Assembly (NCBI GenBank): GCA_015956445.1
Contig: WIUZ02000011.1
Span: 1,017,501 to 1,081,500 of the forward strand
Reading direction: 5' to 3'
Source: Thelephora terrestris
Lineage: Eukaryota > Basidiomycota > Agaricomycetes > Thelephorales > Thelephoraceae
DNA length: 64,000 bases
The notes beneath the pieces were generated by a model, which was not told the origin of the DNA, did not search any database, and saw only the letters and a list, made by a program, of their open reading frames with translations. Position numbers and translations under genes: made by a program. The first letter of the stretch is position 1, and each line of letters opens with the position of its first letter. Positions 1 through 64,000 of the stretch are shown one piece after another.

Positions 1-499
1 GGAGAATAAAGGACAAAGGGCCTTACTAGCGTGTGAAGGATTGCATAAAAGATAAGAAGTGTCCGCATGAAACATAGGGGTAAAGATAACACTAGTCCTA
101 AAGGAAAAAGGGGCATGGGGTCATGAAAGTTCGTACCTGGGGATCACACCCAAGGGTCAGGTGGAAGCCTCCCATTGCTTCGTGCAATTTTCGAGCGGCT
201 CCGGGATAAGAGACCATTCAACATCCCTTGTTGTCTGTAGGCGGTAACAGCATCACGGACTAGTGGCAACCTCAACGTACGTCCGAACATGAGGAGCGCA
301 GGCCTAGACTCATGGGACATGAGGGATTACAGATTCGCCAGTGTTTCACGCTAACGGCTACTCCACATTCGCTTGGCTAACCAGAAAAGAGTCTAAGGCA
401 CTCTTTCCGAATAACGGTGATTCCTTCCTCCGGTTAGGAGACTGTGATGTGACTGTCCACGTGTGCGATCAGGGTCCAGGGTTGATCGTAATTGTAAAG

Positions 500-697
500 T
501 CATGAGGGGTCGTAAAAGGGGGTTCGTGATGTCATAAAGGAGTCATCAGGGTCTTGAGACCTATTTTTAGTGCGCGCGCGTTCTAGGTGTTCCGGAACGA
601 AGTTCTTCCAAGGCCGTCCCGCGGGCCGAGGTGTCAGCTTGATGTAGTAAGCCAACGATGATGGTACAGGGGCGGAAGTTGATATGACCCGGACCAA
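500..697 (-). CDS. Small antisense reading frame in A1, conserved in A2
   Basis: A 65-residue frame beginning MVRVISTSAPVPSSLAYYI is kept at the same place in A2 (53896-54093) with few changes. It lies between the embedded gene and the LTR-type promoter region and reads in the LTR direction. The proline and arginine richness and lack of a recognisable motif give no function. Conservation between two copies could simply reflect their common origin, so I hold this as a weak coding candidate. Confidence 0.2.
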   Translation of the reverse strand: MVRVISTSAPVPSSLAYYIKLTPRPAGRPWKNFVPEHLERARTKNRSQDPDDSFMTSRTPFYDPS

Positions 698-813
698 TGA
701 GGTTCGTCGAGGTAGGTCACGTGAAGGATCACCGATCTAGGCTATAAGAAGGACGTCTTCTTGGAGCCATCCTTGATTAGCAACACCAGCAACTTCCCCA
801 TCATCTTACCAAC

Positions 814-2551
814 ATGTCTTTCCCCAACAACCATACCTACAAAGTTGCCAACGGTATCTCCACCATCTCCTGTATTGACCGTCGTGCCGCCGCTCGCAAG
901 ACCTATGCCTGTGCGGCAGGGACTCCCTATACCACTGATGATCAGGTATGGGGGAGACCTAGAGCTTTATGTGTTTGCACTAACGCCTTCCTCTAGGTAG
1001 AGGTTACGTTCTTTCGGCGTTGATGTCAAACTAACGGCTTCTAGATCTTGGAGGTTATTACGGAGGTGGACGCCGAACGTCTTAGGGAGACGATCCCACA
1101 TTTGATGGGGTTGACCTGGGATGACGAGCTCTGGGTCCGTACCATAATCGCCGAGAAGGTGGCCTTCCAGATGAGGGGTAGGTTCGGGGAGCTGGAGCAT
1201 CCGATCAAGAAGGAGCTCTGGTACACCCTGCAGAGGGGGATCTACGATCAGGACCTGTTGGAGCACGGAGCGACTGTTCCTCGGGCTGTCCGCCATGCCA
1301 CCGCTTCCACTAGTCTCTTGTGGTCGCTCGTTCGGGAAGGAGAAAGCCGGGTAGGTTTTCTGTCTGAATATTCGAGTATGACTCTCGACTAAACAGACCG
1401 CCTAGGTTGAACGATTGGAGCGGGAGGTGAAAGAGGCGAAGGCAGACGTCCTTCGTCTGTCAGCGGAGGGTCTTCAGATGAAGGAGACCTTGGCAGCCTT
1501 CCAACAAGGGACAAACGAGGCGTTGGAGGCAATGGTCGCCAACCATCAGGAGTTGATTGCTGGGTTGAAGGTTCGGGACAACAATATCAAGGGGGCATTG
1601 GCCAGGAGGGATGAAAAGGTTCTTTCAGCCTTTGCAGGTTTATGCAATGACTGAGAGACTTCTTCTAGACCGAAGAACTCGAGAACGTGGTGGCTGTGTT
1701 GACGGCGCAGGTCGAGTCCTTGCAGGACAAGACCTGTAACTGTAAAGAGGGTCCCAAATTGGTTGGTCAAGGGACAGCCGATGTTCCATTCGAGTTGGAG
1801 TACGCCGACGAGGTGGTACTCCCATCGCCTAACCCGTCATCCTACGCGACACCTCCGGTAGAGAACGCGGTTCCCGTCCCGACTCCTGGTCCGGCTTCTA
1901 CCTTGGCCGCTTCCGACAAGGAGAACTGTGGGCGCTGTGTCTTACAGCCGATCCGTCAGTTGGTGAAGATCAAGGATGAAGTCATGGAGGTTGACCGAGC
2001 TGAAGATGCTCCGAGGGTCGCCGAGGTACGTCCGGTGACTAAGGGGCAACGATGCAAACGCTCTCGACGCCGTCCTGCTCATCGCATGGCTCCATCGGCT
2101 AATCCCTATCCTCATCCAGTTGAGTCGGATGGTGACCAGTCTGGTCGAGGTGGGGGACGAGAGTTCCGCTATCGGGTCAACCGTCCCTACCAACAGGTCG
2201 AGTCGGAGATCCAGCTTCGCCACCAGCTTCGACTCGCAAGACAGGATCCCGCCCAGGGGTCCGACGAGGGAGACGGAGGGTCGCTTGTCGACTACGTCGA
2301 TAGTGCTGCCGAGCAGTCACCCGGTGATGGAGATGTGGGACCAAGTGTTCCAGAGTTCGGTGACATCTGGGAGGCTGATCGGTCCGCTCGAAGGCATCTC
2401 TTCCTATCGGCTTGAACTAGTCGTTCAGCTGAGTGCCGAAGACGGTGACGCTATGTTTGGCGAGGTTCTTGCGAGGAGGGGCCAGCACTACGATCTCCGG
2501 GATGGACAGTTGATGACCTTCAGACCTGCCGTAGATAGAGTCGACTTTTGA
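814..2551 (+). CDS. Embedded gene of A1: coiled-coil protein in blocks with intron-like spacers
   Basis: The first block starts at ATG 814 after a TATA-like CTATAAGAAGG at about 740. Blocks near 814-942, 1045-1349, 1407-1618 and 1672 onward are separated by short spacers with GT...AG borders. The second block holds a conserved stretch ([31 protein letters not shown]) that recurs in diverged form in family F. The third is a heptad-rich coiled coil beginning [15 protein letters not shown]. The 3' part is open in two overlapping frames, one to 2415 and one from about 2120 to 2551. I recognise no known domain. A role as a Gag-like or accessory protein is inference only. Confidence 0.55.
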
Positions 2552-2737
2552 GGACGTTGTATAAGCGTTAGTATAGCCATGTTGTTTCGTATTGCCGTGA
2601 ATGTATGCGCGTTTGTGTGTTTTGAATGATTGGTATGAAGGATAAGGAGTGTGAAGCATCCAAAACATAAGAAGTGGTAAGAAGAGTTCGAAGAAAGAGC
2701 GTGTTATAAAAAGTTTAAAAATACCATGTTCCTGACA

Positions 2738-2854
2738 TTCCCCCTCCTCTCACCTCCACACCCGGCACCCCGTTCAAAACCCGACCCGACACTCCTCACC
2801 CTTCCGCTAATCCTCTAGCGCCCCACAACAGTAAGCAGGCCCACAACCCTGACA
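2738..2854 (+). mobile_element. Remnant of a B-family LTR-like unit (3' end only)
   Basis: The last 117 bp of a B unit in reversed orientation to B1 end with CAACCCTGACA. The sequence matches the terminal part of B1 and B3, including the tail of their 207-residue reading frame. A1 has been inserted into it, which removed the rest from view. Only this fossil tail remains. Confidence 0.7.
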
Positions 2855-3219
2855 AGCTCCTTTGGAAATCTTTTGGCCTGATTGGTCTCTTGACCCTCCT
2901 GTCCTGATGGATCTGGACCGGGCCAGCTCGGACTTGAGTGTATCAAACTTGTGGGAGTGTTGCATGAGTGACTGGAACATCTGTGAAGTCAATTTTAGGG
3001 GTGGATGTGCTGAATTGGATTAAATAAAGCCAAGCTCATCCATGGGACATGATCTTCTTTGTTTGGGTTGGTCTGGTTGGGGCAAAGTGACTTGAGCTTG
3101 AGTGCTATGACTTCCGACCAGGAGTGAACAGCGCTGTTGTGGGCCTTGACATCCAGCATGTGGCTCCCTAGCCCATCAAACCATCATCCAATCTAGGTCG
3201 CCATCAGCAGATTTTTACT
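2855..3219. other. Unassigned spacer
   Basis: I see no gene with support in this stretch. It separates the B remnant from an OrsD-like pseudogene on the plus strand. A short minus-strand open frame near 2860-2990 has no recognisable motif. Confidence 0.4.
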
Positions 3220-3727
3220 GTGAAGATGGAGGAACAAATTACCTTGCCTGTGATATCTTCGTCCACATCCAGACAATCTTTCAAGTCTTCAAGCATTGAA
3301 CTAGTTGGTAGGGGCATGGAAATTCTACAAAAAGCAAGCCCAGAACTCATTCAATCTCACCCACTTGATCTGTTTGGTTTGGCTTTCAATCCATACATAC
3401 AAGTCCTCATCTGCACCCTGTGCCAAGTTGGACTTTGCCCAACAGAGTGGAGAGGTCACCTGGAAAAAAAGCACAAAGAGGTGTTTGATTATCTCTAAAA
3501 GGAATTCAAAAATGACTAACGCCGGCTTCCAGAAGTCATCTCTTCCCTGGATCTTGGAGACCCCAATGTAGTATGTGAATGACAGGCAGGGCAGGCTCCT
3601 GTCAGGGGAATTAGGATAGAGTGCGGGTTCTACTGTCCCATTAAGGCCAGTGGATCCCCATGCCATGAAGCGGTGGGAACCTTGAGTTCCTTTGCAACTC
3701 ACCTCAGCAAAGTACACAAGTATGCTA
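3220..3727 (+). pseudogene. OrsD-like (DUF3505-type) zinc-finger protein, decayed
   Basis: The frame from ATG 3220 ends in a C2H2-like pattern, LICTLCQVGLCPTEWRGHLE followed by KKHKE, preceded by NPYIQV. This resembles the start of the fungal OrsD/DUF3505 family, whose members carry two CxxC...H...H units. The same frame continues past several stop codons to a second likely unit, with C-GFYCPIKASG and SSFATHLSKVHKY near 3610-3720. I count about four in-frame stops, so it reads as a pseudogene. DUF3505 proteins in basidiomycetes are commonly multicopy and repeat-linked (known of the family), and here it sits among transposons. The family call rests on the Cys/His spacing alone. Confidence 0.45.
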
Positions 3728-3952
3728 ACTGAAAACCACTATCATCCAAGGAGGTTGAAGAATTGGAAAGGTGGGCTCATGAGAATAGACTGTATGTTCT
3801 GTCCCTTTGTGAGTTGAGAGAATAGCTCATGTTTGGCCCACAGTCACCCTATGTCAATTGTTGTAGCGACACCAGACAACACCGAGATATTGCATTATAG
3901 TGGAAAATTCAGGGTGTACCAACCTGAGGGATAAAATTCATTCTCTATATCC

Positions 3953-4119
3953 ATGGAGGATTTCTTTTATTTGGCCTCTGGGGCATTATCTGCCAGGGGT
4001 TCTTATTTACTGTGTGGGAATAAATTTAGGCAATTTTTCTTTTCTCATGGAGATGGCAAAATGTCAGTCTATTATCAAAGCCCCCAGGGATGGAAAGAGG
4101 TGGAATCTTGGGAAGGAAG
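3953..4119 (+). pseudogene. Unrecognised coding fragment, left half (split by E)
   Basis: A plus-strand frame including FFYLASGALSARGS and SVYYQSPQGWKEVE runs up to the insertion point of E. The 5-bp duplication GGAAG occurs at 4115-4119 and again at 8744-8748, and an open frame resumes on the far side. I do not recognise the protein. It is probably an older transposon or host gene broken by E. Confidence 0.35.
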
Positions 4120-4584
4120 TGTGATGATTTCGCCGTTTACCCCCTTTCATTTCCTTTATTAAATGCCCCATCACCACTAAGTCAGTTGGTGCCCTGCCCT
4201 AAACACGGCGGTAAACTGTTTATTATGCAGTATGCCCTATGCTTAACGATTCAAAGTCCAATACGTGGAACGTGCTACTAGTCAAGATACCCCAGAAGAC
4301 CCGAGGTATAATACGTGAACATGTACCAGCGGACCTTCATATGAAGATCCCCCCTACCTGGCCCTCTGTTGCCCCTGGACGACTAGTAGATATTCAGGCT
4401 ACCAACAACAAGGGATGTGTTAATAAGCGTCGCACGCTGACCTCTCGCAGAAGTCAACCGGCTTACTAATCTGACCCTTGGATTGGACTTATGAAAACCA
4501 TTATGTTTTACGACTCATGGATCACACGCAATAGACAAAATAGAAGATTAATTCCTTGGAAGCCAAACAGTACAAAAGAGTTAT

Positions 4585-7500
4585 TTAATCAATATCTCTG
4601 CGAATCCTTTGTACTACTTCCAAGGCCGATCTCACCAACTCCTCGTTCAACCAGTTCTGCTCCCGGATCTCGTTTGGATCCACGTCCGACAAGTCATCGT
4701 AATCTGGAAGCTCCGTATCAGAGTTTGGTTCACTATTGGGAACGAACTCGGCGTACGGGTCATACTCCAGAGCAGGCCATTGACGACGACTACCCCAAGG
4801 AGTAGACACGAACTCAGGACGAGGAGTATCCCTACGGACAACTCCTACATTCCGATAGAATTCGTTGCTCCTGATCTCAATGACCTCATCATCAACGGGA
4901 ACCAACTGTCAGGGTTGTGGGCCTGCTTACTGTTTAGGGGACGCTAGAGGATTAGAGGACGGGTAGGGAGTATCTGGGCGAACATCGAAAGGGGTTCCAG
5001 GAGTGGGAGTGAGAGGAGGAGGAATATCAAGCGAGAGTGGTGACTCGGATTGATAAGGGTGGAATGGCGAGTGGTAGTCTTGGCAGAACTGATTTAATTG
5101 CTGAATAAACGGGTCGAAGTCGTGGTCGCTAAGGCACTCAAAGCTCACGAGGTATTCTAGAACGGAATAAGGTAATTCAGTTGCGACTTCCCACCACAAG
5201 ACGATAATAGCAGGGGAGTGGGTGTGAATGTTAGTAGTGAGGTGAATACGGGGGTTGGGAAAGTAGAAGGCAGGACTTATACTGAAGTAGACAGTCGCTA
5301 AGACGCTCTCAGTAATGTCTGAGTTCCAAAGGAACTGATGGTCTGCTCCTAATAAGAAGGGGGGAGTGGTGACTCCGGAGTCGAGTGCTGTGAAGGGACA
5401 ATAGTAGGGGAAGTGAGTGAGTAAACCAGTAGTTCGGTTTACTTGAAGACTTCTGATGAGTTTATACTCCCAGACAGATCTTCTGGCGTCAGGTATGACC
5501 GGACGTTGAACTGGACTTGTAGAGGGAAATGGGTTAGGGGCTCTGAACATACGCTAGCAGGAGGATTCCTGCTTGAAAGAGTCAGAAGGGAGTAAGACAC
5601 AAGGAGGATTCCTCAGCTTACTTTGTGTATTGAGGGTTTGGTAGAGAAGTACAGAAGAGATTGAGAATGGGGAAAAGAAGGAGCGAACGCTCTTCCTTAT
5701 ATACCCAATCCTCTACAGGAGTCATTATTTTACAACGAGCCAAACAGGGATCAACATGGTCTGTGCGTAGTTTAGGGCAGGGTAAATGAGTCAGAAAAGT
5801 GGGACTTCTCAGAGCAACGAATGAATATGAAATAAGAGGATAATAGCGAAGGAGTCATTAAGAGTACAATGGGGATTTCTCACGTTTCATGATAGTAATA
5901 GAAGACGGATGGGGATTTCCCATGATTTGATGGGATCGCGATTGGGGCTGAGGGTTCGTTTACCCTAATTGGGAATTTTAATAAGTGGTGGTTTGTTGTT
6001 CCCCTCTTTCAGTTTCCCATTGACTTGATCCTATATAATTTGGGGAGTTATTGGTTCTTTCCTCCCATCGTCTCCTTTCCTTTCCTCACCAACACTACTA
6101 TCACCTCCTCTCTCAAACTACCTTTGCTATTATGTCTGCCTACGCCGCTAACAGCGCTCTGCTTATCGCTGCCGCCACCCCCTTCGACCTTTCTCCATCC
6201 TTCGAGACGGACGCTCCCTACGACGTGGAGCAACACTTGTATGATACTCCCGCCAACATCGCTCATGACAATCAGGTGGCGGTGGATTTCTTGACCGCTC
6301 ATAATGCTCCTGCCGAGTTCTGGGAGCAAGCTGGATACGAGGACCCCAACAGGACTCGAAGGTGGGCTCCTGGAGTTACTCCCATGCAAGACGCGATGGA
6401 GCAGGAGAGAGAGGATAGGATTTTGAAATTGGAGAAGAGGATGGACGTTATGTATGTGGTCGTTAATAGTCTCAACGAGGACTTCTCTCACTTTGCCTTG
6501 GAACATTGGAAACCTTTCCAGGAGTCTCTCCTCAGGTACTTCGGCCATAGATGCCACGGAGCATACTGCACCGATGCAACTCCTCACTCCCCCGTCGTCC
6601 CTCCACCACCTTCACGATCAGGGAGTCCCTCTTCCTCAGTCCCCTCCTTGGAGTCCTGTTCCGAAGCGTCAGATGGTGGAGAGGACCCAGAAGAAAAGTC
6701 GCAAGAGTCCGATGACTCGTACTGGACAACGTTGTCGTCCCTCCGACAAGTCACGACAGGTTCGAATGAAGTTGAAGGTGGAGGTAGCGGGTCTCCAGGT
6801 CCATTATGGGTTCGCATTAGTGAGCGCGGCGTTGACGGACGTGAAGCGGGAGATGCAGGACAGTTTGTTTCATGATGTGTTGGGGTGCAGGGAGTGTTGG
6901 CAGGATCCGGTAACGCGAGTATACTCGTATTGTCCTCAGAGCGTATACAACTCTCATCACTTCGCTCATCGTTGTCCGCTGACCCAGGACTGTGCTTGTG
7001 ATGTGGACCCTTTTGTCCTTGTTTAAGTTTGTAGTTGTTATTGGCCGTCTTTGTACTTTTATTACTGCGAATAAGACCAATGTCGTGAATTACCTGTGTG
7101 ATCTTGGATACTATGTCACGCGTTCGTGACACCAACCTGTTCTCGTGACGGACCAATAAACGAGCGGGCAGCAATTCAGCCCGATTAGGGATTATCGGCG
7201 ACCCGGCCCAATGTGGAACCTCCAACTCCTCTTCTTCAACTTGAACCTCTGGCTCGTTACACTTCCTCTGAAGATCCCGGACTTCTCCGGTCAACTCAGA
7301 GACACGACGAGTAAGGCGAACCTAAAAGGAACAGGGTTAGAAGATGACAATTATCTTCGATCCCAGTCCCAGTACCTTATCATCTTCCAACTCTCCGGTC
7401 TTCGTAACGAGACTCCGGATCAAGTCCTTCAATGTGATCACCTCTCCCTAAAAGAAATGTTGGGTTAGAGAAATCAATCATCTCCCGACCCCACATTTAC

Positions 7501-8140
7501 CTTCAACATGTCAAGATCAGCCGCCTGCTTCTCAACAGCATCGTCCATCTTCATCGTCCAATCTTACAACACAGCGACATCCTTCTCCAGGTTCTCGATC
7601 TCATTCCGACGACCATCCACACGCTCATTGACATGAGCAATCTCATCCATCAACATAGACCCAACGTTACCCGTATGGATAACGCTAGCCTCCAACACGG
7701 AGTTGAAGGTCTCATTGGTCTCGGTGACGAACTTGACACCCCTGTTGAGGAGTTCGGTCGCATAGGGGTTCGTCTCAATACGCACCAACTTGCGCCGAGA
7801 CACCCTGCGAGAAGCCTGGATGAAATCCCTGAAACCTAAAGCGGAACGTCAGTAGACATGCCAAATATGTCAACCGGCATCCTGAACCTAAGTCGGTAAA
7901 ACCCTCATTAGGGTCGGCGGTGGCGGTTCAGTCCATGACGTTTCCCAAAGTGGGATAAGGACGGGAAGCATCACGACGAGCATGAGAGAAACGGTCAATG
8001 TTGAAGTTGTTCTCCTGAACAGGAGAGTAGGAGGAGAGCGCACAAGGCACGTTGGCTGTGTAACAAAGGTGGGTTTGTTGAGAAACCCAGTCATCCAACC
8101 CCCTTTGGTTATATACCAAATGCCACGCCCCTTCCACGAC
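4585..8140 (-). CDS. Embedded gene of E1, split by B1
   Basis: Minus-strand coding blocks run from about 8140 to 7137 and resume at 4905-4585 beyond B1. A minus-strand TATA (GGTATATAACC, about 8110-8120) precedes them. The middle region includes RRKLVRIETNPYATELL and a heptad-rich stretch around NEIENLEKDVAVL. The last block, starting MVPVDDEVIEIRSNEFY, is acidic, is 106 residues long, and is overlapped by a second open frame. The order of short first block, coiled coil and acidic tail parallels families A and F, but I see no direct sequence match. Function unknown. Confidence 0.45.
4927..5550 (-). CDS. B1 207-residue protein, function unknown
   Basis: An intact 207-residue frame starts MFRAPNPFPSTSPVQRPVIP and stops about 20 bp inside the unit's end. 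The same 207-residue frame is intact in B3 (60033-60656). Conserved stretches include WEYKLIRSLQVNRT, ATVYFSISPAFYFPNPRI, AIIVLWWEVATELPYSV and a Pro/Ser/Thr-rich tail. It starts about 150 bp downstream of the TATA box, so an LTR-driven transcript would carry it as its first reading frame. I recognise no family. Preservation of length in two diverged copies suggests a real product. Confidence 0.6.
   Translation of the reverse strand: MFRAPNPFPSTSPVQRPVIPDARRSVWEYKLIRSLQVNRTTGLLTHFPYYCPFTALDSGVTTPPFLLGADHQFLWNSDITESVLATVYFSISPAFYFPNPRIHLTTNIHTHSPAIIVLWWEVATELPYSVLEYLVSFECLSDHDFDPFIQQLNQFCQDYHSPFHPYQSESPLSLDIPPPLTPTPGTPFDVRPDTPYPSSNPLASPKQ
5696..5703 (-). promoter_or_regulatory. TATA box of B1 LTR
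   Basis: TATATAAG on the minus strand, about 150 bp upstream of the 207-codon frame. The same box precedes the matching frame in B2 (59704-59711) and B3 (60805-60812). Confidence 0.55.
6132..7026 (+). CDS. Embedded plus-strand gene of B1, with two overlapping frames
   Basis: ATG 6132 follows a TATA-like CTATATAATT at about 6030. The first frame (to 6875) contains FDLSPSFETD, YEDPNRTRRWAPG, a short coiled coil around EREDRILKLEKRMDVMYVVV, then a Pro/Ser-rich and acidic tail. A second long frame, shifted by +1, overlaps it and runs to 7026. It ends with a Cys/His-rich segment (CRECWQDPVTRVYSYCPQ, then HHFAHRC) that could bind zinc. B3 has exactly the same arrangement. How or whether the two frames are linked in expression is not visible. 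No known family. Confidence 0.5.
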
Positions 8141-8479
8141 TCAGGAGTTGAGTCATCATTTCTATTGTTTACTGCGCATGACCCACATGACATCATATGC
8201 CCCTATTTATTAGTCATATGCTCCCCTTTTGCCATTGGCTGTTAGTCAGTCATACCCACATTCCTTCCGAATATTCCCAGGCTACGTCATGCTTTGTAAC
8301 TGCTTTGTAATGCTCTCAAATTGCTATTGGCCGCCACACTTTTGTTTATCAGCTGATAATTTGTAGCATTAGTCACCACGTAACGCACAGACCATGCAGT
8401 GCTGTGCACGGACCATGTTTGTCTGTGTTTGTATTTTTAGGGTAGTTACATGTCACTGTCACGTCACAAATCTAAGTAG

Positions 8480-8487
8480 TATATATA
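8480..8487 (+). promoter_or_regulatory. TATA box of E1 LTR
   Basis: TATATATA about 260 bp before the 3' end of E1, on the strand opposite to the embedded gene. Position fits an LTR promoter. Confidence 0.5.
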
Positions 8488-8748
8488 CTCAGAGTAGTTT
8501 AGCCTGTACTCCTTAGATTTGTTATCATCAGACTCTCTGTGACCTCTACTGCTGTGTGCTTAGAGCAAGAGTGTTTGAAGACCCTTGTCTCCTTCTTTCT
8601 CCTCTTCTCCAATCTAGTCTGTGAAGAGATTTCCGATATCCCTGGGTTTGCAACAGGGTTATAACTGTGTGTTTGACCCCTGTGTGTGATAGGTTTGGAT
8701 AGCAAGAGTGCTATTGAACTGTAGAGGTCACGTCAGCCTGACAGGAAG

Positions 8749-9371
8749 TTGCTTAGTGGTTCCCTATGTTGGAGGGACTATAACCCTGGAGTTTGAAGAC
8801 AAGTAAGCTTTATCCTATCAAGTTTCGTCCTCAATACCAGGTCTGATACCTACCAGACTCCCTAGTGGTGGTTTTACCTATCACTCTGGAATCATTGGTG
8901 CTCAAGAAGATCCACAAGAACTGGACACCACTGTGGCTGGTATTGGGGTAGGAGGTTTTTTTCTTCATCACCCCTTGAGTACTGTACTAAAGTCTGCATC
9001 TGCACAACAGGCCCTAACCATTACACCTGAGCAGTCCCTCCCTACTCCTCCCAGCCAGCCATACCCCTCCTTCTCCAATAGCCAACCCAACCCCCCTGCT
9101 CCTTGTAACCAAGCAAGCCTTCCTAGCCAGTAGAGGAAAAGAGGACATACACTTGTGACTACTAAACAATCTTCCAAGGGGTTCACCGGAGGTACTTTTG
9201 GGTTTTTGCAGGGCTCTCACCGGGATCAGCTTCCAAGGCATACACAGCACTCATTCACCAGTCCAAGTAACTTGTTTTGCATACTGAACAGGCTAATAAT
9301 CTTGAATCACGGGAGATGTCTAGCCTCCTAAAGGTTACGCACTGGGATGCCTTTGTTGGGCCTTTCTGGAA
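8749..9371 (+). pseudogene. Unrecognised coding fragment, right half (split by E)
   Basis: The plus-strand frame resumes after E with LVVPYVGGTITLEFED, an intron-like GTAAGC spacer, and then a stretch including GIGVGGFFLHHPLSTVLKSA and a Pro/Gln-rich run ending near 9132. A further open frame (from 9277) runs across the palindrome edge at 9372. I do not recognise the protein. Confidence 0.3.
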
Positions 9372-10759
9372 CAACCCAGCAGATGTCATCAATCTGATAG
9401 ACTTTCCCTCATCTGGCACCAGCGGAGACAAACTGTTGCATGCAATACATCCAATCTCTGTGGCATGGGCCAGCATGATCAAAAAAATCTGGGTATCTCC
9501 CTCACCATCCATCCGCCAGCTGCTTGCAACAGCGTGAGTGTTCTGTTTGTCTTTTCATTGAAACAACATTTCTAAAATTCTATCAAGGTATGTTTTGTTT
9601 ATCTGTCAATTATTTAATGTGGCAGCAATGATCAACTGAACACAGATCTCATGGCTCACTCACTCATCACCACAATTCTTCACCCCCTCTCAATAGAAAT
9701 ATATCAAGAAAATCCACAAGAAAAACAGGGCAAAGGTTACACTAGCTCTAAGGTTTTAGGCTGTTACCCTTGCTGTGTTATTCCTCGACCTCCTTGTCCA
9801 GGTAAGTACTTAGTTGTCCCACACACCTGAAACATTAATAGTGTGTGCAAAAAAGAGGGATGAAACTGATGATGGTATTAGGTCAAGTAACTGGCCTCAT
9901 ATACTGTTTTGTAGCTAGCCGTAAGACAAAGTTTCAAAAGGAGACAAAAGGAACTGGTAGTGTTTATGCCGTGCAAGATGAAAGACCATGTATCTAAATC
10001 AAAGCACCACAAACCATGTCAAAGAATTGAGGTGATCATCACGGCTCATGGCCAGGCTTTCAGCACGGGATCCATGTTTTCTAACAAACATATTATATGA
10101 CCTTGTTCCATTGCCTCAGTTTTGTTGGGAAGCTCCTGGGACCTTTGAAATTTAAAACAATATTATTGCTAGCTTTAACAAATTTGTGGAGAAAGTGTGT
10201 CAATGGATTGGAAACAAAATCATTCCACAGATAGGCAACTCAATTTAGGGGGACAACATTTTTGACTTTGGAGTCTGCAAAGTCAATTTGCATGACTATG
10301 CAGTCAATGTTGTCTGTGCATGGGGAGATGTATTTTGTGGCTTTGGGGCTTATAGTGTTCAGAAGGTGTTTTTCCTGGCAAATTAGTTGCATTACTGCTC
10401 TTTTTACCATTGGCTGGGCTGAGTAAAGAATTTAGGACTGTCTCCATTTTTTACTGCCATTGAAGTCTTTACCAACCCATCTTGAATCACACGGCTGCTG
10501 TTGGCAGTGCAACAATTTGCCAAATTTGACATTGAACACCTTTGGTATGAGATTGATGGTTTATTTCTAAATCTCTAAAATTCCTAATTTTAGGTGAAAA
10601 TCTAGGAGAAATGTAGTTGAACCAGCATTGCATGGTGGTTGGTTCCTTGCTCCCACCACAGATCAGAGGGCAGTCTATGCAAGATACTTGTGTGTGGGGG
10701 GTAAAGATAGAGTCTATGTCCCAAAGATATTAAAAGAGAGGTTTAAAGAATATGATGTC

Positions 10760-10951
10760 AGTCGGATATTGATGTGTACATTGTTATCACAATCAAAATG
10801 TGCCTACTGGGCACATTGGACTCACATGGCCAGGCACATTTTGAATGTATTCAAATTTCCCCCACTGGGCACATTGTGATCACTTGTTAACTGTGATCAC
10901 AATGTGTTCAGCATGTACCCACTGGGTATTTGACCCCTTGTCCCCAGTGAC
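10760..10951. mobile_element. Half of an M1 CACTG foldback element (left arm)
   Basis: Matches the right-hand half of M1 at 56635-56761 and its inverted copy at 52046 onward, ending TTGACCCCTTGTCCCCAGTG at 10951. The other half is missing in this arm. The mirror copy lies at about 13052-13243. Confidence 0.6.
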
Positions 10952-11022
10952 TACTGCTATCAGGTGTTAACCTGTCTTGCACCGTCTTGCTTGTTCTCAT
11001 CTAATCTATATTAACGCTTCTG

Positions 11023-11337
11023 TCTGCATTTGCCACTTTCAGCTCTAGCAGACAGTTGCCAAATGTGGGCTTTCTGGGGGATCTTTCCTCTCAATGATGT
11101 TGCTCTCACATTGGAAAAATGCTTCCATCTGTGTTTGTCGCTTTCGGCTTTAGCAGATGGTTGCCAAATGCAGGGTTTTTGGGGGATCTTTCCTCTCAAC
11201 GACGTTGCTCTCACATCGGAGGAACGCTTCCATCTGTGTTTGCCACTTTCAGCTCTAGCAAATGGTTGCCAAATGCAGGGTTTCTGGGAGATCTTTCCTC
11301 TCAACGATGTTGCTCTCTTGTCAGAGGAGAAGTATTG
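11023..11337. repeat. Three 105-bp tandem repeats (left arm)
   Basis: Three units of 105 bp (35 codons) sit head to tail, each with TTGCCAAATGCAGGGTTT and GGATCTTTCCTCTCAA. Because 105 is a multiple of three, both strands stay open: one reads repeated FWGIFPLNDVALT, the other RATSLRGKIPQKPCIWQ. The mirror copy is in the right arm. Confidence 0.75.
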
Positions 11338-11349
11338 GACAATGACGTA

Positions 11350-11570
11350 TTGAGCATTTACGTTCACGAACGGTTGAGATCCCGGTCCCACAATTGTTGG
11401 AGACCTAGAATTCCCACAGCAGTTTGAGGTGCTTGACTTGTTGATCACCATTGCCGCCAGAGCCCAACTGGTAGAATTTTGATTACGTTGCAATGCCCGT
11501 GTTTGGGAATTCCGGATCCCCAACAATCGTGAAACCGGGGTCTCAACCATTCGTGAACGTAAATGCTCAA
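11350..11570. mobile_element. 221-bp MITE with TA target (left arm)
   Basis: Imperfect terminal inverted repeats of about 60-70 bp start TTGAGCATTTACGTTCACGA and end TCGTGAACGTAAATGCTCAA. They are flanked by TA on both sides, as in Tc1/mariner-type MITEs. There is no coding capacity of its own. The mirror copy lies at 12433-12653. Confidence 0.65.
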
Positions 11571-11599
11571 TATTGTCCTATACCGTACAGTACCTCTAT

Positions 11600-12400
11600 G
11601 TTTTTAATTTGCTGAGTGGTTTGATCACAGTTTACTGGACTCAGTAAACTGGAAAAAAACCAAACAGGTTTACTAATGATGTCCCTGATTGGTCAATTTT
11701 AAAAATAGCCGAAAATTTACCTGGACGTGTCATTGTCAGTAAACTGCAAGTTTTCTTTCAGTAAATTGGAAATACATGTTAGGTAAACTGGGAAAACACG
11801 TGACAATTTGATTGTGGTTTACTGGACTCAGTAAATCAGAAAAAAACCTAACCAATTTACTAACGATGTACCTGATTGGCTAATTTGAAAAAAAAGTCGA
11901 AAATTTACCAGGATGTGTCTTTATCAGTAAACTGCAAGTTTTCTTCCAGTAAATCACAAGTACACGTAAAGTAAACCAGAAAACATGTGTAAACTGTAAG
12001 TAAATTCAAAGTTTACGTGTTTTCTGGTTTACTTTACGTGTACTTGTGATTTACTGGAAGAAAACTTGCAGTTTACTGATAAAGACACATCCTGGTAAAT
12101 TTTCGACTTTTTTTTCAAATTAGCCAATCAGGTACATCGTTAGTAAATTGGTTAGGTTTTTTTCTGATTTACTGAGTCCAGTAAACCACAATCAAATTGT
12201 CACGTGTTTTCCCAGTTTACCTAACATGTATTTCCAATTTACTGAAAGAAAACTTGCAGTTTACTGACAATGACACGTCCAGGTAAATTTTCGGCTATTT
12301 TTAAAATTGACCAATCAGGGACATCATTAGTAAACCTGTTTGGTTTTTTTCCAGTTTACTGAGTCCAGTAAACTGTGATCAAACCACTCAGCAAATTAAA
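11600..12400. repeat. M2-like AT-rich palindrome centre
   Basis: Built of many degenerate copies of GTTTACTG / CAGTAAAC separated by AT-rich spacers, it closely resembles the interior of M2 at 15418-16502 (for example the shared GAAAGAAAACTTGCAGTTTA). The dyad axis lies at 12001/12002. This suggests that a foldback element of M2 type seeded the larger palindrome. Confidence 0.6.
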
Positions 12401-12432
12401 AACATAGAGGTACTGTACGGTATAGGACAATA

Positions 12433-12653
12433 TTGAGCATTTACGTTCACGAATGGTTGAGACCCCGGTTTCACGATTGTTGGGGATCCGGAATTCCCAA
12501 ACACGGGCATTGCAACGTAATCAAAATTCTACCAGTTGGGCTCTGGCGGCAATGGTGATCAACAAGTCAAGCACCTCAAACTGCTGTGGGAATTCTAGGT
12601 CTCCAACAATTGTGGGACCGGGATCTCAACCGTTCGTGAACGTAAATGCTCAA
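12433..12653. mobile_element. 221-bp MITE with TA target (right arm)
   Basis: Mirror image of the MITE at 11350-11570, duplicated together with the palindrome arm. Confidence 0.65.
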
Positions 12654-12665
12654 TACGTCATTGTC

Positions 12666-12980
12666 CAATACTTCTCCTCTGACAAGAGAGCAACATCGTT
12701 GAGAGGAAAGATCTCCCAGAAACCCTGCATTTGGCAACCATTTGCTAGAGCTGAAAGTGGCAAACACAGATGGAAGCGTTCCTCCGATGTGAGAGCAACG
12801 TCGTTGAGAGGAAAGATCCCCCAAAAACCCTGCATTTGGCAACCATCTGCTAAAGCCGAAAGCGACAAACACAGATGGAAGCATTTTTCCAATGTGAGAG
12901 CAACATCATTGAGAGGAAAGATCCCCCAGAAAGCCCACATTTGGCAACTGTCTGCTAGAGCTGAAAGTGGCAAATGCAGA
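12666..12980. repeat. Three 105-bp tandem repeats (right arm)
   Basis: Mirror image of the tandem array at 11023-11337, with the same three units in inverse order and orientation. Confidence 0.75.
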
Positions 12981-13051
12981 CAGAAGCGTTAATATAGATT
13001 AGATGAGAACAAGCAAGACGGTGCAAGACAGGTTAACACCTGATAGCAGTA

Positions 13052-13243
13052 GTCACTGGGGACAAGGGGTCAAATACCCAGTGGGTACATGCTGAACACA
13101 TTGTGATCACAGTTAACAAGTGATCACAATGTGCCCAGTGGGGGAAATTTGAATACATTCAAAATGTGCCTGGCCATGTGAGTCCAATGTGCCCAGTAGG
13201 CACATTTTGATTGTGATAACAATGTACACATCAATATCCGACT
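13052..13243. mobile_element. Half of an M1 CACTG foldback element (right arm)
   Basis: Mirror image of the half element at 10760-10951, beginning CACTGGGGACAAGG. It is part of the palindrome and not an independent insertion. Confidence 0.6.
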
Positions 13244-14631
13244 GACATCATATTCTTTAAACCTCTCTTTTAATATCTTTGGGACATAGACTCTATCTTT
13301 ACCCCCCACACACAAGTATCTTGCATAGACTGCCCTCTGATCTGTGGTGGGAGCAAGGAACCAACCACCATGCAATGCTGGTTCAACTACATTTCTCCTA
13401 GATTTTCACCTAAAATTAGGAATTTTAGAGATTTAGAAATAAACCATCAATCTCATACCAAAGGTGTTCAATGTCAAATTTGGCAAATTGTTGCACTGCC
13501 AACAGCAGCCGTGTGATTCAAGATGGGTTGGTAAAGACTTCAATGGCAGTAAAAAATGGAGACAGTCCTAAATTCTTTACTCAGCCCAGCCAATGGTAAA
13601 AAGAGCAGTAATGCAACTAATTTGCCAGGAAAAACACCTTCTGAACACTATAAGCCCCAAAGCCACAAAATACATCTCCCCATGCACAGACAACATTGAC
13701 TGCATAGTCATGCAAATTGACTTTGCAGACTCCAAAGTCAAAAATGTTGTCCCCCTAAATTGAGTTGCCTATCTGTGGAATGATTTTGTTTCCAATCCAT
13801 TGACACACTTTCTCCACAAATTTGTTAAAGCTAGCAATAATATTGTTTTAAATTTCAAAGGTCCCAGGAGCTTCCCAACAAAACTGAGGCAATGGAACAA
13901 GGTCATATAATATGTTTGTTAGAAAACATGGATCCCGTGCTGAAAGCCTGGCCATGAGCCGTGATGATCACCTCAATTCTTTGACATGGTTTGTGGTGCT
14001 TTGATTTAGATACATGGTCTTTCATCTTGCACGGCATAAACACTACCAGTTCCTTTTGTCTCCTTTTGAAACTTTGTCTTACGGCTAGCTACAAAACAGT
14101 ATATGAGACCAGTTACTTGACCTAATACCATCATCAGTTTCATCCCTCTTTTTTGCACACACTATTAATGTTTCAGGTGTGTGGGACAACTAAGTACTTA
14201 CCTGGACAAGGAGGTCGAGGAATAACACAGCAAGGGTAACAGCCTAAAACCTTAGAGCTAGTGTAACCTTTGCCCTGTTTTTCTTGTGGATTTTCTTGAT
14301 ATATTTCTATTGAGAGGGGGTGAAGAATTGTGGTGATGAGTGAGTGAGCCATGAGATCTGTGTTCAGTTGATCATTGCTGCCACATTAAATAATTGACAG
14401 ATAAACAAAACATACCTTGATAGAATTTTAGAAATGTTGTTTCAATGAAAAGACAAACAGAACACTCACGCTGTTGCAAGCAGCTGGCGGATGGATGGTG
14501 AGGGAGATACCCAGATTTTTTTGATCATGCTGGCCCATGCCACAGAGATTGGATGTATTGCATGCAACAGTTTGTCTCCGCTGGTGTCAGATGAGGGAAA
14601 GTCTATCAGATTGATGACATCTGCTGGGTTG

Positions 14632-15417
14632 CAGGCCTCCCAGAGAAATTGAAGAGAAAGTAAATGTTGATTAGAGGATTTTATTTTTCTGACATTAGGC
14701 ATCACCATAGAGTTGCTACAGAAAAGTCTGGACCCACAATCAGCAGTTTTTAAAAAAAGATCCAATGAATTAAAGTGGCAATTGTTGGGTTTGTTGCATG
14801 TAGAAATGAGAATGACAAGATCTGCGCATTTGAGTGTGTTTTCCCTCCTCCCTCCCATATTCTATTTTTTGTACTAAAGATTGACTTTCACATCTTCTGC
14901 ACCAAGGATCCCAGTAAACCCTCCTTCCCACAAGCTCATATTGGGATGTTAAACAATTCTTTAGGAAATGGGGAAACTGGGTTTCCTATAATGGTACTTT
15001 TGACAAATTCAGATTCACCTCACTTAATCATCTTAGCCTCAGGCATAGGCAGCACCAGATCAAATGAGATGAATGTAGATACAGACCCTGAGAAGTTACT
15101 GAAAAAAAATTGCGTGCAGCTGCTAAATGAGAATGATGGGGTTTATTCCCTCAAGCAATGGGATGAAGTTGTGCAGATGAAAGCAAATAAAACTACCGTT
15201 TCACTTGCTTGTCAGGAGATACTGAGGCAAGCATAAAGTGAGTGCCATGACAACCTTGATTATTATTCTTCACACCTGAACCCAATGTTTATTTAGATAA
15301 ACCAGGCAGAAGAGGGAAGATTGGCTGGACTGCCATTGACAAGAGCTAACACAAGCTAATTCACCCTAGGTTTGTCCTAGAAGCAACCAAGATCAAAAAC
15401 CCTACCAGGATGGGCTT
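14632..15417 (+). other. Right flank of palindrome with ambiguous open frames
   Basis: A plus-strand frame (14775-15236, 153 residues, with GETGFPIMVLLTNSDSPHL) and a minus-strand frame entering the palindrome (14858-14466) are both open. Neither has a recognisable motif or clear exon borders, so I cannot say which, if either, is coding. 15237-15417 shows nothing further. Confidence 0.25.
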
Positions 15418-16502
15418 CACTGGGGGCAAGGGTTGATTTACTGGGTCAGTAAACTGTGAAAAAATTGCAAGAAAATGAAATAATAACCTAGCAAAATACT
15501 TGCCTGGCAAGCACAAAGTAAATTCACAATTTACTGAGCCAATTTACCTGCAATCTACTGGGTTCAGTATGCGCTCAGTATGTTTGCACTTTACTGGGTC
15601 ATGTGACCACTTCCCCATTTGGTAAACTTTGAAAAATTTCACGATTTAGTCTCAGTAAGCTGGAAAAACACCAAACTGGTTCACTGACAAAATCCCAGAT
15701 TGGTCAATTTTAAAAACAAGTGAAAATTTACCTCGACATGTCATTGTCAGTAAACTACAAGTTTTCTTTCAGTAAATTGGAAATACACTTCAGGTAAACT
15801 GGGAAAACACATGACGATTTGATCATGGTTTGCTGGACTCAGTAAATTATAAAAAAACCTAACCAGGTTACTGAAGATGTTCCTGATTGGTTGATTTGGA
15901 AAATACTTGAAAATTTACCAGGATGTGTCTTATCAGTAAACTGCAAGACACGTCCTGGTAAATTTTCAAGTATTTTCCAAATTAACAAATCAGGAACATT
16001 GTCAGTAAACTGGTTAGGTTTTTTTCTAATTTAAATTTTCCTAATTTACAGAGTCCAGTAAACCATGTTCAAATTGTCACCTGTTTTCCCAGTTTACCTA
16101 ACATGTATTTCCAATTTACTGAAAGAAAACTTGCAGTTTACTGATAATGACACTTCCAGGTAAACTTTTGGTCATTTTTCAAATTGACCAATTAGGGTCG
16201 TCGTCAGTAAACCAGTTTGGTTTTTTCCCAGTTTACTGAGTTTAGTAAATTGCGATCAAACCACCCAGCAAATTGAAAACATACTGATTGGGCAAGTGGC
16301 TCAGTAAATTGTGAATTTTTCCAAGGTTTACTTAATGGGGAAACTGTGGTCACATGACCCAGTAAATTGCAGGTAAATTGGCTCAGTAAGTTGTTAATTT
16401 GCTTTGTGTTTGCCAGGCAAGTATTTTTCTGGGTTCTTTTTCCATTTACTTGTGATTTGCTCACAGTTTACTGATATAGTAAACCAACCCTTGCCCCCTG
16501 TG
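15418..16502. mobile_element. M2: CACTG foldback element
   Basis: About 1.09 kb starting CACTGGGGGCAAGGGTTG and ending CAACCCTTGCCCCCTGTG. The arms are inverted copies rich in GTTTACTG/CAGTAAA motifs, with a dyad axis near 15950. There is no coding capacity. The flanking 3-bp duplication is not clear here, and one terminal base differs from the family consensus, so it is older than M1, M3, M5 and M7. Confidence 0.7.
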
Positions 16503-16578
16503 TATATAGATTATTTGAGATGGGGTTCCGTCAAAACATTGAGATGTGCAATGTGGGTCCAAGAGTGTCATAAGCTCA

Positions 16579-16930
16579 CACTGGGGTCAAGGGCACCTTG
16601 AATCGGACATCTTATTTACATAGCAAGTTCAGGTGTACTTTCCAATAATTGTAATCACCAATTTCAGGTTGACTACATTTCAAATGTTACCTTGACATGT
16701 AATTCAACTGTGCCTACCAAGTCCATTTGAAATTTCCTCAAAATATTCCCAAGCAATGTTTCCTGAGGGTGCCTAGTGTGTACATTGTGAAAACATCTCA
16801 TGTTTTTGAGCACATTTGTATTACATCTCAAACAATTGAAGAAATGTTGATTACATTGCAGTATAATTTTTGCTGACAGGTCAAAAACATCCCAGGAACA
16901 TTTGTTGAGAACATTCGAAATGTCCTAGCA
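16579..16930. mobile_element. M3e: degenerate half of an M3 element
   Basis: Starts CACTGGGGTCAAGGGCACCT and follows the M3 sequence (TTGACATGTAATTCAACTG, AACATCTCATGTTTTTGAGC) to about 16930, where the second half is missing. More diverged than M3a-M3d. Confidence 0.6.
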
Positions 16931-16939
16931 GCATGGCCC

Positions 16940-17281
16940 ATGACCCCCCTTGCCACCCCCCCCTTTCACCGTCCATCAGTAGTTGCGATTGATCAAGGTT
17001 CCAAAGTCGATATCAATCTCATAAACCATCACTCGTATTTAATTTTACAAAAAGACACTGGCCATGTAGCACATAAAGTCCGTCGCCATCGCATACCAGT
17101 GGAATTTCTTTCACCTCCGTCTGCCAAATCCCTCTCTAACCCCCCATCACAAATAAGGCGATTCTTCTCTGAATTTGCTGTCTTCTTCCACCTCCGGTAG
17201 CTCTGTCTGGACGGATTGAACTCCAAACGCCTCTGGTTCCTCTTCAGAGCTGTCACAGGTGAATTGTTCCCTGGGCTCCGC
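16940..17281 (-). pseudogene. Unrecognised minus-strand coding fragment split by D1
   Basis: A minus-strand frame with CDSSEEEPEAFGVQS and TELPEVEEDSKFREE ends near 17160. On the other side of D1 (18039-18102) the minus strand also reads open with LTIAIYLNILGVVVF. The 4-bp repeat CCGC flanks D1, so both fragments were one stretch before insertion. I do not recognise the protein. Confidence 0.35.
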
Positions 17282-18038
17282 TGTAGTGCCTCCAGTTCTG
17301 GGGATGTGGGATTCTGAGGTTTGCCGTCCTCAGTCCTCATTCCTCCTCTTCGCTTTCCCTCCCCTTCGCAACCTTCGCAACCTCCTTCGGAACATCCTCC
17401 TCTTCAGAACTTGCTCTCCTTCGCTGGAGCTTCCTCTCCTTCGCCGGAGCATCCTCTTCTCCAGAAGACTTTCCCCTTTGCTTAGTTCCCCCTTTATGAT
17501 GACTTTCCCCTTTCATGACGACTTTCCCCTTTTCTCCTCTTCCCCTATGACTTCACCATTGCATCAGAGGTCCCTATTTCGCAGTTTCCCTCCTTTCTTC
17601 TCTGGATCCTTCTCAGAGCAGACCTTAGTATATATATCCTGTACTAGCTACTCCGGAGATCATTGTGCTCCATCCTATTGAGTCCAGTCAGCCATGTTCT
17701 CCTCCTCCTAGTCTGAAGCTTTGCTCTAGTCCCCTCGTCGTCCCCAGTGTCTTCTTGCTTTCCTCAGTGTCTTCCCCTAGTGTTCTCTGCTCCCCTCGTC
17801 GAATCTTCCCTTCGGAACCCCTCGGAACTCTTTCAGAACTCTTGTGATCTCTCTGTTCTTCTTGCCTTGTCTCTAGCTCTCTTCTGGTATCTCCACCTTC
17901 GCGCTTTCTTCGCAACTGTTCCCCAGTCGCTGCTTGGAGTTCCTTGACACTGTACAACCTAGGACACAACTTCACAGGAACTCTCTGGGCCTTGATCCTC
18001 TGCCACCACGGAGGTCCCCTAGAAGACCCCCTGTTCAC
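17282..18038 (+). mobile_element. D1: solo LTR, 757 bp
   Basis: Starts TGTAGTGCCTCC and ends CCCTGTTCA, flanked by the 4-bp repeat CCGC. TATATATA at 17629-17636 lies about 400 bp before the end, and the pyrimidine-rich upstream half is typical of U3. No coding region. A longer relative, D2, lies at 41007-41933. It interrupts an older minus-strand open frame. It looks whole as a solo LTR. Confidence 0.75.
17629..17636 (+). promoter_or_regulatory. TATA box of D1 LTR
   Basis: TATATATA followed by CCTGTACTAGCTACTCCGG, identical in D2 (41523-41530). Confidence 0.6.
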
Positions 18039-18102
18039 CGCAAACACCACGACTCCGAGGATGTTCAGGTAGATGGCAATGGTTAAACCGTGAGGCAAGT
18101 CC

Positions 18103-18570
18103 CACTGGGGACAAACCCCAGTTTCCCAACCCAGGACATTGTAAATACATTGTAAGGAAATGAAAAATGTGCCTGGCAATGTCCCACCTGGTACATCATA
18201 AATACATTCAAAATGTCCAGGCCAATTTCCTTAGAGTGTTGCCAGCACAGAAAATGCTCAGTACATTCATGGTGTTCCTGGTAATGTGATCTCAGTGTTC
18301 CCATTAGTTAATCTATGGGAACATTATGAATTTCCCAAAGAAATACCCATGATGTCCCTGAGTGGCTCATTAAAAGAAAATCCTGAGTGAACCCACAGTT
18401 TCCCAGGTCATGTGACCTTGATGTCCTGATTAGGTAATCTGAGGGTAAACTAAACCATGAATTTTCCCAAAGAAAGTAACCATGGTGTTCCCAAGTGGCT
18501 CATTCACAGTGTTCTTTCCAGTATTCCCAGTGGTGTGGTCACAGTGTTCTGAGTCAGTAAAATTCAAATT
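18103..18570. mobile_element. M4: half of a CACTG foldback element
   Basis: Starts CACTGGGGACAAACCCCAG and continues with the motif set of M5 (AAGGAAATG, TTTCCCAAAGAAA, GAGTGGCTCA). The second arm is not found, so the element is truncated. No coding capacity. Confidence 0.6.
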
Positions 18571-19139
18571 GAACCTTAACGGTGCGCCAGAAGTGTACCA
18601 GTGTGGTATATCCTGAAAGTACTAAGGCCTTTGACCACGATGTACCAAAATTTGGCAAACTATCAGGAAACTGTGGGAACACTGAAAGGAAACTGGGGAC
18701 ACTGGGAACATCATAAACTCATTCAAGGCTTCAGCCCAGGTGATGCGAACGAAGGAGAGTTTGGTGCTGCTCAGCACCTTTGTGAGCAATGCACAATATA
18801 TTTTGTTCAGCGGCTCGTGCTGACACGGTCTTAGCTGCCGATTTTGGACCTTTTCACTCAGTGCTGTCAAAAGATGTCAGAGCACTTTTGTCAGCGTGCT
18901 GAATTTTAACTTCTTTTTGAACCATTTTCACACCCAACTTTCGCCCACTTTCCTTACCTATACCCCTTTCTTATCTTATCGCTTTCCCTTATCACGACTC
19001 ACACGTCATCGGAAACCAGACAAAGACACTGATGATATTACAAGGGCACCCACACGACGAAGACACAAGACGACCAGTCGACGGAGTTAAATCCGCACGG
19101 ACTCTATGGACAAGGACTAAGGCGTACAGACCCTAGACG

Positions 19140-21579
19140 TCAAGACCTAGTCTGCCAGTACTCTTCAGCACTGGCAACCTCCTCCTCCTCCGTCCCCTCC
19201 GAGGCACTCTCGACGGCTTCCTCGTCGACCATCTCTACGACCCGAGCTTCCTCCAGACGATGAGCTACGGCCATTTGCACTTCGGCGCGCAGGCGGTTCC
19301 TCGCTGAATCGACCGTAGTCTGATCCAGAGTCCTCTGGGCTGACCAACCCTCCACTCTCTCGGTCAGTTGAGCCACCAGGCGAACGGCCTCCGCTGCACG
19401 CCGGACCGACAAGAGCGTAAGGTTTGTTAACCCGTTCACGTCCACGGACTCCACGGGAATCAGTTCACCGCGGTCCACGCGACACTGCAACATCATCGCG
19501 TCGGAATAGGACGGTGGACTCGATGTCTCCACCCTGGCGGACAACGTTGGGATTGCTGGGACACATCCGATGGGCTGGATGACGAGCGCTGTTGTAAGGA
19601 ACCCATCGACGGGCACGAATGGAACATTGTCCACACACCAGAGAGATCGACGGAGGCAGAACCGGAACGGCCACCTCGTTCTCCCCCGCGTACCCCAACT
19701 CGGGAGAACTACTAACCGGGTTTACGGCCGTCTCCTCAGACGTCTCACGAACGACCTCCTCCCCGCCATCAGTGTGCGCCGGCGTACGATACGAACCGTC
19801 GGAAGCTAAGAGGGATGTCAGTGGACAAGTCAAAATATGTCAACCGGCATCCCGACCTATTGGGGAAGCCATCCTGTCCGGAATCGACTTGTCCTTGGAC
19901 TCGTCACGAACCGCAGCCACCGAATGAGTGCGACAGTGGCACAGCCGCTCGCTCATGGACTCGACCCGAGCGCCCAGCAACGGCAAGGCATCGTCCAACG
20001 TATCCACCTAGAAGCGGAATGAGTTCCCTCGGATAAAGACCAGGGGAAGACACACCGACCTTGGTGTCTAGCTCGTTCAGAGCCCTTCTATGACGGTTGA
20101 GCCGTCGGTCGACCTCAATCAGGTCCCGTTGTATGGTGTCGTCCCGTTCCTTCAACGACTCGACCAGTCGGTTGTGCTCCTCCCGCATCGCCAGCATCTC
20201 GCTCTCAAACGTCACATGAAGAGTGTCGTTCATAAGGAGGAGCGTCTTCTTAGTGTCCAACGCCTCCGAGTACATCCTGCGAGCATCGTCCTTCGCTTCC
20301 TTCACCTCGCGTTTCAGCCGCTCGTCCTACAAGCCAATCAGTGTTATCCCACAAGCGGGATGCACAGACCGACTCACCGCTTTCTGTTCCGTCCTCAAAA
20401 GGAACCAAAGGCGGTGACCAACAGCGGCGGTGTAGTGTTGCGAACGAGTCGCTCCAGGCCACCTTCCTTCGCCATTCCCTAGGTCGTAGATCCCCAGCCG
20501 CAGAAGACCCCACAGTGCAGACGCCACCGGAGTCTCCCACGGCATACGCAGCTCAGTGTCAAACGTTACCCCCCGCATCGACTCTTGCAACTTATGATCG
20601 ATCAAGTTGTGGTACCACAACTTGTCATCCATGGTCAGGTAGTTGGGAGGCTTGGCTATCGTCGCCTCCAGTTGTCGAGCATCGACCCTGTCGGCAGCCG
20701 CAAAGATCTATGACTGCGATGTCAGTTGTTGCCAACAAACGGCGACACGTGACATCGCACCTCTCGATAGCTGGGGTACACCACGTTGGCGTTCAGCAGG
20801 AAGTAACCCTTGTTCTGCATGGAGGGTGGATCCGCAGACTCGATGGTAGCGGTGCTGTTCTCAGCGCGGTGTCGTGACCGTATTTCGGACACTATCCGGA
20901 ATCGCGACCTTCTCTCGACTATTGACAACCGCTGCGCGAGGTCTAGATGACTTCCCTCAGCATTCTCGACTGTCCCGACAAGGACTCGCCTGTCCCTTTG
21001 CTTCGCTACACTTCCCTCTCTCCTTATCCCCCTTCGCGACATCGCGACGTCCCGACGTCTTCCCCTTTAGACCTGCGACCTGCGACTTAGACCTGCGACC
21101 TGCGACTTAGACCTGTGACCTGCGACTTAGACCTGCGACCTGCGACTTAGACCTGCGACCTGCGCCCCCTCGACCTGCAACCTGCGACCTGCGTTTCTTA
21201 GCATTTAGTATCCCTAGGACTTTGTTTCCTTCACATTCCCTCCCGATCACGTCCCGATCAGTCCCGATCGCGTCCCGACTTTTCAGTACGTTTTATATCT
21301 TTAGTTTTCATCTCCCTATCTCCATTCCCTGCGTCCCGATCACGTCTCGATCGATCGCCCTGCTTGCGACTCCAGACCTCCCTCTGGTTCGTTTCTCAAC
21401 CACATTCCTTTCCTTCATCATTCCCTTCGATCCCCCGCCTTCCCCATGTCATAGACTCGTCATAAGGTCTCTTGACATCATTTTGGTTCGTTCCCTTTGG
21501 TTCCCTTCGTTCTCAGAGCCCTTAGCATTGTATATAAAGGCCCCTGTATTCGATAGACCACAGAATCATTCAGCAGCGT

Positions 21580-21613
<34 letters not shown>

Positions 21614-22010
21614 GAGGCCTAGCAGCGTTGCTACGGTCCTCCCTTCGGTTCCCTCGTCGTCTCGCCCTCGTTCTCGTCGTCCCTCTGGTCTCTCGTGTCC
21701 CGCTGGTGTCCCGATTTCTGACTATCTCGTCCCGACGTTTCCCGACATTTCCCTTAGTTGACTATTGGTAGTTTCGTGCCCTGGCTTTCCTATTGCCTTC
21801 TGCCCCGTTCTCCCGTTCTCTTCCCGACTTTCTCTCTCACCTTTCGTTAGCTTCCCGCAGATTTCCTAGAGGCTCGCGCCTCTAAACCGAGGACCCGACC
21901 TTCTAACTGCCATCTCTGCCCTCTCGGACTCCGAAGGCTTTGTGGCCAGTTCAGCGGAAGACACGATCGGAAATCATGGGCATGATAAATGAGTAGTTGG
22001 TTGGTGGGAT
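19140..22010 (-). CDS. Embedded gene of F1: coiled-coil protein, interrupted by P
   Basis: Minus-strand blocks lie at about 22010-21958, then beyond P at 20869-20730, 20640-20395, 20330-20060, 20010-19900 and 19810-19140, with intron-like spacers. The second large block has [19 protein letters not shown] and [17 protein letters not shown], the counterpart of the A-family domain. Next comes a coiled coil ([20 protein letters not shown]), then an Arg/Gly/Ser-rich tail. The 3' part is open in two frames that end close together near 19140-19165. P sits inside the first coding block. I recognise no known protein family; the gene is a fossil. Confidence 0.5.
21064..21192. repeat. 20-bp tandem repeats in the U3 of P
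   Basis: About six copies of TAGACCTGCGACCTGCGACT with small variations, upstream of the P TATA box. Confidence 0.8.
21531..21538 (+). promoter_or_regulatory. TATA box of P LTR
   Basis: TATATAAA followed by GGCCCCTGTATTCG. Its placement matches the other 4-bp-TSD LTRs here. Confidence 0.6.
21584..21612. repeat. CT microsatellite
   Basis: About 14 CT dinucleotides shortly downstream of the P TATA box, so it would lie in the transcribed leader. Confidence 0.9.
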
Positions 22011-22433
22011 TGTTGGTTTGGGAAGAAGGGAGTTTTATGGATCCAACGGCCGGTTCGCACTACGCTTTATCTGACCACCGAAAGCGCTCGCGCCCTATTT
22101 GCCATTGGATCGGTCCATCGTTTCACCGGTCCAGACTCCCCATACATTCACTTCCATAATTCAAGCCCCACTCAGACCTTTGTTGTCCCAATCGGATGAG
22201 CTGACGCGTTGTCCTCTTATTGGTCAGTCTTCGCATGTGATATTGTTCTTTGTCATTCCTTTCCCACACGACGTCATGACCCCTTTCTTATTCTCTCACG
22301 AACCCTGACCCATTAGTCATTCCTTTGACATTTCTATTCTATGTTCCGGGCCGCTTACTGTTCTGGCTTACTCTCGGCCCTTCTTTGCTTCGAGTTATTA
22401 TTAGATAGGGTTATCTCTGTCCCGGCCGCTCTC

Positions 22434-22442
22434 CTATATAGG
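22434..22442 (+). promoter_or_regulatory. TATA box of F1 LTR
   Basis: CTATATAGG followed by TACCAGTAGAGTAGCTGAGG; the same context is found inverted in F2 (25616-25624) and F3 (62654-62663). Confidence 0.55.
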
Positions 22443-22499
22443 TACCAGTAGAGTAGCTGAGGATTCCCCATCTTTGATATCTCGGGAAGTCCTCTTCTC

Positions 22500-22793
22500 C
22501 TTGCAGCATTGGTGTATTTGCTGTAGGCCACTAAAGAGCTTATCGAGTACCTCTTTGAACACGTTCGCTCTCCTCTCTCTCTCAGCCTTGTATCGAGAAT
22601 CGGCAAACGCGCTTACGAAAAGGAGTTCCTCGTCGCTCTCTTGATCAAGCAACAGTTTGAGGCGCCATCCTCGGGCTCTTATATCTGCCCTCAGAAGAAG
22701 ATAGGGACTTATTGGATAGAGGCTCGGCACTCCTGCTGTGAATTCGGACAACCTACCGGAGAACGCTCGTCTATCGTGTTTTGGACCACGTAG
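22500..22793 (+). CDS. Sense-strand open block after the F1 TATA box
   Basis: An open block ends at a stop at 22791-22793 and contains [20 protein letters not shown] and [15 protein letters not shown]. Nearly the same peptides are encoded at the same place in F2 (minus, about 25468-25260) and F3 (minus, about 62470-62310). No in-frame ATG is obvious, so it may be an exon of an LTR-driven transcript. No family recognised. Confidence 0.35.
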
Positions 22794-23833
22794 ACTTTGG
22801 GTGGATATAGGGAAGTTGTTCCCCCTTTGCCCCATTGTTTCTTGTTGGTTGGAGTTGCGACTCACCAACAGCACTGGTACCTGAAGGGCGAAGAGTGGCC
22901 CTGACAACTTTCAAGCTTTGAAGACCTAATCCAGGACCTTACTCCAGTAACGCTCTCAAGAGGCGACATTGGGTTGCAAATGCTCAGCGGAGAAGAAGCT
23001 GTGTTTGATGTCATTGGGGTTGTTACTTCCTGTTGCCTTTGTGCACCGCCTGGCTATGCAGTGTGAGTCTTCATCCTGTGTTCACCTTCATGAGTCAACA
23101 TTCTGAACTCTTTCAGGAATGACTTCCCAATGTTTCCTCGCTGGATCAGACTAACAGGTGGCAGCAACTTCACTTTCGGTCAGGCCATGCTCACAAGAAC
23201 CACCTACGAGTTCATGACACTGGGGACAAGCCCCTAATTACTGACCAGGTACTTTTTGAGTACATTGTAGTTCCATGTCCGATGTACTAACACTTTGCTG
23301 GGCAAGGACAAGCTGAGTTCTTTCAGAATGTACTAAACAATATAACTACTAATTCCCAGCTCAGTGCATTGTGGGAACATTCAAAAAGTACTGAATCATG
23401 TGACCACAATGTCCCTAATCAGTAATTGTTTACTACTTTTTGCTTGTCCCAAAGAAAGTGATCAACAAGTACCTGCGCTGCACATTGTGGTTTCGGTCAA
23501 GATTTACTGGGTCATGTGACCACAAAGTACCAAATTGGTGAATGCTGAGTGCTTTTAAAATGTCCTGAGCCCATGTGTCCAGATTTCACACGAGTGGCTC
23601 AAAGAAAATGTGATCACAAAGTACTGAGACTTGTCAGGAACATGGTATTTTTAAACTTTTTATAACACGCTCTTTCTTTGAACTCTTCTTACCTTTTCAT
23701 ACTGTTTGAATGCCTCACGCTCCTTATCCTTCGCACCTCTCATTCAAAACACACAACGTGTATACATTCATGGCAACCGGAACAACATGGCTATACTAAG
23801 TGCTATCAACGTCCTGTCAAAAGTCAACTCTAT

Positions 23834-26800
23834 CTACGGCAGGCCTCAAGGTCATCAGCTGGCCATCCCGGAGATTGAAGAACTGGCCCCTCTTTGCAAG
23901 ATCTCTCCAAACATGGCGTCCTTATCCTCCACGCTCAACTGAACATCTAGTTCAAGTCGATACAAAGAGATGCCTTTGTAGGGTCCCACCAGCCACCCAG
24001 ATGTCACTGAACTTTGGAACACCTGGTCCCACATCTCCATCACACTGGGGGCAGGGGCACCTGGAATCAGTGATTACATCTCAATTACACAGTGAGTTCA
24101 TGTGCACTTTTCAATAATTGTAATTGCTGATTCCAGGTTGATTACATTTCAAATGTTACCTTGACATGTAATCCAGCCAATGTCCACCAATTACATTTGA
24201 AATGTTATCTACAAATGTTTCTGGGATGTTTTTTACCTGTCGGCAACAATGATACTGAAATGTAGTCAACATGTTTTTCAATTGTCCAAGATGTGATCTA
24301 AATGCGCTCAAAAACATGAGATGTTTTCACAATGTGCCCAGTGGGCACATTCAGGAAACATTGCTTGGAAACATTTTGAGGAAATTTCAGATGGAGTTGG
24401 TGGGCACAGTTGAATTACATGTCAAGGTAACATTTGTAATGTAATCAACCTGGAATTGGTGATTACAATCATTGAAAAGTGCACATGTAATCACCAATTC
24501 CAGGTTCCCCTGCCCCCAGTGTCACTGGGTGACTGCTCGGCAGTGCTGTCGACGTAGTCAAAGAGAGACCCTCCATCTTCCTCATTGGAGGCCTGGGTGG
24601 GATCCTGTACTGCGAGTCGAGTGAGGTGCCTGAGCTGGACCTCCGACTCAACCTGTCGGTTGGGACGGTTGACCTGGTATTGGAATGGCCTTCCCTCATC
24701 TCAACCAAACTGGTCACCATCCGACTCAGCTGGACGTGGGTAAGGGTAAGCCGAGGGTGCCATGCGATGAGCAACGCGGCGTCGAGAGTGTTTACTACGC
24801 TGCCCCTTAGTCACCGGTGAACTGCTACTATCCGGGTGGAGTCGGGACACGACCACAATAGCAGAAGTGGGGGTGAGGGGTCGCTGGTTGTGCAGAGGTC
24901 GGGAAGGGGAGAGAAGCTAGACAGAGGAGAGGGAATCACGGTAGGTCGCGACATTGTCGGGACGAGAGGGGAGAACTCCATACTAGCAAACTCCTGCTAG
25001 ACGATGACAATGGGCTAGGGGGCTATTGGAACTATGGGGCTAATGGAATCGATGTCAGAGCGAGGAGCTGGAGGTGTTTGATGATCAGGTCGTTCAGGCA
25101 GAAGGGAGAAGAGGTGTGAAGAGGCCCAGGGGTTTCTTGTGATTCGGTAAGTGTCAGGGCCACTCTTCGCCCTTCAGGTACCAGTGCTGTTGGTGAGTCG
25201 CAACTCCAACCAACAAGAAACAATGGGGCAAAGGGGGAACGACTTCCCTATATCCACCCAAAGTCTACGTGGTCCAAAACGCGATGGACGAGCGTTCTCC
25301 GGTAGGTTGTCCGAATTCACAGCAGGAGTGCCGAGCCTCTATCAGATCAATCCCTATCTTCTTCTGAGGGCAGAGATAAGAGCCTGAGGATGGCGCCTCA
25401 AACTGGTGCTTGATTAAGAGAGCGGCAACGAACTCCTTTTTGTAAGCGCGTTCACCGATTCTTAACACAAGGCTGAGAGAGAGAGGAGAGCGAACGTGTT
25501 CGGAGAGTTACTCGATAAGCTCTTCAGTGGCCTACAGCAAATACACTGATGCTGTAAGGAGAAGAGGACTTCCCGAGATATCAAAGATGGGGAGTCCTCA
25601 GCTACTCTACTGGTGCTTATATAGAAGAGTGGCCGGGACAGAGATAACCCTATCTAATAATAACTCGGAGTAAAGAAGGGCCGAGGGTAAGCCAGAACAG
25701 TAAGCGGTCCGGAGTGTAGAATAGAAATGATAAAGGAATGACTAATGGGTCAGGGTCCGTGAGAGAATGAAAAAGGGGTCATGACGTCGTGTGGGAAAGG
25801 AATGACAAAGAACAATATCACATGTGGAGACTGACCAATGAGAAGACGACGCGTCAGCTCGTCCGATCGGGACAACAAAGGACCTAGCGAGGCTTGAATG
25901 TCGAGGACGAATGTATGAGGAGTCTGGACCGGCGAAACGATGGGCCGAGCCAATGGCGAATAGGGCGCGAGCGCTGTCGAGAGTTGGATAAAGCGTAGTG
26001 CGAACCGGCCATTGGATCCATCAAACTCCCTTCTTTCCAAATCAACAACCCCACCAACCAACTACTCATCCACTATGCCCATGATCTCCGATCGAGTCTT
26101 CCGTGCTGAGAACAGCACCGCTACCATCGAGTCTGCGGATCCGCGCTCCGTGCAGAACAAGAGTTACTTCCTTCCAAATGCCAACGTGGCGTACCCCAGT
26201 TATCGCGAGGTGCGACGTCACGTGTCGCCGTTTGCTGGCAACAACTGATATCGTATCGTAGATCTTCGCGGTTGCCGCCAAGGTAGATGCCCGACAACTG
26301 GAGGCGACGATAGCCAAGCCTCCCAACTACTTGACCATAGATGACGAGTTGTGGTATCACAACCTGATTGACCACAAGTTGCAGGAGTCTATGCGTGGGG
26401 TCATGTTTGACACCGAGTTGCGTATGCCATGGGAGACTCCGGTGGCGTCATCGTTGTGGGGTCTTCTGAAGATGGGAATCTACGATCTGGGAAACGGCGA
26501 AGGAAGGTAGCCAGGGGCGACTCGTTCGCAACATTACACAGCAGCCGTTGGTCACCGCCTTTGGTTCCTTTTGAGGACAGAACAGAAAGCGGTGAGTCGG
26601 TCTGTGCATCCCGCTTGTGGGATAACACTGACAGGCTTGTAGAATGAGCGGCTGAAGCGTGAAGTGAAGGAAGCGAAGGATGATGCCCGTAGGATGTACT
26701 CGGAAGCGTTGGACACGAAGAAAACACTGCTCCTGATGAACGATACGCTCCGCGTTACGTTTGAGAGCGAGATGCTGGCGATGCGTGAAGAACACAATCA

Positions 26801-29800
26801 GTTGGTCGAATCCTTGAAGGAACGGGACGACACTATTCAGCGAGACCTGATCGAGGTCGACCGACGACTCAACCGTCATCGAAGGGCCTTGAATGAGTTG
26901 GACACCAAGGTCGGTGTGTCTTCCCCTGGTCTTGATCCGAGGGAGCTCATACCACTTCTAGGTTGACACGTTGGACAACACTTTGCCATTGCTGGGCGCT
27001 CGGGTAGAGTCCATGAGCAAGCGGTTGTGTCATTGCCGTACTCGTTCGGTGGCTGCGGTTCGCGACGAGTCCGAGGACGAGTCGATACCGGATCGGATGG
27101 CTTCTCCCATAGGTGGGATGTCGGTTGACATATTTGGCTTTGTCCACTGACATCCTTTTTAGCCTCCGACGGTTCGTACTGTACACCGGCGCACACAGAT
27201 GGCGGGGAAGAGGTCGTCCGCGAGACGTCCGAGGAGACGGCCGTGACAGTAGTACTTATTAAAATCATTAATGTTTTACAAGTTTTTCTCATAAATTTGA
27301 ATGATTTTTCTCATGAGTTTTTTAATGCCACAAGGGGGCCAATTTTACTCATAGACTTTTAATGGTTTTGTAAGGGGGCTGAAACCCGGCTACTGGGCCT
27401 ACCTGGGCTTTCCTAATATGGCAAATAACCGGAACGGGTGATCAGTGGGGATCCGGCTGATCGGGTAGTCTCTCTGGCTTCCCCGAGCGCCTACGCTTAA
27501 CCCCCACATCAAAATGATAATTGCGCGCCTTTCGGGTATATTTCTTTTCCCCCTGGCGCTCCTCCGTGTCTCGGCTTATTCCGGTACATCAAAACAAAAC
27601 CGCGCGCCTTTCGGAAGCACCTCCCTGCTTCCCACGCGCTTCGGCACACCCCGCGGCATCAAAACAATAATCACACGGCTTCCGTGCCTCCTCCCGCGCC
27701 TCGGCTCATCCCGCGGGATCAAATATCCACCCCCCCCAAAAAAAAAAAACCACCCGCATCCTGCCACCGCCCCACGCGCATTAAATTAAATAGGTAGACT
27801 CGGCAGATAGCTTCTTTAATAAAAAAATGCAGGGAAAAATAAAAATAAAAATAAAAACCAGCTTTTTTTTTGCCGGGATCCACCCTGGGACTAGCTGCAG
27901 TGACGCCCACAAAAAACCGTCCAGAAACGGCTCGATTTGCAGCCAGGGAGGCGCGTTTTCGTAGGGAATGCCTGCTGGCGGGACCGGGTTTCTGAAGCGC
28001 CCAAAAGCAGCGTGGTGTGGGGCGCCCGGTATTCGCTTTTTTTAGAAATCGCGCAGTGGATTGGGAGGTAATATACATATCTATTATTCCCGTCGTGTCC
28101 GAGAGCGTAATCTTATGTTTTTGACTCTCCGTGCCCTGGTTTTTCGTTGCCACGGAACGCGGCACGGGTTTCGGGCGCCAAATCCGCACGCGAAGCGAAC
28201 CGGTACTCAAATGCCACATAGCGGGCCCGCAGCTCTCTTTTTTTAATTTTATTCAAGTAGAAGGGGTAGATAACAAGGAGGACTAACGTTTCCGTTTAAT
28301 CCGGCTCTATAAATTCAATTATTCGAGCCGTAGCGTCCCAATTTCTTGGTGCCAGCTCACTGACCTTCCCGCCGCTCGTTAGGCGCCTAGTTTCCTAATT
28401 GGGAATCATCTCACAAAATCTTCTAAGTCCACACGAAAACCCGGGGAGACTGCCGCCCGTTCGCTCGACTGGTTTATAGCAACGGAAAAACATTCTATTC
28501 ATGGCGAGGGGGAGGACATTTCGTAGTAAAATGTAGCTATGGTAATGTAACATGAAGGGAATCTACGTTTAATCGAAGATATCGTCCTCGAAGGAAGCTA
28601 CTGTTGGGCTGTGGGGATTGCTTTCGACGACGTCACAAGTTATCTCATCCTCAGAGGGGTCCAATTCGGGGGTATGAAGACCGGAGTGGTAGAGTTGAAC
28701 GTTCGAAACAAGGCGGTGGCGCTTGTTCTCTGGCGGGCGGGGGAATTGTTTGAGCCATTGGACCTCGAAGGGCAGTGTTTCGAGAAGATGGTACCAGTCG
28801 TCGACGAAGATGCTGGCCATTCTGCGTTGGATGTCAGCTCGCTTGTGTGCGTAGGCCTTGATCCCAGCTCCCACTGTAGCATCGATGGCCGAATCACCAA
28901 CGGGAAGAGAGGTTGCACGGGAGATCCATTCTAGCGAATTCTGCTCGAAAGTGACCCAGGTTCGTCGCATTTCTTCAACAACCAGTTCCATCTCTTCCTG
29001 ATAACGTTTAGCCCGCTCTTGGAGTTTACACCACTCGACCCGGAGAGTGGCCTGGAGGTCGGGGTCGTCGACTGAAGCCGAATGTTGAGGTGCCGCCGTC
29101 CAGATCCAAGATTGGACGAAACGAGACTCCGACGTCTCAGATTCCTCGCGGCCAGGCCCACGAACGTCGGCAGGTCGGAGCTCCAGTATGGTCTTTTTCC
29201 AAGGACCGAACTCCTCATTCGGGGCTAGCGCTTCAATGGCCTTGCGCGAAATTCGGTAGGTGGACGCTGCTTGCTTCAACTTCATTTGAACCTTGTCGTT
29301 CAGGCCGCGGGACTTGGTCCTTTGCGTATTCGCGATGTGGGACTGTCTCTTCGCAGAGAGAACCCGTATCATTCGGCGGGATTGGCGGACCTCGTGGAGG
29401 GCCTTTAAGGCCTGGGCGTATCGCAGCCGGTATTCGAGCTTGGGCAGGCCGTCAATGCACTGGGAGTCACGCGAGGTAGAGGGGAGGGCAGAGGGAAGCC
29501 ATAATTGAACATCTTCGGGGCGATCGGCGAGGAGGATAGGGTTGATAGCATCGATGAGGGGTTCTGACCCCGGCATATAGAGGCGTTGAGGGGCACGGAG
29601 CTTTGTGATGTTCTTAGAAAGAGCCCGGCGTTGTGCTAGATACGAGTTTTCGGAATCTTCGTTGTTGACATTCTTCCCGCATACTTTAAGTTTAGTTCTA
29701 GGGGACGAGCGTCAGTAACAATCCCAGGTGAGGAACGAAGACACTTACTGTGCTGCTTCGGTATCCAATGCCAGTCGAAGGAACTCGCTCGGGGACGTCT

Positions 29801-32800
29801 CGTGGGGGAAGGCTGCATAAGTCCTTATCTGTTCTGATTCTTCGTTGAGAAGCTGGACCCTCAGCTTCTCTAGCGCATTGTCTGTTCAGGTTCATTGAGC
29901 TGAGAAAGTGGTGCGCGCGTGTTCAAGCTTACGAGGGTTTGGCTCCTCAAACGGGTTGGGTTCAGATTGGTCATTTTTGTAGGCCGTTAACATCTTCCTC
30001 CATTCGGGAACAAACTTAGCCCAAGTAGCGGTCATCGAGTCGGCCTCCTTACGCTGATCTTCAGACCCCTGGAGAGCCCGTTTGAGCATCGTCTTCAACT
30101 GTGAGCCTAAGCAAAGGTTAGTTAACTTGTTGATGAAGGAGATTAGGTGCCTTACAAAGACCAACGACTTTCCGCCAATTCCACCCGTTCCAATGATCAT
30201 CCAGAATCATATGGCGGGCAGCTGGTCCGTTCTCCCTTGACCAAACCGCAAGCGACGTGGAGTGGGACCATATGGTCTCGACACCCTCTCCGTGGGTCAA
30301 TCCAACACCATCCATGTAGGCGAGATTGAACTTTGCCTGACACGATGCTCCGTGGCCGGTGATGTGGAACTTTGGAACTGCTACACGAAATGAATCTAGT
30401 GACTTGATATCGAGGGGTGGGAGGGAGGTAGTATCCATGCAGCGACGAGAAAAGTTTTTTCCCCACTGGCAACCAATGTCGTAGGTGACCACGACATCCT
30501 TAACCCCCGCATCGATATCGTCCTTGAGAGTAGACGCGATAGCATACACTGGGGGCAATGGGACACTTACCCAGCAAATGCATTGTGATTGCATTGTGAT
30601 TTTTTAGACAATGTGTCCAGCCTTTGGCCAGGAGGTACATGCTGAGTTCTTTTACAAAGTGCCCATCAATGCGACCACAATGTGGCCAGTGGGTCCATCT
30701 TGATCACTTTTACAAAGTGCCCATCAATTCGATCACAATGTGTCCTGTGGGTCCATGCAGGATACATTGTAAAAGTATCCATCAAAGTGGCCACTGGGCA
30801 CTTTGTGAAAGAAACCCCTGGTTTCTTTCACAATTTTGTTCACAATGTATCCTACTGGGTGCCTGAGCCACTCATTGAGAGTTCTTTCAAAAAGTAACCA
30901 GCAATGTGACCAAAATGTCCCCAGGGGGTTCTTCTTAATGTTTTCACAATGAACTCTCAATGTGGTTGGATTTCACAACAAACTCTCAAAGAAACCATTG
31001 AGTATCTGGTTGGATACTTTGTGGACACATTGCTGGATACTTTCTGAAAGAACTCTCAATGAGTGGCTCAGGTGTATGCTGGACACATTGTAAGCAAAAT
31101 TGTGAAAGAAACCAGGGGTTTCTTTCACAAAGTGCCCAGTGGCCACTTTGATGGATACTTTTACAATGTATCCTGCATGGACCCACAGGACACATTGTGA
31201 TCGAATTGATGGGCACTTTGTAAAAGTGATCGGGATGGACCCACTGGCCACATTGTGGTCACATTGATGGGCACTTTGTAAAAGAACTCAGCATGTACCT
31301 CCTGGCCACAGGCTGGACACATTATCTAAAAAATCACAATGTAATCACAATGTAATTGCTGGGTAAGTGACCTATTGCCCCCAGTGATAGTCGATATTGA
31401 TATACCTGGACGTGATAGTTAGCTAACGAGGAAGCAATGCACTACAATGGATTACCGTTCGCCCTTCTGAAGATCTACGACTCCTTTCGGACGGATGAAA
31501 GCATGGCGGCATGATACAGCGGCAACGCCGGTAACAGCGTACCCCTGAGAAGACTTCGTATACGCCTGGTTCACGGCGTGGAGATCCGGACCGCAAGTGG
31601 TGGCCTTCATCATGATGATCAGCGATCGATCACCAGGACGAATGGGGAACTCACAGATTGAATTGAGTTTGCATTTGCTTCCAGGTACGTTCGATATGGA
31701 CTTTGATCCACCACGTAACCCATTCCAGTTCCAAGGTCGGTGTCACTGAACCCACGATCTTTCAACTTTAATTTGAAGCAGGCATCAATGCCCAAGAACA
31801 AAGTATTTTTCCAGCTTATACAAAAAAGAGTGAGTACAACAACAACAACCAGTAGATAGCAGGATCAGTCGTAGGACTCAGATACAGGAAGATGGAGAGT
31901 GTTCTTCCCCGGGTGAGGACACGCAGGACAGGGTATTGCCATGCTCCCGTTTGGCAACGACCCAACAGTGAAAGAGTGGTGCACGGCACCGCCTCGCTTG
32001 AGGATCTGAAGATGACACCAGATGCGGAAGACGAGGACTATCTCGTTGTAGCGATGCTGCGGAATGTTAAGTCAGCGAGAGAGGTGCTATAAGATGAACA
32101 AACGGCGTACAATCGCTGAATTCAACCCTGCAGCATCCGAACGGCGAAGGATAGCATTGTAGAAGTCGTATGGATTACATTTATTCTGATCCTGGAGCTT
32201 GTGGAAGAAGTCGAGCATGTCAAATGCAAACGCCGTTGCAGGACGAGCGATTGTTGCCGGAAACCAGCGGAAGCGGAGGAGCTGAGCGTGCTTGGAAGGT
32301 GCGTGATCACAACGGCAGTAGCGGACAACAAGACGGTTGACACCAGATAGACCGAACACCATTAAATCTTGGAGGTCGGAAGGGGAGGGACAACGGTCGC
32401 CGATGTTGTGCCCAAGGTGGACGACAAGACCAGCGGAAGTGAGGGTGACGTCTTTGAAGAACTCCCCATTCCACTTCTAAAGGTACGTCAGCGCCAACGC
32501 GATACAATGAATGCCAAACAATATACCTGGACCTTGTGGAGTGGCGCATCCGCATGGCGCAAAAGCAGACAAGCACTACATAGTAAATTTGCCGAAAGAC
32601 AGTCGAGACACCGATAGGTTGCAGGCGATTTACATGTGGCGCAGGATAACGTTTGAGGAGGAGCCTCTAAACGAAGAAGTTCGTGGAGGAACTCAGTCCG
32701 GTGAGGAGTCCACTCTTGGAGTACAGCCTGGAAATGGGTGAACGAGTGATGACGTGGCAAACCTAGGTTGCACCTACGGACACCGAACGGCTTTTGTCAT

Positions 32801-35800
32801 TATTGGATATTTTTTGCTTGACTGAGGGAGCAGTGTTGGAAGAGCCTCGCTCATCTGGAGGCTGAAAGTCGTCCGCTTGAGGAATGGCATCGAAAGGGAA
32901 GAGGGGTGCCGGTGAACTACGAGGATCGACTCTTGACCCCTCGACAACACGCTTCTGGGTGAAACGACCACCTTTTCGAGCATGGGAAAAGACCTCGCAG
33001 GTCGCAGAGGAAGGGGACTCTTCGGCACTCCGTTTTCTTTTGCGAGATGATCGTACCATGAAGACGAAGTATCGAGCGCCAAATTCCGCGAGAACTTGTG
33101 GCCAGTGCTTCGGCTGTGTGCGTTCGGGAAAATGCGGACCGCGTGCAAATATTCATCCGTCCTGTTGCACTATTCAATGTCTAGTCAATCGTCCCCCCGT
33201 CGTGACAATGACATGGAAAATCACCTATTTCACTCGAAAACCCTCAAGGTCGAATTTCGTTCAGCACCCGTTCCACGCACGCACATAGATGCCATTGTCT
33301 ATTTTATTTTTATTTTTTCAAATGTAGTTACCGCGTAGGATTTGGTTGACTCCGAAATAATCAACCCAAATGCTTCGAAGATGTGAGAATGACACCGATC
33401 AGGATAAATGTAGAGGCGGCTGAACCAAGAGCTCGGGTGATTTGAGCATGGCAGTGGACCAATTTACGCTCGGACTCCGGAGGGGATCGAAGGAAAGTGG
33501 TGATCAGAGTCGACTCGATTGGGGACGTCGCACAATGCCAGGGTGTTGGGTGTTGACGTTGAGTGCCTTCAGTCTCTCTCGCGCGCAGCATCTCTTGTCG
33601 GAACTTAAGTATCTTGCGTGAGGCTGGGTTCTCGGTGGATCTTGGATATCTTGCACGAGACTAAGAGCTTGGTGGATCGCCCTCGTTGGATGTTTCCGGG
33701 GCTTGAGTTTAGGTTTTTTCTGGGCCTTTGGTATCTCGCGCAAGATCCTAGGTTCTTGGTGGATCTTGGATATCTCGCATCGGGTCACATTCTTGTTGGA
33801 TGTTGGATGTCTCGCACGAGACAGGTTCTTGCTGGATGTTGGATGTCTCGTGCGCACGAGACAGGTTCTTGCTGGATGTCGGATGTCTCGCACGAGACAG
33901 GTTCTTGCTGGGTGTTGGGTGCCTCACACGAGACAGGTTCTTGCTGGATGTCGGATGTCTCGCACGAGCAGGTTCTTGCTGGATGTTGGATGTCTCATGC
34001 GCACGAGACAGGTTCTTGCTGGATGTCGGATGTCTCGCACGAGACAGGTTCTTGCTGGATGTTGGGTGTCTCACACGAGACAGGTTCTCATTGGACGTTG
34101 GGGATCTCATACAAGATCAGGTCCTTGGTGGATCTTGGATATCTTGTGTTGAACAAGGTTCTTGTTGGATGTTGGGTATCTCGCACGAGGCGGGTCCTTG
34201 TATACCTAGCACGAGACAGGATCTTGTTGGATGTTCTGCCTCAGATATCTGATCCTCGCTGGACATTGGAGATCTGGCGAGAGATCAGGTTCTTGGTGGA
34301 TCTTGGATATCTCCCGCTGGATCACGTCCCCGTTGGATGTTGGCCGGGCGGTTTGCACGAGACAGGTTCTTGTTAAGTGTTGGATATGTTGCTCGAGGTC
34401 AGCTCTTGGTGGATCTTGGACGTCTTGGACAAGAGAGACTCTCGTTGGATGCCTCATGTGTCTCGCGTTGGACGTCTAGTACGCTAGTTCCCATTGCATC
34501 TTTTGCTTTCTTGTCGGGCGGACGTTGAGTATCCCGCGCAAGATCGCAATCTTGGTGGACCTTGGATTCCTCGCACATGCCTGGATCTCGATGGACCTTG
34601 CAATCGGACGTGCACGGTTCTTGTTACATAGTGCCGCCGCAATCCTCGAAACCGCTTCGAGGTAAGCTCCTAAACATTTGAATCCTCGGTTTCGCGCACG
34701 CGAGGCAGGGATTGGCTTCTCCGCCTCGCTTGCCCTAGGACCGGAATTTCATAGAGGTGACCTCACGTGATTGGTCGGAGAGCCAAACAGAGCCTCGGCC
34801 CTCGCGTCGCTCCTTTCCCGCATCCACCGCCGCTTTCCCTCTCATCGACATCTCTCCTCTACTTCTCGCTTGTCTTGGTCCACGTCCTAACCCCACTCCC
34901 CTTCAAGCCCAGCCGACCCCAATCCCTTTCCTGAAGGTTTTTTTCTTCATATTATTTACCCCATTGCGCCTCATGGCCTCAGCCCCTCGAGATGACCCCT
35001 GCGCTCGTCCTAGTTGACCCATTTGCCCTCCAAACCTCAGCCAGGTCGTCGTCTTGCAATCGGTTTACCTCTCCCTAGGACTCGCAATCGTCTCCATCCT
35101 TCGTTTCTCTTCCGTGACTGGCACCCGCCCTCCAGACTTCACCTTTGGCCCTCTGACACCACCGAATGACAGACACCTCTTCCCATAGGCCCGACCTCCG
35201 TTTTGGAGGAAAGTACAGACTTGGCAAAAAAAAAAACTCAGCTCCGGCTCTTGCGGTACGTGCCACGTCCTCGCAACACCAACAACAAGGCTGATGCACC
35301 GCTCCACCCACTTACCCTTACGAAATAACAGGTGGGGTCTATCTTAGAATCAACATCATTGGGGCGAAGAGATCGCCATCGAGTTCAAGTCTGTCAAGGC
35401 CAAGGTCTACAAGACCCTTGCTAGTGGCGTCGGCGTCCGTCAGCAACTTCTGCGGCCGCAAATTCTCTCTCAGGACGGATGTTGCTGATCAATTATGTAT
35501 ATGTAATCAATCCTCCCGTCTCACCGATGCCCAATGCTGATGCTGGCACGTCGGACAGATTTCTCGCATCGAGTACGTCCACTCCCGTAACTTCATCCAC
35601 CGTGACATCAAGCTTCTTGATGGTAATCGGCAAGCCCGGTCACCAGGTCAATGTCATCGATTGCGGTCTTGCCAAGAAGTACAGGGACTCGAAGACCCAC
35701 CTTCACATTCCCTACAGAGAGAACAAGAACCTGACCGGTACCGCTCGTTACACCTCCATTAACACCCATCTGGGTGCTGAGCAAGCCCATCGTGACGATC

Positions 35801-38800
35801 TCGAATCACTCACCTACGTCCTTGCGTATCTCTTCCGCGGACCTCTCCCTCGGCAAGGTCCCTCGGGTATAGAATTTGCGTATCACACCTTTGGTATGAG
35901 GCGTTCAACTTGCATAGATTGTTCGTTGCAATTGCAGCAGTGCATTTTGTATCAGGAAAATAATGTATCACAAATAAAAAGTTTGAGGGACTCGAAGATT
36001 TCAGTGAGCCCACACGGACCCTGCCAGCGGTCGTCGGCATATATAGTGGGATATAAAACCGTCACTACTCGATCGGGACTTTCCGTGACTGGTTTCCTCT
36101 CCTCTCATTTTACGCTCTTCTACGTGGCTCCTGAATCCAGTCTCCCTTCTCTTCCATGAGGCCTTGGACCACCCAGGAAGAGCGCCTATGGCTTACAGAG
36201 CGGATTCCTAGATGGCGCAAAAGAAAGGACAAAGAGAACAAGGGGTTCATGAGGAAGACGGAGGCCGAGTTTCTTAAGGTGTTTCCTACCTCTAAGGTTA
36301 CCCGTTTGGATGTAAAAACGGTAAGCATTCTCATCACTCTTTTCTCCCATGTAGAGTGTTACTAACTCAACCTAGCGACTGCAACAATGGTTCCATTATC
36401 ACGGCAACAAGGGTTCCGTTCCAAATCAACCGGTGTTCCGTTCTGGCATCCTCACTTTCAAAGCCCCACGGAGGGTTGTTCCCCTCACCCCAGCTCAGGC
36501 GTACTCGCGTTTATTCTGTCAGAAGGGTACCGCTCTTCACGCAGAGATGTTGAAGGCATGGGAACTTTACACTTCTTCTCACCAACCCACTCTCGACAAG
36601 TTTCGCCACCTCTTTGCTGCACACCACAAGAAACGCATGCCTTTTGTCACGTTCCAACAAGTTGTATTCAAGGACCGGTTAGCCACTGTTGCCACGCAAG
36701 CAGAGTTAGCCGAAGTCGCGAAGTACATCAACGAACACTTCGAGGAGCGGAAGGAACAAGTGGAGAGTCCCTGGAAGGCTCTGGCTATCGACAGTTCTCA
36801 GTCGCCGTTAGACTTGCAACGGAAATATGTTGAAGAGTGAGCACTTTCCTTTTCGTGGCTCGTTCGTTCGCTAACTTGCGTTCGTAGTCAGATCGCGGGT
36901 CTACCATCGTCACTCGATAATATCTGCAGAGAAATAGAGCAAGTAACTAACTTCAAGCCCTTCGTTATGTTCGGCGGACCGAGTCCCAGGGGCACGGGCG
37001 GTATGCAAATCTATTGGTACGTATCGGGTGCATCGGTCCAATGTAGTGCTCACTCGTCTTGCAGTCTGGGCGTTGGGGAAACGTTGCTTGAAGGTCATAC
37101 CTTTCAAGAATTCTTGGGTCCGTTGTGGGACACGCTCAAAGACAAGTATACTCAGTGGTTGAACGCAACGTACAGTATGTCCCACTGAAAACATTGTTAT
37201 TCCTTGACTGATTGCTCAACTAGGCCACGAGGAACTCCTTCGTTTGGACGGTCCCGCAAACGGTCCGTCTCAGGCTCCCTCTGCTCCTACCACTGCCTCT
37301 CCAAGCCCTGTGTCCACCCCTCAACGATCCCCAGGTCCACAAGCGACTTCCACGGATACGTTTACGGCCTCCGAAATTAATGCGCGAGAAGACTCGGAGT
37401 TATCCCCAACCCCCGCTCCACAAGCGACGGTGTGGACTCCCACGCACACACCGTCGTGGTCTCTGGGACCACAACACGGGAACTACCTCCATAAAGCTCG
37501 TAAGTATTTACTCGCTGTTCCCGGAGGCCCCGAATGGGAGAATTTGCTCGCGAAATTTGTGACCTTTGAAAGTCTTTCGTCCTCTCGCGTGAGTACCCTT
37601 TCTTCTTAATGGATCTACGCCCTCACTGATAATACAACAGCACATAAAATGTAAGCTACCGGCGAGACCACGCCCCGAAGAAGTGGGTTGGTGGTTTAAG
37701 CAAGGTCGTCCATTGGAGCTTCCGAGCCAGTTGCCAATCTTCAAGTCCCTGGAGTCCTTCGAAAAAGAGTGGGTGAGGTGGTGGACTGCCGCCCAGCCTG
37801 ATTGGCGCAAGACCGAGGATTGGCCGCTCCCTCAGGAGGTCCCTCAGGAGGATGTCGACAAGCCAGACTGGGACGAGCTCCCTAATGGTGGGAAAGATGG
37901 CCTGTTCCTTATCATAGTTACCCTTGGGTGGTGGATTCTCGCACGAGATCCATTGAAGAACTCGAAGCTCGACGATGCCATTGCGGATGTTGCTTGGGTC
38001 ATCGACAAACTTATCACCCTCCTCGCTATCGAACCTTCCGTCTCTGATTCCGAACGCACCTCCGTTCTCGAATCCGACGCCGACGCCGAATCCGACTCTG
38101 ACTCCAGCTTGGCCCTACCCCCTCCGCCGAAGCAAGGCCCCAAGGCGGCGAAGAAAGTGCCTCCAATGAAGGGAGGGCCTGCGGTGAAGAAAAGGCCTTC
38201 GGTCAAACAGAAAAGTGGGCCTCCGATGAAGACGAGGCCCCCAGTGAAGATAGGGCCTCCCCGCAATGCCAAACGCACTCGGTCGTAGTTGATTTTAATG
38301 TTAGGATTAGAGGGTCCACTACTACGAGTACTAGAGTCTTACTACGAAATGTCCTCCCCCTCGCCATGAATAGAATGTTTTTCCGTTGCTATAAACCAGT
38401 CGAGCGAACGGGCGGCAGTCTCCCCGGGTTTTCGTGTGGACTTAGAAGATTTTGTGAGATGATTCCCAATTAGGAAACTAGGCGCCTAACGAGCGGCGGG
38501 AAGGTCAGTGAGCTGGCACCAAGAAATTGGGACGCTACGGCTCGAATAATTGAATTTATAGAGCCGGATTAAACGGAAACGTTAGTCCTCCTTGTTATCT
38601 ACCCCTTCTACTTGAATAAAATTAAAAAAAGAGAGCTGCGGGCCCGCTATGTGGCATTTGAGTACCGGTTCGCTTCGCGTGCGGATTTGGCGCCCGAAAC
38701 CCGTGCCGCGTTCCGTGGCAACGAAAAACCAGGGCACGGAGAGTCAAAAACATAAGATTACGCTCTCGGACACGACGGGAATAATAGATATGTATATTAC

Positions 38801-41800
38801 CTCCCAATCCACTGCGCGATTTCTAAAAAAAGCGAATACCGGGCGCCCCACACCACGCTGCTTTTGGGCGCTTCAGAAACCCGGTCCCGCCAGCAGGCAT
38901 TCCCTACGAAAACGCGCCTCCCTGGCTGCAAATCGAGCCGTTTCTGGACGGTTTTTTGTGGGCGTCACTGCAGCTAGTCCCAGGGTGGATCCCGGCAAAA
39001 AAAAAGCTGGTTTTTATTTTTATTTTTATTTTTCCCTGCATTTTTTTATTAAAGAAGCTATCTGCCGAGTCTACCTATTTAATTTAATGCGCGTGGGGCG
39101 GTGGCAGGATGCGGGTGGTTTTTTTTTTTTGGGGGGGGTGGATATTTGATCCCGCGGGATGAGCCGAGGCGCGGGAGGAGGCACGGAAGCCGTGTGATTA
39201 TTGTTTTGATGCCGCGGGGTGTGCCGAAGCGCGTGGGAAGCAGGGAGGTGCTTCCGAAAGGCGCGCGGTTTTGTTTTGATGTACCGGAATAAGCCGAGAC
39301 ACGGAGGAGCGCCAGGGGGAAAAGAAATATACCCGAAAGGCGCGCAATTATCATTTTGATGTGGGGGTTAAGCGTAGGCGCTCGGGGAAGCCAGAGAGAC
39401 TACCCGATCAGCCGGATCCCCACTGATCACCCGTTCCGGTTATTTGCCATATTAGGAAAGCCCAGGTAGGCCCAGTAGCCGGGTTTCAGCCCCCTTACAA
39501 AACCATTAAAAGTCTATGAGTAAAATTGGCCCCCTTGTGGCATTAAAAAACTCATGAGAAAAATCATTCAAATTTATGAGAAAAACTTGTAAAACATTAA
39601 TGATTTTAATAAGTACTACTGGCCGTGAATCCGGTTAGCAGTTCTCCTGAGTTGGAGTACGCAGGGGAGAACGAAGTGGCTGTTCCGGTTCCGCCTCCGT
39701 CGATCTCGCCGGTGCGTGGGCAACGTTCTATCCGTGCTCGTCGTTGGGTTCCTTATCGCGGGGCACTTCGTCCAGCGCACCGCATGCGTCCCAGTAATCC
39801 CAACGTCGTCCGCCAGGGTGGAGACATCGAATCCACCGTCTTATTCCGATGCGACGATGCTACAGTGTCGCGTGGATCGCGGCGAGCTGATTCCGGTGGA
39901 GTCCGTCGACGTGAACGGCTTAACCGACCTTACGCTCTTGTCGGTCCAGCGTGCAGCGGAGGCCGTTCGCCTGGTGGCTCAACTGACCGAGAGAGTGGAG
40001 GGTTGGTCAGTCCAGAGGACTCTGGATCAGACTATGGTCGATTCAGCGAGGAACCGCCTGCGCGCCGAGGTTCAACTGGCCGTAGCTCATCGTCTGGAGG
40101 AAGCTCGGGTCGTCGAGATGGTCGACGAGGAAGTCGACGAGAATGCCTCGGAGGGGACGGAGGAGGAGGTTGCCAGTGCTGAGGAGTACTGGCAGACTAG
40201 GTCTTGACGACTAGGGTTTGTACGCCTTAGTCCTCGTTCATAGAGTCCGGGCGGATTCAACTCCGTCGGCTGGGTAGTCTTGTGTCTTCGCTGCGCGCCG
40301 TGTGTAATATCATCAGTGTCCTTGTCTGTGTTCCTTGGTGACGTGTGAGTCGTGATAAAGGAAATGATAAGGTAAGAAAGGGGTATAGGTAAGGAAAGTG
40401 GGCGAAAGTTGGGTGTAAAAATGGTTCAAAAAGGGAACAAAATTCAGCATGCTGACAGTAAGCTAATACAGGGTATTTATAGGTAAAGACAGTGCGATCT
40501 ATGCGAAAGAGATGGGAAAGTCGCGAAAAAATGGAGAAACAGTGGGAAGATAGGAATAGGTAAATAGAAAGGGGTAAACACGAGTCCGACGCAGGGTAGG
40601 GGACCAGACGGTATGTCAGGAAGTTGGAACGATGCTGGGGTAGGCGTTACCGGGAGGATGGGGTGATCATGCAAAGCAAGGCCAAACGGGGAAGTCCGCG
40701 AGCTAGAGATCAAAAGATTGTACCAGGGCGCAAGATCGGGAGCAGTTGAGGGTGATAAGCGAGCGAGGAGATGGGTCGACACGTGGCTCGACGGAGGGGA
40801 ACCGGACCGTAGGAGGGGACGTGTCATCGGGACGTGATCAGGGATCTGGAGCCATCAGCTGATCTCAACATCACATGCCGTTTGGGGAGGACGGCCACAG
40901 AGGCAGAAACAGTGTGTGATGACGCACGTCAAAGGGATCGTGGGGACGGCTCGATGATCAGGACGTCAAGTGGGCGTGACACCCCTGTGACCGATTGAGG
41001 GGTCATTGTAGTGCCTCCAGTTCTGGGGATGTGGGATTCTGAGGTTTGCTGTCCTCAGTCCTCATTCCTCCTCTTTGCTTTTCCTCCCCTTCGCAACCTT
41101 CGCAACCGCCTTTGGAACCTTTGGAACCTCCTCCTCTTTGGAACCTCCTCCTCTTTGGAACCTCCTCCTCTTTGGAACCTCCTCCTCTTCGGAACTTCTT
41201 CCTCTTCACCAGAGCTTCTTCTCCTTCGCCAGAGCTTCCTATTCACCAGAGCTTCCTCTTTGCGAACTTCCTCTTCGCCGGAGCTTCCTCTCCCTCTTCA
41301 GAACTTCCTCTCCTTTGCTGGAGCTTCCTCTCCTTCGCTGGAGCTTCCTCTTCTCCAGAAGACTTTCCCCTTTGCTTAGTTCCCCCTTTATGATGACTTT
41401 CCCCTTTCATGACAACTTTCCCCTTTTCTCCTCTTCCCCTATGACTTCGCCATTGCATCATAGGTCCCTATTTCGCAGTTTCCCTCCTTTCTTCTCTGGA
41501 TCCTTCTCAGAGCAGACCTTAGTATATATATCCTGTACTAGCTACTCCGGAGATCATTGTGCTCCATCCTATTGAAGTCCAGTCAGCCATGTTCCCCTCC
41601 TCCTAGTCTGAAGCTTTGCTCTAGTCCCCTCATCGTCCCCAGTGTCTTCTTGCTTTCCTCAGTGTCTTCCCCTAGTGTTCTCTGCTCCCCTCGTCGAATC
41701 TTCCCTTCGGAACCCCTCGGAACTCTTTTGGAACTCTCGTGATCTCTCTGTTCTTCTTGCTTTGTCTCTAGCTCTCTTCTGGTATCTCCACCTTCGCGCT

Positions 41801-44800
41801 TTCTTCGCAACTGTTCCCCAGTTGCTGCTTGGAGTTCCTTGACACTGTACAACCTAGGACCCACCTTCACAGGAACTCTCTGGGCCTTGATCCTCTGCCA
41901 CCATGGAGGTCCCCTAAAAGTATCCCCTGTTCATCGTCAGTTCACATAAGGGGGTTCCTCGAGATAGACGGGGTAGGAGCTGAAACTGGAGCTTGAGTCG
42001 AAGCTCGCGCAAATAGACGGCGGGTCACCGGACATACCTTGGCAACCCTCGGAGCATCTTTGGCTCAGTCAACGACCATGTTCTTGATTGGCACCAACTG
42101 ACTGACCGGCCGCAGCGGACAGCGCACACACTTCTCCTTGTCAGACTCGGCCAGAGTAGAAGCCGGAGCCAGAGTAGGGATGGGAGCCACATTCTCTACC
42201 GGAGGCGTGGCATAGCACGATGGGTTAGGCGATGGGAATACCACCTTGTTATCAGGGCCCCTCTTGCCCTAGCTACAGCTGAGCGACTCTATACGGTTCA
42301 GGTGTCCCCACTAGGCAACTGACAAGGCTATGAGGATAATGCTAGACTATCTCTGCCCAAACAACCCACAAGAACTAGGAGATTGAACTCACTAGATTAT
42401 CCTCAAAGAGGCATCCGGTTTGATTCGCTGGTTCAATACAGAAAAGAGATGCTGGGCTTCTCTTTGACGTTTTACAGATAGCCTCTTGCTAGGCCTAGGG
42501 GTCACTCAGGACACACTAAGGAAGAGGAGTTAACCTGCAATAATCAGCTTGTTCTGTACAGTAGGAAATACAGGTCCTTATATACTGTAGCGACGGTTTC
42601 TGCTTTAGGAGTGACTAAACGCGTCCACTAATGCGGAATTTGGCTGAGCGCCTGCTACAAAAATATTTCAAAAGCGGACTTAGAAAAATATGAAAGGTAA
42701 TGAATGTGTGGGAGCGTGGGGCATGAGGGGGCATGACTAAAGGTCTGGTAACTTCCATAAACAGAACAAAGGATGAGGCAAGGATGGCATAAAATAACGA
42801 ACGTTGGTCAGAATAAGACGCAATCATGAGGGAATGAAGTTATCACATGGGATAAAAAGGGTGTATGACGACTAAGCGGAAATGTGGTAAGCGGGCCGAA
42901 TGGACAGGCTGAAACATAAGCACAATTGGTGTGTGGGAACAAATGAATCAGCACCAATTGAGTAGTGACTCAGCTGGTCTGTGCGCAGTCTCGTGACACG
43001 GTGACTAAGTCTGACGTGGCACCTTGGTTCCGGCCGGAGACTGATGATTGGCTGGCTGGGATAGGATTTAAGGTTGGGGAGCGTGGGCTTGCTTCCTCAG
43101 TGACTTTCGTCGCTACCAACCTCTCTTCTACTCTCTTGCTTAACCAGCCAATCTTCATCAACACTATGTCTTCTTCTGCCAACTCTGCTGCCATGAAGGG
43201 AAACACTAGCCGTGCTGCGTGGGGGCATCTTTCGTTGCATAGCATACGTGTGGCATATACTGATCGAAGTTCCCAGGTCCACTAACCCGGCTAGCACCAC
43301 TATCATCAACAAGCTTCAGTTGGCGTCCAGGGAGGCCAATGTGTTGACTCCAGAGAGGACTCGCAAGGTTTACCCACCGGAGTCCAGCACCTGCAACCCA
43401 CGCTTGATTTGCTCTGATGCGCGCAAGCCGATTGATCCGTACTCCGTCTGTCAAAAGGATTTCTTCTTCCGTGCGCCGTATCTTCCGTTCACCAAGATCA
43501 CCCGTGGTAATACCGCAATCTACACTCGTCCTCATTGTCCCCAGTACTTGGATGAGATCTATCCTGAAGAGGAGCAGATCAGGGACCAGGTGTTGGATCG
43601 TATGGATGACCAGGCCAACTTGTGGTTGCCTGACATGATCTTCGTCAATAGGTGTTGGGCTTTGACGATCATCCACGCCCAGGAGGAGGGTAACGAATTC
43701 CTGCGGCTTCGTGCTCACATTGAACGAGGTTTGACTGACATTGGGAAGGAGGAGTTGCTGATGGCGAACCCTGATGTTCTTAGGTCCATCCAATATGCTG
43801 CTGCGATGGGAGGGATGTTGTTTGATTACAACAACATGTTGAATCGGGAGAACCATCAGTTGCGAGGACAGATTTGGGAGATGGAGGAATCAATGGAAAC
43901 TGAGCAAGGGCGTTGTCGGGATCTGGAGAGGACTGTCAACCGTTTGTCGAGTAGGGTGACCACTATGGAGTCTACCTTGAATGCGGTAGGACCTTTAGTC
44001 CGTTCTTATTTGTCTAGAACTACTTGGGGTCTTGTAGGTGTTGGTCGCCCTTCATGGGAGTGGGTCTCCGGAAGATCCATCAGCCTTGGCAGATGATGAG
44101 GGTCGGTCACCAGTGGGTCCTACGCATACAGGACAGCGTGCTCGTCGTGGGAAGGATAAGCATGGGCCTTACAGCTGTGCGGACAGATTGGGGAAGGGGT
44201 GGCTCATGCCAATTGAGTCTGAGGCGAGCGGGTCTGGTGGGACGTCCTACCAGTCAGTCCCGAGGACTGATGGTTCCATGCCGTCTTCTCCTTCGCCTAC
44301 TCCTATACCACCTCCAGAGGAGCACCGGTCTATCTTGGATCCTTGGATGAGCGATCTCCAGGACATCCCGGTCTCGGAGTTGATAGTGGCAGCCAAAGAG
44401 GTGGAGGCGATGGACCGCGCCCAGTCCAGGGCCATTCCTTAGATACCATAGTAAACCATGGTGTCTCTGGAATATAACCATCATCATAGTCGCCGTTTAG
44501 TGTGAATAGAAGGAAAATGGTGAATGAATGGACTATTTAATGTGAGAAAGAGTGTCCATGAAGTGAAAAAATGAATAGGGTAAGGGCATAGCAGTCATGA
44601 CGATGACACTTGTCAGCATACTCCAACTCGAATGGAACATTGACCGTACCCTGTCCAGCCAAGACAGGACCTTTCTTACAGTTGCAGGTCTTGTCCTGAA
44701 GGGATTCGACCTGCGCAGTCAACACGGAAACTAGGTCCTCGAGTTCTTCAATCTAGAAAGACATCCTTCAGTCATTGTACAATCACAAAGGCTGAAAGAT

Positions 44801-45604
44801 GTCTACCTTGACGCTCTCATCCCCAATCCCCTTTGAGTGCCTATCCAGGTAATTGTCCCTCATATTCAAGGCACCCTTTATGTTGTTGTCCCAAACCTTC
44901 AAGCCTGCGACTAGCCCGTGATGGTTGACCACCATCACCTCCAACGCCTCGTTCGTCTTCTTCTGGAACTCGGCCATGGTCTCCTTCATTAAGAGACCTT
45001 CTGAAGACAAACCAAGGATGTCGGCCTTCGCCTCCTTCACCTCGCGCTCCAATTGTTCAACCTAGGCAGTTTGGTCAACGAGAGTCATACTCGAATATCC
45101 AAACAGAAAACCTACTCAGCTTTCCCCCTCTCGAACGAGCAACCACAACAGAGTGGTGGAAGTGGTGGCATGGCGGACAGCCCGAGGAACAGTTGCCCCA
45201 TGCTCCAACAGATCTTGATTGTAGATCCCTCACACGAGGGTGTACCAGAGTTCCTTCTTGATGGGATGCTCCAATTCCCTGAACCTACCCCTCATTTGAT
45301 GGATCGTCTTCTCAGCAATCATGGACCGGACCCAGAGCTCATCATCCCAGGTTAACCCCATCAAATGTGGGATCATCTCCCTGAGACGTTCGGCGTCCAC
45401 CTGCTGGACGATCTTCAAGATCTATTGGAAAAGAGTTAGAATGGCACAAAAGCATCAAACTCTCCCCCAACCTCTTCATCAGTGGTATAGGAGATCCCCG
45501 CCTCATTGGCGTAGCTCTTGCGGTTGGCGGCACGGCAGTCAATGCGGGAGATGGTAGAGATCCCTTGAGCAACTTTGTAGGTATGGTTGTTTGGCAAAGA
45601 CATT
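23834..45604 (-). CDS. Embedded gene of A3, in pieces
   Basis: Minus-strand blocks follow the order seen in A1: a first block from 45602, the domain block near 45418-45100 ([20 protein letters not shown]), the coiled coil near 45060-44790, then further blocks at 44725-44614, 42249-42032, 24817-24525 and 24042-23834. The last includes [20 protein letters not shown], the counterpart of the overlapping second frame of A1. C1, G and M3c interrupt it. It is a fossil with no current coding capacity. Confidence 0.5.
24043..24521. mobile_element. M3c: CACTG foldback element in A3
   Basis: 479 bp, starts CACTGGGGGCAGGGGCACCT and ends CCCCTGCCCCCAGTG, with the 3-bp repeat TCA on both sides. A1 shows the uninterrupted target. 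The arms are inverted copies (TTGACATGTAAT, AACATCTCATG). No coding capacity. Confidence 0.85.
26076..40207 (+). CDS. Embedded gene of F2, split by the KDZ transposon
   Basis: Blocks at 26076-26248, 26262-26593, 26643-26912 and 26964-27240 lie left of the KDZ insert, and 39629-40207 right of it. They contain [35 protein letters not shown], the coiled coil [20 protein letters not shown], and after the insert an Arg/Gly/Ser-rich frame (to 40182) overlapped by a second frame (to 40207, with [12 protein letters not shown] and [16 protein letters not shown]). The intron-like spacers match F1. It is a fossil with a few breaks besides the insertion. No known family. Confidence 0.5.
27247..28529 (+). 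repeat. Left terminal inverted repeat of the KDZ element
   Basis: 1283 bp, pairing with 38339-39621 by the rule x + y = 66868; no difference between the arms was noticed. The outer part is AT-rich. From about 27510 to 27735 it holds subterminal imperfect repeats of 60-80 bp with CATCAAAAC and GCGCGCCTTTCGG, possible transposase-binding sites. An open frame inside is a shadow, with no motif. Confidence 0.9.
28569..33059 (-). CDS. KDZ transposase, about 1,050 residues in ten exons
   Basis: Exons, minus strand: about 33059-32775, 32760-32527, 32476-32111, 32056-31905, 31810-31655, 31604-31456, 31405-30156, 30106-29933, 29881-29749 and 29697-28569, with introns of about 50 bp. In order: a basic N-terminus ([14 protein letters not shown]); the CxC cysteine cluster ([24 protein letters not shown]); [15 protein letters not shown] and [43 protein letters not shown]; the core [23 protein letters not shown] and [12 protein letters not shown]; and a helical C-terminal region. 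This order is that of full-length KDZ transposases, which cut and paste the element. A one-base shift seems present near 32775, between the first two exons, and M7 sits in exon 7, so this copy is probably inactive. Confidence 0.9.
30547..31386. mobile_element. M7: CACTG foldback element in KDZ exon 7
   Basis: 840 bp, starts CACTGGGGGCAATGGGACAC and ends CTATTGCCCCCAGTG, with the 3-bp repeat ATA on both sides. Without it the transposase frame reads through [12 protein letters not shown]. The two halves are inverted copies, each with runs of ACAAAGTGCCCA and TTTCTTTCACAA. This is the innermost insertion of the nest. Confidence 0.9.
33300..33619. other. Spacer upstream of the transposase in the KDZ element
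   Basis: AT-rich just upstream of the transposase start region (33290-33330), then mixed sequence up to the minisatellite. I see no supported gene. It may hold the transposase promoter, but no clear TATA box on the minus strand stands out. Confidence 0.35.
33620..34650. repeat. 36/40-bp minisatellite in the KDZ element
   Basis: The core (33785-34100) has about eight units of 36 or 40 bp built on TTCTTGCTGGATGTTGGATG followed by TCTCGCACGAGACAGG, with a small palindrome CTCG(TG)CGCACGAG. More diverged units extend on both sides (GGTGGATCTTGGATATCT). The 36-bp unit keeps three frames open on each strand, which explains long but meaningless open frames here. Confidence 0.85.
34651..35329. other. 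Unassigned part of the KDZ element
   Basis: Pyrimidine-rich sequence (34820-34960) and mixed sequence leading into the casein kinase fragment. The first part could be host 5' flank captured with the kinase gene, since CTTCAAGCCC and CCCCTTTCC-type tracts are common upstream of fungal housekeeping genes. That is inference only. Confidence 0.3.
35330..35870 (+). pseudogene. Captured casein kinase I fragment
   Basis: Pieces of a CK1 catalytic domain lie in the right order: a decayed glycine-loop and VAIK region (35330-35440), NFCGRKFSL, then [18 protein letters not shown] (catalytic HRD), then [20 protein letters not shown] (DFG changed to DCG), [14 protein letters not shown] and [19 protein letters not shown]. 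Parts between are deleted or shifted, and it stops short of the C-terminal lobe. A stretch at about 35490-35565 ending CGGACAG sits where CK1 genes carry an intron, so the fragment was probably copied from genomic DNA and not from mRNA. It lies inside the transposon, between its two genes. Confidence 0.85.
36156..38288 (+). CDS. Six-exon cargo gene of the KDZ element, 625 residues, function unknown
   Basis: Exons: 36156-36320, 36376-36836, 36888-37016, 37065-37174, 37224-37588 and 37641-38288. The introns are 48-55 bp with GT...AG borders, and phases match throughout, so the frame is open from ATG to stop. The N-terminus is basic ([20 protein letters not shown]), followed by [12 protein letters not shown], which resembles a DNA-binding-like motif common to basidiomycete repeat genes. 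Next are a helical middle, a Pro/Ser/Thr-rich linker (about residues 300-390), and a conserved tail [26 protein letters not shown] and [20 protein letters not shown], then an acidic run and a basic Pro/Lys repeat end. Similar WW...QP.WR proteins are common unknowns in Agaricomycetes. Being intact inside the element suggests it helps transposition or is carried cargo. Confidence 0.8.
38339..39621 (-). repeat. Right terminal inverted repeat of the KDZ element
   Basis: Inverse copy of 27247-28529, starting just after the stop codon region of the six-exon gene and ending at the AAGTACTACTG terminus. Confidence 0.9.
40474..40481 (-). promoter_or_regulatory. TATA box of G
   Basis: TATAAATA on the minus strand, about 0.35 kb of G sequence before its GTTCA end once F2 is discounted. 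Confidence 0.45.
41007..41933 (+). mobile_element. D2: solo LTR in G, 927 bp
   Basis: Same family as D1, starting TGTAGTGCCTCC and ending CCCTGTTCA, with TATATATA at 41523-41530. Flanks are TCAT and TCGT, a 4-bp duplication with one mismatch. It is longer than D1 mainly because of tandem GGAACCTCCTCCTCTTT units (about 41110-41200) and related GAGCTTCCTCT units. No coding region. Confidence 0.7.
41110..41350. repeat. 17-bp tandem repeats in the U3 of D2
   Basis: At least four copies of TTGGAACCTCCTCCTCT, then looser repeats of GCTGGAGCTTCCTCTCCTTC. The D1 copy has only one or two of these, so the array length varies between LTR copies. Confidence 0.8.
42577..42585 (-). promoter_or_regulatory. 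TATA box of C1 LTR
   Basis: TATATAAGG on the minus strand, about 0.33 kb from the unit's end, opposite in direction to the embedded gene. Confidence 0.5.
43166..44442 (+). CDS. Embedded gene of C1: coiled-coil protein
   Basis: The first block starts at ATG 43166 ([14 protein letters not shown]). A large block follows from about 43290 with [41 protein letters not shown]-like [19 protein letters not shown] and a coiled coil ([20 protein letters not shown]). A second frame, shifted by +1, overlaps its end and runs from about 44038 to 44442 with a Pro/Ser-rich part and [20 protein letters not shown]. The layout matches A, B and F although I see no close sequence match. Function unknown. Confidence 0.5.
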
Positions 45605-46524
45605 TTGGTAAGATGATGGGGAAGTTGCTGGTGTTGCTGATCAAGGATGGCTCCAAGAAGACGTCCTTCTTATAGCCTAGATCGGTGATCCTTTACGTGA
45701 CCTACCTCGACACACCTCATTGGTTCGGGTCACATCAACTTCCGCCACTGTACCATCATCGTTGGCTTACTACATCAAGCCGACACCTTGACCCACGGGA
45801 CGGCCTTGGAAGAACTTCGTTCCGGAACGCCTAGAACACACACGCACTAAAAATAGGTCTTACGACCTTGACGACCCTTTATGAACCCCTTTATGACCCC
45901 GATGACTCATTTACGACATCGCAATAACGACCAACCCTGGACCCTGATCGCACACGTGGACAGTCACATCACAGTCTCCTAACCGGAGGAAGGAATTGCC
46001 ACTATTCAGAAGCATCGCCTTAGGATCCTTCTGGTTAGCTCATCGAATGTGGAAGTAGCTGTTAGCGTAAAACACTGGCGAAGCTGTAATCCCTCATGTC
46101 CCATGAGTCTAGGCCTGACCTCCTCATGTTCGGACGTACGTTGAGGTTGCCACTAGTCCGTGATGCTGTTACCACCTACAGACAACAAGGGATGATGCAT
46201 GGTCCCAGATCTCGGAGCTGCTCAAAAATTGCACAAAGCAATGAGATGTTTCCACCTGACCCTTGGGTGTGATCCCCAGGTACAAACTTTCATGACCCCA
46301 TGCCCCTTTTCTTTTAGGACTAGTGTTATCTTTACCCCTATGTTTCATGCGGACTATTGTTATCTCTTATGCAATCCTTCACACACTAGTAAGGCCCTTG
46401 TCCTTTATTCTCCCACACGTCCTACTTGTTTGCTTCCCTTACTTAGCGTTCTCACACTACTTATCTCCCTTTCTATTTTGATAAGGGTATATTAGGTTTA
46501 CTGATGTCATGGCCACTCCATTAG

Positions 46525-46530
46525 TATAAG
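46525..46530 (+). promoter_or_regulatory. TATA box of A3 LTR
   Basis: TATAAG in the context ATTAGTATAAGTAGCAACTG; the same context occurs in A2 on the minus strand near 53285-53298. Confidence 0.5.
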
Positions 46531-47957
46531 TAGCAACTGTGGCTGTATTGTAGTACCTTAGTTTTGTTACCTCAGGAAATCCTCTGCCCTTCTCAGCCCA
46601 GTTGCAGTTAAGGACAAGTCAGAGTTTTCTGTTTGAACACAAGGCATCCCCCATCTGCTCTCCCTCCCGCTCTGCGCCTCAACTGCGCCTCATAACTATA
46701 GAACCCCAGCGTTCATCTTATAGAATACCTTGAGCGTCCAGTTGATCACCTGGTGGAGTCATCAAATCCTGTTGTAGGGATAAACCCTTGCTTGATAAAC
46801 CAAACGAAGTACGGTTTAGGTTGGGTTTCTCTTTAGGATTTCGACCTGACTTGCAGTGACCTTATACAACCTACCGGAAGAATAGAGACGTGAACGTTCT
46901 CTCACAGCTAGTTGGACTAGTGAGTACTCTGTGGAGTCGGCTCAGTGCACTGGTAGTTGTTGGGGTAGAGTGGCCCTGACAAGACTGGGTAAATCTTGAA
47001 CACTTTTTGAAAGAAACCAAAACATACTGAATCGTTCAAAAAGTACTGTGCAACGATTCAGTATGTTTTGGTTTCTTTCAAAAAGTGTTCAAGATTTACC
47101 CAGTCTCAGTACTTTGTGATCACATTTTCTTTGAGCCACTCGTGTGAAATCTGGACACATGGGCTCAGGACATTTTAAAAGCACTCAGCATTCACCAATT
47201 TGGTACTTTGTGGTCACATGACCCAGTAAATCTTGACCGAAACCACAATGTGCAGCGCAGGTACTTGTTGATCACTTTCTTTGGGACAAGCAAAAAGTAG
47301 TAAACAATTACTGATTAGGGACATTGTGGTCACATGATTCAGTACTTTTTGAATGTTCCCACAATGCACTGAGCTGGGAATTAGTAGTTATATTGTTTAG
47401 TACATTCTGAAAGAACTCAGCTTGTCCTTGCCCAGCAAAGTGTTAGTACATCGGACATGGAACTACAATGTACTCAAAAAGTACCTGGTCAGTAATTAGG
47501 GGCTTGTCCCCAGTGTGAGGAACTTTTCCAGAAAGGGGAACCAAACTCACGCATTGGCACCTGGATGGACAAACAGTTTTTGCCCCTCTGCCTACATGTT
47601 GTCTTCCCTAGAGCACATGCGGTGGACATACCTCCACTAGAAAATCACACTCCTTTCCAGGAAGCCATCTGGGCTGGACAAGGTCACTTTTTCTTCTCCT
47701 CCGAGAACGAGGTGATGTTCTACAGAGATAACATTGCTCCTGGCGGGTAAGGCACCTTTACAAGACATGTAGCTGAAGCTCAACATCCCAACAGTGAGAT
47801 AATTAGACACGAAGTTCACCCCAGTTCCTTTGAAATTGAACAGGTGGTGCAAGTCAGCATGGCTTTACAACTTTCAAAACAACCTGACGGATTGTTCCGC
47901 CAGTGTGAACATTTGAAAGTGGTTCACTATCTCTGCAAGGGTTTTGAAATTGTATGT

Positions 47958-48601
47958 TGACTCCCGGGTGTCAACACGTACATATCACTGACTTCACTTT
48001 ATGCACAGGATAGGACTTGTAAAATTTGATTGTTAATGTAGTTGTGTGGAAATGTACTGCCATATGGTTGTACGCACAAACCCCTTCCAATAATCATTGG
48101 CTAGCAATGTTTTATCACTCTAAAATGTCTGGCTTAATCACATTGAGAACAGACTGGGTTGGCTTTTCTCCTGAATGCATCCGTGGAGATCGTAATGCAT
48201 GATCTCTTTCCCATGGTCGGCGGACCCTAATCACGACATGGCTTCGCCATGCAACTTGGAACAATGGCGTAGAAGCCATAACAATACAGTGGGGGAAACG
48301 GTATGGTATGGCACCTCCATTTCACTCGGGGCTCAAACGACCAGGACGGTGTACACGTCCAACATGGACTCGGATGTCATGTCCAGGGGGTGGTGTCAGA
48401 AGTACCCACTCTCTCCGGAAGATCTGTGAACGATGATGAAATCCTATACGTAGGTTTTGCCTGGAGCTCCTGTCCCCTGAGGCAGGGTTTTTACCATGCT
48501 CATCAATCCAATGCCCCTTGTTCTCCACCCTTTCGCCCACTTGACACACATTCCAACCTCTATGGCCACGTCTCTGTGCTTCAGGGTCTTGCAGTTGAGC
48601 A
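47958..48601. other. Unassigned spacer between gene H and the F-box pseudogene
   Basis: Open frames occur on both strands around 48200-48620, none with a motif I know. It could contain the 5' part or flank of the F-box gene that follows. Confidence 0.35.
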
Positions 48602-49756
48602 ATGGATTACCCCACAAATGTGAGTGTTTTTCAAAAAACTAGGTGGGATTTGGCTCAAACGGTGACAAACAGGGAGTGCAAGATCAACCAGGACCTCATC
48701 CGTGATCTCGACAACAGAAAAGCCATTGCTGAGGGGAACACCACACGCCCACAACGAGCGTGCAACACTTTGCTGGATGTATTCATACGCGTACCCCCCA
48801 AAATCTTGGGATACATCTGCTTGTTGATTGTTCAGCAGCTGTGTCACCTCCCCAGAGCCCACCAGAGTTCTTACCATTTCCTTGTGGTTTGCCATCACTG
48901 GTATGAAGTGGCCCATTAGAATCCTTGAATATGGAGCTTTTGGGGGCATACTCTTGCTCTTTGGCTCCAATGTTTCCACCGCTCCAGGGCCACCCCTGTG
49001 GACATTGTGTTGAACGGCTACTGGGTTGAGGGCCCAGGGCCCCCTTTGCCTACTTCTATGCTGGCTTCACTCCGGCAACGGGCAGAGGACAACACAGTGC
49101 GCTCCATTCAATTGTGGAGTGAGAGGAGAGAGGTTCTGGAAGAGATCCTCAGCACTGTAACCCCTGACGCTGACAACTTTTGCATGTCCAACATGGAGAC
49201 GATCACTCTATGTTTGATCAACGCCTCCCAGTTCATGGCACAATCTAATTTTCCACAACTCACCTACCTCTATCTCTCCACAGGTACACACATCACGGAC
49301 TGTGCACTCGTGGGCACGTGCACTAGTGTGTTGACAACCCTTGCAATCACTTTTGAGAGCCAAGGTGTACCTGCTTTGCCCTCTGTCGAACAACTGGTTG
49401 TGTTGTTAAACTCCAATCCACATCTACGGGACGTCTGCTTCAACAGACTTTGGACCATGCCTGCCGACGAGAACATTGGAACCACGGGAGCTAACATGCA
49501 CACGCTTTGAAGACTTACACTTGAAGGTTCTAACCACTCTGTTCTCGAGGTGGTTCGACAACTCCACTACCCCCAATTGCTCGCCGAGCTGACTCTCGCT
49601 GGAGCCAGATGTGAAATTCCCCACATCTTGGAAACTCTTGGGGAAGTCATAGAAGATCACCTTCAGCATGAGAACAGGTTCCGCAAAGACGTGAGCATCA
49701 AAGTTGTGGAGGATGATTGCAAGTGTTGTGCCGACATGGAGGATAAGGTGATGGAA
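48602..49756 (+). pseudogene. F-box protein of the agaric type, decayed
   Basis: One frame runs for about 385 codons. It has an F-box-like segment VPPKILGYICLLIVQQL with VCHHWYEVA, then IWSFWGHTLALWLQCFHRS and ATPVDIVLNGYW, a beta/helix region, and VLEVVRQLHYPQLLAELTL, ILETLGEVIEDHL and FRKDVSIKV. This order is that of the large F-box/LRR-like family of Agaricomycetes, substrate adaptors of SCF ubiquitin ligases (known family role). Three in-frame stops interrupt it without frameshifts, two shortly after the F-box (48917-48928) and one near 49508; at least one fits a CGA to TGA change. A clear start codon is missing. Confidence 0.75.
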
Positions 49757-50249
49757 TAGGATATGGGTGCAGTTTCCACGGTTTCTTAAAGAACATTTAC
49801 ACAACATCAATCGTTTTTTTCGTATGACTCTTGTAATATATTCCGTCCAAACTTTTTCTGGTACCTGCTTCACTCCCACTTTTGGTTTCCAAGTCTCGTA
49901 TATCGGATGGAACGAAGACAGATATCAACGGAACCGGTGTACATGCTCAGCGTTGGCTTGAATGCGGCCACAGTGAATCTGGAGACGTCTGGATCAGGCC
50001 CTCATTTTCTTCGAAGTTGATAACCTCAGGCGTAACATTGATGATCGCAACATTATTTATCAGAGTTGATTGCCAGCCACCACTGTGGTGCTCCTACTTT
50101 GGAACATGATTTCTTCTGTGGGGAGTTTGCAACTCTATCAGCGATTCTTCAAACTAGTTTGATCTTGAGCATGACAGAGCCTATACTGCTCTCCTTTCCG
50201 ACAAGAGGTATGCCATCAATATCAGCGGGGCGTGAGAGTAAGCGCTAGT
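49757..50249. other. Downstream flank of the F-box pseudogene
   Basis: Might include the remaining C-terminal part of the F-box gene; short open frames are present but none shows a motif. Nothing else is seen up to M5. Confidence 0.35.
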
Positions 50250-51197
50250 CACTGGGGGCAAGGGGTGGTGTTCTGGTCTGGAACACTGCAAGTTCATTGT
50301 AAGGAAATGGATAATGTAACTGGCTAAAACCTACCCAGTACATTGCAAACACCTCTCAATTTTCCGGGCCAATTTCCTTGCAGTGTTCCATCACAGAGAA
50401 TCTTTGGCACATTCTCAGTGTTCCCATTAGGTTATCCATGGGTACATTCTAAATTTTCCCAAAGAAAGTACCCTCAATGTTCCTGAGTGGCTCACTCAAA
50501 GAAAATTCTCAGTGAACCCTCAGTTCTCCAGATCATGTGACTGCAGTGTTCTGATTAGGTAAACCATGGGAACATCTTCAATTTTCCCAAAGAAAGTACC
50601 TGTGATGTTCCTGAGTGGCTCATTTGCAGTGCACTTTGCAGTGTTCCCAAAGTGCAATCACAGTGTTCCTGGTCAGGAAAATTTTGGGAACAGTGAAAGA
50701 ACACTGGAGAATTGGGAACATTTTAAATGAACTTGTGGTGTTCCCAGTTTTTCTTGTGTTCTTGCAGTGTTCTTGCAGTTTTCCTGACCAGGAACACTGT
50801 GATTGCACTTTGAGAACACTGCAAATGGCCACTCAGGAACATCACAGGTACTTTCTTTGGGAAAATTGAAGATGTTCCCATGGTTTACCTAATCAGAACA
50901 CTGCAGTCACATGATCTGGAGAACTGAGGGTTCACTGAGAATTTTCTTTGAGTGAGCCACTCAGGAACATTGAGGGTACTTTCTTTGGGAAAATTTAGAA
51001 TGTACCCATGGATAACCTAATGGGAGCACTGAGAATGTGCCAAAGATTCTCTGTGCTGGAACACTGCAAGGAAATTGGCCTGGAAAATTGAGAGGTGTTT
51101 GCAATGTACCGGGTAGGTTTTGGCCAGTTACATTATCCATTTCCTTGCAATGGACTTGCAGTGTTCCAGACCAGGATACCACCCCTTGCCCCCAGTG
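50250..51197. mobile_element. M5: CACTG foldback element
   Basis: 948 bp, starts CACTGGGGGCAAGGGGTGGT and ends ACCACCCCTTGCCCCCAGTG, with the 3-bp repeat AGT on both sides. A nearly complete palindrome with its axis near 50723. The arms are built of recurring ACACTGCAA, TTTCCCAAAGAAAGTACC and GAGTGGCTCA. No coding capacity. Confidence 0.9.
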
Positions 51198-51491
51198 AGT
51201 GACGGTGAACTGAAACAAGGATGAGGAAGTGTGGATCACAGTCAATGTGTTTATCGCGTTGTTTGTGGTCAGTCACACCAACAATCCCAACAAGAGACCG
51301 CAGAGTCCCAATGGGTATCTTCATGTCCTAGGGAAGATTGAGCCAGAAGGTGGAAGGCGCAGAGGACTTCAGTGCAATATTTTGATTCATGAGTGGGGAA
51401 ACTGACCATGATTATATTGACGGCGAGTTGGTCAGAAGTGAATAGGGGGGAAATTCACATTCAACAATCTATGAGGCTGAATGCAGGATGT
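51198..51491. other. Spacer between M5 and the dioxygenase stop codon
   Basis: 3' flank of the minus-strand dioxygenase gene. A minus-strand open frame around 51320-51200 has no recognisable motif. No terminator-type signal can be named. Confidence 0.3.
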
Positions 51492-54211
51492 TCAATTTTT
51501 TTCACCAGACGCAAAATCATACTTTTTGAACTCCCTGTAGATATTCTCTTCTTGCTTCTCCAGCTCCTTGGCTGAAGGGGCATGAGTGAAATACACCCAC
51601 ACCACTCTGCCAGGGGTGACTCCAGACTTGGATCGGATGGCAACTTCAGTTGTCCACTCCTGGATTCCATGGTAGAGAATATCTGTTCAACAGATAATCA
51701 CATCTCCCGGTTGATAGCTAAATGGGGAACATTGAAAATCAGGCGAATAAGATGTAGATGAAAAGATGTACACTAATTTGAGAATCAACTGAGGGAAGCA
51801 CATTGCACCTCCAGAAAAATTTCCCCCTGGCGTGGAAGCAGAGAGCAAGTCAAGCCAATCCAGGTGGCAGCCCACCTGCACCTTCCACAATGTGACCTTC
51901 CCCAAAAAACAACCTTCTCTTCCGGAGTCAATTTTTCCTTTGTCAAACAAGGAGGTCAGTTGGCCATGCAACTCTGGCTCAACTGCCTTCACCAGGCCAG
52001 AAATTTTCATGTGTTGGCTGTCCGTGACCCCCTTGTAATTAGTGTCACTGGGGGCAAGGGGTCAAATACCCGGTGGGTACATGCTGAACACATTGTGATC
52101 ACAGTCAACAAGTGATCACATTGTGCCCAGTGGGGGAAATTTGAATACATTCAAAATGTGCCTGGCCATGTGAGTCCAATGTGCCAAGTGGGCACATTTT
52201 GATTGTGATCACAATGTACCCATCAATGTGATCTCAATGTGCCCACTGGGACATTTTGATTGCGATCACAATGTACACATCAATGTGAACTCAATGTGCC
52301 TGCTGTGCACATTTTAATTTCTTTCACAATGTTCCCATCAATGTGTTCACAATGTACCCAGCTCATTACATAATAGTTTCTTTCACAATGTTGTCCACAA
52401 TGTGTCCAGCATGTGGCTGAGCCACTCACTCAAACTTCTTTCACAAAGTATCCAGTGATGTGTCTAGAATGTGTACAGCCATACACATAGTGATTTCTTT
52501 GAAAGTTCATGGTGAAATCAAAAGATATTGAGATTACATTGTGATTACTTCAAAAAAAACCCCCTGGGGACATTATGGACACATCACTGGGTAATCTTTG
52601 AAAGAATTTTGAATGAGTGGCTCAGCCACATGCTGGACACATTGTGGACAACATTGTGAAAGAAACTATTATGTAATGAGCTGGGTACATTGTGAACACA
52701 TTGATGGGAACATTGTGAAAGAAATTAAAATGTGCACAGCAGGCACATTGAGTTCACATTGATGTGTACATTGTGATCGCAATCAAAATGTCCCCAGTGG
52801 GCACATTGAGATCACATTGATGGGTACATTGGACTCACATTGTCAGGGCCACTCTACCCCAACAACTACCAGTGCACTGAGCCGACTCCGCAGAGTACTC
52901 ACTAGTCCAACTAGCTTGTGAGAGAATGATCACGTCTCTATTCTTCCGGTAGGTTGTCCGAGGTCACTACAAGTCAGGTCGAAATCCTAAAGAGAAACCC
53001 AACCTAAACCGTACTTTGTTCGGTTTATCCAACAAGGGTTTATCCCTACAACAGGATTGATGACTCCACCAGTTGATCGACTGGACGCTCGAGGTGTTCT
53101 AATATGAACGCTGGGGTTCTATAGTTACGAGGCGCAGTTGACGTGCAGAGCGGGAGGGAGAGCAGATGGGGATGTCTTGGATCAAACAAGAAACTCTGAC
53201 TTGACCTTAACTGCAACTGGGCTGAGAAGGGCAGAGGATTTCCTGAGGTAACAAAACTAAGGTACTACAATACAGCCACAGTTGCTACTTATACTAAAGG
53301 AGTGGCCATGACGTCAATACCCTTATCAAGTCCAGAACAAAGGGAGATAAGGAGTGTGAGAACGCTAAGTAAGGGAAGCGAACAAGAGGTGACGTGTGGG
53401 AGAATAAAGACAAAGGGCCTTACTAGCGTGTGAAGGATTGCATAAAAGATAACGAATGTCCGCATGAAACATAGGGGTAAAGATAACACTAGTCCTAAAA
53501 GAAATAGGGGCATGGGGTCATGAAAGTTCGTACCTGGGGATCACACCCAAGGGTCAGGTGAAAACCTCTCATTGCTTCGTGCAATTTTCGACCGGCTCCG
53601 AGATAAAAGACCATACAGCATCCCTTGTTGTCTGTAGGCGGTAACGGCATCACGGACTAGTGGCAACCTCAACGTACGTCTGAACATGAGGAGGTCGGGC
53701 CTAGACTCATGGGACATGAGGGATTACAGATTCGCCAGTGTTTCATGCTAACGGCTACTCCACATTCGCTTGGCTAAACAAAAGGAGTCTAAGGCACTCC
53801 TTTCGAATAACAGTGATTCCTTCCTCTGGTTAGGAGACTGTGATGTGACTGTCCACATGTGTGATCAGGGTCCAGGGTTGATCGTAATCGTAAAGTCATG
53901 AGGGGTCGTAAAAAGAGGTTCGTGATGTCATAAAGGGGTCATCAGGGTCTTGAGACCTATTTTTAGTGTGCGTGCGTTCTAGGCGTTCCGGAACGAAGTT
54001 CTTCCAAGGCCGTCCCGCGGGCCGAGGTGTCAACTTGATACAGTAAGCCAACGATGATGGTACAGGGGCGGAAGTTGATGTGACCTGGACCAATGAGGTT
54101 CGTCGAGGTAGGTCACGTGAAGGATCACCGATCTAGGCTATAAGAAGGACGTCTTCTTGGAGCCATCCTTGATCAGCAACACCAGCAACTTCCCCATCAT
54201 CTTACCAAAAC

Positions 54212-56453
54212 ATGTCCTTCCCCAACAACCATACCTACAAAGTCGCCAATGGCATTTCCACCATCTCTCGCATCGACCGCCGTGCCGCTGCTCGCAAGTC
54301 CTACGCCTGTGCAGCGGGGACTCCCTATACCACTGATGACCAGGTATGGGGGAGACCTAGAGCTTCGTGTATTTGCACTAACGCCTTCCTCTAGGTAGAG
54401 GTCCGTTCCTTCGGGCGTTGATGTCCAGCTAACGGCTTCTAGATCTTGGAGGTCGTCACAGAAGTGGACACTGAACGTCTCAGGGAGACAATCCCACACT
54501 TGATGGGTTTGACCTGGGACGATGAGCTCTGGGTTCGTACGATAATCGCCGAGAAGTTGGCCTTCCAGATGAGGGGTAGGTTCGGAGAGTTGGAGCATCC
54601 GATCAAAAAGGAGCTCTGGTACACCCTGCAGAGGGGAATCTACGATCAGGACCTGTTGGAGCACGGAGCGACCGTTCCTCGGGCCGTCCGCCACGCCACC
54701 ACTTCCACTAGTCTCTTGTGGTCGCTCGTTCGGGAAGGAGAGAGCCGGGTAGGTTCTCTGTTTGAATATTCGAGTATGACTCTCGACTAATCAAACTGCC
54801 TAGGTTGAACGATTGGAGCGTGAGGTGAAGGAGGCAAAGGCAGACGTCCTTCGTCTGTCAGCGGAGAGTCTTCAGATGAAGGAGACATTGGCAGCCTTCC
54901 AACAGGGAACAAATGAGGCGTTGGAGGCAATGGTCGCCAACCATCAGGAGTTGATCGCCGGGTTGAAGGTTCGGGACAACAACATCAAGGGGGCGTTGGC
55001 CAGGAGGGATGAAAAGGTTCTTTCAGCCTTTGCAGGTTTATGCAATGACTGAGAGACTTCCTCTAGACCGAAGAACTCGAAAATGTGGTGGCCGTGTTGA
55101 CGGCGCAAGTCGAGTCCTTGCAGGACAAGACCTGCAACTGTAAGGAGGGTCCCGTGTTGGTTGGTCAGGGGACTGCCGAGGTTCCGTTCGAGCTGGAGTA
55201 CGCCGACGAGGTGGTACTCCCTTCGCCTAACCCATTGTCCTATGCAACGCCTCCGATCGAGAACTCGGTTCCCGTTCTGACTCCGGCTCCAGCTTCCACT
55301 TTGGCCGCTTCCGATAAGGAGAACTGTGGGCGCTGCGCCTTGCAGCCGATCCATCAGTTGGTGAAGATCGAGGATGAGGTCATGGAGGTTGACCGAGCTG
55401 AAGATGCTCCGAGGGTCGCCGAGGTACGTCCGGTGACTAACACTGGGGGCAGGGGCACCTGGAATCAGTGATTACATCTTGATTACATGGTGAGCTCGTG
55501 TGCACTTTTCAATAATTGTGATTGCCGACTCCAGGTTGATTACATTTCAAATGTTACCTTGACATGTAATCCAACTGTTGCCACCAACTCCATTTCAAAT
55601 TTCCTCAAGATGTTCCCAAGCAATGTTTCCTGAATGTGCCCAGTGGGTACATTGTGAAAACATCTCATATTTTTGAGCCCATTTAGATTACATCTTGGAC
55701 GATTGAAGAACATGCTGATTACATTGCAGTATCATTTTTGCCAACAGGTCAAAAACATCCCAGAAACATTTGTTGAGAACATTTCAAATGGAATTGGTGG
55801 ACATTGGTTGGATTACATGTCAAGGTAACATTTGAAATGTAATCAACCTGGAATCGGCAATTACAATTATTGGAAAGTGCACATGAACTCACCATGTAAT
55901 CAAGATGTAATCACTGATTCCAGGTGCCCCTGCCCCCAGTGTAAGGGGCAACGCTGCAAACGCTCTCAACACTGTCCTGCCCATCGTATGACCGCATCGG
56001 CTAATCCTTACCCTCGACCAGTTGAGTCGGATGGTGACCAGTCTGGTCGAGGTGAGGAGCGAGGATTCCGATATTGGGTCCACCGTCCTTACCGACAGGT
56101 CGAGTCAGAGATCCAACTCCGACACCAGCTTCGCCTCGCAAGACAGGATCCCGCCCAGGGGTCCGATGAGGGAGACGGAGGGTCACTTGTCGACTACGTC
56201 GATAGTGCTGCCGAGCAGTCACCCGGTGATGGAGATGTGGGACCAGGTGTTCCGCAGTTCGGTGACATCTGGGAGGCTGATCAGTCCGCTCGAAGGCATC
56301 TCTTCCTATCGGCTTGAACTAGTCGTTCAGCTGAGTGCCGAAGATGGTGACGCCATGTTCGGGGAGGTCCTTGCGAGGAGGGGCCAGCACTACGATCTCC
56401 GGGATGGACAGTTGATGAGCTTTAGGCCTGCCATAGATAGAGTCGATTTCTGA
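54212..56453 (+). CDS. Embedded gene of A2: coiled-coil protein
   Basis: Blocks at 54212-54340, 54443-54747, 54805-55016 and 55070-55440, and beyond M3a at 55942-56317 overlapped by a second frame to 56453. A TATA-like CTATAAGAAGG lies at about 54137. It shares with A1 the domain segment [20 protein letters not shown], the coiled coil [17 protein letters not shown], a Cys-containing [13 protein letters not shown], and the tail DAMFGEVLARRGQHYDLRDG in the second frame. Spacers have GT...AG borders at the same sites as in A1. The blocks are open except for the M3a insertion. Function unknown. Confidence 0.55.
55441..55941. mobile_element. M3a: CACTG foldback element in A2
   Basis: 501 bp with CACTGGGGGCAGGGGCACCT termini and the 3-bp repeat TAA on both sides. 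A1 (2033-2045) gives the exact empty site GTGACTAAGGGG, so the duplication is certain. A palindrome with no coding capacity. Confidence 0.95.
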
Positions 56454-57385
56454 TGGGACAATGATAGCACTTTGTATAGCCATGTTGATTCGCTGGGAAT
56501 AGTACGCGCATGTGTGTGTTTCGAATGATTGGTGTGAAGGATAAGGAATGTGAAGCATTCAAACATAAGAAATGGTAAGAAGAGTTCGAAGAAAGAGCGA
56601 GTATGAAAAGTTTAAAAATACCATGTTCCTGACACACATGGCCAGGCACATTTTGAATGTATTCAAATTTCCCCCACTGGGCACATTGTGATTACTTGTT
56701 GACTGTGATCACAATGTGGTCAGCATGTACCCACCAGGTATTTGACCCCTTGCCCCCAGTGTGTAGTTGACTGCCACATAAGAGCCATGAGCCCGTGCCC
56801 TCGAGGGGATTAGTGGCTGAGGTTGACGTCAGCCAAAATCATAAGCTGGCAAAAGGAAAAAAGAGTACCTTGTGGCCCTGTGCCCGCCAACAATCCACAT
56901 GATGAGTGACCCCAACAGGTTCAACCATATCCGTCTCCTCCATGGTGATTGGATCTGCCACTGTAAACCTAAAATCGCCCTGCGCTGCACTCTCCTGGTG
57001 ATGACGATCATTGACAATGGACACTATTTTGGGAGGGCAGTGGTGATGATAAACCTGGGTAGCCCACTGGGCCCTTTCAACAATGGGAGCCTGGAAAATT
57101 TATGTCAGCGGAAGACGGGAAGTGAAAAGGCAAATTAACTTATGTTGCATCTGTCAATTATGTGTTCCTCCTAAGAGAGGAGATCAGAACCCAACATGGC
57201 CAAGAGGGGCAGCACATACCCCAAGGTACCTGCGGGCGGCGTATTAGAGCAAAAACTTGCCCTGGGAGTCCAACACCCGGCAGGAGTAGGGCATGTGGAG
57301 GTTGCTGTCCCCACACATTTCTTCAAACTTCAGTTTGATGGCCTCAACCACTGCTGTTTTGCCCCTCTGGGCAGTCAGTTCTTCA

Positions 57386-57886
57386 CACTGGGGGCAGGGG
57401 CACCTGGAATCAGTGATTACATCTTGATTACATGGTGAGTTCATGTGCACTTTTCAATGATTGTAATCACCGATTCCAGGTTGATTACATTTCAAATGTT
57501 ACCTTGACATGTAATCCAACTGTTGCCACCAACTCCATTTCAAATTTCCTCAAGATGTTCCCAAGCAATGTTTCCTGAATGTGCCCAGTGGGTACATTGT
57601 GAAAACATCTCATGTTTTTGAGCGCATTTAGATTACATCTTGGACGATTGAAGAACATGCTGATTACATTGCAGTATCATTTTTGCTGACAGGTTGAAAG
57701 CATCCCAGAAACATTTGGTGAGAACATTTCAAATGGAATTGGTGGACATTGGTTGGATTACATGTCAAGGTAACATTTGAAATGTAATCAACCTGGAATC
57801 GGTTATTACAATCATTGAAAAGTGCACATGAACTCACCATGTAATCAAGATGTAATCACTGATTCCAGGTGCCCCTGCCCCCAGTG
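57386..57886. mobile_element. M3b: CACTG foldback element in the dioxygenase gene
   Basis: 501 bp, very similar to M3a, with the 3-bp repeat TCA on both sides (57383-57385, 57887-57889). It is inserted a few codons after the dioxygenase start codon. Confidence 0.9.
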
Positions 57887-57906
57887 TCAATGGAAATGTC
57901 AGCCAT

Positions 57907-58307
57907 GATGGTATCCGAAAAACTTCAGTTCAAGCAAATTAAAGCAGGCGGGAGGCTTATGTTCGGCCTTAGAAACGTACTCTGCCTATTTTTTGGCAGA
58001 ATGAGCATGCATCTTTGAACAGTGTCTTATGCTCTCCTACAAACTCTTAGTGGTCCGATGGATTGCTGCTTTTTTGAGGCGGTATTGAAGGCGTGCCAAC
58101 AAGGGGGAGGGTGGCCAGCTGGGAGGGATACTTTCGGTGGTCCTTCAGCTGGAGCCCAAGAGTAAGGGCAGGTGGCAGCACGGGCCAACCAGACTCAATA
58201 GGCAGAGGGAGTCATGCCAGAGGGGGGACAAAACACAGGAATAACAGGAACCAACCCTTCGGCCTTGCCACAGGGTTGGGAGAAGTAGTAAAAAAGAGAG
58301 ACCAACC
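57907..58307. other. Upstream flank of the dioxygenase gene
   Basis: No gene with support. It should contain the minus-strand promoter of the dioxygenase; I see no clear TATA box. It ends where AT-rich mitochondrial-type sequence begins. Confidence 0.35.
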
Positions 58308-58699
58308 TTGAATAATAATTCTATTTTTTTAAATGAAATTGGAAGTAATAAAAATGAATCTTTGAATATAATTGTTTTATTTTCGAATCCAGAAACTTTG
58401 GTTAATTTAAGTTTAATTGTGATTAATTTCCCATTAAATACTAATGGCCCAACATTACCTAAAGGTAGTAGGTATTTAAAATGAAAATAAAATTGAATTT
58501 GCTTAAATTATGTGCATAAGCCATCAAAGTTTTATCAACTTTGAAAAAGCTTAATAAACCTTTAAGAAAATTAGAAAATAAATTCTTTTTGATTATTTGA
58601 AAATGATTTGATATATTCAGTACCATTATAAGCACAAATTAAATAAGGAATAAATTTATTATTTTCAACAATTGTTTCAATATCTATAATTGTTGAACC
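58308..58699 (-). pseudogene. dpo: Nuclear insert from a mitochondrial linear plasmid: family B DNA polymerase fragment
   Basis: An abrupt AT-rich island among GC-balanced DNA. The minus strand encodes, in order, STIIDIETIVENNKFIPYLI (exonuclease motif I, DxE), MAYAHNLSKFNF (motif II region) and FKDSFLLLPISFKKIE, as in protein-primed family B polymerases of fungal mitochondrial plasmids. Such plasmids integrate in mtDNA, and pieces reach the nucleus as NUMTs (known). The piece covers only part of the exonuclease domain, is broken in frame, and lacks the polymerase domain. Base composition is wholly unlike its neighbours. Confidence 0.85.
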
Positions 58700-58915
58700 A
58701 GAGGTCTGTGCCTGGCAACGGGTCAACTGGCTCCACTGCTTTGAGTGAGAGCCAATGCTGGAGAGCACTGAACAAGCATCCCGAAGGGACGGTGTCATAT
58801 CAGTGACACAATTGATCGGTATGATGCGCACGTGCCTTAAGCCGTCGCACGGACCCTGCATCAGTCACGCTATATAGTTGTGACATCAATAGAGTAGATA
58901 GATATATATACCACG
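58700..58915. other. Spacer between the mitochondrial insert and B2
   Basis: No gene seen. TATATATA at about 58902-58909 lies immediately outside B2; its role is unclear. Confidence 0.4.
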
Positions 58916-59892
58916 TGTCAGAGTTGAAGGCCTGCTTACTGTTTGTGGGGGTGCTAGAAGATTAGTGGGATAAGGAGTATTGGGGTGGGGTTTGGTGAAG
59001 GGAGTTCCGGGAGTGGAGGTTAGAGGTGGGGAAATGTCGAGAGCGAGTGGAAACTCAAATTGATAAGGATGGATGGGAGAGTTGTAATCTTGGCAGAATT
59101 CAACGAGGTGTTGAATGAACAGTTCAAAGTCTTGATCGCTAAGTCATTTGAAGCTGTTGTGATAATCTATAACAGTGAAGGGGAGGTCAGTTGGGATGTC
59201 CCACCAAAGAACGATGATGGCAGGGCAATGGGTATGAACATTGGTAGTTAGGTGAATGCAAGGGTTGGGGAAATAAAAAGAGGAACTAATACTGAAGTAG
59301 ACAGTAGCTAACACACTATCAGTAAAGTTGGATTTCCACAGAAATTGATGATCTGCGCCAAGCAAGAATGGCGGGAGGTGACTCTGGCGTCAAGGGTGTT
59401 GAAGGAGTGATAATAAGGGTGATGAGCTAATAGATCACTAGTTCTATTAGCTTGAAGACTTCTGATGAGTTTATACTCCCAGATAGACCTTTGAGCGTCA
59501 GGGATGACCAGGCGTTGGATGGGATTGTTAGAGGGGAAAGGATTTGGTGTGCTGAACATACACTTGCAGGAGAATTCCTGCTTAGGTGAGTTAGATAAGT
59601 AGTAAGGCGTGAAGAATTCCTCAGCTTACTTTGTTTATTGAACAGTTGGTAGGAGAGTACAGAAGAGATCGAGAATGGGGAAAGAAAGGGGCGAACGCTC
59701 TTCCTTATATACCCATTCCTCTACATGTTTAGTAATCATACAATGAGTCAAACAGGAGCAAACATGGTCTGTGCGCAGGTTAGGGCAGGGCAAATGAGTC
59801 AGGGACGAGAAACTTAGGACGACTACTGGTAAATACAAATGGGGAACAATAGGGAATGAGTCAATGGGAATACAATGGGGATTTCCCATGAT
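58916..59892 (-). mobile_element. B2: B-family LTR-like unit, left part only
   Basis: Starts TGTCAGAGTTGAAGGCCTGC, diverged from B1 and B3. It includes the TATA box (59704-59711, minus) and a broken counterpart of the 207-residue frame between about 58930 and 59560. F3 is inserted at 59893 (ATGAT before it), and the remainder lies beyond the window. The most degraded B copy here. Confidence 0.7.
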
Positions 59893-60032
59893 TGTCAGGG
59901 CCACTCTTTGCCCTTCAGGTACCAGTGCTGTTGGTGAGTCGCAACTCCAACCAACAAGAGTCAATGGGGCAAAGGGGGAACGACTTCCCTATATCCACCC
60001 AAAGTCTACGTGTGTCAGGGTTGTGGGCCTGC

Positions 60033-60656
60033 TTACTGTTTAAGGGGCACTAGAGGATTAGAGGACGGGTGAGGAGTGTTGGGTCGAACTTTGAGGGGGG
60101 TTCCGGGTGTGGAGATGAGGGAGGGAGGAACGTCAAGAGCGAGTGGTGACTCAGTTTGATAAGGATGGACGGGTGAGTGATAGTCTTGGCAGAATTGACT
60201 CAATTGCTGAATGAACAGGTCGAAGTCTTGGTCGCTGAGGCGTTCAAAGCTTATGAGATACTCTATAACCGAATAAGGTAATTCAGTTGGAATTTCCCAC
60301 CACAAGACAATAATAGCTGGGGAATGGGTATGAATGTTAGTGGTAAGGTGAACGTGGGGGTTGGGGAAGTAGAAGGCCAGACTTATACTGAAGTAAACGG
60401 TTGCTAGGATGCTCTCAGTGAGGTCGGAGTTCCAAAGGAACTGATGATTGGCTCCTAAGAGAAAAGGAGGAGTGGTGACTCCGGAATTGAGAGCTGCGAA
60501 GGGACGATAATAAGGGAAATGGGTGAGTAAACTGGCGGTTCGGTTTACTTGAAGACTTCTGATGAGCTTATACTCCCAGATAGATCTCCTAGCGTCTGGT
60601 ATGACCGGACGTTGAATAGGGCTGGTAGAGGGGAATGGGTTAGGGGCGCTGAACAT
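60033..60656 (-). CDS. B3 207-residue protein, function unknown
   Basis: Intact counterpart of the B1 frame at 4927-5550, of equal length, starting MFSAPNPFPSTSPIQRPVIP. Conserved: WEYKLIRSLQVNRT, TTPPFLLGANHQFLWNSD, FYFPNPHVHLTTNIHTHSP and VLWWEIPTELPYSVIEYL. It ends about 20 bp inside the unit. Not recognised. Confidence 0.6.
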   Translation of the reverse strand: MFSAPNPFPSTSPIQRPVIPDARRSIWEYKLIRSLQVNRTASLLTHFPYYRPFAALNSGVTTPPFLLGANHQFLWNSDLTESILATVYFSISLAFYFPNPHVHLTTNIHTHSPAIIVLWWEIPTELPYSVIEYLISFERLSDQDFDLFIQQLSQFCQDYHSPVHPYQTESPLALDVPPSLISTPGTPLKVRPNTPHPSSNPLVPLKQ

Positions 60657-60804
60657 ACACTAGCAGGATACGTCCTGCTTTTGAATGAGTCAGAAGGAGT
60701 AAGGCGTGAGGAGAATTCCTCAGCTTACTTTGTTTATTGAGGTTGTGGGTAGAGGAGTACAGAAGAGATTGGGAATGGGGAAAAGAAAGGAGCGAACGCT
60801 CTTC

Positions 60805-60812
60805 CTTATATA
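60805..60812 (-). promoter_or_regulatory. TATA box of B3 LTR
   Basis: TATATAAG on the minus strand, 150 bp upstream of the 207-codon frame, in the same context as in B1. Confidence 0.55.
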
Positions 60813-61304
60813 CCTAATCCTCTACAGGAGTCATAATTCTACAATGAACCAAACAGGGATCAACATGGTCTGTGCGTAGTTTAGGGTAGGTCGAATGAGT
60901 CAGGTCAGGGGAACTTAGGGTGACGAATGGTAATTACTAATACGGGAACAATGAGAGGAACGAGTTGATGGAAGCATTAGGGAATTTCTCATGTTTTACG
61001 GTAGTAATAGAAGCGTGCTGGGGATTTCTCTGGATCGATGGTAGCAATAGAAGCGTGGTGGGGATTTCTCATGATCGGTGGGGATTTCCCAGGGTTTGAT
61101 GGGATCGCGATTGGGGCTGAGGGTTCGTTTACCCTAGTTGGGACTTTTAATGAGTGATGGCTTTATTGTTTCCCTCTTTGGGTGTCCTATCGACTTGGAC
61201 GTATATAATCCAGTGGGATTATTGGTCTTTTCTCTCCATCGCCTCTTTTCCACTCCCACCAATACTTAACAACTCTTCCCTCTCATAAACAACCTTCCCC
61301 TACT

Positions 61305-62199
61305 ATGTCTTCCACCGCCCACGCTACTGTCCTCAACGCTAACGCGGTTCCCTTTGACTTCTCTCCGTCTTTTGAGACCGACCGTCCTTATGAGGTCAAA
61401 CAACACCTTTACAACTCCCCCGCAAACATTGCTCATGACAATCGAGTCGCCATCGACTTCTTGACCGCTCACCATGCTCCCCCTCAATTTTGGGACCAGG
61501 CCGGGTATGAAGACCCTAACCGAACGGTTATGCGGGCCCCTGGTGTTCCCCCTTTGTTGGATGCGATGGAGAGGGAGAGGGAGGATAGGATTACGAAACT
61601 GGAGAAACGCGTGGACCTTATGTATGTCACCATGAACAGTCTGAATGATGACTTCTCTCACTTTGCTTTGGAACATTGGGAACCTTTCCAGGCGTCTCTC
61701 TTCCGATATTTCAGACACCAATGTCGAGGGGCTTATTGCACCGACCCCCCTTGCAAGTCCCCAGTCGTCCCTTCGCCACCACCAGGATCGGGGTGTTCCT
61801 CTCCCTCCATCCCCTCCCTGGAGTCCTGCCCCAGTTCGTCAGATGGTGGAGAGGTCCCAGAGGAAGAAGAGTCGCAAGAGTCCGATGACTCGTTCTGGTC
61901 AACGTTGTCGTCCCTCCAACAAGTCATGGCAGGTTCAAATGAAGTTGAAGGTAGAGGTAGCGGGTCTCCAGGACCGCTATGGGTTCGTATTGGTGAGCGA
62001 GGCATTGACGGACGTGAAGAGAGAGATGCACGAGAGTCTCCAGCATGACGTTCTGGGGTGCCGGGATTGTTGGCAGGATCCGGTGACTCGAGTGTACTCG
62101 TACTGTCCTCAGAGCATACACAACCCTCACCACTTTGCCCATCATTGTCCGTTTCCCCAGGATTGTACTTGTGACGTAGACCCTTTTGTCCTGGTTTAG
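61305..62199 (+). CDS. Embedded plus-strand gene of B3, with two overlapping frames
   Basis: ATG 61305 follows a TATA-like GTATATAATCC (about 61200). The first frame (to 62048, 247 residues) has FDFSPSFETDRPYEVKQHLY, ANIAHDNRVAIDFLTAHHAP, a coiled coil at EREREDRITKLEKRVDLMYV, and a Ser/Pro-rich acidic tail. The second frame, shifted +1, runs to 62199 and ends with CRDCWQDPVTRVYSYCPQS and HHFAHHCPFPQDCTCD, a possible zinc-binding module. Layout and both frames agree with B1. Not recognised. Confidence 0.5.
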
Positions 62200-63079
62200 T
62201 TTTATAGTATTTGTTAGCCGCCTTTGTACTTTTACCACTGCGAATAAGACCAATGTCTTGAATCACTTGTGTGATCTTAGCTACTATGTCACGTGTTCGT
62301 GACAACGTGGTCCAAAACGCGATGGACGAGTGTTCTCCGGTAGGTTGTCCGAATTCACAGCAGGAGTGCCGAGCCTCTATCTGACAGATCCCTATCTTCG
62401 TCTGAGGGCAGATGTAAGAGCCCGAGGATGGCGCCTCAAACTGGTGCTTGATCAAGAGAGCGACAAGGAACTCCTTTTTGTAAGTGCGTTCGCCGATTCT
62501 TGATACAAGTCCGAGAGAGAGAGGAGAGCAAACATGTTCAAAGAGGTACTCGATAAGCTCTTCAGTGGCCTACAGCAAATACACCGATGCTGCAAGGAGA
62601 AGAGGACTCCCCGAGATATCAAAGATGGAGAATCCTCAGCTACTCTACTGGTACCTATATAGGAGAGTGGCCGGGACAGAGATAACCCTATCTAATAATA
62701 ACTCGGAGTAAAGAAGGGCCGAGAGTAAGCCAGAACAGTAAGCGGCCCGGAACTTAGAATAGAAATAACAAAGGAATGACTAACGGGTCAGGGTTCGTGA
62801 GAAAACAAAAAGGGGTCATGACGTCGTGTGGGAAAGGAATGGCAAAGAACAATATCACATGTGAAGACAAACCAATGGGAGGACGACGCGTCAGCTCGTC
62901 TGATCGGGGTAACAAAAGACCGAGTGGGGCTTGAATGTCCAGGCAAATGTATGGGGAGTCTGGACCGGTGAAACGATGGACCGACCCAATAGCGAATAGG
63001 GCGCGAGCGCTATCGATGGATCCATCAACTCTTCTTCCTAAACCAACACTCCTACCAACCAACTACTCATCCTATTATG

Positions 63080-63713
63080 CCCATGATCCGTAGGAAATAA
63101 GGGATACTTCCTTCCTGCTCCCAGTGTGGCGTACCCCAGTTATCGAGAGGTGCGTTGTCACGCGCACACCGGTGGTTGGCGTCAACTGACATCGCATTCA
63201 CAGATCTTTGCAGTCGCCAACAAGGTGGATGCTCGTCAACTGGAGGCGACGATCGTTAATCCTCCCAAGTATTTAACCATGGACGACAAGTTGTGGTTCC
63301 ACAACTTGATCGACCACAAGCTGCAAGAGTCAATGCATGGGGTGACGTTCGATACCAAACTGCGCATGCCGTGGGAGACTCCTGTAGTGTCAGCATTGTG
63401 GGGTCTTCTGCAGATGGGAATCTACGACCTAGGAAATGGCCCAGGAAGGTGGCCTGGAGCTACTCGCTCTCAACACTACACTGCAGCCGTTGGTCACCGT
63501 CTCTGGTTTCTATTGCGGACGGAACAGAAAGCGGTGAGTCGATCTGTGCATCCCACTTGTGGGATAACACTGATTGGCCTTGTAGAATGAGCGTTTGAAG
63601 CGCGAGGTGAAGGAAGCGAAGGACGATGCTCGCAGGATGTACTCAGAGATGCTGGACACCAAGAAGACTCTCCTCCTAATGAACGACATGCTTCGTGTGA
63701 CGTTCGAGAGTGA
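63080..63713 (+). CDS. Embedded gene of F3, first blocks
   Basis: After ATG 63079 come a short first part with [10 protein letters not shown], the domain block at about 63204-63534 ([51 protein letters not shown]), and the start of the coiled coil from 63586 ([20 protein letters not shown]), which M3d interrupts at 63714. It matches F1 and F2. A fossil, broken. Confidence 0.5.
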
Positions 63714-64000
63714 CACTGGGGGCAGGGGCACCTGGAATCAGTGATTACATCTTGATTACATGGTGAGTTCATGTGCACTTTTCAATGATTGTAATCGCCG
63801 ATTCCAGGTTGATTACATTTCAAATGTTACCTTGACATGTAATCCAACCAATGTCCACCAATTCCATTTGAAATGTTCTCACCAAATGTTTCTGGGATGC
63901 TTTCAACCTGTCAGCAAAAATGATACTGCAATGTAATCAGCATGTTCTTCAATTGTCTGAGATGTAATCTAAATGCACTCAAAAACATGAGATGTTTTCA
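63714..64000. mobile_element. M3d: CACTG foldback element, cut by window edge
   Basis: Starts CACTGGGGGCAGGGGCACCT after TGA and follows M3a/M3b to the end of the window. It interrupts the coiled-coil block of F3. The right end and second duplication are outside. Confidence 0.85.

Follow-up and report, generated by a model that had tools for sequence, protein, structure and literature searches.

The window, that is, the whole 64 000-nucleotide stretch of Thelephora terrestris DNA that was analysed, contains the following repeat units of three families (A, B, and E):

1–2737, minus strand: A1, a second A copy truncated by the window start
4907–7131, minus strand: unit B1, CCAAC on both sides
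18889–22906, plus strand: E-family LTR, ACTTT on both sides, with an insert of about 1.1 kb at 20870–21954
52841–56634, minus strand: A2, solo LTR of a chromovirus (LTR status by way of its full-length relatives), U3 at the right, CACAT on both sides
60013–62304, minus strand: B3, an LTR-like unit, ACGTG on both sides, no pol partner found in the sample of family B described below

Units were counted in the window by requiring TGTCA...TGACA ends 0.3–6.5 kb apart and identical 5-bp flanks. Four units were obtained (B1, the E-family LTR, A2, and B3 at the above positions), and the 5-bp duplications CCAAC, ACTTT, CACAT, and ACGTG given in a preliminary description of this DNA were thus recovered, whereas CTTGT, GGAAG, GTAAG, and AGACT from the same description were not recovered under these criteria. 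With shuffled flanks the count averaged 1.5 units and reached 5 at most, so the window count by itself is not clearly above chance and is weak evidence; the weight rests on the repetition of A across the genome. A fragment at 58915–59893 resembles B (about 75 %).

The first letters of A2 are TGTCAGGGCCACTC and its last letters CCATGTTCCTGACA, with CACAT on either side. The features within A2 are:

53248–53259, minus strand: putative self-primer copy TAGTTTTGTTAC, the reverse complement of nucleotides 3–14 downstream of the 5′ LTR of a full-length A element
53293–53288, minus strand: TATA box (TATAAG) of the LTR-sense promoter, about 0.45 kb before the left end
53983–53994, strand not applicable: palindrome CGTTCCGGAACG, a candidate regulator site upstream of the antisense gene, seen in copy L029 and present with the same letters in A2
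54139–54144, plus strand: predicted TATA box serving the antisense gene, 73 nt upstream of its ATG, TATAAG in 18/18 copies
54212–54343, plus strand: predicted exon 1 (MSFPNNHTYK...), from codon phase and splice sites
54443–54748, plus strand: predicted exon 2, helical by prediction at low confidence
54804–55016, plus strand: predicted exon 3, coiled-coil-like by eye
55067–56190, plus strand: predicted exon 4, split by the nested element in A2, right border approximate
55440–55942, strand not applicable: nested inverted-repeat element of about 503 bp, CACTGGGGGCAGG ends, TAA duplication, foreign to the LTR
56331–56453, plus strand: predicted last exon with stop, left border approximate

The antisense gene of A2 lies on the plus strand, beyond the LTR-sense TATA box. 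That box reads TATAAG in 17 and TATAAA in one of 18 aligned A copies. The nested element, on which the preliminary description was silent, interrupts the gene copy in A2.

Copies of A were located genome-wide with the 30-bp left end: with as many as 3 mismatches allowed, it matched 410 times, against 0 for the reversed control. Full-length A elements consist of direct 3.3-kb LTR copies with TG..CA ends around gag and pol (for example C1:546891–559509); eight are present in the genome, as judged from eight pols at 99–100 % identity and eight LTR–internal junctions. The 5-bp flanks of the whole element matched in all six elements tested out of these eight, and the two LTRs of a full-length element differ at 2 of 3301 sites. 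The gag carries a CCHC motif, and Pfam placed protease, RT, RNase H, integrase, and a C-terminal chromodomain, in that order, in the pol of locus L029. A primer site follows the 5′ LTR and a purine-rich tract precedes the 3′ LTR, which begins about 20 bp from the end of pol. The pairing of A copies around gag–pol, with primer site and purine tract, that had been suggested as a check was therefore found, bounded by 5-bp duplications; the solo-LTR reading of A2 is upheld, since full-length relatives exist and its ends and flanks fit. Solo copies were taken from the best-scoring matches, and truncated or nested copies in loci L013, L015, L016, L017, L018, and L026 were excluded from the flank count. 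Matching 5-bp flanks were seen in 15 of the 16 solo copies with both ends read; one of the 15, at L026, has a changed last base and still matching flanks, and the flanks of the remaining copy (L027) differ. About 394 left ends sit outside the eight full-length elements, with no remnant of a degraded A pol detected next to them.

Family E has the same layout. In the element C12:1325805–1337501 (the single element checked out of three; ends read, interior read in part), direct 2.9-kb LTRs with TG..CA ends enclose gag–pol, with primer site and purine tract as in A. Its 5-bp flanks match (one element tested; three E pols exist), and E pol is 73 % identical to A pol over 400 aa. A and E are LTR retrotransposons, and A is a chromovirus by the order of its pol domains. 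In both families a stretch of the LTR would serve as primer: it is identical in 18/18 A copies and lies 34–35 nt past the TATA box in A and E, its LTR-derived complement adjoins the LTR, and the sequence covaries between both families. The parent element of A2 would accordingly be classed, at the slightly better than even confidence that we attach to the explanation as a whole, as a self-priming Ty3/Gypsy chromovirus.

The U3 of A holds a predicted gene of at least five exons, antisense to pol; the borders of its fourth intron are not fixed. Variation was tabulated by codon phase in 18 A copies and amounted to 96/62/264 in exons, 22/22/24 in introns, and 94/76/71 upstream. The excess of variable third codon positions shifts with the frame of each exon and is absent from the introns. 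Introns 1–3 have GT..AG borders in 18/18 copies, and this holds for intron 3 even though its length varies between 40 and 51 nt. Near LTR position 2590, exon 4 contains a perfect GTACGT donor; an additional intron at this place was discounted, as the codon phase continues unchanged across it. By the conservation of codon phase and splice sites the intron-containing antisense gene is thus genuine, and the multi-exon antisense gene proposed earlier is borne out in A. Between the two start regions 189 of 923 sites are variable, versus 68 of 206 in introns.

The corresponding gene in the E-family LTR of the window is:

20060–20707, minus strand: predicted E antisense gene, exons 2 (20381–20707) and 3 (20060–20326)

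The A and E proteins are homologous, share one exon border, and are more conserved than the DNA that encodes them. The dN/dS of the E gene is 0.02–0.06 (five comparisons); the selection ratio in A is about 0.14 for variants shared between copies and 0.44 for copy-private variants. These values point clearly to purifying selection on both genes. As the private ratio is below 1, solo LTRs may retain some selection, or part of the changes may be older than the insertion. Among the 18 best-scoring A copies, three carry one internal stop and 15 none. When the frames of A exon 4 and E exon 2, two antisense frames of B, and its sense ORF were scanned against Pfam, no family was assigned, and a PDB sequence search gave 0 matches at E values up to 1 for A exon 2 and the B sense ORF, the structure models of which (mean pLDDT 50 and 32, respectively) were too poor for a fold search. 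Inspection by eye showed a basic stretch (KRSRRRPAHR) as well as exons of helical, coiled-coil-like character.

Family B, with 318 left ends genome-wide, carries an antisense gene unrelated to that of A plus a conserved sense ORF. In B3 these are:

60033–60659, minus strand: B sense-strand ORF, 208 aa, between TATA box and left end
61305–61745, plus strand: predicted B antisense gene, part of the first exon

A pol partner of B was sought at the places of 100 of the 318 left ends and of 150 of the 407 ORF candidates, with three flanks read, and none was found. When same-strand B ORF pairs 4–18 kb apart, among the 150 listed, were compared with 99 RT matches, 19 of 20 pairs enclosed no RT and one (on C23) enclosed broken RT fragments; neither a primer-site match nor an internal start was seen at two B ends 3–6 kb from an RT match or in a third flank. 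One copy of B seems to lie within the coding sequence of another element. Of the five families for which gene-bearing LTRs had been claimed, A and E are thus confirmed, and B lacks a pol partner in this sample; of the two copies named as cleanest examples, A2 holds up, and B3 is LTR-like with no partner found.

The explanation that we favour, at a little over even confidence, is that a self-priming chromovirus gave rise to A2 as a solo LTR and that the U3 gene supports element expression through the U3 promoter. The very long U3 (about 2.8 kb) holds a complete predicted accessory gene in antisense, from a TATA box of its own through five or more exons to the stop, all within the LTR. A full-length element thus has the gene twice, and LTR–LTR recombination leaves a solo LTR with one copy. 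The gene is presumably transcribed and translated, and its product would act as an accessory regulator on the divergent promoter, a conserved part of U3, thereby aiding expression of the element; this suggested role is based on position and conservation. An activator or anti-silencing function ranks first, as selection is strong where lineages still move and relaxed after insertion.

The same anatomy would accommodate a protein that restrains the element as a copy-number control factor, more solo LTRs giving more protein and less transposition. The many left ends outside full-length elements and the open gene in most of the best-scoring copies are in keeping with this; selection confined to the moving lineage would not be expected of a factor acting in trans, and the relaxed private ratio argues mildly against such a role, which we regard as rather unlikely. 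Somewhat less likely again is service in a step other than transcription, such as nuclear entry, packaging, or target choice, to which the basic stretch and the coiled-coil-like exons would lend themselves. Accessory antisense proteins of plant elements are found in the nucleus according to PMC7264820.

A more radical proposal is that the gene-bearing LTR has itself become the mobile unit, solo A and above all B spreading as LTR-only elements mobilised in trans, in place of an origin by recombination. It derives from the conserved gene on each strand of B, the abundance of B left ends with no pol partner found in the sample, the lack of degraded A pol beside the A ends, and two solo A units that are identical over 3297 bp in different 5-bp duplications; we consider it improbable. 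Gene conversion is another possible source of two identical solo units.

That the LTR carries a captured host gene family now serving the host, an alternative raised in the preliminary description, would fit a spliced, strongly conserved gene in many copies. Gene and LTR, however, move as a single unit with matching 5-bp flanks, the gene is shared by two lineages of pol with 73 % identity, and selection is weaker on private variants, as would be anticipated of a gene that works for mobile elements and degenerates once they have inserted; domestication is therefore disfavoured and very improbable. The opposite strand likewise has long open frames, but a by-product of pol-sense constraint or base composition is scarcely credible given that variable phase tracks each antisense exon and is lost in its introns, that intron 3 changes length with GT..AG kept, and that A–E protein is conserved above DNA. 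Equally hard to credit are DNA transposons with TG..CA ends: most A copies are single and no pol partner of B turned up in the sample, yet for A and E this is refuted by paired copies around gag–pol, by LTRs that are nearly identical, and by the primer site and purine tract.

Chromoviruses with Tf1-type self-priming resemble A in CCHC gag, pol order, and a putative LTR-derived primer copy beside the LTR, and differ from the present elements, whose LTRs of 2.9–3.3 kb contain a putative antisense multi-exon gene; this placement is by features. Self-priming is a known mechanism, and basidiomycete clades include MarY1, Laccy, and Tcn (PMC2864245). Several plant elements have an extra ORF in antisense (Grande gene23, RIRE2, Retand, PvRetro13) that encodes, according to PMC7264820, an accessory protein of unknown function opposite to gag–pol, and the Grande ORF has its own promoter. 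The plant ORFs lie between pol and the 3′ LTR, whereas the A ORF does not: it lies inside the LTR, is present twice per element, and is retained in solo LTRs. HBZ of HTLV-1 is a leucine-zipper regulator from a spliced antisense transcript that starts in an LTR. HBZ leaves the 3′ LTR and continues into the internal region; the A gene shares its antisense direction and ends within the LTR, its predicted splicing being indicated by conserved signals. MMTV sag is likewise a protein gene in U3, but in sense orientation and with an unrelated protein. Cassandra, Helenus, and Ajax, according to PMC10886601, have LTRs with gene-like sequence that is small-RNA sequence and not, as predicted in A, a protein gene. 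The gene described in PMC1560396 lies inside the element, not inside its repeat. At the level of titles and abstracts, no antisense protein gene wholly within an LTR was found in the literature on genes inside LTRs.

The LTR is normally regarded as regulatory DNA. Here it would contain an entire spliced gene that is strongly constrained by purifying selection, two per element and one left in each solo LTR, so that "dead" solo LTRs could keep making an element-encoded protein. Genome annotation may enter solo LTRs of such elements as host gene families, and the role of antisense accessory genes for retrotransposons becomes testable in at least two related families.

The units of family A are the LTRs of a retrotransposon. 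When the genome that holds the window (40.6 Mb, 60 contigs; window at C3:1017501-1081500) was searched with the 30-bp left end of A, 410 matches were obtained at up to three mismatches and none with the reversed control, and RT matches fell between A ends in the same orientation. On contig C1 (546891-559509), two 3301-bp A copies, different at 2 sites, enclose a gag frame (681 aa, with a zinc knuckle) and a pol frame (1322 aa; protease, RT, RNase H, integrase and chromodomain), and the whole is flanked by GATTA on either side. The pol runs antisense to the A gene, which is the arrangement that the LTR reading requires. Eight A-type pols (99-100% identity across 400 aa) and eight LTR-internal junctions of A are present in the genome, and a purine-rich tract lies 5' of the 3' LTR. 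The outer 5-bp flanks agreed in all six elements tested (C1, C4, C11, two on C12, C56); the test took in six of the eight, the two C23 copies lying outside it. With 410 left ends and eight full-length elements, about 394 of the 410 lie outside full-length elements. The LTR reading of the preliminary description is upheld for A by direct pairs around gag-pol, primer site, purine tract and 5-bp flanks.

Unit A2 (52841-56634) starts with TGTCAGGG, ends with CCTGACA, has CACAT on either side and contains a nested inverted-repeat element of about 503 bp. The A copies studied are best-scoring ones, from a DNA search in which 40 of 776 candidates were scored. For 16 solo copies the left and the right end were both read, with copies in these loci that were truncated or nested not counted, and the 5-bp flanks matched in 15 of the 16; locus L027 is the mismatch, and L026, one of the 15, has an altered final base. 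The solo LTRs L011 (1593-4889) and L012 (4080-7376) are 100% identical across 3297 bp, are inverted relative to each other with about 5 kb between them and have differing flanks (GACCC, CAAGC). The inverted-repeat copy in A2 has a TAA duplication and looks CACTA-like.

Inverted-repeat family and other features of the window
55440-55942 (in A2), 57385-57887, 24042-24522, 63713-64000 and 16575-16922: inverted-repeat family, ends CACTGGGGGCAGG
9372-14631: 5.26-kb palindrome, perfect-looking, 99.66% self-complementary
30547-31386, 50249-51198 and 52204-52839: further self-complementary elements
33609-34462: degenerate tandem repeat, HETGSCW-type peptide (by eye)
35425-36159: casein-kinase-I-like open frame (by eye)
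58300-58690: strongly AT-rich, could be of mitochondrial origin

Three further pols showed 73% identity to the A pol, and the flank of one of them (C12) is an LTR of family E, the family of window positions 18889-22906. This element (C12:1325805-1337501, set by its ends) has two LTRs whose coordinates give 2934 bp each, GTTTT on either side and, in an interior read in part, a gag frame. The LTR reading extends from A to E.

The internal region of A opens with GAGTAACAAAACTACCAGCC and that of E with ATATATCAAAGATACCAGCC, and this common start occurs 11 times (8 A, 3 E). In reverse complement, its nt 3-14 (A) or 3-13 (E) match a stretch of the element's own LTR 34-35 nt past the TATA box. The primer-complement sequences of A and E are unlike, yet each pairs with its own LTR, and the A LTR copy of the stretch is identical in 18 of 18 LTRs. 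The layout is that of Tf1, and by sequence complementarity A and E would be self-priming. Self-priming is described as a mechanism in PMC2864245.

Family B comprises the following features:
4907-7131 and 60013-62304: B units, gene in antisense position on one strand, ORF on the other
4927-5553 and 60033-60659, minus strand: B sense ORF, 208 aa, between LTR-sense TATA box and left end

The B antisense gene is without relation to the A gene by tblastn. Differences are codon-phased in both B frames; the sense ORF, with dN/dS of 0.09-0.13 in three comparisons, is by this measure under purifying selection, and antisense exon 1 gave pN 0.15 and pS 0.76 (one comparison). At least 150 genome copies of the sense ORF exist, 144 of the 150 scored matches (best 150 of 407 candidates) are without a stop, and no match was found in Pfam or PDB. 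The genome contains 318 matches to the B left end. Of 20 same-strand ORF pairs 4-18 kb apart among the 150 scored, one lies around RT fragments (broken, C23) and 19 around none, and no internal start was found in three B flanks near RT matches. The B units are LTR-like, with no pol partner found among the pairs and flanks examined. LTR status had been proposed for five families (A, B, C, E, F): it holds for A and E, and B has yielded no pol partner.

The antisense gene in the U3 of A was analysed in 18 copies, L012 and L030 having been dropped from an alignment of 20 as (near-)duplicates. Variable sites by codon position numbered 96, 62 and 264 in the five exon blocks (1398 nt); the corresponding counts are 22, 22 and 24 for introns 1-3 and 94, 76 and 71 for the sequence 5' of the ATG. 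A sliding-window scan shows the phase of the variable sites moving where the exon model changes frame. Introns 1-3 start with GT and end with AG in all copies, also where intron 3 differs in length (40-51 nt). All 18 copies have the ATG (final stop TGA in 17, TAA in one), the exon blocks are without indel relative to the reference copy L029 in 17, A2 being interrupted solely by the nested element, and three copies carry one internal stop. A frame change at about 2.86-2.99 kb of the LTR requires a further, predicted intron with unfixed borders; 136 nt around it were excluded from the counts. Judged by codon phase and splice-site conservation, the previously described antisense gene with GT..AG spacers is real in A. 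The E gene gave dN/dS of 0.02-0.06 in five exon comparisons; the A and E proteins match at 32-43% across most of exons 2 and 3 (exon 2 alignment, 36-39%; a 28-aa piece, 61%), and the exon 2/exon 3 border is at the same place.

The antisense extra ORFs of plant LTR elements sit between pol and the 3' LTR according to a review of such ORFs (PMC7264820), whereas the A and E gene lies within the LTR; the main text of the review has no wording on anything in, within or inside the LTR, and no "intron". A literature search, in which subscription papers were mostly uncovered and absence is no proof, returned no protein gene that is antisense and lies entirely within an LTR; among the sources covered, the closest in style is HBZ of HTLV-1.

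The U3 of A holds two back-to-back TATA boxes, one in pol sense and one for the antisense gene, 73 nt before its ATG. Between them 189 of 923 sites are variable, versus 68 of 206 in introns and 422 of 1398 in coding blocks; at about 721-800 there is an island of variable sites, and variability is lowest within 0.38 kb 5' of the ATG, a segment that includes a palindrome:
53983-53994: palindrome CGTTCCGGAACG, conserved promoter region of the antisense gene

Its TTCnnGAA spacing is like that of a heat-shock element. Exon 2 was modelled as helical with low confidence, and exon 3 resembles a coiled coil by eye. The antisense protein would act on this divergent promoter region; restraint of the element is our second choice, and an activator or anti-silencing action would be the first.

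Variants shared by more than one A copy comprised 222 synonymous and 69 non-synonymous changes, and private variants 102 synonymous, 95 non-synonymous and 3 stops. Relative to a neutral expectation drawn for both from the private spectrum, the ratios were 0.14 (shared) and 0.44 (private). The private ratio below 1 may reflect changes predating insertion or some selection on solos. Together, the ratios fit a protein that would be needed by moving elements and decay once they are inserted.
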